From NCBI GenBank assembly GCA_021234155.1, contig JAJEKV010000022.1, positions 7,719,961 to 7,783,960 of the forward strand: a DNA stretch of 64,000 nt, read 5' to 3'. The stretch is from Isoetes taiwanensis (lineage: Eukaryota; Streptophyta; Lycopodiopsida; Isoetales; Isoetaceae). Under the pieces are notes generated by a model, which saw only the letters and a list, made by a program, of their open reading frames with translations, made no database searches and was not told the DNA's origin. The translations under genes were made by a program, and so were the position numbers. Positions 1 to 64,000 of this stretch are shown here, in pieces (position 1 is the first letter of the stretch; each line of letters begins with the position of its first letter).

Positions 1-366
1 AGAGGGCCTGAGAGGATCAACAACCACAAAAGAAACAGAGCCTAAAACAGAACCTGCTGCTACAAGGGCCTGTTCAAGTCGAAGAGGTGCAGTCTCCATG
101 GTAGATAATCGAGAATCTTGTTTCCAGGAAGCCTGGCATTCTAGCCAGGGCGACGAAACTGTTTCCCAATCTTCATCCATGGTTTCTTCATTCTGACAAA
201 GGGCGCTTAAGTCGATCGTTGTTGTGGCGGTGTCAGGATTCCAAAGAGCTGCTACCAAGAGACGGTCGCATGTTATAGCAGGTTGTGGAAGCCAACGTAC
301 AACATCCACGGCTTTGTTCTGTGGAAGGCGCCATGTCTGAAGGGGCCTGCGCTCTTCCGGCGCCAT
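1..366 (-). CDS. NUP43: NUP43-like WD40 nucleoporin, 5' part (runs off window)
   Basis: An uninterrupted 122-codon frame reads from ATG at 366 to the left edge with no stop. The start reads MAPEERRPLQTWRLPQNKAV, followed by the segment DVVRWLPQPAITCDRLLVAA and then ALVAAGSVLGSVSFVVVDPL. This order (Q-x-K-x-V-D-x-V-R-W-L-P, a loop, D-R, hydrophobic strand, later a G-S-V strand) is how plant NUP43 homologues begin. NUP43 is a beta-propeller subunit of the Y (NUP107-160) complex of the nuclear pore scaffold. An in-frame upstream ATG at 405 would add 13 residues; 366 is preferred because its context (GCTATGG) is better. No intron is seen in this part. Family assignment is from memory of the N-terminal motif only, as the propeller core lies outside the window. 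Confidence 0.62.
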   Translation of the reverse strand, partial: MAPEERRPLQTWRLPQNKAVDVVRWLPQPAITCDRLLVAALWNPDTATTTIDLSALCQNEETMDEDWETVSSPWLECQASWKQDSRLSTMETAPLRLEQALVAAGSVLGSVSFVVVDPLRPS

Positions 367-573
367 AGCCGAATTCAAGTTTGGTGTGAGTGTCCCAATT
401 ATCATTTTTGAATGGGTGGGCAAAGATTCTGGAATATTCTTAGGGTGCTTTCCCATGGGCAGTGAACAAAAGTATGACTAAGGCCCTTTTCCACGGCAGA
501 CATAAAATATGACTGTCGCAATGCAATAAGACAGCATATAAGACTCCATGTCAGCTCCACGTCATGTCCCAGA

Positions 574-1726
574 TAAAAACTTTTCCCACTGACTTTCACC
601 ACAAGAATCCATGGAGGCCAAAGGCTGCTGTTAAATTCCAGTTGAAAAATGTTTGTGTATGGGTGTTGCAAACTTTATGACTTTCAGAAAAATGGGATCA
701 ATCTGCTCTATCTTTATGGTAACTTTTACTTATGTTTGATTTGTTTTATTGTGATGAAATTCAAAAGCTACAGGTGATGAAAGCCTCAAATGAATTCTAG
801 TTTTTTTTTCTGGTTTGAATTCTAAAATTTTTTTTTTTTTGCAACACAAACCATTAACATCCAACATATAAAAATTAAATCCCCCAACACATAACAACCA
901 ACACATAACAACCATTGATATTAACAACCAACACATAACTACCATTGACATTAATTAACACAACCATTGGGTCCAACACATTTAAATTAAAATCCCCCCT
1001 TAGCCCCCTTTTGGTTTGGGTGCATATTCACACGGGGGTGACTCAGCAACGGCGAGAGAAATTTGTTGGATAGGCATATTCACCCCTTATTCCTTAATCT
1101 ACACCGTACGTAAAGTTCCTCGTTTGTGGGGTATGCAAGTACAAAATTTGCTATAATGTATAACAAGATTCGCAAAATACTATAAGATTTCAAGCGGAAT
1201 ACTATATGGTGTTGATTTCGTACGTGCAAAATACAATTATGAGGGCTCTCGCTGCCCTACGTCACCCCTCGTGTGAATATGCACCCAAACCAAAGGGGGT
1301 TTAAGGGGGATTTTAATTTAAATGTGTTGGACCCAATGGTTGTGTTAATTAATGTCAATGGTAGTTATGTGTTGGTTGTTAATATCAATGGTTGTTATGT
1401 GTTGGGGGATTTAATTTTTATATGTTGGATGTTAATGGTTTGTGTTGCAAAAAAAAAAAAAATTTAGAATTCAAACCGGAAAAAAAAAACTAGAATTCAT
1501 TTGAGGCTTTCATCAATTGTAGCTTTTGAATTTCATCACAATAAAACAAATCAAACATAAGTAAAAGTTACCATAAAGATAGAGCATTGCATTGATCCCA
1601 TTTTTCCGAAAAGTCATAAAGTTTGCAACACCCATACACAAACATTTTTCAACCGAATTTAACAAGCAAATTTTGGCCTCCATGGATTCTTGTGGTGAGA
1701 AACCAAAGTGGGAAATTTTTTCGCTT
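574..1726. mobile_element. Foldback element with ~480-bp inverted arms
   Basis: The arms at about 574-1058 and 1243-1726 are inverted copies of each other, separated by about 185 bp. Matching landmarks are the CACAAGAATCCATGGAGGCC stretch near the outer ends, the poly-A/T tract, the TTTAAATTAAAATCCCCC stretch and the GGTTTGGGTGCATATTCACAC stretch near the centre. The arms differ by scattered substitutions and small indels, so the insertion is not very recent. Ends resemble AAACTTTTCCCAC, with no clear target duplication. No transposase is present. It sits about 200 bp upstream of the NUP43-like start codon, in its presumed promoter. The short ORFs in the arms are mirror images of one another and not genes. 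Confidence 0.85.
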
Positions 1727-1902
1727 GTTAGCACAAGGATCTAGAAGCCTTGGAATTTAACCGCCTCAAAATCTAAAAATACATGGTAATTTTTTGCAAG
1801 CTTCATTCGAGAATGAGCCATAAAACAATATCCAATAGCGCTAATCCTCAGATTAATCAATTTGGTAGGATGTGAAAGCCTACCAAACCCTAGAAAAATT
1901 TT

Positions 1903-2310
1903 TGTTTTAGCATAGATAACTTAACCAAATATATCCATATCATACACTATCAAAAAAGATCTCGGGAGAGAGCTTTCCAACATAATAAAAATCATCCGAA
2001 CAGAGCTCCGGATCAAAAGTTATGATAAGAAATGCGTTCTTTGGCGGGAAACCGCACTACATCGCCCTTCAAGGCCTTCATGTGCCCAACCCGGCCGAAA
2101 AATTGCTGTTTTAGCGTATATAACTTAACCAAACATATCCATATCATATACTATCAAAAGATCTCGGAGAGAGCTTTCCAACGCAATAAAAATCATCCAA
2201 ACAGAGCTACGGATCAAAAGTTATGATAAGAAATGTGTTTCTGCGGGGGAAACTGCACTACATGCGCCCTTCAAGCCCTTCATGCGCCCTTCAAGCCCTT
2301 CATGTGCCCA
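1903..2310. repeat. Tandem duplication, ~204-bp unit
   Basis: Two adjacent copies begin at about 1903 and 2107. Both contain a stretch ending in ACAGAGCTCCGGATCAAAAG or its one-base variant, and both end in CTTCATGTGCCC. The second copy has an internal doubling of the CGCCCTTCAAGCCCTTCATG unit. A shorter GGATCAAAAGTTAT motif recurs near 26,330. No coding function seen. Confidence 0.85.
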
Positions 2311-2327
2311 TTATGCACCACACACAA

Positions 2328-2450
2328 AAAGAGGGCTTTTTGTTGTGAGCCATTGGTTGTTGACCATTATACACCACACGCACAAATAAAGGGCTTTTGT
2401 TGTGAGCCATTGGTTGGGGCTTTTGTTGTGAGCCATTGGTTGTTGACCAT
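2328..2450. repeat. Short tandem repeat, TTGTTGTGAGCCATTGGTTG
   Basis: Three copies of TTGTTGTGAGCCATTGGTTG occur, two of them followed by TTGACCATT. No gene is seen here. Confidence 0.85.
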
Positions 2451-2686
2451 TGAAAAAAAAAGGCTAAAATCAATGGCTCAGAAATGGTGCACTCTAGATG
2501 TACGCATTAGTACATCCATTTGAATACATCACGAAATCATAGGAAAACCTTAGTGAAAAGCGTACAAAAACACAAAGAAAACCCCCTGTTATTATGCTAC
2601 ATATTATATAATAATATATAAGACACCTCTTATATTTTCTGCTTTTCCACTGCGTTTACAGAATCGAAATCTGCTTTTCCTTTGTA

Positions 2687-2777
2687 GGTTAGAGAACGAA
2701 TCGATGATCTTTGAAGCTACAATCACTGCGATTTTATTCAAAAGGTTAGAGAACGAATCGATGATCTTTTGAAGCTA
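2687..2777. repeat. Direct repeat GGTTAGAGAACGAATCGATG
   Basis: The 30-plus-base segment starting GGTTAGAGAACGAATCGATG occurs at about 2687 and again at about 2743. The stretch from 2460 to 2960 otherwise shows nothing I can assign. Confidence 0.8.
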
Positions 2778-2965
2778 TGACAGAACCGTTTCACCTAGGC
2801 AATCAATAGGCTTATCTGCAAAATACTTCTCCAGAAATAATCCTCTGATGTACGTGATATTCTACTTTTCCACTGCATAAAAAATGAAGAACAACAATCT
2901 CTGTGGAAGAACAGCAAGAACACAGCAATCTCTGTTGAAAGGAAAAGCTGGAATTTCCAGAATTT

Positions 2966-3140
2966 TTGGAACTGTAAATCCGAAATCCGGCTTATTCAAC
3001 CTGTTTTATGTTTGTGGCTCCTCCTTGCTGTGAATTTTTAGAACTGTAAATCCAAAATCCGGCTTATTCAACCTGTTTTATGTTTGTGGCTCCTCCGAAA
3101 TCCGAAATCCGAAATCCGGCTTATTCAACCTGTTTCAACA
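2966..3140. repeat. Triplicated AAATCCGGCTTATTCAACCT repeat
   Basis: AAATCCGGCTTATTCAACCT occurs three times. Two copies are followed by the GTTTTATGTTTGTGGCTCC segment and the last is preceded by a small TCCGAAA triplication. The reading frames across it are not credible genes. Confidence 0.85.
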
Positions 3141-3427
3141 GCAAACAGCAGAACCCAGGCTGTGAATCTTGGCGCTCCGCTCACCTGCACGCTCCACTAA
3201 AACCTTTTTTTGAGGCATCCTTCTTCTGCGGCAATACAAGAATCTCATTGGCTGCATTTTGCAGTCGCAAATTGTGGCGGGGGGTTTCCCCCGGAAGAAA
3301 ATGCGACAGCAAAATTGTACGGAATGCAATTGAGACATGTCACAAAAGCATCCGTGGAAAAGCTGCCAAGTCTTATTTTCTTACGTGGACCAATCAACCT
3401 CAAAAAAATTTAAGACAAGGTTGCCAT

Positions 3428-4290
3428 GGAAAAAGGGCCTAAAGTTATGGTTGTTGGCTCTCGAGATTCAGTAATAATGCATCTTGACGGGAAAAATTTA
3501 GAATGGATAAAACAATATAAGTATTTGGGTATTCTCTTAGTTTGTGGTGGCAGAGAAACATTTGGCGTTGGTCTCTTAAGAGGCTTATGTTCAAAGTGAT
3601 GGTGCGGACAATTGTGCTTTACAGTTGTCCAGCTTGGGGACCATGTTTGGCTAGGGCAAAGTGGATAGAAATCGAACAGGTGCAGAAGAGGTTTTTGCTA
3701 GAAGAACTGAGGGTAAAAGTCCAAACTCCCTATGAGATGCTATTAGCAGAGACATGATTGTATCCGCTGGAGGTATAAGCCTTGTTTCAAACTCTCATCT
3801 ACTACCAGAGGGTACAGAGCATGGATGATAGTAGGATACCTAGGCAAGCTTTGATAGAATACCAATCACAGCGTCATGCATGGTGGTATAATCATCATGT
3901 AGATTGAGTGGCTTTTTGGGGTATGGATCTTGATGATCTCCAGATACAGATGTGGGGTTGCATGCATTTTTTACTAAACGGGCATTACAGAAGATGTGGT
4001 CAATTGGTGATCTTGGGGTAAAAAGAAATTTCTATATACAAGAAATAATGCTATGGTAGTATATGAGGAGCAAACCTACCTAAAGTTGGAGCTTAGCCCA
4101 AAAAACGACAACTAATTGCAAAAATAAGACTTAGTTCTCACTCTTTGCAGATTGAAAGAGGACGAGAGCAAGGCCATGTTGCTTTGAAGCACAAATGGAG
4201 GATGAGGATCATGCATTGACTAGGTGTTCAGCCTTTGATCATATTCAAGAAAGTCCGTTAAACCCCATTAAACAACGCCATTATTTAAGG
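3428..4290 (+). mobile_element. LINE relic: end of reverse transcriptase and C-terminal region
   Basis: Conceptual translation with several frameshifts gives the end of a non-LTR reverse transcriptase: a K-MVVGSRDSV segment, then GKNLEWIKQYKYLGI at about 3490-3535, then a frame from about 3542 with VLYSCPAWGPCLARAKWIEI and QKRFLLEELRVK. Past a stop it continues to a cysteine/histidine-like tail at about 4190-4250 reading QMEDEDHALTRCSAFDHIQ. Such elements copy their RNA into DNA at a nicked target. This copy has multiple stops and is dead. Its 3' end is not marked by an obvious poly-A tail. Confidence 0.7.
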
Positions 4291-5099
4291 CTAAAACTGA
4301 CATCATTTATGGCGAGGGCCCTCATGTCAATTGTTTTATTCGAATCATTTTTTCTCATTTTCATGGTCGGTGGCATATCAATTAGCTCTGTTTATTTATG
4401 AGGTTTTTCTTGATATTTTTATACGAGTTTCTAGATCTTTTTCTATTCCAGCCTCATAAGCATGGCCCTTAGGAGGACGGGAGCCAGCCAAAGATCCAGT
4501 TAGTGTCGCTTCAGTTAGTCAATGCAAGATTCAGGACTGTTCTTAGGCGAAATTACTACATGTTCTTAGTTTTAGACGATCTATAGAACCTAAGAAAGAA
4601 CCCAGACCTGTAATCTAGACTAACGAACGAACGCTGATCATGTCGATTAGATTAGTTACACAAGGCACCCAAAATTAAAACTCTACATGGTTTTTCCCAT
4701 GGTTATGACTATAAAACTATTCTACAAAACCAATGCATGTTTGTGGGTTGATATCATTAAAAATCATATGTGGCTAAACTAATGGGTTCTCTTGTGAGGT
4801 TTGTTAGGATGGTTAGATGGATGGGCTTCTTTGTAGAGTTTGTCAAAGTGGTATTACATGTTGGTAAATGAATGTGGTATATTATACCGTTTCAAGGGTA
4901 TGGTTTGTCCATGTGGTGTAACATGAAGGTTGTGGATGTGGTTTAATATGGTGTTCTTTCATGTGATTCTATAATGTGGTTCATTATTGTGGTAAGCTGA
5001 CATGACTAAATGTCATGGTAAATGCACTAGTCATGTCATGGTAAATGCACGTGGTTTGCAATGTGTTAGAAATTACTATCAATCTTAGGTGTATTTGTT
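4291..5099. other. No gene seen; AT-rich
   Basis: The stretch has no supported coding sequence. A TCATGTCATGGTAAATGCAC-like unit is repeated around 5010-5050. Confidence 0.6.
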
Positions 5100-5370
5100 T
5101 GGTCTAAATATGCATGGTTTTGCTATGGTCATGTAAACCAATAATAAACTAATAATGATAACTAGTAAACCAATAATGATAACCAGAACATGATTTCTTA
5201 ACCAATAATGATAACGAAAATTAATACCAAAACTAATAATGATTAACCACTAAAACAATCATTATTACCACTAACGTCATCTATAAACCAATAACGATAA
5301 CTAGTAATGCAGTAATGTCATTTATAAACCAATAAAGATAGCCAGTAATGTTATGTTGTTATGTTGTTTG
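5100..5370. repeat. Degenerate tandem repeat around AACCAATAATGATAAC
   Basis: About ten degenerate copies of AACCAATAATGATAAC(TAG) lie in about 270 bp. The block is almost free of G on this strand. Confidence 0.7.
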
Positions 5371-6689
5371 AGGCATTCTAAGTTTAGTAGACTAATTGCA
5401 AATGGTTTCTTATGGACTGTAGTGGCTCCTACAAAAATTAGGGAGCAAGGGGATTTTAACCCCAACCATTTCCAAAACTCTTAAAGAATGATAAATTTAT
5501 TTCTAGAAATACACAACAGCTGCTTTGAGTGCTCCAATTTTTGAGCTAATACTGCACTTGATACTGCAAAAAACAAAGATACATAAAATAAAAAATAAAA
5601 CATGCAACAAAACTTTAAAAAATAATGAATTATCAAAATGTTTGGGCCAACCATTTTGTATCCTTGAATCATGTTAAGAAAATGCTCGAAACTGCAAGAG
5701 CAGACATAAGCTATAACCCTTTACCTGTAGCAGATGAAGTGTTTGCAGGAGCAGAAGTTGTTCGCCGCGTCAAAGCAGATATTTGGCCATTGCTACAAAC
5801 GCAGAATCAGTGAAAAATCTGATCTACATTACATGTTTAGACACACTAAGAAGGGGATCCTCTCTCTTTATATTTTATAAGTTATGCCCACCATCACTGG
5901 GTATTCTAAATCAGGCTTCAGATCTCACGGCGAAGTCCACTCCGTCCTGCATGCAAAATAGATCTGTGAAACTATTCAAATGTTAAGGGCTACAAGGAAA
6001 ACCTGGCGATTCCGGATAGATCTGCTATGGGTCACCTAGAATACCGTTCGGTGGAGCATGGCTGGATTTACTTCAACAAATCTCGCAAAAGAAACAGAAT
6101 GTAAGCGGGGTCAGAATATTTAAAAAACAACAAAAGATCACGGGTTTATTTCCTACCTTGGGATGAAGGAAGTAATTATCTGTTTCTTCTGCTCTGTTTT
6201 TCTATCCTTGTCTGCGATTCAAAGGTTCTAAAAAAAGGAAACCTCTGCCATGTTATCCATAGATCAACAATGCCAAAGCCAGATTGCAGCTGCCGATATC
6301 TCAACATCACCGCCTCCTCTCTGGCAGTCACTTTCGAAATGCTCAGAACGGGCTTTGTTCAAAAACCTCCTTTTCTAATTCTGCACTCCAAAATGCTTGC
6401 CGGATTCTTAATCTTTGCAACTGTGCCTATCCATGCAGTCGTTCTTCAAAGGCCGCCATATCCTACTGCCGAAAACTTAGCCTGTGTTGCCTTCTGTTCG
6501 TATGCCCTAACCATAAAACCAGACCATTGCTTTTTGCTCGTTACAAATTTAGTGCTATTATTCAAAGCCCAACACTTCGACCATTTCCCTTACAAATTAT
6601 GCCAAATATTTTTGAGGCACCCCACCGTTATTCGACATGGATCTTCTGTATTGGATTGAGGCTGTGGTTTCCAAGTTCTTTATGGCACG
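5371..6689. other. Unassigned region with overlapping open frames
   Basis: Two overlapping frames of 129 and 198 codons lie at 6270-6880 in different phases. Neither translation shows a recognisable motif and both are rich in Cys, Ser and His as random frames often are. I assign no gene. The plus strand near 5690-5815 is GC-richer and could hold an exon remnant, but no family is recognisable. Confidence 0.45.
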
Positions 6690-6815
6690 AAGGTGTTGGA
6701 GTTACACCTAAACCAAAACTCCGGTGCCTAGGAGGCACCTTAAAAACTCACATTGTGTTGGAATACACGTTAAACCTTCCAGTGCCTAGGAGGCACTTTA
6801 AAAACTCACGTTATT
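6690..6815. repeat. Two ~60-bp repeats, each with a short hairpin
   Basis: Two direct copies each carry a perfect inverted repeat: GGTGCCTAGGAGGCACC in the first and AGTGCCTAGGAGGCACT in the second. Each is followed by TTAAAAACTCAC and preceded by an AAACC-containing segment. Stem arms are 7 bp around a 3-base AGG loop. Confidence 0.8.
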
Positions 6816-7439
6816 TTTTTTCTTTTGCTTTTGTGCCGGTTGAGGGCAGAGGGGACCGGCCCATTCTTTTTGGGGCATAATGATGAACCACAAGTGGTTC
6901 AACATGTTTTTGTAGACGATTTGAGCATATTTGGGGCATATAATAATGGTTAGGTTTTAAGGGCTTGGATTAAGTGCTGGAAGTGGATGGTTAAGATGAA
7001 GAGGCAAAATTGATCGTTGTGATGAAGAGGTGGAAAACAATGGTGGGGATTAACAATGTAAAGCATAAATAATTTGAGGAGATACTCTCTCCTCCTCTTC
7101 CTTCACGTTTACAAAGAGAGCATAGTGGCAATGCTCATATGAGGAGGGTGGCAGCCTCCTCATGCTTATGTTGAAGGCCCTTGCAAGGGAAGTTTCTATG
7201 TATTATTTCTTATCGAATATTAGCTTTCCTTTTGAAATTCTGGTGCAAATCTGGATTCTGAACTTGTTGTTATTCAGTGATTTCAATTGAAGGGTTTTTG
7301 TGGGTGTTGGCCTGGCTGGGGAACCAGGTTCAACACCAAAGAATTCTATAATGTGCCTAATTTGCGGCTTGTGAGGGAACAATGGAGGATGTTTTAATTG
7401 TTGAAGACATCAAATTGCCCCTTAACCAATGTCAAGTGG
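6816..7439. other. No gene seen
   Basis: The stretch before the second LINE fragment holds no supported feature. A CTCTCTCCTCCTCTTCC tract lies near 7085. Confidence 0.5.
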
Positions 7440-7852
7440 AAAAGTCCAATATTCTCTAGATATGGCAATCGAGCTTCTCAAATGGGGGTGGGATATAATT
7501 GTTGAGGATAATAGAACTCTTTGATGGTATGTTGCAGCATGTTTTTCCCTGAACAATAGTCCCTAAATAGGATTATTCCCATCTATAAAGTTGGGGATAA
7601 AGATTGTGTGAAAAAAATTTAGAACCGTCATGGTGATGAACAGTGTGTTGGTCAAATTGTTTGAAGCAGTCTTGGAAAAAAGATTGGGAAGTGGGCGTAA
7701 GGGCAAAATGTCAGAGCCAGGGGACATAGTGGTTTTCGTCATGATCATCTAACCACGGATCATCTAGTCACTTTAAGCATAGTCATGGAAGGATCTAAAG
7801 GAATTGGTAATGCACTATTCTGCTGCTTCATCGATTTTGCGAAAGCATTTGT
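7440..7852 (+). mobile_element. LINE relic: N-terminal half of reverse transcriptase
   Basis: Frameshifted translation gives motifs of the first blocks of a non-LTR reverse transcriptase: RIIPIYKVGDKD, then MNSVLVKLFEAVLEKRLGS, then RARGHSGFRHDHLTTDHLVT, and finally ALFCCFIDFAKAF, which is the block holding the first catalytic Asp. The copy stops abruptly after KAF at about 7852. It could belong to the same family as the LINE relic near 3.4-4.3 kb, which holds the opposite end of the domain. At least three frame changes make it nonfunctional. Confidence 0.75.
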
Positions 7853-8459
7853 AACGTTCCTAACCGACATGCCCTTAACCAACTGGGCAAAACCGTCTAG
7901 ACGTTTATGAGTAGTCGCTTCTACCCATTTATGTCGGTGTCTCGGGAACGCCCCACAGGCACATTCAAGGTTCGAATACTCGAGCGGTCTACCATGGGTC
8001 CGTTACAGCATTTAACCGAGTCCTGAGGAGCAAATTAGGAGTCATGAGATTATAAAATATTCCACGGCAGCCATACCATTGAACTATTATATTATGCCAA
8101 GAATAGACATGCATGTCAAGTATTTATAAAATTGGTGTGCCAAAATTTGGGCGTAACATGATCCTCGCACCGGCCCAAATGGTATACATTTTCAACAAAT
8201 GGTATCTTTTAAGGGTAGGAGATGTTTCAACATATAACATATGGTTCCTAAAGCAACACAGTGAGGTTGTATAATCTCATCCTGCCCGAAGTGGTGAATT
8301 GGATTGTCACTCTAAATCCCTTGATCCATAAGCCACAATTTGCGAAGCCCAAACTAACTAAAATGACCTAATAACATGAAGCCTACAGTTCAGTGCTCAT
8401 CTTTTTAAGTAATAATTTAATTTACATCATGGAATGCATAATATCTACTGAAGTTTATG
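7853..8459. other. No gene; possible tRNA-derived SINE remnant
   Basis: The sequence joined directly to the broken LINE contains a Pol III B-box-like AAGGTTCGAATACTC at about 7967. A reversed A-box-like segment (rc GCCCAGTTGGTTAAGGG) lies near 7875. The two boxes are on opposite strands, so no intact tRNA-like unit can be drawn. Confidence 0.35.
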
Positions 8460-8880
8460 AACAAGCAGTATGAATAACCACCCTTTTGTTTGGGAATTAT
8501 AAATGACCACCATGCAAATTAAATTGGTACGGAAACCCATGCTACAAACCATAATCGACTTTTAGTAGACAATTTTGCAATAGAAAACCAGCATGAATAA
8601 CCACTAGATATTTATATTGGCCGTAAAACCACCTTGCAAACTGCACTAATTTTAGTAAACCATACTAAAAAGAAAACCAATGTGGAAAATCATCATCTAG
8701 CATTAAAAAACCATACCATAAACCATTACCAACTTAATAACCCATGTTGTATCAATAGACTAACAAGAAAACCATGCTAGAAACCAACCATGTTGCAACA
8801 AATACCAGCATGAAAAACTACACTCTACTTATAAAAACCACTACAATGTGTGGTTTCTATTAAGATTATTATTTTTTGCA
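8460..8880. repeat. G-poor, AACCA-rich degenerate repeat block
   Basis: The plus strand is strikingly poor in G and rich in AAACCA / ACCATGC words for about 400 bp, like the block at 5100-5370. It looks like decayed short-period repeat DNA. Confidence 0.5.
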
Positions 8881-8989
8881 TAAGTAACCATATGTATAGT
8901 GGTTCCTTAGTGCTTAATTATGGCAGTTAAATTTTAGTCAGATCTGTTATTTCAATTCGTTTGGTTATATGGTGATGGATGATATCTCC

Positions 8990-9250
8990 GTTGAGCACCT
9001 CTTATGCCTGGGGGGGGGGGGGGGTGTGGGAGGGGGAGGGTGTAGAGATCTAGAAACAATGAATAGTATGATCTTGGTGATAGACCTTATTAATTCCCAT
9101 TAATATGCGTCCTGCACATAAGAGCCCACCTGTCGGTGGGTAGTAGGGCTAGAGCGGCTGATAAGGAAGCCTTGTGCGGCTACACTTGATCCCTTGACAT
9201 GTCGCATCTACTGGGACAACATTGTGGGCTAGGTCTAATACCTTGCAACT
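8990..9250. repeat. Possible remnant of the ~1.49-kb LTR family
   Basis: After a G-run, a segment with CCTGCACATAAGAGCCCACCTG, the TTGTGCGGCTACAC element and GTGGGCTAGG follows the same order as the middle of the LTR at 20,394-21,886 (CCTGTGCACAAGACCCCC, GTGCACGGCTACTG, GTGGGCCGGG). Similarity is weak and only a fragment is present. Confidence 0.35.
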
Positions 9251-11129
9251 GCATGTGGGCAAGGTAAGGCCTAGGACATTATCCCAACCTTGGTTGACTT
9301 TGCATCAAATGCTTTTACTTTGGGATGCTTGGTCAACCCAATTAGTATTTTGGCTCAAACATTGCTATTTTGGACACTCAAGCAATCCTTATATGAGAAC
9401 ATGCCTAGTGGGGCAAACTTTTTAGATTCCGCGTGAAAATCTCCTATAGTTAGTCAGATATCTTGTGTTTAGAGCGAGAACTTTCCATTAAGTTTGCCCA
9501 ATTCGTTTGGTATTGGGGGAGGGTATTCTCGCAATGGTGGAAACTATGATTCTGGTATTGTATTGTATGTGAAACCGTATAATTTGGCATGTTTGAGCAG
9601 CTTGTTTCCATTTAGAGGTCTAATTTCTAATTTTGATGTGTGTGCAAGTTCATTGTTGCCATGGTTGGCGAATTTCCATCCTAAATTATAGGGCGTGGAT
9701 AGCGTTTCAGGCCACTTTCTTTTTCCAGCCTGGGTTCTCAGGTTTTGTAGGTGCGGCCGAGCAGAGCAGGGGCAGCCATCGTTTGTAACAGGTTGAAACT
9801 TAGGAGGCAGTTGGAGAAGGAGTGCCGGAATGGCAAGTACAGGTATGGAGAGCTGGTTATTTGCTCCGAGATTCGTCTGTATGATGCGAATAATTGTGAG
9901 GAGCAGAAGTAAGGTAAGAAGGCGGGTTTTGGAAGCGTCTGCCGGATTGATAGTGTGGATTTAGAAGGCAGGGTAAGAAGGCAGAGGTCAGGATTTAGAA
10001 GGCAGGGGTCGGGAAGGCAGGTAAGAAGGCGGAGGTGAGGATTGATAGTGTGGATTCATGCGCTCCTGATTGTCAGGATTCATTCCGGCAGGCCGCGCTT
10101 ACGGCTGGGTTTTTTTTTTGGCTTTTTTTTCGCTTGAACCATACGTCCGATCTGCACCATTGACACTGAAATGGAGTTTTGCTCTCAAAATTCTAATAGG
10201 CTTTGATTTAGAATCCAACATAGAATATTCGCCAGATCAAAGGTCCGAATTGAAAGATACAATATATCCCAAGAAAATTTGCCGGGAAAATTCCTAACAT
10301 AACTTAACCTGAAAATTTCTTTCAACCTTGTTAATTTATAGTGTTTGTCGGAATTTGCCCTGCCTAGTTAGATGTGCAGACGACCTGAAAGCTATTATTT
10401 GGCCAACCCAATTGGCATTGGGGTCAAAAGCTGCCATTCAGTACACTTATCAATCCGATATTAGATTCAAAAGCGCTATTTGGGACATTCAGATAATCCT
10501 CATGTGAAAAGCTGCAAACTTTAGGCGTTTGGTCAAAAACTGCTGCACACATTTATAAATAAACAGAAAGAGCAACTAGAATCAGAACATGCAAGAACAG
10601 ATTTGAAAGTAGGAACAAATGCACAACCCATTTCCACATATTTGACACAAACTCTTGATAAGAGTTGGAACACAAAGCTGGAGGATTCTATAATTTACAA
10701 GCGAATCCTCATAATAAGTGCCATGTTTGTGAGAGCATTCTCCAGCTCCAGCCTGATTCAAAACTGCGAGCAGGGAAGGCAATTTTGGATCGATGAGCTC
10801 CTAAAACAGATAATAAGTTGTTCAACGGTTTCCCCTGCCAACCAATCTTTTTCCAGATTGAATCCACTTCTAAAATTACCCAAAAAACATGTCTTCTCCA
10901 CTTCTAAAATTACCCAAAAACATGTGCCGGTTAGAAAATCATGATTTACTGCGTCTTTGAGCGACTGGTAAGGTCAAGGTCGTGCCATAAGACATAAGAT
11001 ATTATTATAGCCTGGAGTACTGCCCAAGTTAGGTCGTTGTCTTTCTGTTATATATGTGTCATAATAATTGGCGTCCATTCTGATATAGGAGTTTAGATTT
11101 CCTAGTCTGATCGCCTGTAATGAGTTGCA
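9251..11129. other. No gene seen; one dispersed repeat pair
   Basis: A roughly 100-bp segment at about 9330-9425 (CAACCCAATTAGTATTTTGG ... GCAATCCTTATATGAGAA) recurs in diverged form at about 10,405-10,530 (CAACCCAATTGGCATTGGGG ... ATAATCCTCATGTGAAAA). A short AAGGCAGG-type repeat lies near 9960-10,040. No convincing coding sequence was found; the frame at 10,603-10,944 has no recognised motif. Confidence 0.5.
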
Positions 11130-11988
11130 TGCACTGGTGAGTTGGAAGGAATTGGTTTCAATTTGAGAAGGTTCATTAAATTTTTTTTTTTTTTTACCTG
11201 CCTTAATGGTGGATGCATTCATGAAAAGAATGATTTGAAAAGATATGTATTAGTCCCCCAAGGATAGGCAGGAAATAAAAGTTGTAGTCATCTGTTTGTG
11301 TCTGTATCTGCAAAGATCTCATTGTAAGCTTGGTATGGATAGATCTGACTAAGTTGTACGTGAGCTGGTGGAAGGCCCTTCTTTTCGTCCCCAATTGTCA
11401 GGTTCTCAATGCTCAGAGTATATAAATTACCATAACAAGTGCAAGAGTATACTTTGTTGTTGAATCTCGAACATAAGTTCTGGATCCTACGCTCAACGAC
11501 GCCTCCTCAAAGATCTTCAAGAGGTTAATGGGCTGACCTTTTTAGGTTTTGCTTTTTCCTGCACTGGTGAGTTGGAAGGAATTGGTTTCAATTTGACAAG
11601 GTTCATTAAATTTTTTTTTTTTTTACCTGCCTTAATGGTGGATGCATTCATGAAAAGAATGATTTGAAAAGATATGTATTAGTCCCCCAAGGATAGGCAG
11701 GAAATAAAGGTTGTAGTCATCTGTTTGTGTCTGTATCTGCAAAGATCTCATTGTAAGCTTGGTATGGATAGATCTGACTAAGTTGTACGTGAGCTGGTGG
11801 AAGGCCCTTCTTTTCGTCCCCAATTGTCAGGTTCTCAATGCTCAGAGTATATAAATTACCATAACAAGTGCAAGAGTATACTTTGTTGTCGAATCTCGAA
11901 CATGAGTTCTGGATCCTACGCTCAACGACGCCTCCTCAAAGATCTTCAAGAGGTTAATGGGCTGACCTTTTTAGGTTTTGCTTTTTCC
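11130..11988. repeat. 430-bp near-identical tandem duplication of promoter and exon 1
   Basis: Copy 1 spans about 11,130-11,559 and copy 2 about 11,560-11,988. Both start TGCACTGGTGAGTTGGAAGG and end GGTTTTGCTTTTTCC. Only about five differences were noticed by eye (for example GAGAAGG/GACAAGG, poly-T length, TTGTTG/TTGTCG), so the event is young. Copy 2 holds the real start codon of the downstream gene; copy 1 has ATA at the same place. The downstream gene therefore has two copies of its proximal promoter and one usable initiation codon. Confidence 0.92.
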
Positions 11989-14900
11989 ACAGTTTTATGT
12001 TACAATATTACAATATAATGATATTGTTTTAATCAATGAATTCTGTCTATCTAGTCCTCAAATTGTTTTCCTGATATTATGTTTGCACAGTACAGTAAAG
12101 CTATCAGGTTTCCTTTCTCCATAGTTGTGTATGTTGCAGTAAATCCTCTATATTGTAACAATATTAAATTCTGGCCCCTGAAATCGTGTTTCTCAGGTTT
12201 GCAGTATGATTTAGCTAACTTCCAATTGTTGCTGATGATGATGTTTGCTGTGTTTATTGCCACCAATAAAGAATTTCAACTGAAAAGTATGCTGAATATA
12301 ATTTCCTTGCTCCCAGGTACTACAAAATCCCCTTCCTAACGTGGTGGGAAAGCCACTGGATGAGAATCTCTTTGTATGGCATGTTAATGTGAGAGCCGCA
12401 GATGATAATAATCAGCTTTCTGGAGGAGTTTTTCATCTAATTCTCGAATTTCCTAGCGACTACCCCAACCTTGGACCTCGAATATTACTTGGCTCGCCTC
12501 TCCCTCATCCTAATGTCATTCTAAATGGATCTGGGAAATGGGAGCTCTTTTTGTGGGACTGCATTCCTGGCTTTAAAGGCTGGAGCAGTGCCTACTCTGC
12601 ACACAGCATCTTTTTGCAGCTCCAGACCTTCCTTCTACGTGAAGATTTACAGTACAACAACTGCATTGTAAGTGGCCTTCATAACTTAAGCAACTGCTAG
12701 TTTCTTCTTTTGCAGGAGCTTTTTTTATCCATCTTTAGTCATTGTTATAAGTGTCAAATGATGCAAAAACTCTCACACATTGTCATCTAATTCTGTTTTC
12801 TTGAAATATCTAGGTTAATCAAACTAAATCTGTCAGTCTTGCAAATGGCTTCAGTTGCTCAGAATGTCCCCACACGGGGATAGATGCCTTTCCCATGTTT
12901 CCCACTGAATATGAGTTGGAGATGTCAATGAAGCAGAGGGCCAAGATATCAGTGTCCAGGCCAGTGATTCAACAGGTTCTCAGTTATTTAAAACAATCTA
13001 AACCGACTGTTCAAAACCAGGACAACACTATTCCAGCTGAAGTGGAGGATGGGTGGGAAACTGTGAAATACGGAAAACACAATAAACAGAGGTGGTCTCA
13101 GCCATCCACAAATTATCCCAGTGAGGAGAAAATCACAAATTTCACTGCAACTTCGAGTTTGAAATCAATTCTGAAGGAGGAGGATATGCAAAATACTTCA
13201 CGTGATGAAAACATTCAAAAGAATTTTGAAGTAACAGGCACACAAGGTACTCCATGTGAAGAAATTTCTATGAGCCTTAAAGTAACATCTTCCACAGCAA
13301 AACACTCCAAAGCTGCACGAAAAAACCATAGCAGACGCATGCGACAGAAAGCAGGCCAGATGCAGGTCTCACAAGATGATAAGTTCAAACAAGTGAAGGT
13401 GGAGGTCTTAGAAGATGATGAGTTTAAAGAAGATGATAAGAAGATGGGTGTTCTAGGTCATATTCCAAGTGAAGCTTTGGCAACCATCATTTCAAGATTA
13501 TCCCTAAGAGACCTTTCCTCCCTTTCAATGACTGTAAGTATTCTATAACCATGTTGATGTGTGTATGGTCATTCAATTACTTATTTTGGCAATATCATGG
13601 ATGACAGTGCCTTGGCCTGAAAGAAGCTTGTGAGGACGGCTATGTTTGGAAGGAAATATTACATCAGCAGTTCCCGGCCACATCACTTGAGGCTGCCACA
13701 ATGAATGACTGGTAAAAACCATCATTACTGGTTCATGTTGTGAGCTTAACTAATTTGTGCCAGAACTTTATGCATAATTTGCAGGAAACATGCATACATA
13801 CTTGAGAGCAGCAACATTGCAAGCGGTCTGCAATGCTTTCATTCAAAAGTTAGTTTTGATAAAGATGTCCTAGGCTTCCCAATAACATACACCATCAATC
13901 CGCGCACAAAATGTGTTGACTATATTCAAGTGAGTTTGGATCCATAATGCTACATATGTAGTTGCATGTTGTAGTTACCAAGAAAACTAACTTTAGATTT
14001 TGTTTCTTCAATGTGTAGGTAAATTTTCATGTCCTTTCCCAGACAGCATATGAACAACAACATGTTCGGACCACAGCAGACAATGACAAATTTGATCTCC
14101 TTCTTCCTCTCTATATAAATGAGGACCATTTTCAACGAGGTCTACCGTTGCTTGCAAAAGTTGCACGCGAGTTATGTCCAGAGATAAAATCATCAAGGCC
14201 TAAAATGGATGATATGGTTCTCAATTTCATGCCAAAGCTATTGAATACAATGATGGTGCTTCTATCTGGCAAGGGTCTATTTGCAAGTGATTGTGTAGCA
14301 GATGGATTTTGCATGTTGCATCGTCTATTTATTGCTTTGTGTGACCATTTTAACCTATGGAAGGTAAGACATTTTTTATTCTATCCAGCAATAAAAACAG
14401 CCTTATTCATGCTGTTGTATTTATATGGCAGGAGGTGGAGAACCGGGTATTAATGTTTGTGCAGTCAGAGAAAGCTCGGCACAAAGACATTTGTCCCAAC
14501 CTAGGTAACTTCATTGCTCTGCTGACTGTCTGTACAAGCAAAGAAACAAGCTGGGAAATGGTCGTACGTCCCTGGATCGGTGAGCATTTGGATAGAAGTG
14601 TCATATGGATATGCAAGATGCATCCTCATGCAGTGCAGAGGCTAAAAGTAAGTACTTTCCTGATTGATCAATGCTTGATTCCTTAAGGCCATGTCCGTTA
14701 ATATTTGAATGACTACATTCCTACTGCTAGGTAAAGCCTGGATGTGGAGGTGTAGATGATGAACTGATTAAATCATGTTGGCATGGCCATAAAGTTGGTT
14801 TGCGCCTGGCTGTCTTCTTCTCTGGCTTCTTACACATGGTTGCAAGGCCACCTCATGTACCCCTCCACAAGGTACTTCAGATAGCCTGGTTTCAGAAGAT

Positions 14901-16326
14901 ATCTTTAATTTTTGGTGTGAGATTATGATTGCAGACACCTTTGTTAACAGGTAACAGCAGCATATGATGCATTATATGGTATGGCATCGTTGTCAATGAA
15001 GTCACGTATTCGGGAATTCTCAAAGAAAGTTATGGCAATTGATAGCTGGCCCGCATTCTTTCAGGCAAGCATTAAAATGATTTAATACATCTAAGTTGGA
15101 AAAAACACATTCATGTGGTTAACCAAGTTGGTTTGTGTACAGGGCATTGGACTACAAACTCCATCTAAGGAGTACATGACAGGTTTGGTAAGGCAGAGTT
15201 GGCGGAATTCTTTAAAGAAAGGATACCACAAAAATGACACTAAGTTTTCCGACATCCAAAGGTACTAACCAATATATCAATGCGTTAAGCAACAAGTAGA
15301 TTTTAGGTTTACCACCAGATATTCTTAGAATGTCATGTATAATAACCTTTGATCTTTTCAGGCGTGGGGTGTCCAAAATATTGCTCAAGGGAGAGACCAG
15401 TCATTTGGGTATGAACTCTATGGTGGTGATGCATGAGAAGTGGAGGTTTAGAAATGGGATTCAATACTTGGATGCATCATGCTTAGTTTATGACTTCGAC
15501 AATAGGTAAACTGAGCATGTGGCAATTCTTATTCTTTTCTGCATGTTTAAATGGGTGAGTTAATGACAGTAGTGATTCCAAATTTCTTTGTTTTGTTAGG
15601 TTCATCGGAGTAGTGGATTATTCTAGAACTGAGGGACCTGGGATTACACACTCTGGGGATTTGATTGATTACTCAAGAAGTCAAGGAACTCATACAATAC
15701 ACATAAGCCTGAGTACGCTTGCTCATACAAATGCAAAAGAGATGTACTTCACAATGAGTGGTTGGCAGGGCGTTAGACTAAGGGATATTCGTCTTCCATT
15801 TGTGCAGCTTTTGGAAGAGGAAACGGTCTCTTTTTCTCTCTCTCATTTGGCTCCTTGTGTTTCATGTATTCATATTATTATCCATGTTATGTGTGTAGAA
15901 TTGGCAATTGTCTGTTGGATTTTCCTAAGTGTATTCCTCACTGCCATCAAATATTTCGTAGGTCAATTAAGTGGCACTAGCTGATTTTGTGCGAATCATG
16001 TCCAGGCCACAGATTTATGCGAATATCATCTAGAAGACAAGCATTTGGGCGAGTGCAGCTCAGTCATAATGTGTAAAATTTACCGCAATGATCAAAGCAG
16101 CTCTGCAAGCTGGTATGTTGAAGCAATTGGGCAACTAGGTGATGGGGCAGCAGATGAATATGAACCAATCAAGAGAATGATCGAGGAAAGACGGAAGCAT
16201 TTTTCCAACTTTAAAACAGACCGTGTGACTTCAAAATGCAAGATGAATTCTTCAACAGTAGGAGAGCATCCTTGGTCGTTCTTGGCGCCTGTACGAGTTA
16301 CACATACAAATAATTGGTCCTTCTAA
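11902..16326 (+). CDS. E2-like (UBC fold) / F-box / TerD-domain fusion protein, 13 exons, 998 aa
   Basis: Exons: 11902-11952, 12317-12667, 12814-13533, 13608-13711, 13785-13929, 14019-14363, 14432-14647, 14731-14871, 14951-15064, 15143-15261, 15362-15505, 15600-15825, 16006-16326. All join in frame with GT-AG borders except a GC donor after exon 9. Residues 1-134 form a UBC fold (helix QRRLLKDLQEV, FHLILEFPSDYP, HPN at 81-83, GWSSAYS), but the expected catalytic Cys appears to be Phe95, with Cys99 nearby. C149-x2-C152-P-H154 suggests a small zinc site. A polar linker follows, then an F-box (about 350-391), a long conserved-looking helical region and a TerD-like domain (about 774-935: LDAS, GDLIDYS, a THTIHISLSTL strand, WYVEAIG). 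An F-box normally binds SKP1 in SCF ubiquitin ligases; a pseudo-E2 may bind ubiquitin or an active E2. An AATAAA lies at about 16,463. Substrate unknown. Confidence 0.88.
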
Positions 16327-18219
16327 TTAGTAACGGACTAATGGGGATGGGCTCTTTTTATAAACTCATCCACATCTTAGATGGACTTTTTGGAATTTTT
16401 TTCCGGGAGTAATTTGGTTGTCTTTTGCTTCTTGGGTCCATAGGCCGATTGGTCTAAGTGACAATAAAAATCAATCATTCATTCATTTGTTCTTAGTTCT
16501 TCTTGCGTTGTTATAGCTCTAAAAAGTGCCATTCCTTTATTAACATGGCTAGTGTTATGGGTTGATGCCATTCTGCTTATGCACATCTAATGACGTGGAT
16601 TACCACATGCAGTACAAGAATAACAACAAATGAAATATCAATTTGAAGGGGGAATATCCATATCCAAAGGACCACTAAGATTTTGAAACGAAGTATATTA
16701 GTGTGAGTTCCCATGGCCAAAAGGGCCATGTCCTCTATTTATACCTGCAGAGACCGAGAACTGCATCAGTAACCATGCATTGATGCATGGAAGCAAACTT
16801 AGAAACAAAGCATCAAGGTCCAGGAGTGGCCATGACAACGATCCTGAAGTCTTGTAGCCCAAATCTTGCCAAACAAATATCAAATGCTTGAGAATCACCC
16901 AAAAAAGAGAGGGATTCAAGCAGTAGCTAGCCGCCTAAGTAGATAAAATATGAACACCATCAATGGCATCATCATCGCCAACGGAATGATCAGCCATAGC
17001 CATTGATGCTTCTCCTCCGCCATAGCTCAAAATAGGTAAACCTTTCCAATAAACAGGGGATGCCAACTTGGTTCAGGGTTTTCACCAAATGCTACTTCCG
17101 TGTGCGCCAACAATGGTCCACGTCTCTGCCACAAAGGAGCACATTTGGACAAAACAGAGCATATCAGCTCACCGTGAAATTAACCGTCACCATTGACAGA
17201 GACTATACCTTAAATAAATTGTGGATTAATAATGGTCTCAGAATGGAAATCTTTCTTGATTTCTTGAGGACAAATGTTATGTTCGCTTTCCCCCTCTTTT
17301 TTTCTCATATTGTTAAAAACTTTCGTAATATGATTTTTTAAAGATAAGTAGTTTTTTTTTACATCCACAGAGACCACCAAAGGCCATGGGACGGTACAAT
17401 AAAGGTGGTCATTAAGCCCAAACCAAACAAGGGGATTGGGCTACATTACAAAACAATGAACAACAAACATGAGCAAAAAACCCAAACAACTGAAGGGGGG
17501 CCCAAACTAAAGTTAAACAAGAATATTCAGACTATCTAGATGTAGGCAATCCAGGAAATAGAAGGTTATTGGTCTAGAATAATTGGTGCGCCTTCTTTGT
17601 AAACAGCCCATTTCTTTTGCAGGCCCCGGGGAATTCATACCAAAGACCCATATAAATCTCGGGGGGTGCACATCTTCATGGGACCCTATACATGTACGTG
17701 TACAGAAGGGGGTCCCTTTTTGGGACAATTCGTACGTATACGTACGACAATGCTAGGGGTTGGTTTTTTTATGCATACATTAGGGGGGTACCTTCAATGG
17801 TTTCCTCCCCTCCCCCTCCCCCTCCATATACGCGAAGGGGCCCAAAAAAATACTAGAGTTTGAAAAAAAAAAATTGGTCTCGACGTCGAGTCTCGCCTCG
17901 AGTCTTCTCCCCAATCCTGTGTTCCTCGAGGTCGAGCCCATCGAGGAAACTTGTGACGTGCTCCCTGCCCGAGCCACAATCTGCAAGGTAAGGTAGAGGT
18001 TGGAGGTTGGAGGTTTAGTAGCAGAGTTCGATTATTGTAGTTAGAATCTAAGCCTACTGAATCAGGGATTAAATGCATTGTTACAGCCCTATAAATCCGT
18101 TCTAAAGGGACTGAATTTGTTCTAATTTAAGGGGGCTGCATTCATTCTCATATAAACTCCATCAAGATTTGATTTTTGTTTTTGAACTCATTCCAATGTC
18201 ACATGAGGATACAGTCAGA
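16327..18219. other. No gene seen downstream of the fusion gene
   Basis: The 3' flank of the fusion gene runs to about 16,480. The remainder holds AT-rich sequence, a palindrome-like TTCGTACGTATACGTACGA at about 17,730 and a C-rich CCTCCCCTCCCCCTCCCCCT tract at 17,806. No ORF shows a recognisable motif. Confidence 0.5.
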
Positions 18220-19015
18220 CCAGTGTTTATTTTTTTGGAGAAAAATTAGATTGGGTACGTGCATTGCCCATCAAACTGCAGCTACAGTGTGGTTCGAAGG
18301 GAGATAGAAGTAGATGAATTAGATGCACTGAAGGGCAAAGAGTTTTGCTTCCTGGGTTTACGATGGATTCTCATTTCAAGAAAGCAGGAAGAGAGGCATT
18401 TTTGTCGTGAGAACACAGTAGAAGTTGCATTTACCAATGAGTTGGCTGTGAAAAAACCCAAACAACCTGCATTTGAAGCAGACAAAGAGTGTGATATCCT
18501 TGCTGATCTCGAATTTTTGCATGAATGTGCCATGCCAGCTTTTAAGGAACCTTGATCTGAACCTCTGACCGATGTGGAATTAGTAGAATCTTCCAGAAGT
18601 ACTACAGAAAGCAGGACGGAAAGGTATATAACTTCACTTGTGCTACAATTTTTTTCTTGTATTTTTTAGTTGTGGTATTAATCCTCCATATTGTTGTATT
18701 AGAACTTTTAGTGAAGGTGAAGGAGAAGGTTCAAGACAAGTCTGTCGGATGCAATCAAAGCTTGCAAGGCCTGGAGAAGTAACAGTATATAAATGGCGTA
18801 TAGAAAAAGTGAGAAGCAAGCTTCTGGCAATCAACAGGCAGGACGAATTTGAGCTCACCTTATGCGACGAGGATGGTAAAGCCAAGTTCAAGACCTATTG
18901 CCATGAATGTAACAGTGAATATGGGACAGGCAGTGAAGCTATGTGGTACAACTTTTTTGCCTCACATTGCAAAACAAAGGCACATTGGGATAAATATTTT
19001 CTAGAGTCAAGATGA
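18220..19015 (+). pseudogene. Unassigned two-exon fragment with C-x2-C ... C/H zinc-like C-terminus
   Basis: An open stretch at about 18,262-18,555 and a second at 18,712-19,015 can be spliced with a GT donor after ACGGAAAG (about 18,623) and an AG acceptor at 18,711. The first exon contains TVEVAFTNELAVKKPKQP and an in-frame TGA after FKEP (about 18,553). The second contains EVTVYKWRIEKVRSKLL, a LCDEDGKAKFKTYCHECN segment and ASHCKTKAHWDKYF, ending in a stop. The spaced CxxC, C and H residues suggest metal binding. I do not recognise the family. There is no good ATG for exon 1, and retrotransposon sequence begins about 60 bp after the stop, so this is either the 3' end of a broken gene or a captured fragment. 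Confidence 0.4.
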
Positions 19016-19074
19016 ACCATGATGATGAAAAACTTGTGTCAGGTCTGCACTTTTGCACTTTTGGATTTATGGAA

Positions 19075-20393
19075 TTCTTACGTTGTTGGATACTCAGAAG
19101 AATAAATGGGTTGCCATAGATGCCAGTAAGATAGCTATTGGAGGTGTCTTCATGGAGGAAGGTACGCATATGACTCCAAGAAGATGAATGAAGCTGAGCA
19201 GCGATACCCAACACATGACCAAGAGTTACTTGCTGTTATGGCTCTACGACTATGAAGACATTACCTCCTGGGGAGGAGATTCCAGCTAGATACAGATCAT
19301 CAAAGCCTCCAGTATATCTTCACCCAACCCCACCTTAATCTCCGTCAACGTAGATGGATGGAATTCCTGGAGGAATATGACTGAGGTTGCGTATACGCTA
19401 GACAAGCATAATGTTGTTGTTGATGCCCATTTTAGGCACCCTTTTATTACCTGCACATATTGCAATGCTATTTCCACCCTCACTAGTGAGTTTGGGAAGA
19501 CAATTGAACAAGCTCTCTCGATCCTAAATTTCATGAGGTTTGGCACATCTTATGCAAGGAAGCCAGAACTGATAAAGAACGAGAGGCTTTCTGCCATTAT
19601 AAAAAAGAGGGCAAGCTCCTTTATTACAAGAATAAATTACGTGTGCCAGAAACATCGGGCATTAGGAAGCTCATTCTCCACGGCACACATAATAGTCCAA
19701 TAGCGGGACATACTGGGTTTATGAAAACCTATTTTAAGATCAGATCCAACTGCTTTTGGCCAGTAAAAGAAGCATATTGTCCATTACATTATGCAGTGTC
19801 AGCTTTGCCAACAAACAAAGCAGAGCAGTTAAGAACTCCAGGAGAGCTAGAACCATTGGAAGTTCCCCATGCGTAATGGGAAGTTATAACCATGGATTTC
19901 ATAGTGGGTCTACCAAGAACTTTTCGAGGATTTCATGCATTGATGGTAGTGGTGGACAAGCTTTCTAAGATGGCCCACTTCTTGCCGTGTTGTATACCAT
20001 GGAGGCCTTGGATACCGTGTTACTGTTCTCCAAGGAAATCTCTTGGCTCCATGGTATGTCACATACCATTATCTCCGATCGTGATCCTAAGTTTGTTAAT
20101 GCTTTTTGGAAAGATTTCTTCGTCACTATTCAAACCAAGCTTGCCATGAGTACTGTATATCACCCTCAGACAGATGGAGTCCTCGAGAATGTCCCCATTT
20201 ATGATTAACTATGGATATCTTATTATCTTACTCCCGACATATGCCACAATCTTGTTTCCAAGGTGAAAGTCTCTCTACGATCATTTCATGTATCGTCTAA
20301 ATCACATGTTTGAATATATTAGCTTCCTTTCATTTTTAACTTTAACCACCTAACCATAATGCTGAGGACAGCATTTTTCTAAGGGGGGGAGAA
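19075..20393 (+). mobile_element. Ty3/gypsy pol relic: RNase H, integrase and polypurine tract
   Basis: Frameshifted translation gives RNase H (DTQKNKWVAIDASKIAIGGV at about 19,089), the linker VAYTLDKHNVVVDAHFRHP, the zinc-binding integrase N-terminus region and the integrase core ([20 protein letters not shown] at 19,892, then [20 protein letters not shown] and STVYHPQTDGV). Integrase inserts the cDNA into chromosomes. The D-D-E core is cut short after QTDGV. The fragment ends in the polypurine tract AAGGGGGGGAGAA at 20,381-20,393, which abuts an LTR. It belongs to the same family as the pol at 31.9-34.3 kb, matching it almost word for word in shared parts (PELIKNERL / PELIRNERL). Confidence 0.85.
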
Positions 20394-21886
20394 TGTGACG
20401 TTTTACGTATTTATACAGTATATTTATAAATATCATGACACATTACTATAGGTATTTTGGGACCATTGTGGGGCAAATTGATGAGGTTTAAGTTAGATAT
20501 GCTAAGGAATTAATTCATTAAACTATTTAATGACTAAATCTCTAGTTAATTAGTGGTGATTAGAATAAATTGGGCCATAGGGTAAAGCCACCTCAACCAA
20601 CCCGATTGGCCTAAGCCACTTACCCATTTGGGAGGTATTCAAGGGTCCCCCAACCCAATTCTGCCCAATTCGACCTAGGAGAGCTGGAGGAGGAGCAGCT
20701 TCTTGTTTATACCTACCCAGCTAACCAACAATGGAACACCTCAGAGAGAATGGATCAAGCCAAGATGCCGGTTAGTTTCTAGATATATTGATCTTCTACT
20801 AACCCTTGTATGAGTAGATGGGTGCTTAATCTCTATTTTATGCTTTGATCAAGTTATGGATGAATGGATCTATGTATAGTAGATATTTTGTTTCTGTTCC
20901 TCCTGTGTTGTATGGATCAAGGGGGGTAGAGGCCTAAAGGCCATCTAGTAGTAGATATATTCATAGCTAGAACTCGTTAGATTTCATTAAATGTGGCCTG
21001 TGCACAAGACCCCCCTGGCTGTGGAGGCTATGATGTGATTGAGCACCAGATAACGGGTACCCTGGTGAAGCGAGAGTGGAGCCTTGCTGTGCACGGCTAC
21101 TGGGAATCCTACAGTTAGCTAGACTTATAGTTGGTCATCTCATGTGGGCCGGGTATGGATCTGACACCTCGGGTCGTAGGGCAGGTTTGAAAAGGGGAGG
21201 CCTCAGGTCGATAGGTGCGGTGATCCGACCTATGGATTTTGGGGGGTTTAAGTCGGGTACGGATACGGGGTCACTGAGGTGGCATGTATCCTCTAGCACA
21301 CCCAAGGATCCATTGTGCCTAAGGAGGGGATGCCTCTCTAACCTGCCTCATCAGACCGGGGAGATGTAACACGGAGTAGTCTCATAGGGTGATTCCATGA
21401 GGTTGTGTTTCCTATCTGTAAAGTGTGCACAGGAGGGGCGGATGGAGTGGACTATCCTAGCCATTGTTCTATGCCAGCCAACGCCATTTTCATGATTCCG
21501 CCTATTATTATCTAGAGGCCCTGACCGTCAATTGATCCCTTTGGAGTGTGAGCCCAGGATAGAACCCTCATTTATGATGCATTTCATTTGTTATATTGGT
21601 ATTATATTGAAGTTGCCTACAGATGATGGATGAGCCACTCTTTGAGGTGGTATATTATTATGTGTATTGTTGCTAGGTGCTAATTTGTATGTACGCTTCC
21701 GCTATATAGGATTCCCCATGGAAGGCGTGGGATGAATGACACCTCTATGTCCTTCACCCGGACACTTGCCCATCACAAGTGGTCCGAGTCAGACAGAGGG
21801 CCTTTCCATGGTGATGGAATCGCCATTGGGGGGGATTTCCCGTATTTTTATGATGGGAACATCGTATAGGTTCGGAAAGCATCACA
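20394..21886 (+). mobile_element. Complete LTR (a), ~1.49 kb, of the H3-bearing gypsy family
   Basis: The LTR starts TGTGACG right after a polypurine tract and ends ATCACA one base before a primer binding site, giving 5-bp TGTGA/TCACA termini. It thus serves as the 3' LTR of the pol relic on its left and the 5' LTR of the ORF-A/H3 copy on its right. Related partial or full LTRs are at 24,432-24,663, 29,342-30,825, and 34,338-34,903 joined to 38,968-39,056. The frames inside it have no coding meaning. Confidence 0.85.
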
Positions 21887-21887
21887 A

Positions 21888-21910
21888 TGGTATCAGAACC
21901 ATGATCTTGG
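21888..21910 (+). promoter_or_regulatory. Primer binding site, initiator-Met tRNA type
   Basis: TGGTATCAGAACCATG follows the LTR with a one-base gap. The first nine bases fit the complement of the 3' end of plant initiator methionine tRNA, the usual primer for this class. The second copy at 24,665 reads TGGTATCAGAGC, closer to consensus. Confidence 0.8.
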
Positions 21911-22210
21911 TAGATCTGGATTATAGCCCTCGCTATGTTCTAACCCGTTAGCTTGATTAGGGTAGAAATTATCTGACGTAGTATAATTGCCCCAGAGACA
22001 TAGGTATCGAGCCCATTAACTTATGTATGGGAGGATTAAAAGATTTAGGACTTAGATTGTAGAGCGTTAGAGTGGGCTTTTGTTGAGTTTTTTGGAAGAA
22101 TAAGGCCGCTTGTTCCCGAAGGCCATAACTTTTTTATAGAAAGATCGGATGGAGGAGATTTTTGCACTTTTGCGAAGAAGAATTTTTGCACCTTGCTTGA
22201 CTAGGACCCC

Positions 22211-22280
22211 CTGTGACGACCATACGGATATTCCTATCATACAAACATTATACTCCTATGTACAAAAGATGGTCGTCACA
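22211..22280. repeat. 70-bp inverted repeat TGTGACGACCAT / ATGGTCGTCACA
   Basis: Perfect 12-bp arms at about 22,212-22,223 and 22,268-22,279 enclose about 44 bp. TGTGACG is also how the LTR of this family starts. It lies in the leader between the primer binding site and ORF-A, just before a tRNA-like stretch. Confidence 0.7.
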
Positions 22281-22304
22281 TGGATGCAAAAAAGTAGTTG
22301 CACA

Positions 22305-22378
22305 AGACAGGGTTTGAACTCGCAACCTTCCAATTGCGAGTCGCACACCCTTGCCAAGTGCGCTACCAATATTTGTTG
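22305..22378 (-). other. tRNA-like stretch, possible SINE head
   Basis: The minus strand reads TTGGTAGCGCACTTGGCAAG and, further on, GGTTGCGAGTTCAAACCCTG, which resemble Pol III A and B boxes at tRNA spacing. The anticodon stem does not pair well, so this is not an intact tRNA gene. It is probably a tRNA-derived SINE inserted in the retroelement leader. Confidence 0.45.
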
Positions 22379-22421
22379 AAGATATTCCTTCACGTCCTCC
22401 TCATATGTGGGACTATCTCTA

Positions 22422-22444
22422 GAAGGTTCTAGAATGTTCTAGAA
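22422..22444 (+). promoter_or_regulatory. Five-unit heat-shock element
   Basis: The sequence GAAGGTTCTAGAATGTTCTA followed by GAA contains five perfectly alternating GAA/TTC units with two-base spacing, the consensus bound by heat-shock factor trimers. It lies about 72 bp upstream of a TATA box and 620 bp upstream of the ORF-A start codon. Function is inferred from the motif only. Confidence 0.7.
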
Positions 22445-22513
22445 CCTAAATGCATGCGCGACACTTGGCGCGATCTCATCCATTGGAGTTGCGCGATCCT
22501 GACCGTTGGTCTA

Positions 22514-22523
22514 GATATATAAG
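22514..22523 (+). promoter_or_regulatory. TATA box downstream of heat-shock element
   Basis: GATATATAAG at 22,514-22,523 is a canonical plant TATA box. A pyrimidine-rich leader follows. Together with the heat-shock element it forms a plausible internal promoter for the ORF-A/H3 unit, separate from the LTR promoter. The corresponding part of the second copy (24.7-25.3 kb) lacks both motifs. Confidence 0.6.
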
Positions 22524-23064
22524 GAGGCACCTCCTTCTTGTCAAACCATTCTGGTTCAACGCTAGTCTTGAGCCTTCTAGGCATCTGTCTCGTATTCCTG
22601 CTTGCCTTCGGGCTATTGTATTCTTGATTCCTGTTCATATATCAGATTCTTTGCCGATCTTGGCGTATTTCTTCCGTATTTCTTGCGTATTTTCCTTGTT
22701 TTCGAGTAGGTTCATGACAACCCCTAAAAGCCCCATCATCAGGTGCACCATCAAAAAGATTTTTAGGGTTTTTCCTAATGCAGTGTTGAAGGGGAAATCG
22801 ATGCCTCAAATCAAATTTTAAAGCCGTAAAACCCACTCATTGCTGCACAAGGGCACGTATTTCCATCGTATAAATTTAAAAAAAAAAAGATATGTTCCAA
22901 ATTTAGTAGGAGTCCCTTTCTTTTTGAATTACTTTTTCTTTGCCCTCTTTGTGTCTTCTCTTGCCTCCTCCAGTCGCCATAGCCGCCGGAATCGAACTAC
23001 CTTCGCCATAGCCAGACTCCTGCCTTTGTACTACAATGCCTACTTTCTCCTCCTCCGTAAAGCC

Positions 23065-23859
23065 ATGGCTCGGACCATGCAAGCTCAGTCCTATGAGATG
23101 CTTGATATCACCCAGATTTTCACGGTACTCGAAAGCAACCTTGCCAAAGATCCCCGAAAAGTCGAGCTCCTCCTCGACCAATTAGTCCAGCGTTTCTTAG
23201 TGGGAGGACGCATACCTTATCCCATCTTCCATTTGACGGAGAGGTTCTTGCTTAAATTAAATGTTGCTGGTGAAGCATACACCCTCGTGGAGCAGCCAGA
23301 TCAAGTCTTAACCCTCCTCAAGTACTGTCCCCCGGAGTCGGAGGCCATTACTGATGAGAAAGCAGCGAGGGTGGAAGCACAAAGAGTTATGGAATTGGCC
23401 ATAGCCATAGATGCACAAGAATTAGCTAATGGGGATCCAGCTGATAGGGGTGGCCGATACATTTATTTGGGAAATGGGAAGGTTATTATTGAAGGATGCC
23501 CCTTCACTTATTATTATGATGAGATATGGGATAGTTTCTTTGAGTACATCACTTCTGATCTTCAGCAGACCATAGAGTCGGAAATGGTGGCCATGCCTGA
23601 TAGATACATCACTGAGATATGCACGGAGGCCTGCCTAGCCCGAGAGAGACATGCCCAGAGGGAAGCAGAGCGAGCAATTGAGAATCAAATGAAGCAGAAC
23701 GCCGACAAACTTGAGCCTCGTACGATTAAACAAGTACGGCGCACAAGCTGGGTGGCAATTATAAGGAACGTTTCAAAGCTGTGGGCGTGGTCGAAAAAGC
23801 GACATCTGTCAGCGGACGCCAAGAACGGGTCGACACTGCTGGCCACCGTACGGCTGTAA
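23065..23859 (+). CDS. ORF-A, retroelement-borne protein upstream of histone H3 domain (copy 1)
   Basis: The start chosen is GCCATGGCT at 23,065, giving [19 protein letters not shown]; the frame is open further upstream but that part aligns with untranslated leader in copy 2. The 264-residue product has a conserved N-terminal domain also present in copy 2 ([46 protein letters not shown]), a middle with [18 protein letters not shown], and a charged helix [15 protein letters not shown]. It ends at TAA 23,857; a shift of one base would lead straight into the H3 domain that follows, so the ancestral protein was probably an ORF-A-H3 fusion. Both copies begin MART, as histone H3 does. It occupies the gag position after an LTR and primer binding site. 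No zinc knuckle is seen and the family is not recognised. Confidence 0.72.
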
Positions 23860-24187
23860 GACTCTTGCTAAGCCGTCAGCCCCCAAGAAGAAATCCCATA
23901 AGTGGAGGCCTGGCACGGTAGCCTTGCAGGAGATTCGAAAGTATCAAAAATCCACTGAGCTCCTCTTACGCAAGTTACTGTTCCAACAATTAGCTCGAAA
24001 GATTGTTCAGGAATTTAAGGCCAATCTTAGATTCCAGACTCATGCCATCCTCACCATGCAGGAGGCTAGGGAAGGCTATCTGGTAGCTCTTTTCGGTGAT
24101 GCCAACCTTTGTGCCATACAAGCTAAGCGCGTCGCCATTATGCCAAAAGATTTACACTTGGCCCAACGGATTCGATGGGACCACTGA
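23852..24187 (+). CDS. Histone H3 core domain carried by the retroelement (copy 1)
   Basis: From about 23,855 the frame reads [14 protein letters not shown], then [20 protein letters not shown], a [20 protein letters not shown] segment, [20 protein letters not shown] and [20 protein letters not shown] before TGA. This is the full alpha-N, alpha-1, loop 1, alpha-2 and alpha-3 core of H3 with normal loop lengths, the conserved Cys (NLCAI) and the IMPKD motif. The canonical tail (K4, K9, K14, K27) is missing or replaced. The domain is open throughout but one base out of frame with ORF-A. H3 normally pairs with H4 to form the nucleosome core. The divergence points to long residence in the element rather than a fresh host copy. 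Confidence 0.88.
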
Positions 24188-24189
24188 TA

Positions 24190-24431
24190 GTATCAGCATT
24201 ATATTTTTGTTTAACATCTTCATCCTATTGTACATCTGTTTTTTCTATTAATGTGAATCTTCATGTTTTGTGTCTATTGTATGAACGTCATATACATTCA
24301 TTTGTTGTCCAGAGAAAAGGGAATGGAGAGGGAGTATGAAATGAATATAAATAAATAAATAAATATTTTTTTTTATAAAAAAAACAAAAAAAAATTAATA
24401 ATATATATAATACTTTTTTTAAAGTCTATTC
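24190..24431. other. AT-rich 3' flank of the H3 copy
   Basis: The stretch resembles a 3' untranslated region followed by (AAAT)n and poly-A/T runs. The analogous AT-rich tail follows the second H3 copy at 27,100-27,265. Confidence 0.5.
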
Positions 24432-24676
24432 TTGCCAGATGCAAACATGTATGTACGCTTCCACTAAATAGGATTGCCATAGAAGGCGTGGGACAAATGA
24501 CACCTCTGTATCCTTCACCCGGACACTTGGCCATCACAAGGGGTCCGAGTCAGATGGAGGGCCTTTCTATGGTGATGGAGTCTCCCGAGAGGGGGGGGAA
24601 GGGGGGAGGGGATTTCCCATATTTATACGATGGGAGCATCGTATAGGTTCGGGGAGCGTCGCAATGGTATCAGAGC
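24432..24676 (+). mobile_element. Truncated LTR (b), 3' end only, with primer binding site
   Basis: The last ~230 bp of the LTR family is present (ATGTATGTACGCTTCCACTA, CCTTCACCCGGACACTTGGC, GGTTCGGGGAGCG), ending GTCGCA. After one base comes TGGTATCAGAGC at 24,665, a consensus initiator-Met primer binding site. This opens the second ORF-A copy. Confidence 0.8.
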
Positions 24677-25351
24677 ATGATTTTGGTGGACCAGATCATT
24701 GCACTGGCCATGCCCTAACTCGATAGAACATTAATTAGTTGGGGACTCTAACATAGAAAATTTCCCTAGAACCCTGTAAGTAGCATTATTGATGCCCAAA
24801 AAGTGTTGGTTGAGAGGGTAATATGAAGATGTGAAGGTAAGACTATGTGAGTTTTGGCAACAAGTGGTCTCTCTTTTCCAAAGTCCATAACTCTCTCTAG
24901 AGATCTTGGATTGAAGAAATTTTTGTTCCATCGTATCTGGAACCTCCAAATTAGTCTCGGACACCCTTTGGCCAACCTCCTGGCCCTCTAAATTGGCCCT
25001 AAATCCCAAATAGGTGTACTTGGAAAAAATAGGCTTTATTTCTTTATTTTAAGTGGCCAAAATCTGATTCACGCCGGTTTGACCGTACGCGGGTTGACCA
25101 AAAACTTAAAATAAATAAATAAATAAATAAATAATACATTAAAAGTAACGTGAGATTTAAGTTTTATGGTTTTTGGGGGTTTCATTTTGAACCTTATCCT
25201 CTCCCAGCACTGTCCTTGTCCGCCATAGCCACCGGAGTAGGATACCTTCGCCATAATCGTCAGAGCACTCCCTTCCGCCATACCTGACTTGTGCCTACTC
25301 CTTTGGGCCTTCGCACTCGCCCATGGCCAGAACCTAAGCTTCTGCATGAAC
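24677..25351. other. Leader of the second retroelement copy
   Basis: The leader aligns loosely with that of copy 1 (CCATAACTCTCTCTAGAGATCTTGGATTGAAGAAATTTTTG matches a similar segment near 22,120-22,170). An (AAAT)n run lies at 25,108-25,133. The heat-shock element and TATA box of copy 1 are absent. No gene. Confidence 0.5.
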
Positions 25352-25971
25352 ATGGCTCGCACTGAGGGAACGAAGAGTTACTCTTCGTGCAATGTCTTCC
25401 AACTCTTTGCTGAACTCGGCTGTCATCTCGGCGATACACCAGACGGGCCTACTAAGATCGAGCTCCTCCTAGAGCAGTTAGTTCAACAGTTTGTGGAGGG
25501 AGATCAGATTCTTTATCCTGTTTTTCACCTCATGAAGCAGTTCCTGCTAAAACTAAATGCTGAAGGGGAAACATACACTCTCGTGGAGCGGGAAGACCGA
25601 GTCCTAACCCTTGTGCACTACTACCCTCTGGACTTGCCCCAAGATGCCGCCGCTGAAGATGCTCGCCGTGAAGCTGCAAGAATCATGGCTATGGCACAAG
25701 AGGAAGATGCACGACAGATTGTGAGCAGAGATCCAGTTGTTCGAGGGCAGGAATACGTTTATTTAGGAAGAGAGCCATAACATGAGGGTGCAATTTAACA
25801 TGAGGGTGCAATTTCACCTTGCCCATATATTACTATGATGAGGAGGCCCAAATTTTTATTTGGGAGGATATACCAGCACCTCTTACACAAGCGAATCTGC
25901 ATCCGGTTGAGCTCGATATGGCGGCCCGACCTGAGCGATATCTTGTAGAGATTCGGAGACGGGCCGAGCAT
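25352..25971 (+). pseudogene. ORF-A copy 2, N-terminal and middle part (stops, then interrupted)
   Basis: The frame from ATG at 25,352 reads MARTEGTKSYSSCNVFQLF and carries the same domain as copy 1: IELLLEQLVQQFVEGDQILY, LMKQFLLKLNAEGETYTLVE, DRVLTLVHYYP. It stops at 25,778. Past a short direct repeat (CATGAGGGTGCAATTT twice) the homology resumes (TLPIYYYDEE, ELDMAARPERYLVEIRRRAE) until a 550-bp element interrupts it at 25,972. The two copies differ at about half of residues by eye while keeping the same pattern, so the family is old. Nonfunctional here. Confidence 0.75.
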
Positions 25972-26521
25972 TAGAGGAAATTTGAGATCTCATTTCATCC
26001 CCATAAGAATCTCCAATGGAATGGCTTACCCTCTATTAACTGCAATTAATGCAGCACCAACAACTTCATTGCTGTTGTTTTCCCCCCATTTGATCCACTT
26101 GTCAAAATGTTGCGGCGTTTGTTGCATTAGATGCGAAATGAAAAGATCTTTCCAATGATATATGGTTATGATGTATTTCAATATGGTCATATGTGTTAAC
26201 CTTAAAAAAAATATGATTTTTTGCTTATTTCTTATATATTTATATCGTAAAAGATGTATGAATGGTTATCACTAGATAGATCTTGTGAAGACGAATACAT
26301 TGCTACAAAAAGTCTTTGAATCGGAGTTCTGGATCAAAAGTTATAATGAAAAAATGATACTACAGAAGTTAGTTGCAGCTGCATTAATTACAGGCTGCCA
26401 CATAATACTGGAATGAGATATACTGGAGCTCTTCTCTTATTGGACAGTTTAAAAAGCTGACATGACATTTTAAGCATCCCTTAATGGGACAAAATGTGAT
26501 CTCATTTTTCCTCTAATGATA
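25972..26521. mobile_element. ~550-bp TIR element inserted in ORF-A copy 2
   Basis: Termini are inverted repeats: CATTAGAGGAAATTTGAGATC at the left and, read on the minus strand, CATTAGAGGAAAAATGAGATC at the right; similarity extends about 40 bp. The flanks (GGGCCGAG and ATACGCC) show no target duplication. ORF-A homology is broken exactly at the two ends, so the insertion boundaries are secure. Internal sequence has no coding capacity, so the element would be non-autonomous. Confidence 0.82.
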
Positions 26522-27093
26522 CGCCTGCTACGAGAGCAACACGCCAAGAGAGAAGCGGCACGGCTAGAGGAAGAGCAAGCAAGAAAGATTGCCGAAGAGC
26601 CCGCCAACCGCACCATACAACGGAAGCGGAAGACCGCCAATCCTACTCGCTTGGGCGCTTAGTATAAAACATGGCTCCAAGCGATAGGCGGGATAGCAAA
26701 GGAGAAGGGGGACACTCGTCGAGAAACTCTGGTCCAGCGGGCCCGACAACCGGGGGCAAGACCCTTCCTCTTGTACCACCACCTCGTTAGAGGAAGCCGC
26801 ACAGGTATAGACCGGGAACAGTTGCCTTGCGAGAGACCCAGAAGTACCAAAAGTCGACGGAGCTCTTACTGTGGAAGCTACCCTTCCAACGCCTAGTCCG
26901 AGAAATTGCTTAACAATTGAAGACTAACCTGCGGTTTCAAACCCACGCCATTCTTGTATTACATGAGGTTGTAGAGAATTACCTCGTCACTCTCTTCGCC
27001 GACGCCAACCTCTGTGCCATACACGCTAAATGCGTGACTATTATGCCAAAGGATTTGGCCCTGGCACGTCGGATTTGCGGGGATCGTAACTAG
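26522..27093 (+). pseudogene. ORF-A C-terminal part and histone H3 domain (copy 2)
   Basis: After the insertion the frame gives LLREQHAKREAARLEEEQAR and RTIQRKRKTANP, the end of ORF-A. A basic, Gly/Pro-rich tail follows (PTTGGKTLPLVPPPR) and then, from 26,791, the H3 core: [72 protein letters not shown] and LALARRI. A TAG precedes RKPHRY and a TAA replaces the Gln after REIA, so the copy is dead. Some parts are closer to canonical H3 than copy 1 ([17 protein letters not shown]), which helps establish the ancestral state. Confidence 0.85.
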
Positions 27094-27411
27094 ATCCCAC
27101 ATTTTGTATTATATTTATATTTTTGTACCAAAGTTTCTTATATCAGTATAATGCATGTATATTATCTGCTATGTGTATCGTTGCCTTGTCTTCTTAATTC
27201 AAAGCACACACTAAGCCCGAGTTAAAAAATAAAAATAAAAAAAATAATAATAATAAAATAAATAGTATTGTTGGGAGGAAAAAAAGCCCCAAAAAAAGAA
27301 ATATTCCCTGACAACCAGTTCCTTCTTTTAAAAGGCCCCTTCTTCTTTTTAGGATTTCATTGCTTCCTTGGCCCTCTATACTTTTGCTTCTCCCTCTTCT
27401 TTCGAGCTGTT

Positions 27412-28470
27412 ATGGATTACGCTAAGCGCCACCAGTGGCACCAGGATGAAGAGCATTGGGACTCCCAGGTCCCGTTCGAGCTTATCCACCCCTATTTGTT
27501 GCAAGAGGTGGACCTCATTACGAATATGAAGGCTCATCCTGATTATGTGGATTTCTTGGAGTTTTATACCCAAGAAATGATTCCGCAATGTGAGCCTTAC
27601 GGAGACCCTCCCCAACTGTATCTTAACAGAGATATCCTCATGCAGATGTTGGGCGACGAACGACATGCAGAAGCCTTCCTCCGTGGCATCCGACGATGGG
27701 CAAAGCACGCCCCCATTCGTCATTTTGGCCGCCAGCAGACCTATTTTGAGGTCAGTTTCGCCCTATCTATTCTTATGGATCAATATGTCGAGGCTGGAGT
27801 TACCCCATCCAAAAAAGGCAAGATGCCTATTCCGTCTGATCCCATTGAAGAGGAGTGGATTAGCCATACCGACTTCGCTCATTGGAAGCAATTAGCCGCA
27901 GAGATGCCTGTGCACCGAATCCAGGGCTATAAACTCGCCGGGCTAGACGGAATCCCGACGATTATTCTCAACAATCAAGAGTATCTTTTGCTTGAGGATA
28001 TTCTGTGGGCGTACCGTGTCATCGCCGTTACCCGTCACGTGAAGAAGGAGGACATCCTGTATGAGCTAGCTGAGTATTGTCAAGGTGATTTCCTTGATTA
28101 CTCTACCCCCGAGTATCCACCCCAGATCCAGCAGTTGCTCAAGTTTCACCCAGATGACCTAGAGCCTGTTGAGACATTATTAGGCTTGCGGCATCTTATG
28201 CTACAAGATCCTCCTTTTCCACCACCTGAGGATGCCTTTACTGTCATGGGGCCACACGTCCGCAATATCAATGGCGTAGTTGTGCCTATGGAGGAAGATG
28301 ACGAAGGTGAGGATCTCTATGATAACAATGAACATCTTACGGAGGAGAAGGAGGAACTCAAAGAGGAGGAGGTTACGGTGAACCTTGAGGCTGAGGTGGC
28401 AACCTCCAGTATTCTAGAGGTAGCAGCCTTGAAGAATCATCTGACTAGATTCCTCCTCTCAGCTTTTTGA
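27412..28470 (+). CDS. ORF-B, unknown retroelement-borne protein with acidic region (copy 1)
   Basis: The start chosen is ATG at 27,412 (MDYAKRHQWHQDEEHWDS); the open frame extends upstream only through non-conserved leader. The 352-residue product is conserved in part with the copy at 30.8 kb: DFAHWKQLAAEMPVHRIQGY, QEYLLLEDILWAYRVIAVTR, DILYELAEYCQGDFLDY and LRHLML. A strongly acidic stretch (MEEDDEGEDLYDNNE, then EEKEELKEEE) lies at about 300-335. Past the stop at 28,470 homology with copy 2 continues in shifted frames to about 28,800 (WMSMKMLVAAPLA, ALTISPGVTLL), so the original protein was longer. It follows ORF-A/H3 by about 320 bp. No known domain, zinc knuckle or membrane segment was recognised. 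Confidence 0.7.
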   Translation: MDYAKRHQWHQDEEHWDSQVPFELIHPYLLQEVDLITNMKAHPDYVDFLEFYTQEMIPQCEPYGDPPQLYLNRDILMQMLGDERHAEAFLRGIRRWAKHAPIRHFGRQQTYFEVSFALSILMDQYVEAGVTPSKKGKMPIPSDPIEEEWISHTDFAHWKQLAAEMPVHRIQGYKLAGLDGIPTIILNNQEYLLLEDILWAYRVIAVTRHVKKEDILYELAEYCQGDFLDYSTPEYPPQIQQLLKFHPDDLEPVETLLGLRHLMLQDPPFPPPEDAFTVMGPHVRNINGVVVPMEEDDEGEDLYDNNEHLTEEKEELKEEEVTVNLEAEVATSSILEVAALKNHLTRFLLSAF

Positions 28471-29076
28471 CAAGGCCAAGTTATACTCTTCCCCAGGGCG
28501 CTCGCTCCCGAGGCCGAAGCATCCTTCTGGGCACTAAAGGATTTGTCCGCCATGGTCGGGCACAAGAAGCTCCAGCACAATACTCAGGCTTCTGCGCTGG
28601 TGAACGGGATTAGTTACTTGCTGCTCTAGGCCAAGATGTTGCCGTCTGGATGAGCATGAAGATGCTCGTGGCCGCACCCTTGGCCATCGCCTTCTCTCCG
28701 GAGGCGGCATCAGCAGCTGCCCTTACTATTAGCCCCGGCGTCACTTTGCTCCACCAGCGGCAACCACCAAAGCCTCCTACGTAGATGGACCATGATGCAG
28801 GGCCTAGTTCATGACTATAGTTCTTTTGGATTATAGTGTATGGCCATTGGCCACTACCATGTGTATTATTGATATTTCCATGCCATTTTGTTTAATACAA
28901 ATTTCGCTCTTTTTCTATTGATTGTCTTTCCTTTGATAAACTCTTGTGCAAAGCGTATAAGTCATTAATTGCGCATCTTCTACGGGGCCTGTTACAGGGA
29001 CAAATGTGCCACTTCACCCCACTAAAGGGTGGGAAATTGTCACGCTCCTTCGAGACAAAGCCGTCCATAACTTACG
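28471..29076 (+). other. Decayed C-terminal part of ORF-B and AT-rich spacer
   Basis: 28,471-28,800 retains out-of-frame homology to the tail of ORF-B copy 2 (VAAPLAIAF / IAAPLATAF; LTISPG in both). 28,800-29,000 is AT-rich spacer. Near 28,990-29,075 a frame reading TNVPLHPTKGWEIVTLLRDK may be the start of the next ORF, one frameshift away. Confidence 0.5.
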
Positions 29077-29334
29077 ATGCACGATGCGAGAAGTTGGTCC
29101 TATTGGGATTTCACCAATGAGGAAGAATTCTTCGATGCGGATGATCACATTTGGGAACTTTATTGGGCGATGAACAACTTATTCAATCTCTTAATCATAA
29201 AATCGACCATGGAATATCAAGATACCATCATCCAGGCTTGGCACAAATATAATTTAGTGCGCACAGTAAAGGATAGTATCCTCCATACGTTACTGAATCT
29301 ATTTACAGTGCCAGTAGACTATACTCCTGTATAA
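29077..29334 (+). CDS. ORF-C, unknown 85-aa frame before LTR (c)
   Basis: ATG at 29,077 opens an 85-residue frame (MHDARSWSYWDFTNEEEFFD ... VKDSILHTLLNLFTVPVDYT) ending seven bases before LTR (c). The upstream frame TNVPLHPTKGWEIVTLLRDK ... LRCTMREVG suggests a longer protein broken by a frameshift. The composition (acidic, aromatic-rich, hydrophobic C-terminus) looks protein-like, but I recognise no family and see no second copy in the window. Confidence 0.35.
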   Translation: MHDARSWSYWDFTNEEEFFDADDHIWELYWAMNNLFNLLIIKSTMEYQDTIIQAWHKYNLVRTVKDSILHTLLNLFTVPVDYTPV

Positions 29335-29341
29335 GTATCAA

Positions 29342-30825
29342 TGTTTGTCCATTTGGGCATTATATGCTATGCATATAACTACCGTGACACGTCACCAGGT
29401 ATGTTGGTCTATAAAGGGGGATTATGGGTTACCATTAAAAGTGATTTATGTTAGCTATACTAAATAATTATAGATTAGTTAATCTAATTAACCTAATTAA
29501 GCTATTTAATAATATTAATGAGCTAATAAGGGGGGCCACCTGGCCCAAATCGATTGGGCCAGAGGAAACCTGTTATTCCCAAGAGGACAAGCTGGGCCTT
29601 CATCCCCAATCCTACCCCAAATCGAGTTGGGGAAGATTGGAGAAGGAGGGAGCTACTTGAGGACAGCAACTAACCTTCAATTATGGATGTTCTTTGTGAT
29701 AACAGTCCAGCCAAGAAACAGGTCCGTCTTTAGGTAGTTTGCGTTCTAATCTAACCCTTGTATGAAAAGCCCATGAAAAGGTGAATGATTAGACTCTCTT
29801 TTATGCTCTTATTGAGATTCTGATGGATGATTTGAATGTGATTGTTCTTTCCTTCTGTTCCTCCTATGTGTGTATGGGAATTAAAGGGGGGTAGAGACCT
29901 AAACTCTACTTAGGAATAGAGATGTTCCTAGCTAGAACCCTTTAAAACCCATTACAAGAGCCCTCCTGGTTGTTGATGGTATGGTGTGGTTGAGCACCAG
30001 ACAAGGATCATGGTGGTGAAGTGGGGGTGGGACCGTGCCTAGCGTGACACCGTGGCTAGTTCTATAGTCGGTCATTATGTATGGGCCGGGATGGATTTGA
30101 CACCTCCTGGGTCGCAGGATACGTGCCTATAGGGACGTCCTGGGTCGATAGGTGTGTCGGGGTGGCCTATGGATTTTGGGGGGTTAAAGTCGGGTACGGA
30201 TGCATGGTTGCCTGACAGAACCACGATCCTCTAGCCACCAATGGAAGCATCATGCTCTGGAGAGGATTCCCCCCTTACCTGCCTCATCGGACTGGGGAGA
30301 TGTAATTCGGAGTAGTCTCATAGAGTGATTCCATGAGATTGCGCTCCGGAAGGCTACAACCATGTCATAGCGTGATTCAGCCTATCTGCAAAGTGGACAC
30401 AGGAGGGGCAGATGGAATGGACTACCCTAGCCATTGTTCTATGCCAACCAATGCCATTGTTATGATTCCGTCTGTTGTTATCCGAAGGCCTTGACTGTCA
30501 GTTGACCCCCTTGAGTCTGAGCCCTTGACTTTCTATGTTGTATTGGCACTCTGTTATTATTCGTGTGATGATGGATGGGCCACCCTTCATGGCGGCATAT
30601 TATTTATTTGTATTGTTGCCAGATGCTAACCTGTATGTATGCTTCTGAGATTGCCATAGAAGGCGTGGGACGAATGACACCTCCGTGTCCTTCACCCGGA
30701 CACTTGGCCATCACAAGGGGTCCGAGTCAGACGGAGAGCCTTTCTAACTTGATGGAGTCGCCATGGGGGGAGGATTTCCCGTATTTATACGATGGGAGCA
30801 TCGTACAGGTTCGGGGAGTGACACA
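29342..30825 (+). mobile_element. LTR (c), ~1.48 kb, full length
   Basis: The LTR starts TGTTTGTCC and ends GTGACACA. It aligns in register with LTR (a) from the first base (CCGTGACACG at offset 40 against CATGACACAT) to the last. No polypurine tract lies on its left and no primer binding site on its right; instead ORF-B homology begins directly at 30,826. The 5-bp flanks (ATCAA / GAAAG) are not a target duplication. It is therefore a recombined LTR and not a clean solo insertion. Confidence 0.8.
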
Positions 30826-31800
30826 GAAAGGGAAGATGCAGATACCCTCACTAGAAGAGGAGGATGAGCGTGTTGACCAGGATGACTTTGTCCGATGGAA
30901 ACAATTGGCTGAAGAGATTCCAATACCCAGGGGGCAAGGATCCAAACTTACTGGTCTGGATACCATACTGGTAGTCTATGTCAACGGGCAAGAGTATCTT
31001 CTCCTCGATGACATTATATGGACCTACCGTGTCATTACTCGTCTTAAGCACAAACGAAAGCTTGAGGTCCTTTACGAACTCGCCGAGTATTGCATGGGAG
31101 ACTTCCTTGATTTTTTCCCAGTTGAGTTCCCGACACAGGTTCAGCAGCTATTAAGCTTCCAACTGGAGGAAATCGAGCCCATCGATACCTTTCTAAGACT
31201 TCGGCACCTGATGTTGTAGGGCGCGCCATCGGAACCGCCTCCAGAAGCTTTCACAGCTATGGGACCTCATGTTCCTAACATAAATGATGTTGAGGTCACA
31301 ATGGAGCCCGATAGGAGGGGGAGGACTTATTAGAAAATAAGGATCATGCTCGGGAAGAAAAACAGGAAGCCAAGGAAAAAGGAGATGTCAGCAGACATCG
31401 ATAAATAAGTTTACACCGCCATTTCAGAGGAAGCGAAGGCTCTAGGAAATCATATCCTCCGCTTCTTCCTATTCGCATTTAAGGAAACGCAGATCCTTTT
31501 TGTTGCGTGAGACCTTGCTCCTTGGTCACATTGTGCCTTATCCACATTGGCAGGTCATAAGAAGATACTATTGTGCTGGTGTGCAGGACCTTGTCATTGC
31601 TGCCTAGAGCAGGATATAGTGGCCTAGATGAGCATGAAGTTGCTCATCGCAGCACCGTTGGCCACTGCCTTCCAGCCCGAGTTTGCATCTGCAGCTGTGC
31701 TCACCATCAGCCCAGGCGCCACCTTACTTCGGCACCGACGACCACTTGATCCTCCATCTCCCATGGAGGAAGCAGAACCTAGCTCCTGATCATTTTAATT
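30826..31800 (+). pseudogene. ORF-B copy 2 (N-terminus missing)
   Basis: Homology to ORF-B copy 1 starts at KGKMQIPS immediately after LTR (c) and continues as DFVRWKQLAEEIPIPRGQGS, QEYLLLDDIIWTYRVITRLK, LEVLYELAEYCMGDFLDFFP and DTFLRLRHLML, with a stop at 31,217. Past the stop it continues in broken frames (PPPEAFTAMGPHVPNIND, then LIAAPLATAF ... LTISPGATLL). The acidic region has decayed. Reverse transcriptase sequence of the same family begins only about 120 bp downstream, which places ORF-B directly before pol. Confidence 0.75.
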
Positions 31801-31912
31801 ACTATTAGGACTTGCCTTCGGGCATTATATATTGTGAAGCCGACGTTAGCATTTTCTAGTATTATATAATATAAATTTTAATCATTTATGCCTTCTTGAT
31901 TATTGACTTATG

Positions 31913-32680
31913 GATGATTATGGTGTACTTCAACCCTGTATCAAACCTACCATCAAGGCTCCATACCGCATGAGTACTCCCAAACTAACCGAGCTCAAGA
32001 AGCAGTTACAGGAATTCACCTGGGCTTCATTCGCCCAAGCATCTCACATTTCGGGGCACCTATTTTGTTTGTTACGAAAACGAATGGCACATTGCGCATG
32101 TGCATTGATTACTGGCAATTGAATAAGCACACTATTAAGAATCGGTATGCTTTACATGGCCGATGATTTTATGGACCAATTGCAAGAAGCCAGATACTTC
32201 TCCAAGATTGATCTTAGATTTGAATATCATCAGATAAGGATCAAGGAAGAAGATATCCATAAGTCAATTTTTAGGACCCGCTATGGGCATTATGAATTTA
32301 CAGTAATGCCCCTGCTACATTTACGCGATTGATGAACAATGTCTTTCGTGACTATCTCGATGAGTTTGTCATCATTTTTTTTATGTCATCCTCATGTACA
32401 GTAAAACTTTGAAAGACCATGAACGCCATCTTCGCTTGGACTTACAGAAATTGAGACGCCATTAATTATTTGCTAAATTCTCCAAATGCAAGTTTGCCAC
32501 TATACAAGTGGAGTACCTAGGATATATCGTCTCCGTTGACGGTATTTCCACAGATCCAACAACGATTGAGACAGTTAAAGACTGGCCCGCTCCTATCAAC
32601 GTTTCAAAGGTCAGAAGCTTTTTGGGATTGGCAGGATATTATAGAAAATTTGTTAAGGACTTTGCCAAGATAGCTGCACC
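31913..32680 (+). mobile_element. Ty3/gypsy reverse transcriptase relic (chromovirus-like)
   Basis: Frameshifted translation gives [20 protein letters not shown], a decayed [10 protein letters not shown]...CALIT stretch, [40 protein letters not shown], the region of the YxDD box (DEFVIIFF) and VEYLGYIVSVDGISTDPTTI with KVRSFLGLAGYYRKFVKDFA. The order and wording match chromovirus-type RT. The protease and the first part of RT are missing. It is cut at AAP by a hAT-like element and resumes at 33,341. Confidence 0.88.
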
Positions 32681-33340
32681 CATGGAATAAAATAACGGCT
32701 AAGGTTAGCCAAATGGCTATTTTGTAGCAGTTTTGGCAAGAAAAACGGCTAAAGTAAATGGAAAAAATGCCCAAAAAGAAGAAAATTTTAGCCCAATTTT
32801 TTTGCCGCCCAAGTGAGTTTTTAGGTTGAATAGCCAAACCTTTACCTCCAGACATATCCATCAGGACATCGATTAGCTAAACCTTGGATAGAGTGGGCTT
32901 GGAAAAATGGATAGATTAGCCCGAAATTCAACATCAATGTATGTACTAACTTCAAGAAATTTCAAATAGGGTTAATATTTCTCTTTTTCTTTTCACTTTC
33001 TTTCTTGTTCCAAGTACAAAGTTGACGCATTAGAGGAAAAGGAACAATGTAGTCCTTTTTTTTTTAGGTTTTTGAACATGTTCATGTATATCTTGATTTA
33101 TGTATTTACAATAAATTCAATGTCCTTGCCAAAATGCTTGGATTTTTTTAAATTACTATGGCGTGATGGCTAGTATTTGCCTTCCCATTTTGTGAAAGTT
33201 TAGCCAAAAGCAAGAAAAAGTGATGGAGAAAAACTATTTAGTTTAGCCAAGTGTTAGAAACTTCTAACCCTAATTTGAAGGTAGTTTAGCTAAACCTATT
33301 TTGGCTACACTAAAATATAGGAGTAGTAATTTATTCCATG
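32681..33340. mobile_element. hAT-like non-autonomous element, 660 bp, 8-bp target duplication
   Basis: The element is flanked by GCTGCACC at 32,673-32,680 and again at 33,341-33,348, a perfect 8-bp target duplication as made by hAT transposases. Terminal inverted repeats are CATGGAATAAAATA and, on the minus strand, CATGGAATAAATTA. Subterminal TTAGCCAAA / TTTGGCTA words are repeated, a typical hAT feature. It has no transposase ORF. Removing it with one duplicate restores the pol reading (AKIAAPLIDL), which proves the boundaries. Confidence 0.93.
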
Positions 33341-34337
33341 GCTGCACCCCTTATTGATCTCACCAGAAACAAAAAATTTAAAGATTGGGTGACACATTGG
33401 AAGGAGAAGGTCCAATCTGGATTCCATCAATTGAAGGAAGCATTGACAACTGCTCCAATTCTTACCTTGTTGGATCCTCAGGAGGATAAATGGATTGCCA
33501 CAGATGCCAGTAAGATAGCTACTGGAGGTGTCTTCATGCAAGGAAGGGTTATTGCATATGACTCCAAGAAGATGAATGAAGCTGGGCAGCAATACCGAAT
33601 ACATGACTAAGAGTTGCTTAACATTGTACGAGCTCTACGAATATGGAGACATTACCTCCTGGGGAGGAGATTCCAGTTAGATACAAATCATCAAAGCGTC
33701 CACCCAACTCCACCTTAATCTTCTTCAACGTAGATGGATGAAATTCCTAGAGGAATATGACTTTGAGATTGTGTGTAAGCCAGACAAGCATAATGTTGCT
33801 ATTGATGCCCTTTCTAGGTACCCTCTTATTACTTGCACACATTGCAATGCTATTTTCACCCTCACCAATGAGTTTGGGATGACAATTGTACAAGCTCTCA
33901 CACTGATCTTGAATTTCATGAGGTTTGGCACAAATTATGCAAGGAAGCCAGAACTGATAAGGAACGAGAGGCTTTTCGCCATTACAAAAAAGAGGGCAAG
34001 CTCTTTTATTACAAGAATAATATTTGTGCTAGAAACATCGGGTGTTAGAAAGCTCATTCTCCATGACACACATAATAGTCCAATAGCCGGACATCCTGGA
34101 TTTATGAAAACCTATTTTAAGATCAGGTCCAGCTACTTTTGGCCAATAATGAAGAAGCATATTGCCCGTTATATTATGCAGTGTCAACTTTGCCAACAAA
34201 CAAAAGCAGAGCACGAGAGCTAGAACCATTAGAAGTTCCCCACGCCTATTGCCATGAGTACTGCATATCACCCTTAGACAGACGGCCAGACGGAGTGTAC
34301 TAATAGAATTATTGAAGATATGTTGCGTAAATATGTC
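33341..34337 (+). mobile_element. Ty3/gypsy RNase H and integrase relic (continuation)
   Basis: Right of the hAT-like element the pol continues: PLIDLTRNKKFKDWVTHWKE, QLKEALTTAPILTLLDPQED, KWIATDASKIATGGVFMQGR, YDSKKMNEAGQQY, EYDFEIVCKPDKHNVAIDAL, then the integrase N-terminus ETSGVRKLILHDTHNSPIAG, GFMKTYFKIRSSYFWPIMKK and CQLCQQTKAE. Most of the integrase core is deleted; a short piece ending EDMLRKYV joins LTR (d) at about 34,338. Same family as the pol at 19.1-20.4 kb. Confidence 0.85.
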
Positions 34338-34903
34338 TTCCTGGGTCGCAGGGCATGTCTGGAAAGGGGCGGCCTCGGCTTGATAGGTGCGGTGATCCGG
34401 CCCATGGATTTTGGGGGGTTTAAGTCGGGTACAGATGCGGGGGTCACTGAGGTGGCATATATCCTCTAGCACACCCAGGGACCCATTGTGCCCGAGGAGG
34501 GGATGCCTCCCTAACCTGCCTCGTCGGACTGGGGAGATGTAACTTGGAGTAGTCTCATGGGGTAATTCCATGAACCTATCTGCAAAGTGTGCACAGGAGG
34601 GGCGGATGGAGTGGACTACTCTAGCCATTGTTCTATGCAGCCAACGCCATTGTCATGATTCCGTCAGTTGTTGTTTGGAGGTCATGACCATCAGTTGACT
34701 CCTTGGAGTCTGAGCCCAGGGTAGAACCCTCATTTATGATGCATTTCATATGTTATATTGGTATTATATTGAAGTTGCCTATAGATGATGGATGAGCCAC
34801 ACTTTGAGGTGGTATATTATTATGTGTATTGTTGCTAGCTGCTAACTTGTATGTATGCTTCCTCTATATAGGATTTCGCATGGAAGGCATGGGACGAATG
34901 ACA
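34338..34903 (+). mobile_element. LTR (d), left part
   Basis: The sequence matches LTR (a) from its middle onward (CTGGGTCGCAGGGCATG, GATTTTGGGGGGTTTAAGTC, GTTGCTAGCTGCTAACTTGT), so its first ~780 bp are deleted. It is split at GAATGACA by the 4-kb TIR element and resumes at 38,968. Confidence 0.8.
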
Positions 34904-35337
34904 CATTAGGGCGGATTTGGGGTCTGAAAATGGCCTCCTATCAGCCATTCCACGTCATATTTCCGCTCCTTTTTTCCCATGCCACCTAGGATACCAAAAT
35001 CTCATCATTACAGATTTACTTGGAATATTCTCCCGGAATAAAGGGGATCGCGCATTCATGGCGCCATATGTATTTAATTCTGTTGGTTGTCAGACAGACT
35101 GATGCAACACGTGCCGCTTCTAAAAAGCCACTTGCATTATAGCATACCGGCAACTCATGGCGGTGTCTCTTGGCTTGTCAGATACCAAGCGTGTGCATCA
35201 CCGATTCTTGCGCTATTTTCATTTAGAGGCCATAGCCATACAAGCTTCCCGCTTTCCACATTTCAAAATTTGAATGTGTAGGTTGAAGCTTTGTATCAGA
35301 CTTTCATTTCGAGGCGCTGCGGCTGCGCCTTATGGGT

Positions 35338-35531
35338 GGTTCACATGGAGAAGTTTAGGCCCTTCGCTGAGTTCTGGCGGAGTTAGCATTGATTAAAAAA
35401 TTCAGCGCTGCATCAGCTACGCAAGTTGGATCTTGCGAGGGCTGATTTTCCAAAACGAGGCTGAATTTTTTTGCCTCAGCCCAAGTTCAACAGGTTTTAA
35501 GCCAGCGCTTCGCAGTTCGTCCATGTGAACC
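35338..35531. mobile_element. ~195-bp MITE-like element
   Basis: GGTTCACATGGA at 35,338 and TCCATGTGAACC at 35,520 are perfect 12-bp inverted repeats about 195 bp apart. No target duplication could be established. It is nested within the 4-kb element. Confidence 0.55.
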
Positions 35532-35624
35532 CAACATTAACCGGGATCTTTACTTCATCCCAATACAGGCTTCCCGCCTCCTACACTTCGAAATTTGAAT
35601 TTGCTTAATGTATAAAAGCATGGA

Positions 35625-36035
35625 TTGTCGGAGAATGGACTTTCCGATTTCCATATGCACGTTGCAAATTTCAAAAATGAGGTTAGTACGGACGTTCGGC
35701 TCACACGAAGCGAATTGTGCTGGGGCATAAAAATTGTACACCTTCATTTCGCGCCGTGCGATCCACGCAGTATGGAAGCTCCAAATGATGTGTGGATAAG
35801 GATCCAACTGACTCACGAATATGCTCCAGTCTTCAATCGCAAAAAAGGAGGTCTAAAAAATAAGAATTTAGACCTCGACATGTTGCGTCTTGCAGGCTCA
35901 AAAAGTGTCGACATCTGGGCGGATGGCAGTTTATATCCATTGGATCCGTTGAGTGGCAAGAAACCGTCATTTCGGGACGTTTCAAGTTTAGTCCGATTTT
36001 GTGGTGGATGTAACTCGGCCTCTGGGATATTGTGA
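35625..36035 (+). CDS. Unassigned 136-codon frame inside the 4-kb TIR element
   Basis: An ATG-initiated frame contains DVRLTRSELCWGIKIVHLHF and KSVDIWADGSLYPLDPLSGK. I recognise no domain. It may be a captured exon or chance. No introns or regulatory signals support it. Confidence 0.25.
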   Translation: MSENGLSDFHMHVANFKNEVSTDVRLTRSELCWGIKIVHLHFAPCDPRSMEAPNDVWIRIQLTHEYAPVFNRKKGGLKNKNLDLDMLRLAGSKSVDIWADGSLYPLDPLSGKKPSFRDVSSLVRFCGGCNSASGIL

Positions 36036-36443
36036 GAGATTGAGAGAGGATGAAGGCATTCGGAATCGAATACAGTTCCTTGAGATGAGCTGCTTCCGAT
36101 AAGGAAGGGGAAATGTCCGTGAAGATGCTAATAAATGACATTATACTTTGCAATGCGAAGGGTTTATACATTCTTGAAGTACAAAGGTTATGGTATTTGT
36201 GTTTAGATACCTCTAATACAAGAAGTCTTTGACTACTTTTCACAATAGATTCCTTTAAAAATCTATTGCTATTTAAATTATAGCAAAAATGAGTCTTGAA
36301 ACTCTTTAAGTAGTAGAAGAACTCTTTGACTAGTTATCCATTTGATGACCATTTTTTAAGAAAATATGATATGTGACATTCTTATATGCAAACATTCATA
36401 AAATTTATGAACATTGAAGGTCAAAGCCATCCTTATATAAAGA

Positions 36444-38093
36444 GGATCATATGATGCGAAATCTTGATGCGCAGAAGTAATTGCATATAAGAAATTCGCC
36501 TGGTGTGATCCTTGCGTAAAAAAGTAAATAGAAACACAAATATTGAACTTACAACTTAGCGTAAACGAATACTATTTTAATAAACCAACACTTTACATAC
36601 TAACACTTTACACTTTAAATAAGATATCTCTTTCTTTCCTTTTACTTGAAAGCTATTTTTTTTTTCAAGATGGATCACACCAAGCGAATAATACATATGC
36701 AAAAAAAGGGACACACTAAAATCGCATGGTGTGATCCACTTTCTTATTTGTTGTCAAATTAAAATTAAACACAAGTACTCATTCCTATTTGTATCTAAAA
36801 TGCTTTACCACTCTTAAGTACATAGGTCATTATCCCTTTTCAAAGAGCATATTATTTTTCAAGAAGGATCACACCAAGCAAATAGTACATATGCAACAAA
36901 AATGGAACACACTAAATTTGCATCGTGTGATCCACTTTCTTATTTGTTGTCAAATCAAAATTAAACACAAGTACCCCTTCTCATTTAATGCTTTACCACC
37001 CTAAGTGCATAAAGTTATTAGTCCTTTTCAAAGAGCATATCTTTTTTTAAGAAGGATCACATCAAGCATCCTATTTGCATCTAAAATACTTTACCAACTC
37101 TAGTAGTACATAAAGTTATTAGCCTTTTTCAAAAAGCAAACACTTTATCAATAAATGAGCACGTCACATATCCACACTTAACTTCAAATAAGACACATAT
37201 ATATTTCTTTTATTAAAAGATAATCAAAGTAATTTAACTATAGGAAGTCATCTTTTTCCAAAAAGATCACACCAAGCGAATTTTGTATAAGCTAAAAGGT
37301 TGGAATATACTAAATTCGCATGGTGTGATCCACTTTCTTGTTTGTTGTCAATAGATAATAACACCAAGTCCCTCATCAATAGTCTCCCATTTGCATATAA
37401 AATATATATCATTCCAAGTTATATTATGTTTTATGAACTAAACTTTTTCAAAGAGGGTTCCAAAGCAAAATACAAACACTTAATCAATAAGCCAACACTT
37501 TACCAACAACCAAAGCTTTATTAAATAAGATTTTTATGTCATTTTATCAAACCTAACAATGTTTTCATATGTGACACTTTGAGTTAACTGATCCAAAGGC
37601 TCATGAAAGCGACATTTTATACAATATATCTTTGGAGCTTTTGTGTCGTGGCATTAGTAAACACCTCTAATGGAGCAAATATTTTGTAACTCATTTTTCA
37701 ACAACCCTGGATGCATGTCTTATCAAACATTTCTTCATTGCAAGGACACCATTCTCATAAGGCTTGCACAATTCGCTTAAAAGAGGTCATGAGACGACTT
37801 TCAAGCTCGGCTCCCACAACTTTACAACGTAAAACTAGATGCCCATTGCCCTGAATGTATATCTTGGAAAAGCATGTCTCTTATGTCCATATGTTGGACA
37901 ACAACGATGCTAGTAATGCTTTTCCCTAGTCTCAAATCCCCGACATCTGATAAGTATAGCCCAAAGAAAAATATTTGATTCAGTGAGTGAATATAAATCA
38001 AGAAGAGGGAAGAAAAAAGAAGCAAGGATCACATGACGCGAAATCTCACTACACATTTACAAAGTGCATATGCATTTTCGCATGGTGTGATCC
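36444..38093. repeat. Array of ~67-bp hairpins, GGATCACACCAAGCGAA / TTCGCATGGTGTGATCC
   Basis: Hairpins lie at 36,444-36,511, 36,672-36,737, 36,866-36,933, 37,264-37,331 and 38,026-38,093, with a half copy at 37,054. Each has a 17-bp left arm GGATCACACCAAGCGAA (or close variant) and a right arm TTCGCATGGTGTGATCC around a variable loop of about 33 bases. The first four units lie in a tandem repeat of about 190-230 bp that also shares the flank CACTTTCTTATTTGTTGTCA. Arm matches are better kept than the loops. The array is entirely inside the 4-kb TIR element. Confidence 0.88.
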
Positions 38094-38967
38094 ATGTATT
38101 ATTGAGGGTGCAAATTTGCAAATATCCTTCTCTTCAAATCCCTTCCCCCCCTCCCTTCCCTTTTTTTTTTGCAATATACTATCCATAGCATTTATTTTGA
38201 ACCCTATAGTTCTACCTATGAATGTCGCTAACTCCATAGTCACCCTTCTTTAAGGATAGCATTCTCACCCACGAGCCTATGGATAGATATCCTTCCACCG
38301 TCATGCCTTTATTGTTTTGTAAGTGATGAACTGCAGAAGCAATGTAGGAGTACTAGGAACAATGATGGATGCAATTAGAGATACAGATCGGTCGTTGAAT
38401 TGTAAGAATGAATGGCAGGGAGCAATACGATGAATGGGAAGAGCTGAAAAGTAGGAAAACTTCAGAATGAAAATTTGGGTAGTAAAAACATGGCATGTAA
38501 CGTACATTTGCTTGTCCGCACATCGCCTCGCCGTTGTTGCTTAACTCTATGCTCGCCCCGCAAAAACACAGACACTATTGGAGACTTGGATTCCAAATGA
38601 AGACCGAAGGCAGAGAGGATGCACGTAGCGGCGCTAATGTGAACAATGGAAATCTTGGTACCAAAATTTGATAAGGTGGTTGGTGCATGTGGGCATGTGC
38701 ACAGTATGCGGGAAAAGTAGCCATTATTTTGGTCTGCGATACAATTTTCGAAAAATGCGGGCCATTAATGTGGTTGCAATGAATGCACAAACATGTCCTA
38801 TGAAATTTCGCCATGTGGATGCCAAGTAAGCCTGCTCCTCTTTCTACTTGCCAACTAATACTGACTTTGGAAAAAAATGCGCAAACATCATTGGTCGCGA
38901 GAAACATGACGTGGAATTCTGGCATCCAAGATATGGGCCATTTTGAGACCCCAAATCCGCCCTAATG

Positions 38968-39056
38968 TCTCTGTGTCCTTCACCCGGACACTTGCCCATC
39001 ACAAGTGGTCCGAGTCAGACGGAGGGCCTTTTCGTGATGATGGAATCGCCATGGGA
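38968..39056 (+). mobile_element. LTR (d), right part (truncated)
   Basis: CCTTCACCCGGACACTTGCC and GGTCCGAGTCAGACGGAGGG continue the LTR. Homology ends at GGAATCGCCATGGGA, about 50-60 bp short of the LTR terminus. Confidence 0.8.
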
Positions 39057-41836
39057 GTGGTCGAATGGTTTAGGGCCAAAACTGCATTTGAAAGTTAGGG
39101 CGGCCAGTCGGTATGGTTAAAGATGAGATCGGTCTGGCAAAAGTAACGGATTGATCAATATAAAACTAAAATGAATATTGAGAATCAATATCAGTTGTGT
39201 TGAGATGTTCGATCAACCTATGAGAGCTTGAGCTTTGGGGATCTGGTCAAACTAGCTACAGTGATTTAGTCAATCACTTATGAACAATATAAAAAACACT
39301 GTAGCTATTCAATAGTATGAACAATTTATGTTAACGTCTTGCCTATAGTTCTTTATTATTGTCACTTAAAAATATTTCTATTGTCTAATCTAAAGTTCTC
39401 AATCCCAATTATTATTGAAATTGGCTAGACAAATTTGTTCATTAAGTATCTTACTACTCACCTGCCCCCTTTTGCACCACCCCAATGGTGCATAACTTGT
39501 ATAAATATGAGTCAGCCTTGGCTTGACCTCCTTGGGTTCAGCTAAGCATAACTTCCAGAATGGAGGTAGATAGAGTTTTAGGTATTGCTGATATGCAACA
39601 TGGTTGCCATACATGAAGTTATTAGAAAGGGTTTTGCTGAAATTTGAGCCATTGATTTCATATGTCTCTGTAAATGATTAACCCTACAATGATTAACCCT
39701 ACCTACAAAGGGCATGTGAGAGTGGGTGGATACTGCAATTTTTCATTAGTGATGTTTTATTTGGGATCTCCCTCTTTTTTTTTTAGCCGTAGATGTATTT
39801 GCCTATGAAATTATGTATTGTTTGAACCTTGAGGACGTAATCCCATGTGTGTTGTATCTTGCTCCAAGTATTTTGGAGAGGCATATGCAAAGGTGTGTTC
39901 GTGTCACAGTAGCACTATTGATTTCACACCCTAAGGGCAATTCACATTATGTTTGCATATCAAAACATGTCTTACATCATAGGAGTTTAATCTAGGCCAA
40001 CTTGAGTATAGTTCATAGACACATTTAAGGAATATCCAGTTGTTATTTTAATTTGGTTTGCTCCATCGATGCTTGCTTGCATCACTATCAAAGAGATTCA
40101 CATTGTTCTTACGAGACCACTATTACATCCCTCAGGGAACACGTACATTTTGCTATCGCCATTATGATTTCTAGCACAATTCGCTTGCCCCTTATCACTC
40201 TGGCGGCAAATTTGAAACATAGACTTTTGAAGTTATCATAGCATTCATTACTACCAGAATATTCAAAGGATTGGGTTTTGAATTAGGTAGAACATGCTTG
40301 ACATGTTGTTATTATATTTAGATATCACTTTTTGACTTAATAAGGCAATCTGTCATCATCTTCACGTAGTAGTAGTTATGAACATGCCAGACACTACCTC
40401 CAAGAAAGGAAGCAAGACTTAGTTCTCATGTTCTTATTTAGTTGCAACGGTTTGGTTTGCAGCAAACCACTTGATGGTGAAAACCACTTGATGTTGAAGT
40501 CCTAACTTAAGAGGAGAACAAAGTGTAGTTGTTGAACATTAAATGAGTTTTGTCGTGAAATGGTCAAAATCTTACAACAAGCAAATACAGAAGTGGTCTA
40601 AATCCTTGTCAGTTGACCAATAGTGGTCCCCTTTTACCATGCTTTTGGCCATAGTTAGTATGGGCAATTGGATAAGTTTTCTTCTTTTCGTAGCTATTGC
40701 GGGCGTCAAAGTCATAGCTAGCATGGGCGTCCTAATAAATTCCTTTCATGTTTCTCTTTTCCTCTCAATTGAATCATATCAAAATGCATAAACACAAGTT
40801 CCTCAGTCATAAGTACACACAACCGAGTAAAAGAACATAAAACTACTAAGATATGTCGGCCATAATTAAATTGTGAGCTAACAAAGCACATGCAAAAATA
40901 TTAAAGGGAACAGACCTACAGCCAGCATTATCTAATATACAGCAAAAATATAACCATATGAAACAAGATTCCAATTCAATCCGACATGCATACACAAAGG
41001 CATAAAAACAGCTTACATGAAAGTGACATTAAATAAACCATATGCAATACATACAACTGTCAAGGGCCTGTTAATTGCACGACGAGCCATTCTGTGAGGC
41101 CCACAGTTTAGCACTATGACAAAGTAGTACCCTAGCATATGGCTACTAGTGCACGATCTTTACATTACCCTGTCCTTATATTTTATCAGCACAGTACAGC
41201 CAGAATCATAAATCTACATAAGTATGCCTTGCAAGCACATCCGTCATCTGAACCACTATTTTCCTATTCTCAATTCCAAAAGAAACAGTTGTACATACAT
41301 GCATCTCTGTAAAGTAAATGAATTGGAAACATTGCAAAATACAATTTCACTGTTTCATGCCATGCCTTTAAGCAGGGCATGGCAGTGAGGGCATAATATA
41401 AATGGTTCCTGAGCAGTAAATCTGTCACTAAAGATCTCAACTGTACAGATATGGTCAGCCAGAGTTTAGACATGAGTCAGACTTGTGATCATGCATTACT
41501 CTAGTGTAACAAACCTGTAATACAAAAAAAGTCTTGCTAAAAGGACCAAAGGCTCCCTTTTATTATAGAAGAGCCAGCATCATCTGTCTAGTGCAAGAAT
41601 GTGGTAATGTCATGACCATACATAGAGCAGCCTATAACCAATCTGAAGATGGTGTTGTAAACTATTATACATCAGTTTTAGAAAGTTTTGCTCAAAAAGT
41701 GGTCTCCTGCATAGCAGGCATATCCAGGTCATGGTATAAGATTTTCTATAGAACACGCAGGTTCAGTAAGAGCATATAATGATACAACAAGTGATCAGAT
41801 CAGAAGCCCTTGTTGTGATGCAAGTTAAATTCTTGT
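39057..41836. other. No gene seen; includes 3' flank of kinase gene
   Basis: Mostly AT-rich sequence with no recognisable coding motif on either strand. The part from about 41,500 to 41,836 would be 3' untranslated region of the minus-strand kinase gene. Confidence 0.5.
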
Positions 41837-43635
41837 CTAAAAGAAATCAAAGTCGAGGTATGAGCCTGATGCATTCGGCTCAACAACTGCTACTTTCTTC
41901 TCAACTGGAACAGCAGGAGGGGGGTTCATCTTACCACCAAGAAATTCAGGCTCAAAAGGTTTAGGTATTTCAGGGGGCATAGTCGATCGTATGAGAGCCC
42001 AGTTCACACCTTCGAAAAATGGATGTTGCTTGATCTCTCCTGCACCTCTTTTAGATGCCAATCTGTGCTGTGGATCCTTCACTAATAATCCCCTGATCAG
42101 ATCCTTAGCAGCAAAACTCACTCCGGATCCATCTGGGAACTTGAGTGGCTGTCCAACAACATTGAATAAGGTTGCCCGGTTTCCTGAACCTTTAAATGGA
42201 GTCTTCCCATGGAGCAACTCGTACAGGAAAATGCCAAAAGTCCACCAATCAACAGCACTTCCATGGCCTTCTCCTTTGATTATTTCTGGAGCTAAATACT
42301 CATGTGTCCCAACAAAAGACATAGATCGAGCTCCAGTCGGTTCACAAACTAGCTCTGGAAGAGGGGTCACCTGGTTCCCAAGCTCACTCTTGGGCTTCCT
42401 GTTCTTCTTTGATTTATGCAACAACAGGCGTGGCAAGAGACAGGAAGGTTGCACACATGCTGGTTGAACACATACTGGTTGAATGCAGCTTGGTTCAACA
42501 CATGCAGGCTGGACACAGTATGCTGGAACCCTTCTTGAGGGATCCATGTCTACTGATGAGGACTTAACTAGGGTTGCGCTAACAGCACACCTCAATGATA
42601 GATCAAAATCTGACAACATAATGTGTCCATCCTCCCTGACAAGAACATTTTCTGGCTTGAGATCCCTGTATACTACACCCAGCATGTGCAGGTACTCTAA
42701 TGCCAGGAGTACTTCAGATGCATAAAACCTAATGAATAATAGAAAAATGAAGAGAATTAGATCCTAATTCAGGAGATGACTTGTAAATAAAACAAGCACA
42801 TTCTGCAACACAATTCAGAAAAGCCATCTTCAACTTTATGATAATACATTAAGATATTCTGAATTGTAAATGGGGAAAAGAGCAAAGTCTACCTTGCAGC
42901 CTGTTCAGAAAAATGCTTTCCAGGTTGTCTTTGGCGAAGGGTATGCAGATCACCCCCCATACAGAACTCCATCACTAAGCAGGAGAACTTATCTGTCTCA
43001 AAATGAGTGTACAGAGTTGGCAGAAATGGATGATCCAAGCACTGCAGAATTTCTCTTTCAGTCTGAGCTCTAAGGAGCTTTTTTCTGCTAGCCAATGATC
43101 CTTTGTCCATAACCTTCATAGCAAAATGAGAATTTGTGCTTCTCAATTCTGCAAGATATACACTACCGATGTCGCCGCATCCCAATCTTTTGAGCAACCT
43201 GAAATGTGTCAAACCCAGACCACCATCGCGCATTCTGACTGCTTGAATGGCTTCCCATCTTTTATCATTTGCCTTGTGAGGCTTGTTGCCATTGCTGCTG
43301 AAACTGCTACAGCTACTTTCATTGCTATCACTGATACCACTGCTATTGCTTATTCGGCTGATACTACTTTTCGCGCTCTCGCCGAAGCCACCCCTTCCAC
43401 TTGTCTTTGCACTTTCACATGTTTTTCCTCCGCTTGATTTTGCATCACTGCTTGTTCCATCACTGATTTTGCCGCTAAAGCTAGTTTCAGAACTATTCAT
43501 TGTTGTAACAGTGCTTTCACTCAGTTTGCTGCTTCCGTCAGTACTGCTGCTAGAACTGCCACTCGAATTCTCCCACTTGTTTTGGCCCCCAGTCTTGGAA
43601 GCTGCTACAATCTGAGCCTCCAATGTCCCTTTCAT
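41837..43635 (-). CDS. D6PK-like AGC (group VIII) serine/threonine kinase, 2 exons, 544 aa
   Basis: Exon 1 is 43635-42893 and exon 2 is 42728-41837, with a 164-bp GT-AG intron splitting an Arg codon (AG|G). The ATG at 43,635 follows an in-frame TAA upstream. Residues 1-125 are Ser-rich and probably disordered. The kinase domain has a Gly loop GCGDIG (152-157), the ATP-binding Lys in FAMK (174), YRDLKPEN (268-275), DFD (288-290) in place of DFG as in plant AGC VIII kinases, an activation-loop insertion with repeated CVQPAC/PSC units and a basic KSKKNRKPK patch, [13 protein letters not shown] and the C-terminal FDFF that docks PDK1. D6PK-type kinases phosphorylate PIN auxin exporters at the plasma membrane in flowering plants; that role is inferred here. 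All catalytic residues are present and the gene looks intact. Confidence 0.93.
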
Positions 43636-44900
43636 TTGCACAGAAAAGCTTTTACCTTCTACTTAAGCAAGAAGCCCGTCTAATCTCTGCTATAGAAAAG
43701 AACTTCTGCAATCACGTAGAATCCCCAGCAACAATCCTGAGAAGACCATCTCCTGCGCTATCCTGCTGGGCAAAGAGCAAGGGCCAAGATTAAATTCGGA
43801 AAAAGCTTGTAACATTTGCTCAAGCATCTCGGCTTAGTTATTCGGGCAGAAAGGAAAGAATGGTACAATAATCTAACTTAGAGGCATCTACAGTCGTCAA
43901 AAGAGGGCAAACTAGCTTCCAAAAACCAGATTACGTCTATAGATCCAGAAAGGAAGAACTATTCCTAACATCGACATAGGAAGATCTATTCATAACAAGA
44001 AAAATAAAATAAAATAGGAACAATGTACAGATCTAAGGGGTTCTATCACATACCATGATCACTGTTATAAAGGCAGCACCGGCGGCTGCAACAGGCAACT
44101 CCAATCTCATTTCAAGCCCAAGATTTGGGCTCTATTACAAGCATGCTCTGTCGTCTGGGTTGCAAGGTTTCCTTAAGAAAGGAAGGGAGCGCCAAGTAAC
44201 AAGATAAAACGGAGGAAAGGAAAGAAGAATGTTAGAGGCTAGCAATTGGGCAGTGAAGAAACAGAAAAAGAAACTGGGCACGGTTAGAATGAAAGGGTAA
44301 GCTTGGCTAGTAAGCAAGTAGAATAACGAAAAGCTAGGGAGCCGAGGAAAGAGGAGGATGGGTAGAACAGAATGTGCAAATGTGGGAGCATAAAGCTGTG
44401 TTTCTGTGCAATTTAGTGGCCCAAGAGACGTTGCCGGGCCAGGCTCCAGACTAAGCGGCAGCAACCCACTTTACTTTAGGTCGCCCAACACCGCTGTTGC
44501 TTTACAAGCTAGTGCGGTGGCCCCTTTCTTACCAAAAAAAATGGATTGGTAGCCTCCAAATCTCGATTTCTGGCCCTATTAGCCTTAATCAGACATGGAT
44601 TCAAAGCAAACCTTTGATGGGTCCGACGGATCAATGCGGCAAAGCCATGTGATCTGGGTTTTTGATGCTAGGACCCAATTTGAGAGCTGATTTTGAGCTC
44701 GCATTGGTAATGATCCCAAGAATCTGACAGACCTTGTGCCTGCTTACTGCCAAGACTACGACTGACAAAGTTTTTTTTTTAACAAAATATATCTAGGAAC
44801 TTGCTGAGACTTTTCACGATCTCAATTCGCTCCAAAACAGACCAAAAACAAGAGGCGATCTGACGTAAAATAGTGCTTCGGGTGTTGCGGACGCCGGCGA
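43636..44900. other. 5' flank of the kinase gene
   Basis: Presumed 5' untranslated region and promoter of the minus-strand kinase. A leader intron is possible but not demonstrable. No other coding sequence is supported. Confidence 0.45.
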
Positions 44901-46849
44901 TCTTGGTTTCGAGTTTTTGGCTATGGTGGGGAAGAAAGACAAAGTGGATGATGTAGGGGCCCGGTATCAGCCAATGGACGGCGTGATGGGACGGGGCAGC
45001 TAAAGGGATGCATCTAACCGTTAATTAGTGATAACGGTTCCCGGTATCAGAAGTTTGCGACATGAGGTTGGGACACTGGATGAGACAGGCTCTGTTTTGG
45101 GCCATGTGAGGTTACGGCAAAAGGGACACATTTGTGTTGAGAACAGTGCATGTGGCCGGGTAGACGGCAGACAGGCTCCAGCAAGCACGATCCTCACGTC
45201 GGGCCCGCACAACCGTGGATCCCACTACGTGAACGGCCACGATCCGGCCCCCGCCACATTTGGCATCCCCGCCTCCAATTGTAGCGGAACGACAAATAAA
45301 AACATCTCATTGCCTACTTTTTCTTGCCTCGAATAACGCGTCCCCACTTTTGGTGGACTTCTGACGGGCTCGTCGTTTGGCGCCCGCCCTTCAGCTGCCC
45401 GTCACTTTCACACGAGGTAAACTATGATGGTAAGAATTGCAGGCATGGTAAAAGTAAAAAGGACCTGGTACGGCGCAAACGTCGATCAGAGATTCCCGGC
45501 TGCCTGGAAATATTCCCGGCGCCTTGGAAAGATTCCCGGCATGCAGGAATTTGCGTAAGAATCTTTCTTGCGAATATTCCCCGAACGCATGCAGTAAAAA
45601 CAAATGTTGTTACTTATTGCACCTGCCCTAAGCCTAGGGGGGAATTATTATTTTCTCAAATAATTATTACGCCTTGAATATTTGATTATTATTGTATTCT
45701 ATTGATAATTATTTGGTTAGAGCATGCCGGTCTTCGGTTGGAATGTTATGTTTCACGTTCTCCTTTAGGCCCCTCAAACAATGTTAATTAATTAATTGAT
45801 AATTAAAACCAAAATCGAATCTTTCACATTTTTTTTGCTTAGTGTGCGTGCGTCCTACGTGGTAAGTCAATGGCCACGTGCACGCCACCTTTCCACCTAC
45901 TTGTCTTGTCTTGCTCGAAAAGTTTCTACGAAATTTTCAAGTTTGTCTTGCACCCAGAAGATTGTCATTTAAAAAGACTGCATCTTGAATTGAATATTTC
46001 TAGCTTTGCAAGAAAGAATCTGGTCGCAAGTCAACCTATGTGATAGCATCTTTCTTGTTCAGAGACTCATTTTTCTAATTCATATTTTCTCAGGAATTAT
46101 TCTCTGAACGGCTTCAGCAGCTTCAAGAGGTATTTGCACATGAATCGTAACACATATACTTCCTGTTCCAACATGTTCCTCTACCTGTCTTTGAGAACAA
46201 AATAACTGTGTATTTTCCTTAGTGGCTTGTGTTTTATGTTTGTTAATCTTGAAGACAATTTCTTTGAATGGTTTCAATACAAAGGAACTATATGCAGTTG
46301 TGCCTGGGGTTCATTTCAGACATCATATTGAAGAATACCCTAATGTAGTATTCTTCTAGAAGGAATACATGAAAGTTCAAAATAGAATATAGTGTACCAC
46401 ATATATAAGATAGATTAATCTCATTGTTGAAGCAATCCATGTTTTTAAATTTTTAAAGTTTATGGATGCAAATGTTCTATACTACGTTTAAATAGAACTA
46501 GTAATGTTCGGTGTTGTCTGGTTGTATCAACTATTTGCTAGGAAATGAGAGAATAAAAGTGGTAAATTTTGAAAGCTTGTTATATGATTGTGGAGAATGC
46601 CATATAAGTAGAGAAATGCAGTTTATGTATATCAGCTTGTAGTAAAAATAATTTGTACAAATATCATAAAAAATGGTTTGTCAATTTTCAAATAGCGTTA
46701 TGTATTTAGCAGGGTTGCCTAACCCCAGGTGCAATGTTAGCTGCAATTCTAGTGTCCACGTGTCATGCCACGTAAACCAAAATAATTGCACGCCGTCAAA
46801 TTTCATATTTTCCAATCCAATGGTCACGAATATACTAAAAATATAGGTA
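44901..46849. other. No gene seen; GC-richer patch with ATTCCCGGC repeats
   Basis: 44,880-45,420 is GC-richer than its surroundings but its frames show no motif. GATTCCCGGC / TATTCCCGGC occurs several times at 45,495-45,545. ACGTGGTAAG and CCACGTGCACG words occur near 45,860-45,885. The remainder is AT-rich and unassigned. Confidence 0.45.
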
Positions 46850-47870
46850 ATTCCTTCGTCTCCTTCGTCTTTCGTGGTCGTGGCCTTTTATACCCACTCC
46901 TATTCACTCTGGCATGCGACTAAAATGTGCTTCGTTACCTGCTTCTTTGTATTTCTTTTAATTCAGTGCATGAGGCTAAGTAATACTTTGCAGAGTAAGC
47001 AGCGGCTCATCAGGCATGCTCTACCCTTTTATTGTTGCCAGTGCTCCGGGCACCCTCTCATGGTCTGAAACTAGCCGAAAGGCGGCCTCTTCTGGTACCT
47101 TTATCTGCTCTGCTGGTCTTGGAATTGGATTAGGTCTCAATGCTTGTAACAATTTGGATTTTCTTTGCACATTGGGCGCCGCCCCAGGTAATCAATTTGA
47201 TTTCTGCTTACTTGCATGTGTTCACTTGTTTTTCCTTTTTAACTCCTTTTTCCTCGTCTATGCATAATAATCTTGTCAATCTTTACAACAATTAGGCTTA
47301 GGACCTCAGACCGATCTTTGAGAAATACTTGATCATTTGCAACTGATCCATCATCATCGTCCTAGCCATGACATGCTTTTTTTTTTTGTTGTATGCACAT
47401 TCTCATTGATCCATCATTTTTCTTCACAAACAAGATGGATCCGAGAGGTAATATGCTTGGCTTGCTAAATCTTATATTAAACAGTTCATGTTTAACAGGC
47501 TTCTTAAATTCTGAATTTAACATTCTATAGAGCTTTTATTGCCGACCTTGTATTTGATATTGCCATATATAGACACTCATCTCACATGCTATGGAATCGT
47601 TAAATCGTGCAATTGGAATATGGTCAAAGTATTATACCTCTTCGGACTCGATGGGAAAGATAGAGAATATAAAAGACTGTGCATCAAGATTAAGTTTTTT
47701 CTTGCTCGTGCAGTCCGTATAGATTGCATGTATCCAGGGGAGACTTTTCGTGTTCACAAAGATATAGTGACTGTGCAACAAGGTCTTTCATCAATGACAA
47801 GAACTAGATCAGTAGGAACAACATTTGCCCTTCTTACGAAATTAGTGAGTGCTGGCTAGACATTGCTACA
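46850..47870 (+). other. Possible promoter and short exons of an unrecognised gene
   Basis: A TATA-like CCTTTTATACCC at about 46,885 is followed by an open stretch at 47,016-47,186 (GLGIGLGLNACNNLDFLCTL) that ends in GCCCCAGGTAATC, a good splice donor. A second frame at 47,539-47,859 contains IKIKFFLARAVRIDCMYPGE. No family is recognised for either and they cannot be joined with confidence. Confidence 0.25.
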
Positions 47871-48839
47871 GGCTTCCTTACTTCAAGAAATACATGGGAG
47901 CACACAATCTTATAGTTCTTCCCTAACACAAATCATGTGCACAGTCTGAAGAAGAGTATTACAAATGGTATTGATATGTGCGTTTCTTGTATTCTATAAA
48001 CATTGTTTCTTCATATATGTCAAGTAGATTGGCCAAAATGTTCAAAGACTAGCAGTTGCAAGCTGGATATGTTGGTCAATTATGGAATACAAAAGATAGA
48101 ATGGAGATGGAGTATTCCATTTCTATAAAATGATTTTTAAGATTATACTCAAGACCAACAGTATGAGCTTTTCAAATGGCAAAATATTATTTTCATATTA
48201 ATTGGTGCTGCGTCTTATAGAAAATCATGAATGCATATTATGTGTTAAGAAAGTCTCTTTATTATTCTGAGATTCTGACATGTTGATCCCAAAAATGTAT
48301 TACAGGAGGATATGGATCAAATGTGTTGGCATCACATAGAACAAATTTTCTCTAATCACGACAATTCTAATGCCAAGCCTGGAGCCATATTTAGCAGACC
48401 CGCGAAACTAGGATAAGTCTTTCTGAAGAATAATATCTCGGTCCATTTGGTCTTCTAAAAAGGTCAGCATGCAGCTAGATTTATCTCTATAGAGCACTTC
48501 GTCAAACTCTATTTTTGTCCTAGCTGCATAAAGATGAAGGCATATAGTACTCTGGCCAAAACCCGACTGAAGAATGCTACCGACTGAGCTCCTTAGTCGT
48601 CTAGCCCCTGACTGGCAAAATTATTAGAGCAGCAAGGGTGATTCCAAAAATGGCTATATATGGCCAGAAGAGAACTTCCGACAATGCTGTAGGAATGGTT
48701 GGATGTCCCGGAAACTCAGCAAGAGGATGGTATTAGGCTTCACCAAAAGATCAGATAAAACTAGGCATTAAGTTTATGTTTGTTCTAATTTCTGGAATAA
48801 GGAGTGGATTTATCCCTTGAACCTAGAACAGTTTTATCA
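47871..48839. other. No gene seen
   Basis: AT-rich sequence with stops in all frames and no recognisable repeat or motif. Confidence 0.5.
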
Positions 48840-49255
48840 GGGATGAGATATGATTAATGTGGCCAAAAAAACTTGGGTTAATGTGGCCAGGCCACATTAA
48901 CCACTGGTTAATGTGGCCATCCGATATCAGCCAGGTGGTTAATGTGGCCAAAAAAGTGGTTAATGTGGCCAAAAAACCAGGCTTTAAATTGCCCGGCAGG
49001 GGGCAAAAATTTCAATCGACTGTTCTTTCTGCTCTATGGGCAGTTTGATTCGATCTAAAAACTATGCCAATCACTTCATCTAACTCTTTTATGCTAGATC
49101 AGTGAAGAGAGGAAGAGATTTGAAGCAAAATGGAGCCGGATCGACCAAAAAACGCCAAAAACGCCAAAAACAGTTGGTTTTTGGGCTTTAAACCGCGCTA
49201 TTCTTCATGGCTGATACAGGTGGCCACATTAACCATATCTCGCTTGAGATATACG
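48840..49255. repeat. ~0.4-kb repeat element built from TTAATGTGGCCA units
   Basis: TTAATGTGGCCA occurs about six times between 48,854 and 48,970 in direct orientation, one copy forming the palindrome TTAATGTGGCCAGGCCACATTAA, and again inverted at about 49,222. The outer parts GAGATATGATTAATGTGGCC (left) and GGCCACATTAACCATATCTC (right) act as terminal inverted repeats with one mismatch. There is no coding sequence. Confidence 0.78.
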
Positions 49256-50716
49256 GCGTTCCAGTGATGTCTCCTTAACAGTTGGACCATAAGGTAGCAT
49301 TGCTTTGATTTGTAGGCTGTGGTCTCCTTTTTAGTACTTTAGCAGTTGTGTGTTTAGACAACAATAGAATTTTGCTCTTATTTATCTGCCTTCTTGCCAG
49401 GGCAAGCTTCAAATTGTACATTTTTGCTATGGCATGGCTACCAATTGCTCTGCAAAACCATGGTTCGGTCATCGAATTTTGGATGCATCCTACATATATG
49501 ATTTAGTGGATCATCTTGAATGGTTGAAATCTTTTTTCTGAAAGAAGCATTGCTAAACTTGATTAGAGATTGTGTTTGAATGTGCATTCATATAACACAA
49601 CATGATGGTTTCTTAATAGATTCATTTTGAAACAAATACCTAGTTTCCTTGAAACACATAAAGATGTTGGTTTTGGGATAGACGAAGGTATCATTTGGAG
49701 GGTAAGTTAGTGGAATTTGAGCAGAAAGATACCGTGCTTTGCGTGAAAAACATGACTAATGGTTTGGTTTTATTTTGCAGCATCCTTCTAGCTTTTTGTT
49801 TGGAGTTAAGTTTTGGCATCTAGCAGCAGAAGAAGTAAGCATATTAGAGCTCTTACTTTTGTGTGCTAGATTTTGGTTTTGCCTTGATAGTTTTAAGTTG
49901 AGAAACGACCATCTATGATAAAGACGTGACGATTAATCCTCTGGTTTTCTTTTGCAGCATTTAGGAAAAAAAGGTAGTTCACCTTCATTTTCCCAATTGT
50001 TCCAAGTTCCCATTGATTGAAACTTGGAGAAGGGCTCTTGCTTTTTTGATATTGTCTTCGGCTCTTTTCTATTCTGCTCGTAGGAGCCTTTTCCAAATGG
50101 AAATATCTCCCAAGGATCTGGTTACTGGTTCATAGGTCCATTTAAAATCAATAACTTTCGTATATTAATCGATCTCAAGGTGAATTTTGGGATATGAATA
50201 GCTTATGATCTATTTGAGTAATTGAAAATATTTGTTGATAATAACCTTAAGATTTGGATTGATCTTTAGACCATCAACTTCAAATATGTCTTATATGTTT
50301 ATTCTAGATTTATGCCCCGAGATTGACTTTGAAAAATATCAGTTTTATACTAGTAAGAAATAACTACGTTTCTCCGTATTTTTTTTGCAAGAAGGTCACA
50401 CAACCTACATAGTCTATATATGTCCCTTGTCATATTTTGAACCATTTGGAAGGCTTATTTGGAGAAATGTAGCGTGTTCTCTACAAAGCTGAGAAAGACA
50501 CATCAAAGATCATATGGCCTAATTATTGATTTTCATAGTCAAACTTCAAGATCTTCATTTTCATTCATTATTGGGGTCGTATAGGAGACCGTACACCGTA
50601 TATAGAGTGATATATGCACATGCATGCGTGGAGGACATATGCATGTATGCATTGTGGTTTGTGCTATCTATCACGGTGCTATGATATCAGAAGGGAGAGA
50701 TATCATAGAGAAAGAG
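49256..50716. other. No gene seen
   Basis: AT-rich sequence without supported coding regions. Short frames lack motifs. Confidence 0.5.
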
Positions 50717-50718
50717 AG

Positions 50719-50752
<34 letters not shown>
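50717..50752. repeat. (GATA)n microsatellite
   Basis: About eight to nine uninterrupted GATA units. Confidence 0.95.
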
Positions 50753-50754
50753 TA

Positions 50755-50933
50755 GTTTTAACGTCACGCCACTAGGCAGCATCCAACTGGACATGTGACC
50801 ACACACCACACTACATTGCTTGGTTGGGCCCTGCCCCCAACCACCTTACATTACGTCTGTTGGGATTTGACCCCCAACAGTACCGAGTGCGATTCTGGGC
50901 GGTCTCGAACTCGCGACCACATTGCTAAGGAAC

Positions 50934-50935
<2 letters not shown>
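50755..50935 (-). mobile_element. Probable tRNA-related SINE
   Basis: On the minus strand GGTCGCGAGTTCGAGACCGC gives a good Pol III B box. Downstream comes a GC-rich body (GGTGGTTGGGGGCAGGGCCC) ending in TGCCTAGTGGCGTGACG. It is flanked by simple repeats (GATA)n and (GA)n. The length suits a SINE; no A box or target duplication was confirmed. Confidence 0.45.
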
Positions 50936-50978
<43 letters not shown>

Positions 50979-50987
50979 CCCACTTCC

Positions 50988-51066
<79 letters not shown>
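50936..51066. repeat. (GA)n microsatellite, two tracts
   Basis: GA tracts at 50,936-50,976 and 50,990-51,066 are separated by CCCCACTTCCATGA. Reading frames through them give artificial Arg-Glu repeats. Confidence 0.97.
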
Positions 51067-51069
<3 letters not shown>

Positions 51070-51194
51070 TTATTTTTGCTTGATCTACTGATGGAGATTA
51101 TGAGTCTTTATGTTGTGCATTTCATAGATCTGGTAGATTGAAGCTTGGATTATTGGTTTTTTAATTCTTCTTATAAGGTTGGAGTTTAGACTCT

Positions 51195-53740
51195 AATAAT
51201 TTGGCGACCACAGTGCTCGACAGACTATTGATTGGCAAGAATTTCCATTAAAAAAAGAGTTGTTACCATTTGTATTGGTGATCGTCGGTAAAGAACGACA
51301 CCACTGATCAAGGAGCAATTTCTTTGTGTGAAAGGGATTTTGCCGTAAGTGATTTGCGGGGTACAATTTGACAAGGGGAGCATAGTTTTATGCCCAAGGG
51401 AAGTAAGAAGGATATATCACCAAGCTCCATCGTAACAAAAAGGGGACCAGTGACTCAATATTTTGGCTCAAAATTGCATCAAGATTTAATTTCATTTTTA
51501 GATTTGATAGCATTTCTGGGGTTAATTCTCAGATCCAGGAGGTTCTGATTCCATTTACCGATCTAGAAGGTAGTCCAATTTCGTTTTCAAATTGAAGGGA
51601 TATTCCATCTCGTTTTTTCAATTTCAAGAACCTCAAGAAGAGGCAGAGATGGTTGTATTATCACCGATGGTATGGGGTTTTCGTACAATGGGGATTCCAA
51701 AGTTTGATGATCTGGTAGATCGGGACCCTTTGAAGCATATTGTGAAGTTTGAGAGGTATTGCCAGCAGTGTAAATTACCGGCTGCCGATTACTTGCTTTG
51801 ATTTCATAGTTATTTGCAAGATTCAGTGGAGGAATGGGCATAAACTCAGCCAGATACCATAACATATCAGGAATTAAAGGAAGCATTCATTGCTAATTAT
51901 CAAGAAATCTATGGTAAGGATATACTATGGAAAGGTGGACCAATTTCACGCAAAAGGAAGATGAATCAATTAGAGAGTATAATCAGAGATATATTGCGGT
52001 TCTCAAAGCTGTGGTCATTGGAAGATTGCAAGGAGTGATGAAATGGATATCCAATAGTATGTGAAGGGGTTGGAACGAGCTATTGCTCATAAGGTGAAGG
52101 CTAAACAGCCTACAACATTGCTAGAGGCACAAAAGTATGCTCTCAAGGCTGATAAGCTGGGATACATTCATGAATTTGCTGTTCTAGAGCATAAAATAGA
52201 GGATATTGTAGCCAAGGTTTCTAAGCTTACAATTGATGAGAAGTCAATGGAGGTTCAGTTTATTACTTGTGAGTACTGTGGGTCTATTGCACATTCCGAT
52301 ACTACATGTAGATTGATGAAATTCTGCTCAACATGCCAAATAAAGGACCATAATGATCAAAAATATAGGGAGAAGAGATTCTTTGAGAGGCCCAATCCAG
52401 TATTTGCTGTTATGCAACAAGCACCAACTATTCCTATTCAACCAATGCAAATACCACCTATCATACCACAAGTTCCAATGATGCCACAAGCTCCAATTGG
52501 CCAACAAGCTCCAATCGGTTCCACACAAATGGTGCAGCCAAAACAGGGATGGTATCCAAGTAAGGCGTATTTGTTTTGAAAGTTATGTAATAAATTCAAA
52601 CATGATGAGAGTACTTGTTGGAAAATCCATGGAAAACCAGAATGGGCAACCAACAAGTATCCACTAAGGCAGCAAGTGTTTGAATCAGTACCTCTTTCTA
52701 ATAAGAATGTTCACATTCAAGATGCTAAGTACATTGATAATCCTCAAGTTGAGGCTCTTAGTGAGGAACTTAAGAAGTAAGGGAAGGCAAAATCAATAGT
52801 GAATTGTGGATTTGTTGAGGTAGAGAATGACCCTTTCAGCAAGAAGAAGAGATTGGAGAAGTAAATGCAGTTACAAGATCACAAAAGGTAGCTCAAAAAC
52901 TAAAAGTAGTGCTGATAGCGGCAAAGATTAAGAACTCTTTTCCACAGGCTTTTAGGGACAAGCTTTGAAGGTGTCAGCACCTAAGAAGGGGCAATTCAAT
53001 GTGTTGTCCACAGAACAGTTTCAGTCTATAGAATAAAATCAGCCCATAGTGATGCCTCCTATAGTGGATGAGGAAATTCAAAATGAAGACGATGTGATCA
53101 GCCAAGTTTTGGCTACTAAAATCACACTTAGGCTTGAGCAATTGATGCATTATTCTCCCAAGTTGTTGGAAAAGTTAGGGGAAGAACAAAATCAGCAATT
53201 TCAGTCTAACAAATTATATCAAATGGTACCAACAAGAGTAGTATGGAGCCACCAGCCTGGCAATCCAAGGATCCAGGGCCATTTCTTTGTGATGTGAGTA
53301 TCAATGGATATTTAATCAAATACGCCAACATAGATACTAGCAGCGGAGTGAATGTAATGCCCTACCATATAATGCTTCAAGTTGGATTGAAAATGATGGA
53401 ACCATCAACTATAATGCTCAAAGCATTCAATCAAATGAAGGTGCAACCTATGGGGGTTATAAAAAATGTCTTGTGCAATGTATATGAGGTGGAAGCAATG
53501 CTGAATTTCATAGTTTTGAAATTTCGAGAGAGTGTGGATGCTGAAACTTATACTTTGTTGCTGAGCTGTATATGGTTAGATGCCGTACAAGCTGAGACTT
53601 CATGGAGGAAGCATGAAATAAACATCTTTCAAGGGGAATACAAGGTTACTATAGATCATCATCTAAAAACAACAAATAGTACTTTTCTTTGCAATCCTTC
53701 TTTGAGCAGCCCACAATTAGAAATTTTCCATAAGGTATGA
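51195..53740 (+). mobile_element. Ty3/gypsy gag-protease relic (second family)
   Basis: TTTGGCGACCACAGTGCT at about 51,202 looks like the primer-binding-site region of a plant gypsy element. A gag start reads MPKGSKKDISPSSIVTKRGP at 51,389. Gag core follows in broken frames (GIPKFDDLVDRDPLKHIVKF, YQELKEAFIANYQEI, GLERAIAHKVKAKQPTTLLE). A Cys/His region is at about 52,268-52,370 (CEYCGSIAHSDTTC, CSTCQIKDHN). A protease-like domain is at about 53,290-53,640 (SINGYLIKYANIDTSSGVNV, where the active-site DTG is DTS, and SCIWLDAVQAETSWRKHEIN). No reverse transcriptase follows. Stops and frameshifts show it is dead. Confidence 0.78.
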
Positions 53741-54410
53741 TCCTAACAATCCCACAAAGGTCATGTTGAACAGCACATGGCTGGGCAGCATAACTAACTG
53801 AACATGCCGTTCCCAGATATGATCGAATGTTGGGAAGGTCTAAAGGGCATGGCATTCATCCTCAATGGTGCTCTATTGGCAATACTAACAGATCCTATCC
53901 TCACGTGTTTTCTGAGTCCATCGGCCTATCTCAATGCAGAGGCGATGTGCACCCGTGTGGATGTAAGCTATCAGTCTGCACTTCTTCATGGGTAGATAGA
54001 TGGACAAGTAGTGTTGTGGGCCTCCTGTGAGCCTGGGATTGACTTGATGCCGATAGTGTGCCATCTTGACATGCATCAGAGCATCTGCATACCCATCCCG
54101 CTTTAGATTCTACCAAAGTATTATCTACACCTTAAAACATGCGATAACAAGTCGAGACAATCGCCATCACGATCTTTTTCACCATGAGTACATGATATAT
54201 CGAGTAAGTTATGCATAAAAGAATCATAAAAACACAGTTGGGTCATAAAAAAAATCACCAGGACAATAAATACAATGCAAATGAATATTTTATTATAATA
54301 AACTGTATATTTCTTGTGTCAACATCCATTATCATCTATCCAACTTAGAAGAATCCCAATGGCGATTACTCTCTCTATCTATCCTTTATTACTACTCCTT
54401 CCTGTAAAAT
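53741..54410. other. No gene recognised
   Basis: Short overlapping frames at 53,800-54,120 occur on both strands, none with a recognisable motif. Confidence 0.4.
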
Positions 54411-54790
54411 TCATGGAGATGCTGTAACAAACGAAGGATTACCATCTGCATCAGCAATAGCTTCTGTAGCTGCCCTGTCTATCCGTTGCTGACCCAAAAC
54501 TAGGCAATCTCCCGTATCCATTTCAATGTAGCCAGTCTTCTCGGGAATCTACAGGTTGTTCTCATCAGCATAACCTACTAGGTGTTCCTGATTCTCTCTC
54601 AACACCTCACTGAAGTCTTCTTTCTGATCCTGATAGTCGGTGACAGCAAAATATTCGTGGATGGCTTGTGATGTATCCTGTCGCAGATCTTGCTGTCCTC
54701 TTGAGAGTTGCCCAGGAAGTCATTCTCAGGGTCGGGAGGCATCATCCATCTGCTCGTCTTCAATCTCTGGCACGGAATTACCTGGAACAA
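54411..54790 (-). pseudogene. Unassigned coding-like C-terminal fragment
   Basis: The minus strand reads SQAIHEYFAVTDYQDQKEDF and RENQEHLVGYADENNL, a stop, then IPEKTGYIEMDTGDCLVLGQ and a final GNPSFVTASP before the stop at 54,411. Composition and length of the frame are protein-like with one internal stop. I do not recognise the family; it may be the end of a decayed host gene or retroelement. Confidence 0.3.
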
Positions 54791-55456
54791 ATGGACAATC
54801 CAATAGAGGCATCAACACACCCAAACCATCATTTAAAGCATCCGATAAAAATGTGCTCCCTTCCCCTCCCCCCTCCCCGTGATAAACTATGGAGCCAGTT
54901 GGGTATTTGGCTAGGAAGGAGTGACATCAAGAGGTGAAATACTTTGGTTATCGTCACCTTCCAATTTGATTTAAATCTTGCATATCCACACAGATCAGCT
55001 AAGCATGCTCAATAACAGTGGCAACCGAAATACCATCTTTTATGCACATCATTACCACGTTTCTTTCAAGGCCACGAGCTTTTTGTTCGTCAGGCATTAT
55101 GATGTAGTTAACACAGACTGTCATGACTGGAGGAAGAGTATCCATGACATGATCTTTAATATAATTTTATCTAATGTAGATGGTATCCATGTGTGCAATT
55201 TGAAGCAGATACTCCTTTATAAATTCTTGATATGCTGCACCCAGGTCCTGGAAGCTTAGCTACTGGACTTCTGTGTTGTTCACATGGTGCAGACCTCTCT
55301 CTACGTCAGAGTCAGCATCTTCAAGTTCGATTCCCGTTGCTTGTAATTGAAACGACCTGTGTATTCTACAATGATTTTCGAGAAACATTTGCCTACAAGT
55401 ATCTCATCCATGAGGCAATTCATCTTGGCATCTAATATGCCCCTCAGAGCCTAAAG
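54791..55456. other. No gene; one B-box-like motif
   Basis: CTTCAAGTTCGATTCCCGTTGC at about 55,318 resembles a tRNA T-arm / Pol III B box, preceded by ACGTCAGAGTCAGCAT. A complete tRNA cannot be folded, so a SINE remnant is likelier. Confidence 0.35.
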
Positions 55457-56040
55457 TGTTTGGGGTCTGTTCGGGAACTCCTGCAAGACAACCCTCTGTG
55501 AGGACCCTTGGATCTAACAGGAGAATCCGGGGACTATGTCACGCGGGATTTGCAAGAAAAACAAGGAAAAGGGAAAAGAAAACAAAAGAGAACACCGAGA
55601 TCACAATAATGAGCTTCTTTGATGTCAATGAAGATACATGAGCTCTCGCAATCGAGAGAAAACTGAAATGAGACAAGACCCAAAACTCATCTAAAAACTC
55701 ATGTGCTAGCTCTACTCATATATATAGTACAATGGCCTTTGGCCCAATATAGACACTCTGACTGATTTTGGTGCCGACTCCTGGAAGGAGGCCCGATTGC
55801 AGGATCTTTGGCGGTGCCTCTTGAAATGCTCGAATTCACCGACGCCGACGCGGTGGGGTGAGGGCCGTCACTTGTCTGAGCGCCTTCTTTTGACGGCAGG
55901 CGCGCCCTTTGACTGCGTGGTCTGCTTGGTCTTCTGCGTGGCCTTTGACGACTGACCCGTGCCTGGTTGTGGATCCTTGGCCTTGACTTGGTCCGTCGTA
56001 TGTATGAATAGTCCCGTGAGCAGAGGAGGCAGGACTAACA
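55457..56040 (-). mobile_element. 3' LTR of the Tat/Athila-like gypsy element, 584 bp
   Basis: On the minus strand the LTR starts TGTTAGTCCT directly after the polypurine tract GGTGGGGGAG (56,041-56,050) and ends CCCCAAACA, giving TGTT/AACA termini. A TATA box (CTATATATATGAG) lies at about 55,717-55,729, the likely promoter. The matching 5' LTR is outside the window, so identity and age cannot be measured. Confidence 0.72.
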
Positions 56041-57227
56041 CTCCCCCACCAAACGACACTCGTGAGTGAAGAAAAGGAGGAAGCGTTTCGATGGCGGAAT
56101 CCAGCCAGTTGAAAAAAATGATCCTCGGGGAATGAGGGCAAAGCGCCATTGTGATAATTGCCAATGAGGTCTTGGCGGTTCAAGAGCATCGAGTGTTGAG
56201 CCTGGGGGCAGGATCTCGCATCAATGGGAAATTTAGAGCGCACCATGTCTTCGTGGCGCATGTGCTTCCAAGGAACAAACCGGCATTCCATGAGAAGGCG
56301 GTGTCCGAGACCGAAGGCACCGACGCCGGGCATTTGGGTTGCGATAAAAGATGGGACGCCGATTTAAAGAGCTTACCAGATGCACTTGAGAGCAAAGACG
56401 TAAAACCATTTTGACGGAAGGAACTAAGGGTCCGGTGAGGTGGCGTGATTCTCGCAAGAAGGTATCAAGGCCATGAAGAGCATCGGCGGGCCGCTGCCAA
56501 CCACGCCATTAGCAATATAGATCCAATTTGCAGTGTGGTCCAAGCTGGCACCATCTTCCCACTCATAGCGTATGACAAAACGGGATCCCAACCAAGATCC
56601 GCCGAGATCTGGGGAGGAGTCCACCAGCGTGGGCCATCCATGACCTTCGGCCAAAAGGGAAGGCGCCAGTCGGAGGTGAGAAACTGGGGGCGTGGAGGGA
56701 TACCCAGTGAAGCATATGGAGAGGGAGCCATGCCCGCGGGTGTGGGCCTCTTGAGCCGCCCCCCGAATGCACGAACAAGGTGGGGATCAAGAGCTTTGCA
56801 CCACCGATCCCACTTTAAGTAGAGAGTCGAGTATATACAGGAGGACTATCCCCCGGCGGGTACTGCTTGTCTTGCTATCCGTAAGGGCATTTAATTGATT
56901 GTAGCCGGCCAAATGTCGCATATAAACTTGGGCAAATGGAAGATCCTCGGGATGCCCAAGATTCTTCCGCGACTGTTCAAATAAGTTTCGGCTTGCCATA
57001 GAGGTAAATGACGAGCAAGCTCAGGCATGTACTCCTGATGAAGAGCGTGTGTTCTATCATGATTGGACAGATATGGGTTGTTATCCAAGAGCAACCATTG
57101 AACCTGTGAGTCACCCTGAAAGTTCTGATGTGGCCCATCATTTAAATTTGTCCCTGTATCAGCCAGATAGAAGTCATGGAAAATGTACGCCATCTACGAA
57201 CAACTCAAGGTGATGAAATTCGGATCT
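56041..57227 (-). pseudogene. Decayed continuation of the env-position ORF
   Basis: Below the stop of the large ORF the minus strand stays protein-like in shifted frames: MAYIFHDFYLADTGTNLND, RILGIPRIFHLPKFICDIWP, then GIPPRPQFLTSDWRLPFWPK and ISADLGWDPVLSYAM, and near the end a Lys-rich tail (KRRRSDK). The original protein was probably longer than the surviving 603-codon frame and ended close to the polypurine tract. Confidence 0.5.
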
Positions 57228-59039
57228 TCACAAAGGAATGAGGTCGAAGACTAAAAGGGCGCAGAGTAAACCTTTGTCTTCAACGGAGAGGTCGGGCCAG
57301 ATCGGAAGAAAATCTAGCAAAGGCGCAGTGGACATCAATCGACCATCTACCGCATACCACTTCAGAAGAAAGAGGTGGCGGCGGGCAACCACATAATCGA
57401 GATAACTGGAAGGAATAGCGAAGTCAACTGACAGGTTGAGGGCGATGTGAATGTAGCCTTCTTGTTTGGTTTGGGCCTCATCAGCAGACTGAACAGCTTG
57501 CTGTAGCTGTTGTTCGAGGTCACGGATCCGGTTCTCCTTTTCTAACAGAAGGCGGGACTGATTACGGACCCGTTTATGAGGAAGCGTGTCATGGGAAGAG
57601 GATTGCCCAGGAGTGTTGAGGCGCAGCGTGGCAATCTCGGCGTCATCAACAATTTTCTGTTTCTGAGCCTCCGTAAGCTGATCTTGGAGATGCGTGAGCT
57701 GAGAGGTCAGCGTGGACAGCTGTGCTTCTAAATAGGTGATTCGAGTATCACGCTCTGTGAGGTCTTGAACTTGTTGGCGGTAACTCTCAGTATACAAGGT
57801 ATTGAGTTTCCCAAGGTCTTTCTCCTTATCGCTCAAAAGGGTATCCTTGGCTTTGACGTGCTCCAGCAATTCTTGAATTGAGGTTTGCAACTGAGCCTGT
57901 TGATCAGCAAGCAGGTTGTTTTGATCTTGGGCAGTCTTGAGAGCCTCACGGGCCTCTAACAGAGCCTCGTGCTTTTCTTGAAGTTTATCCTCGAGAGTTT
58001 GAACATGTGCATTGGCAGTTTGAAGGTCTCTATGAACGGCATCCGAGGCCTCCGGGGATGCTTGGACACCATTCATGAGAGCATCCTGTGATTCTTGGAG
58101 CTTCAGGGCGGCGGCTTGAACATCCTGCTGGTATTGATACAGAAGCTGGCGAGGATGTGGAGGAGCAGGGCCTTGTTGCTGCCTTGTCTGGGATGTTTGA
58201 GAGACATGACGGGAAGAGGAGGGCGCGGTTTCAGTGGAGGAAGAGGAGACAGTGACATGCGTGGCGTTTTGTTGGACATGAGCAGGGGAAGAAAGGCGTG
58301 AAGTGCCAGCCTGGTGGTTGTGAGGAAGAGAATGAAAAGATTGATGAGTGGTGGTACGAGACGTGGTCGGGGACCAAGGAGTAGGAAGGTATTTGCAGAT
58401 GAGGGCTTGAAGATGGCCACCCACAGAGGCTTCAAAGACAGAAGAGGGGGCAGCCCTAATGCGGTCGACTTCATGAAGGAGACGGTAGAACAACAGCTGT
58501 GGCCAATCAATATGGTGGTTGGAGCGGATGACTGTGATCACCATATTATAGAATGGCTTATTGATATGGATGTTCTTGATAGAATACCCAAGTAATTTGT
58601 GCCACAGAAACTTGACAAAAGTGTCGTGGCTCTTTGCAATGTTGGTGAGGCGATGCATGTTTGCTTGATAAGCAGGAGCGCCGAACTCAGTGACATCTAT
58701 GTCCTGTAAGGCAGCCCAAGATAAAGAAGGTTGTTGCAAAGGAATATGGAATACCTCAGAAATCAGGGGCTGTATGAGCAAAATGGTGGTGCCGTCGACC
58801 ACAGTAGCATATCCTTCTGGGCTGTTGACGATATGAGCAACGAACTGCTTCAATTGTTCGGGATTTGGTGCAGGGAGGTCCATTTGTGAGAATTCATAAA
58901 GCTTCTGGCGTTCCGCGACTTCACGACTCGGGCCAACAAGGGCTTCACGAAAGGTGGGCGTCAAGAAAGACACAGACTCGAAAAGAGCCGGATCCCTTGG
59001 AGCAGTAGCTTGAAGTGTGGAAAATTTGGGTGCAGCCAT
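57228..59039 (-). CDS. Coiled-coil ORF in env-like position of a gypsy element (603 aa)
   Basis: ATG at 59,039 gives MAAPKFSTLQATAPRDPALF. An N-terminal globular part (about 1-230; FREALVGPSREVAERQKLYE, WHKLLGYSIKNIHINKPFYN, LLFYRLLHEVDRIRA) resembles the plant-transposon domain found in Athila/Tat-type extra ORFs. A Ser/Thr/Gln/His-rich linker follows, then a long heptad-rich coiled coil at about 305-530 (LQEKHEALLEAREALKTAQD, LTSQLTHLQDQLTEAQ). The C-terminus has DFLPIWPDLSVEDKGLLC and a short hydrophobic end. It lies after integrase and before the 3' LTR on the same strand, the place of env-like genes. No signal peptide or clear transmembrane anchor is seen, so a viral envelope role is not supported. 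The frame is intact while the neighbouring pol is broken. Confidence 0.75.
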   Translation of the reverse strand: MAAPKFSTLQATAPRDPALFESVSFLTPTFREALVGPSREVAERQKLYEFSQMDLPAPNPEQLKQFVAHIVNSPEGYATVVDGTTILLIQPLISEVFHIPLQQPSLSWAALQDIDVTEFGAPAYQANMHRLTNIAKSHDTFVKFLWHKLLGYSIKNIHINKPFYNMVITVIRSNHHIDWPQLLFYRLLHEVDRIRAAPSSVFEASVGGHLQALICKYLPTPWSPTTSRTTTHQSFHSLPHNHQAGTSRLSSPAHVQQNATHVTVSSSSTETAPSSSRHVSQTSQTRQQQGPAPPHPRQLLYQYQQDVQAAALKLQESQDALMNGVQASPEASDAVHRDLQTANAHVQTLEDKLQEKHEALLEAREALKTAQDQNNLLADQQAQLQTSIQELLEHVKAKDTLLSDKEKDLGKLNTLYTESYRQQVQDLTERDTRITYLEAQLSTLTSQLTHLQDQLTEAQKQKIVDDAEIATLRLNTPGQSSSHDTLPHKRVRNQSRLLLEKENRIRDLEQQLQQAVQSADEAQTKQEGYIHIALNLSVDFAIPSSYLDYVVARRHLFLLKWYAVDGRLMSTAPLLDFLPIWPDLSVEDKGLLCALLVFDLIPL

Positions 59040-59968
59040 GGCGAAGAGCGTCGGAAGGGAACAGGAAGAAGTGTGTTGCAAAGGCGGAGGGCGAAGAGCG
59101 AAAGACGAAAACGCAGAGAGGCGAAAAGGTTTTAGGGCGCACAAGTGTTGGCGAAGGGGCGTGATGAGGATGAACAGGCAACCGTTGATGATGCCAGATG
59201 GCGACAGATGTGAAGAAGGCGATTGAGAGGCAAAATTTTGGCTAAGTCCCCAAACGGTAAAGGGAGAAACAGTGAACGGTGGTGATGAGACGTAAGGGAA
59301 TGATCTGATGTGACAGTTGGCAAAAGGACACCTATTAATGTTTGACGGCCGTGAAAAGAAGGAATGACATTTAATGCTGGCAACTCGAAGTGGGATATTA
59401 TTAAAACGAAGGTGTCAGAAGGTACCATGGCTAGATATGCGGCGGGAGAAAAGATTCCCTATTTAGAAACAACCTTGCATTGCAACCACGTTAGCAAAAT
59501 TGCTTATTGGTCCACGTCGACAGGGAGGTCCTCGGGTGGCTATATAAGACGAACAGTGGGTGAAGCCGAGACACCCGATGGCGCTCAGTATGTCTGCTGC
59601 AGGACTTCACGACAAGTGCACCATGCCCTCAAACTGCCTGGAGTGGATAACATGCAAGATGGACTGCTTGGACCTCTAGCGGTGCCACAATCGTGGCATT
59701 GCCATGGATGGGTGGTGTGCAGGGATGGCTGAGCATCCCGATCCCCTTACCAACGGGATGGAGGTGGTGATTCACCTGCGACTGGGATCCGGAGCAGAAC
59801 TACTACCACATCCTGCGCATCACCTCTGCTCCAAACCCGGAGTAGAGGGTTTTTCTCCTTAGGATTTTGTAAATAGGGCACTGCCCATAGAGCGATGCTC
59901 ATAGCGGAAATAGATGGGCTCTGCCCTCATTTTGTAAAAATTTGCCTCTATAATATAAATATGCGTCT
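59040..59968. other. Spacer between integrase and the env-position ORF
   Basis: Non-coding spacer of the minus-strand element. It contains GGCTATATAAGACG on the plus strand at about 59,539, a TATA-like word whose orientation is opposite to the element. No conserved coding sequence. Confidence 0.5.
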
Positions 59969-60700
59969 TTAGTCACTATCTGGGGAGTCAATTTCTGGTG
60001 TTGCATCTGGTGTATGACTGTCTGGATTTGTTGCATGAAATTGTTTGAGGCGAACGCCATTAACCAGTGTAGGTAATGGAGTGCCATCGAGTTCGGCCAG
60101 CTTGAAAACACTGGGTTGCACAACTTGAATGATTTGATACGGACCAAGCCATCGGAACTTTAACTTGCCCGGAAAATTTTTGTAACGAGAATCATAAAGA
60201 AGAACCAAATCACCTTCTTTGAATGTTTTTGTCTTAAGACGTTTGTCATGTAAAGATTTTTGCAGCTGTTGTCCATGAAAAACACGAATGTAAGCATCGC
60301 GCCTAAGTTCACCAACTGTTCCAATTGATAAACCCTTTCCTTGAGTGCAGCAGGTGGATTATGGGCTGTAGCAAGTTGAAAACGGAGAGTTGGAAGAATA
60401 TATTCAAAAAGCATGAGAGCTTCTTGACCATAAACCAGTTTGAAAGGAGTGTGACCAGTAGCGATTTTGAAACTAGTGTTGTAAGCCCAAAGAATAGTAG
60501 GCAACTTTTCCTGCCAATCTGTTCGCGAAGCGTCACAAATTTTCTTGAGAACGGTGATGAGTGTTTTGTTGGTACTTTCAGCCAAGCCATTTCCTTGAGG
60601 ATAATAGGGTGTACTCTTCCGGTGTTGGATGTGAAGATAATCCGTCAGCTCTTTGATGGTATGATTGACAAAATGCACGCCACGATCACTAACAAGTTAC
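59969..60700 (-). mobile_element. Integrase C-terminal half and GPY/F domain (Tat/Athila-like)
   Basis: The minus strand gives MHFVNHTIKELTDYLHIQHR, STPYYPQGNGLAESTNKTLI (end of the D-D-E core with the catalytic Glu), LWAYNTSFKIATGHTPFKLV, then after a frameshift the C-terminal domain NFPGKLKFRWLGPYQIIQVV and NGVRLKQFH, the GPY/F module that helps target integration. Confidence 0.85.
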
Positions 60701-61155
60701 ATGGGGACAACCAAAAAACGCGTGATGATATGCGTGTAGAGGACCTTGGCCGGCCGGCAGCAAGTTGTCCGGAAGTGCACAAGCTTCGCCCATTTGGTAG
60801 CATAATCCGTGATGACGGGGATATAGCAGCACGCGGGTGTGCCGCCACGTGGGTCCATGGTCAAGGGATGGGCGCGGGCGACGGCGGCCAATGGAAGAGC
60901 CGCCACGGGCGTGGGCTTTCCCCACACGGCGACAGACGCCACGCGCGAGCATAAGCGTAAGCATCTTTGAAGAGCGTGGGCGAAGTATCCCCGCCAAAAG
61001 AATTTTTGCGTCGCGGCGCCACCACTAAAATGACCACCACCAAGCCCATCGTGGGCTTGTCGAACAATATCGGGCACCTCGTGAGGGAGGACACAACGAC
61101 GGAGGACCATGTCTTTGCCTCGTTTGTACAAATGGCGCAACCATGGTATAGTCAC
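60701..61155 (-). mobile_element. Integrase zinc-binding and core start
   Basis: LRRCVLPHEVPDIVRQAHDG, GGGHFSGGAATQKFFWRGYF and RCLRLCSR correspond to the H-H-C-C zinc module. YIPVITDYATKWAKLVHFRT carries a catalytic Asp of the core. The stretch between them (about 60,830-60,970) is unusually GC-rich and diverged from the usual sequence. Confidence 0.78.
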
Positions 61156-61759
61156 GGACCCTCTCGAGAAACCGACGGGCGGGGAGCGAAGCTTTTTCGG
61201 AGAGAGCGCCGGATCACGGGAGGAAGAGCACCGGTGAGAAGATATTGCTGAAAGTTATGAAACCAATGTGGGTGGGCGTGACCAGAACAATTGAGTGTCC
61301 GGAAAGGCGCCGTAAAAACACCGCGGAGGGATCATCCGTGGTGGATCGGAAAGATAATCAGGCACCACATGAGACTTGCCCATTTTGCCTTATGGACAAT
61401 TTCAAAGGGGAGCGAACTCTTGCGGAAGAAGGACCCAACGAGCAATTCGCGCGGGGTGGCTTTGTTGATCAAATAAAGAAGAGCTTGATGGTCAACAAAG
61501 AACTTAATCTGCTACCTAATGGATAATGTCCGAAACGTTGGACACGTAAAACTAAACCCAAAGCTTCTCTCCATGGGCGTAATAGTTGCTTTCAGCAGAT
61601 TGAGTTTTCGACGGCATAGCGGATTGGTTTATCCGTGGTTTCATTATAGGCCTGAGAGAGAACAGCACCAATGGCAAAAGCAGAGACATCGACATGAACG
61701 TGGAAAGGCTTGTCCCATTGAGGAGGAACAAGGACCGGGATCGAAAGTAAATGCCGGCT
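61156..61759 (-). mobile_element. RNase H domain relic
   Basis: In the minus frame HVHVDVSAFAIGAVLSQAYN and DKPIRYAVENS match the first strands of gypsy RNase H, with the first catalytic Asp present (VDVS). The rest is broken by stops. Confidence 0.75.
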
Positions 61760-63024
61760 TCAACTTCGGCGGCCCGCTTGGGAATTCCAAGCCCAAGTGG
61801 ATTCATCACCCGTAAGTTTATGAATGGGGTCAGCTATAGCTGCAAGTCCAGGAATGAAGGTGGAATAGTAATTGACCTTACCCAGGAAGGAGCGTGTCTC
61901 TTTGATATTAGACGGTGCTTGAGCTTTCAGGACACAACTGATTTTAGCGGGATCCGTGGTGATGCCTTCTTTACTGATCACATGACCCAACATAACGCCT
62001 GAGGTGACGCAGAAAGTGCACTTCTCAGGATTGAGACTAATGCCAGACTCATTACATTTTTGAAAGACAAGCTCCAATTTGTCCAAGTGATCATCCATGG
62101 AGTCAGAGGCAGAAAAAATCATCTTGGAAGATCTGAAGAAAAGGTTTATCCTTCATAAAGTCTTGAAAGACGGAGAGCATGATGCGCTGAAAGGTTGAAG
62201 GAGAGTTTGACAAACCAAAAGGGACCACCTTGTAGGCAAAAGTGCCCCACGGGGTGGTGAAGGTAGTTTTGAGTTGATCCTCTTGCTTGATAGAAATCTG
62301 ATTGTACCCCGAAAAACCATCCATGAAAGAGTACATCTCATGACCAAAGAACTTCTTCAAGAACCGGTCGATTGAAGGGAAGCGGAAAGTGATCACGCCC
62401 CTGCGGGCTTGATTGAGTTTTTACGTAATCCACGCAAACGCCGGATCTTACCATTGTGTTTGAGAGCAATGACAATGGGGCTCACCCATTCGTAATGTTT
62501 AACCTCATAAATCAGGCCAAGCCAGCCAAGAGTTTGTCAATTTCAGCCTTTGACGCGGTCCACGGTAATTTGGGTTGAGCACAGACTGCGTGCTAGATTG
62601 GTCGTGCATCAGATTTGGTAGGAATGGTGAGTTCCCCCAATTCTTTTTTGATACCTTGAAGGTCTTTGTAGCTCCAAGCAAAAATATGTTTGAATTTCTT
62701 GAACAGCGTCATAGCGCGTGCTTTATAGGTAGGCGAAAGTTTAGCAGCTAAGCGGACTGGTTGATTGTTACCAATATCCACAATGTCCACTTTGGGAGTT
62801 TGAATATGAGGAACAACCTCCGTGTCCTGAACCTGATGAGCAGGAGGCTGAAGCATGACGGGAGGAGCAACATTTTGCGTGGTGAAGAAAAGAGGCTGCT
62901 GAGCGTCATCAAGCAAGGGTTGCTTCATGACGGCATGAACATCCACTGTCTCTGAAGAAGGAAGTGGGTCAGAAAAATGATCAAGACGTTGAATGCGATT
63001 GCAGGAAGCTAGGTAAGGGTCCAA
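61760..63024 (-). mobile_element. Reverse transcriptase relic (Tat/Athila-like)
   Basis: From upstream on the minus strand: LSPTYKARAMTLFKKFKHIF and AWSYKDLQGI, then EMYSFMDGFSGYNQISIKQE, TTFTTPWGTFAYKVVPFGLS, FLQIFQDDF (the YxDD box region), and CTFCVTSGVMLGHVISKEGI with ETRSFLGKVNYYSTFIPGLA. Several stops and frameshifts are present. Wording is that of the Tat/Athila branch, distinct from the chromovirus-like pol at 31.9 kb. Confidence 0.88.
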
Positions 63025-63374
63025 AAGAGCCGCCGCGGTACCGGTCCTCGATCGAAAGTGTCATGTCACCCCGTGGGGATCAAAGATACTCGTGGTAAGA
63101 TGAGAGGGGGAGACCGCTGGAGGAGCTTGAACATGATAAATATTTTGTGCTTTGCTTAGTGAGTAGTCGAGATGGAAGGTTCAGCATTCTCGACAGAGAT
63201 CAATTGGCCAGTTTCCAGATCCATGGTGGCATTGAGATGGCCATCGGTGATAACAAGTTGGTCCGTGGCCCAGTAATGAATACTCTTGGCCTGTCGGAGA
63301 AAAGGTCTTCCAACCAACATTTCATAGTCACCCGAATCTTCTCCAGCTTTCCAAACTCCAAAGGGAATTTGAGA
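63025..63374 (-). other. Linker between protease and reverse transcriptase
   Basis: Frameshifted pol sequence with readable pieces (ITDGHLNATMDLETGQLISV) typical of the protease-RT linker. No separate gene. Confidence 0.5.
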
Positions 63375-64000
63375 TCACCAATGCTGATATGGAGAAGAGG
63401 AGTGACACCTTGCGGATCGCGTGATATGCCCATTTGCCAACTTGATGTCATAAGGGGCACGGTATAATTGTTGGATACCCAATTGCTTCTGGAGTTTATC
63501 GGTAATGAGATTGACGGCACTACCACCATCAATTTGGACATGAGTGATGTGCTGATTGCCCACCGTGGCATGCACCATGGGTGTTGAAGTTGCAACAGCT
63601 CCAACCAGGACCGTTGGAAGAGGTAACTGATCTTTGAGAGCCGGACAGAGTTTCAAGATGGTGGCTAGGCTCAAAGGAATCTTGATCTTGGCAAGTTCTT
63701 CCTGGAGTTCCAAGGGAACATGTGAAAAAGGATCCGCAGGGTCCAGTGGAGCTGGAGTCTGTGGTAAGGAAGCGGAGACTTCTCTGAGAAGCTCAACCTC
63801 AGCAGCAATATTTGGATACGTCTGAGAGCGGGCACCCGTGGATGATGACGGCTCGCCCTGACGCTGCTGAGCGCGAGTGGTGGCATGAACATTTGCCAAT
63901 GTGCGACCTTCCGCAGCCTGCATGAGCTTCAGAATACTTTGTCTTACTTTAGTCATGACGTGAGGGATGAGTTTGTCAAGATCAGGTGCGAAGTGAACTT
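63375..64000 (-). mobile_element. End of gag/protease, open to right edge
   Basis: A minus-strand frame is open from the window edge (VHFAPDLDKLIPHVMTKVRQ) through PADPFSHVPLELQEELAKIK to the aspartic protease segment THVQIDGGSAVNLITDKLQK. The usual DTG triad appears as DGG, a variant seen in Tat/Athila elements. Gag and the 5' LTR lie beyond the window. Confidence 0.8.

What the first reader, a model, noticed from the sequence alone, without database searches (positions are those of the whole stretch)
23065..27093. Gypsy retrotransposon family carrying a histone H3 core domain
Two diverged copies of ORF-A are each followed by a recognisable H3 core, and each copy sits behind an LTR end and an initiator-Met primer binding site. 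The H3 alpha-N to alpha-3 core is kept with normal loop lengths, while the canonical modifiable tail is gone. Two independent copies with the same order argue that the H3 domain is part of the element, not a chance insertion. I know of no described LTR element with this architecture.
Basis: partly seen in the sequence, partly recalled or inferred. Interest (0 to 1): 0.93.

Follow-up and report, generated by a model that had tools for sequence, protein, structure and literature searches.

The report
Retrotransposon lineage carrying histone H3
Two decayed, anciently separated copies of a plant jumping gene each carry a domain taken from a host-type H3.3 histone and kept by selection, which suggests the element once made its own altered histone, perhaps to resist silencing or grip chromatin.

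Summary
Two copies of an ORF (ORF-A) followed by a histone H3 core lie at 23065-24187 and 25352-27093, each about 680 bp (a later insert left out) behind an LTR end and an initiator-Met-type primer binding site, with a shared second ORF, Ty3/Gypsy pol pieces and related LTRs around them. The H3 cores are unmistakable (Pfam E ~1e-34) and of plant H3.3 type (H87/L90). Synonymous sites are near saturation (pS 0.69-0.80), yet H3 has pN/pS 0.25, keeps 65 of 95 residues between copies (neutral mean 40, 0 of 5000 simulations reach 65) and shares 7 derived residues. This points to one capture of an H3.3 coding sequence, then long selection inside the element. I found no relative of ORF-A in a 5.8-billion-protein set and no such element in the paper listings shown. 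The whole genome could not be searched. Proposed role (inferred): an element-encoded H3.3-type protein loaded into host chromatin to oppose silencing. New variant of a known kind.

The parts
20755..21886 (+). LTR_A (about 1.1 kb; left edge approximate), ends in CA just before the PBS-like site
   Evidence: 75.8% over 1060 aligned sites to LTR_C, 89.6% over 565 to LTR_D; repeats
21888..21899 (+). primer binding site-like TGGTATCAGAAC, copy 1
   Evidence: the initiator-Met motif is recalled
22216..22719 (+). solo LTR-like insert of another family in the copy-1 leader (TGTGACGACC...ATGACA, flanked by ACCCC)
   Evidence: read by eye; without it the leader is 676 bp, against 688 bp in copy 2
23065..23859 (+). 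ORF-A copy 1 (frame 1), starts MARTMQ; leaves the reading shared with copy 2 near 23740
23765..24187 (+). H3 copy 1 reading frame (frame 2); histone core from about 23897, open to its stop
   Evidence: PF00125 E 3.1e-34; PDB H3.3 E 2.4e-42
24424..24663 (+). LTR_B, 3' end only (5' truncated)
   Evidence: 88.7% to LTR_C over 213 sites, 84.6% to LTR_A over 221
24665..24676 (+). primer binding site TGGTATCAGAGC, copy 2
25352..26663 (+). ORF-A copy 2 in pieces (25352-25780, 25804-25974, 26525-26663), starts MARTEGT; broken by stops and by a terminal-inverted-repeat insert at about 25973-26520
   Evidence: tblastn with ORF-A copy 1; codon comparison; insert ends
26668..27093 (+). H3 copy 2 reading frame (frame 1), core from about 26800; two in-frame stops before its end
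   Evidence: PF00125 E 6.5e-35 with X at the internal stop
27412..28470 (+). second element ORF (MDYAK...), in the usual gag position, no known domain
   Evidence: 50% identical to 30815-31489, pN/pS 0.37; no Pfam match; no homolog found
29706..30820 (+). LTR_C, closes the copy-2 element; joined to the middle of the next element's MDYAK ORF, apparently by a deletion
30815..31489 (+). partial MDYAK ORF of element 3
   Evidence: tblastn E 2.16e-63
31918..34303 (+). broken Ty3/Gypsy pol of element 3 (RT, RNase H, integrase zinc-binding pieces)
   Evidence: RVT_1 E 3.2e-4, below its cut-off, and RT_RNaseH_2 E 9.4e-15 (pieces 31918-32163 and 32466-32687 gave no family); Integrase_H2C2 E 1.9e-19
34339..34904 (+). 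LTR_D (partial)
   Evidence: 89.6% to LTR_A over 565 sites
19073..20205 (+). 3' part of pol of the element upstream of LTR_A
   Evidence: 19073-19878 is 85% identical to 33457-34251; Integrase_H2C2 E 2.3e-7 for 19508-19873; pieces 19877-20146 and 19969-20205 look integrase-like by eye but gave no Pfam family

Best explanation
What it is: remnants of a plant Ty3/Gypsy-type LTR retrotransposon lineage that captured one processed H3.3 coding sequence. Order: LTR, PBS, leader, ORF-A, H3 core, MDYAK ORF, pol, LTR. The MART start of ORF-A suggests that the large ORF-A segment took the place of most of the H3 tail. How it most likely works (inferred): the element makes an ORF-A-H3 protein, by frameshift or splicing, or an H3 made alone. 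Its H3.3-type core pairs with host H4, is loaded into chromatin by the host H3.3 route, and puts a nucleosome without the usual modifiable tail at transcribed element copies. This would favour the H3.3-rich, unmethylated state and oppose silencing. Shown: the anatomy, the age, the selection, the H3.3 type. Inferred: translation, nucleosome entry, anti-silencing. I give about 0.85 that H3 belongs to the element and 0.35 to this role.
For: Anatomy. Selection between copies: H3 pN/pS 0.252 (bootstrap 0.17-0.34), codon-position differences 28/20/64 over 108 codons; ORF-A N-terminal part 0.45 (0.34-0.59); MDYAK 0.37 (0.31-0.45); pS 0.69-0.88 over all parts. Neutral simulation for H3: 65 of 95 residues kept against a mean of 40.1, 0 of 5000 runs. 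H3.3 type: H87 and L90 in both copies, 7 shared derived residues; 7 of the 14 sites changed in both went to the same residue, 1.27 expected. Of the 24 sites listed, 17 match plant H3.3 in both copies (among them K56, K64, R72, K79, R83, C110, K115, K122, D123, L126), V89 is I in both, and the other 6 are canonical in one copy. Role: in Arabidopsis ddm1, ectopic H3.3 deposition was held responsible for loss of DNA methylation, and loss of HIRA raises methylation at transposons again (PMC10529913, passages). Viral single H3 histones are argued to enter host chromatin because of similar chaperone recognition sites (PMC9145170, passages); here that site reads HAIL in both copies (plant H3.3 HAVL).
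Against: No intact copy and no expression data. ORF-A and H3 are in different frames in both copies, and the junction shows no clear coding constraint in any frame, so a fusion protein is not shown. Sister support is 85/85, below the tree tool's own bar. pS is so near saturation that a dN/dS cannot be computed for H3. LTRs are far more alike (76-90%) than synonymous sites, which needs LTR exchange or constraint. Nothing shows which chromatin the protein would enter. [quoted passage not shown]
Confidence: 0.35

Rival explanations
1. Chromatin tether for integration: the H3 core docks the element's particle or integration complex on nucleosomes or histone chaperones, as a self-made counterpart of the chromodomain of chromoviruses, and ORF-A links it to the particle.
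For: Core and H3.3-type chaperone site kept; chromodomains of Gypsy elements interact with histone marks and target integration to heterochromatin (introduction of PMC9289625, passage). The ORF lies just before the gag position.
Against: H3 lies far from integrase; nothing links ORF-A to Gag; MDYAK and ORF-A show no relation (hhalign probability 0.80%).
Confidence: 0.25
2. Non-chromatin use: H3 serves as a basic nucleic-acid-binding or dimerising module of a structural protein (packaging of RNA or cDNA).
For: The domain sits upstream of a gag-position ORF; many basic residues are kept.
Against: Residues that matter for H3.3 identity (H87, L90) and for H3-H3 contacts (C110, D123, L126; roles recalled) are also kept in both copies.
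Confidence: 0.1
3. Passenger: an H3.3 transcript was transduced by chance and copied along without use.
For: Plant LTR elements do carry transduced host gene pieces (PMC7264820, passages). Both copies here are broken.
Against: pN/pS 0.25 with near-saturated synonymous sites and third-position excess; a passenger would have decayed.
Confidence: 0.07
4. Host gene: ORF-A-H3 is an odd host H3-variant gene that happens to lie beside LTRs and was duplicated locally.
For: Only two copies were seen, about 2.3 kb apart; the leaders are barely alignable (51.7% against 39-47% for ten shuffles).
Against: LTR end, PBS and leader length recur in both copies (676 and 688 bp); no relative of ORF-A found in a protein set that includes NCBI plant proteins (the search needs shared 5-residue words); copy 2 lies between related LTR stretches.
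Confidence: 0.1
5. Two independent H3.3 captures by related elements.
For: Support for the branch uniting the copies is only 85/85.
Against: Homologous ORF-A ahead of both H3s, shared MART start, shared derived residues.
Confidence: 0.03

Closest known systems
Plant Ty3/Gypsy elements with extra ORFs (additional ORFs; Ogre; Phalaenopsis AlkB-type Gypsy)
   Same: Gypsy pol, extra ORF in the internal region, domain taken from a host-type protein
   Different: The captured domain is a core histone. A screen of 121 angiosperm genomes found 15 uncommon domains in Gypsy elements (PMC9289625, abstract and passages); the word histone occurs twice in its main text, neither time for a captured histone. 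I did not see the full list of 15 or the supplement
Chromoviruses (chromodomain Gypsy elements)
   Same: Gypsy element with a chromatin-directed domain
   Different: A chromodomain reads histone marks and sits at the end of integrase (position recalled); here the element carries a histone, upstream of the gag position and pol. No chromodomain was found in the pieces scanned, but the pol ends are broken
Single viral histones (bracovirus H4, xenomavirus H3, phycodnavirus- and mimivirus-like H3)
   Same: Captured host-type histone with conserved fold, altered or extended tail, probably loaded into host chromatin (PMC9145170, passages)
   Different: Those are DNA viruses; the review's main text has 0 occurrences of 'retrotranspos' and 'retrovir'
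Plant histone H3.3
   Same: Gap-free core, H87 and L90; 66 of 93 (copy 1) and 70 of 94 (copy 2) residues identical
   Different: 27 and 24 changed core positions (the latter counting the stop), tail replaced or interrupted; the K4, K9 and K14 stretch is not recognisable

Membership tests
LTR retrotransposon | LTR followed by PBS | tested here: met
   LTR_A and LTR_B end in CA, one base, then PBS-like or PBS
LTR retrotransposon | Two full LTRs with target-site duplication around one intact element | tested here: not met
   No ORF-A/H3 copy has two full LTRs; LTR_B lacks its 5' part. Read as decay; filing rests on the other features
Ty3/Gypsy superfamily | RT, RNase H, integrase in that order | tested here: met
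   Element 3: RVT_1 (below cut-off), RT_RNaseH_2, Integrase_H2C2 in that order; 4 of the 6 pol pieces scanned gave no family
Ty3/Gypsy superfamily | ORF-A/H3, MDYAK and pol in one unbroken element | tested here: inconclusive
   Linked pairwise (LTR-ORF-A-H3-MDYAK-LTR; MDYAK-pol-LTR; pol-LTR-PBS-ORF-A-H3), never all in one copy
Chromovirus | Chromodomain at the end of integrase | tested here: inconclusive
   None in the pieces scanned; integrase C-termini are broken
Histone H3 | alpha-N plus histone fold with canonical loops | tested here: met
   Sequence match over the whole core without gaps; no structure model of the H3 part was made
Histone H3.3, plant type | H87 and L90 (and Y41) | tested here: met
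   H87 and L90 in both; Y41 in copy 2, W in copy 1
CENH3 | Longer loop 1; groups with CENH3/CENP-A | tested here: not met
Histone H3 | Forms nucleosomes with H4 | not testable with these tools
   needs a bench test

The most novel reading that the evidence does not exclude
A retrotransposon lineage makes its own histone: an H3.3 whose tail, after the first residues ART, was opened by a large element-specific domain, so that element chromatin is built with a nucleosome that silencing enzymes cannot mark.
Probability: 0.3. Interest if true: 0.95.

Novelty: new variant of a known kind. Interest (0 to 1): 0.8.

Why it matters
Transposons are silenced through histone marks and H3 variant exchange. 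An LTR element that kept its own H3.3-type histone under selection would be a direct counter-move in that conflict, and would give a natural H3 with a rebuilt tail for testing which tail and core features silencing needs. It would also extend captured histones from DNA viruses to retroelements.

Tried and rejected
Chance similarity: rejected (Pfam E ~1e-34 twice). CENH3 origin: rejected. Recent host pseudogene: rejected, because both copies are far from H3.3 yet share derived residues and an upstream ORF. A programmed -1 frameshift: the -1 relation is conserved without gaps, but by eye I saw no convincing slippery site (no scan was run) and no frame is clearly constrained across the junction, so it is left open. 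Structure models of MDYAK (mean pLDDT 34.8) and ORF-A (45.0), each from two sequences, were too poor to search with. MDYAK against ORF-A: no relation. Weak Pfam matches below cut-off were set aside: NSRP1_N for ORF-A (E 0.0043), AUDH_beta_propeller for the partial MDYAK (E 0.048), CENP-S and CENP-T_C for H3 copy 2. ORF-A in viral contigs: 64 pattern matches, none confirmed. In one search my query for ORF-A copy 2 was translated in a wrong frame; the copy-2 matches used come from the ORF-A copy 1 query. Host identity: protein kinase and ubiquitin-conjugating domains and H87/L90 fit a land plant; not narrowed further. Rfam: 0 matches.

Papers: nine searches were answered (one search was on plant H3.3 itself). 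Seen were titles and abstract starts: 20 of 472, 20 of 62, 20 of 516, 3 of 3, 13 of 13, 5 of 5, 10 of 11, 3 of 3 and 0 of 0. None of the entries shown describes an H3-carrying LTR element; exact phrases such as 'retrotransposon-encoded histone' gave 0 papers. 'Histone' occurs 0 times in PMC7264820, PMC6338049 and PMC6431247. No paper was read whole. Most subscription journals, preprints and Repbase are not covered.
Full report
OBSERVATION. The window (64 kb, plant-like) holds two copies of an ORF followed by a histone H3 core. Copy 1: ORF-A at 23065-23859, H3 frame 23765-24187. Copy 2: ORF-A in pieces at 25352-26663, H3 frame 26668-27093. Pfam gives PF00125 at E 3.1e-34 and 6.5e-35. In the PDB the best match of copy 1 is an H3.3, E 2.4e-42, over residues 35-139 of the 140 given. 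tblastn of ORF-A copy 1 and H3 copy 1 against the window at E <= 1 finds only these two sets.

ANATOMY. Each copy lies behind an LTR end (CA), one base, and a primer binding site: exact TGGTATCAGAGC at 24665, one base off at 21888. With the solo LTR-like insert (22216-22719) left out, the leader of copy 1 is 676 bp; that of copy 2 is 688 bp. Downstream of copy 2 comes a second ORF (MDYAK, 27412-28470), then LTR_C (29706-30820), 88.7% identical over 213 sites to the LTR_B end in front of copy 2. A partial MDYAK copy recurs at 30815-31489, followed by broken Gypsy pol: RVT_1 (E 3.2e-4, below its cut-off), RT_RNaseH_2 (E 9.4e-15), Integrase_H2C2 (E 1.9e-19). Then comes LTR_D, 89.6% identical to LTR_A over 565 sites. 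Another pol piece, 85% identical to that one over 820 aligned sites, lies before LTR_A. Of the six pol pieces scanned, two matched a family and four did not; both integrase zinc-binding pieces matched. So ORF-A-H3, MDYAK, pol and the LTRs are linked pairwise, but no copy holds all of them. Between LTR_C and the partial MDYAK the PBS, ORF-A, H3 and the MDYAK start are missing together, which reads as one deletion.

AGE AND SELECTION. Between copies: H3 pS 0.80, pN 0.20, ratio 0.252 (bootstrap 0.17-0.34); ORF-A N-terminal part 0.45 (0.34-0.59), its two other pieces 0.40 (0.25-0.59) and 0.48 (0.31-0.76); MDYAK 0.37 (0.31-0.45). For H3 and MDYAK pS is past the limit of the correction, so only the uncorrected ratio is given. 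In the gap-free H3 core, 93 of 285 bases differ, 56 of them at third positions; 65 of 95 residues are kept; a neutral placement of the same 93 changes keeps 40.1 on average, at most 51, in 5000 runs. The two cores together hold one stop; the simulation gives 3.4 on average in the changed copy alone. ORF-A evolves faster (dN 0.40, N-terminal part) than H3 (0.23). Synonymous changes could in principle have built up in host H3.3 genes before two separate captures; the next point speaks against that.

ONE CAPTURE, FROM H3.3. Both copies have H87 and L90, as in a Physcomitrium H3.3; the H3.1-type plant row (label mine) has S87 and A90. Copy 2 has Y41, copy 1 W41. Copy 1 is identical to H3.3 at 66 of 93 residues, copy 2 at 70 of 94. 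Fourteen sites are changed in both copies, 7 of them to the same residue (I62L, D81N, S86T, V89I, T107A, I124L, E133D); independent change would give about 1.27 under a crude BLOSUM model. In a nine-row tree the copies are sisters (85/85, not strong) and fall with H3, away from the CENH3 and CENP-A rows (96/94). No H3 gene of this host was available. The core carries no intron.

NEW DETAILS. (1) ORF-A begins MARTMQ in copy 1 and MARTEGT in copy 2; histone H3 begins MARTKQT. By crude window composition ART after M has a chance of about 2e-4, noticed after the fact. Copy 1 also keeps SAPKKKSH before the core, compared with SAPTTGGVKKPH in H3.3. I read this as a large domain set into the H3 tail; it is an inference. 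(2) From about 23742 to the end of H3 the two copies align without gaps, and in both the H3 frame is -1 relative to the ORF-A extension. Codon-position counts across the junction favour no frame clearly. A frameshift, splicing or a separate start are all possible; copy 2 has an ATG in the H3 frame at the point where copy 1 has ACG.

RELATIVES. ORF-A: 1021 candidates, none at E <= 1e-3. MDYAK: 2869 candidates, none. That search finds only relatives of 0.55-1.75 times the length that share exact 5-residue words, so distant kin can be missed. With the H3 part of a fusion-length query, 564 of 612 candidates matched; the 120 listed are 61-71% identical to it. Ten of them were fetched: tandem, extended or misjoined ordinary H3 models, all without ORF-A by eye; of the other 110 only the table row was seen. 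Viral contigs: none confirmed. The genome itself could not be searched.

MECHANISM. The sites kept in both copies include the alpha-2 chaperone site but for one conservative change (HAIL; plant H3.3 HAVL), and K56, K64, R72, K79, R83, C110, K115, K122, D123 and L126; R49, R63, R69, H113, R116 and T118 are each lost in one copy. The ancestral core thus looks fit for H4 pairing and H3.3-type loading (inferred; roles of single residues recalled). In Arabidopsis ddm1, ectopic H3.3 was held responsible for loss of methylation, and hira raises methylation at transposons again (PMC10529913, passages). A self-made H3.3-type protein without the standard tail is therefore a plausible anti-silencing device. 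Against a simple form of this, the same paper finds that atrx mutants lose methylation too and takes this to show that remodelling itself matters rather than specific variants (passages). A chromatin tether is the main rival, with the chromodomain as precedent (PMC9289625, passage). Viral single histones show that captured histones can act in host chromatin (PMC9145170, passages).

AGAINST AND OPEN. Both copies are broken, only two exist here, the fusion is unproven, and tree support is moderate. LTRs are 76-90% alike while synonymous sites are near saturation; LTR exchange between lineages or gene conversion would explain it but was not tested. The leader is barely alignable (51.7% against 39-47% for ten shuffles), which fits an old split.

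VERDICT. It is a new variant of a known kind (Gypsy element with a captured domain), of high interest because the domain is a core histone kept by selection.

Noticed in passing
57228-63060 (-): A second, oppositely oriented Gypsy-like element: a 727-aa ORF without a family above cut-off, coiled-coil-like by eye, upstream of pol pieces (rve_3 E 7.3e-4, below cut-off).
   Followed up: partly
25973-26520: A ~550-bp insert with terminal inverted repeats (CATTAGAGGAAA...) splits ORF-A of copy 2; MITE-like, no clear target duplication seen.
   Followed up: partly
20755-34904: LTRs and pol of neighbouring elements are 76-90% alike while their 5' genes are near synonymous saturation: LTR exchange, gene conversion or unusual LTR constraint.
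   Followed up: partly
52058-53740: Another retroelement piece with a zinc-knuckle-like gag end and protease-like stretch, different from the others (recognised by eye).
   Followed up: no
11130-11988: A 430-bp tandem duplication, 98.8% identical.
   Followed up: no
41837-43662 (-) and 12302-13548 (+): Host-type genes: a protein kinase (E 1.2e-37 and 2.3e-16 for its two pieces), and a ubiquitin-conjugating domain (E 2.1e-12) followed by a weak F-box-like match below cut-off.
   Followed up: partly
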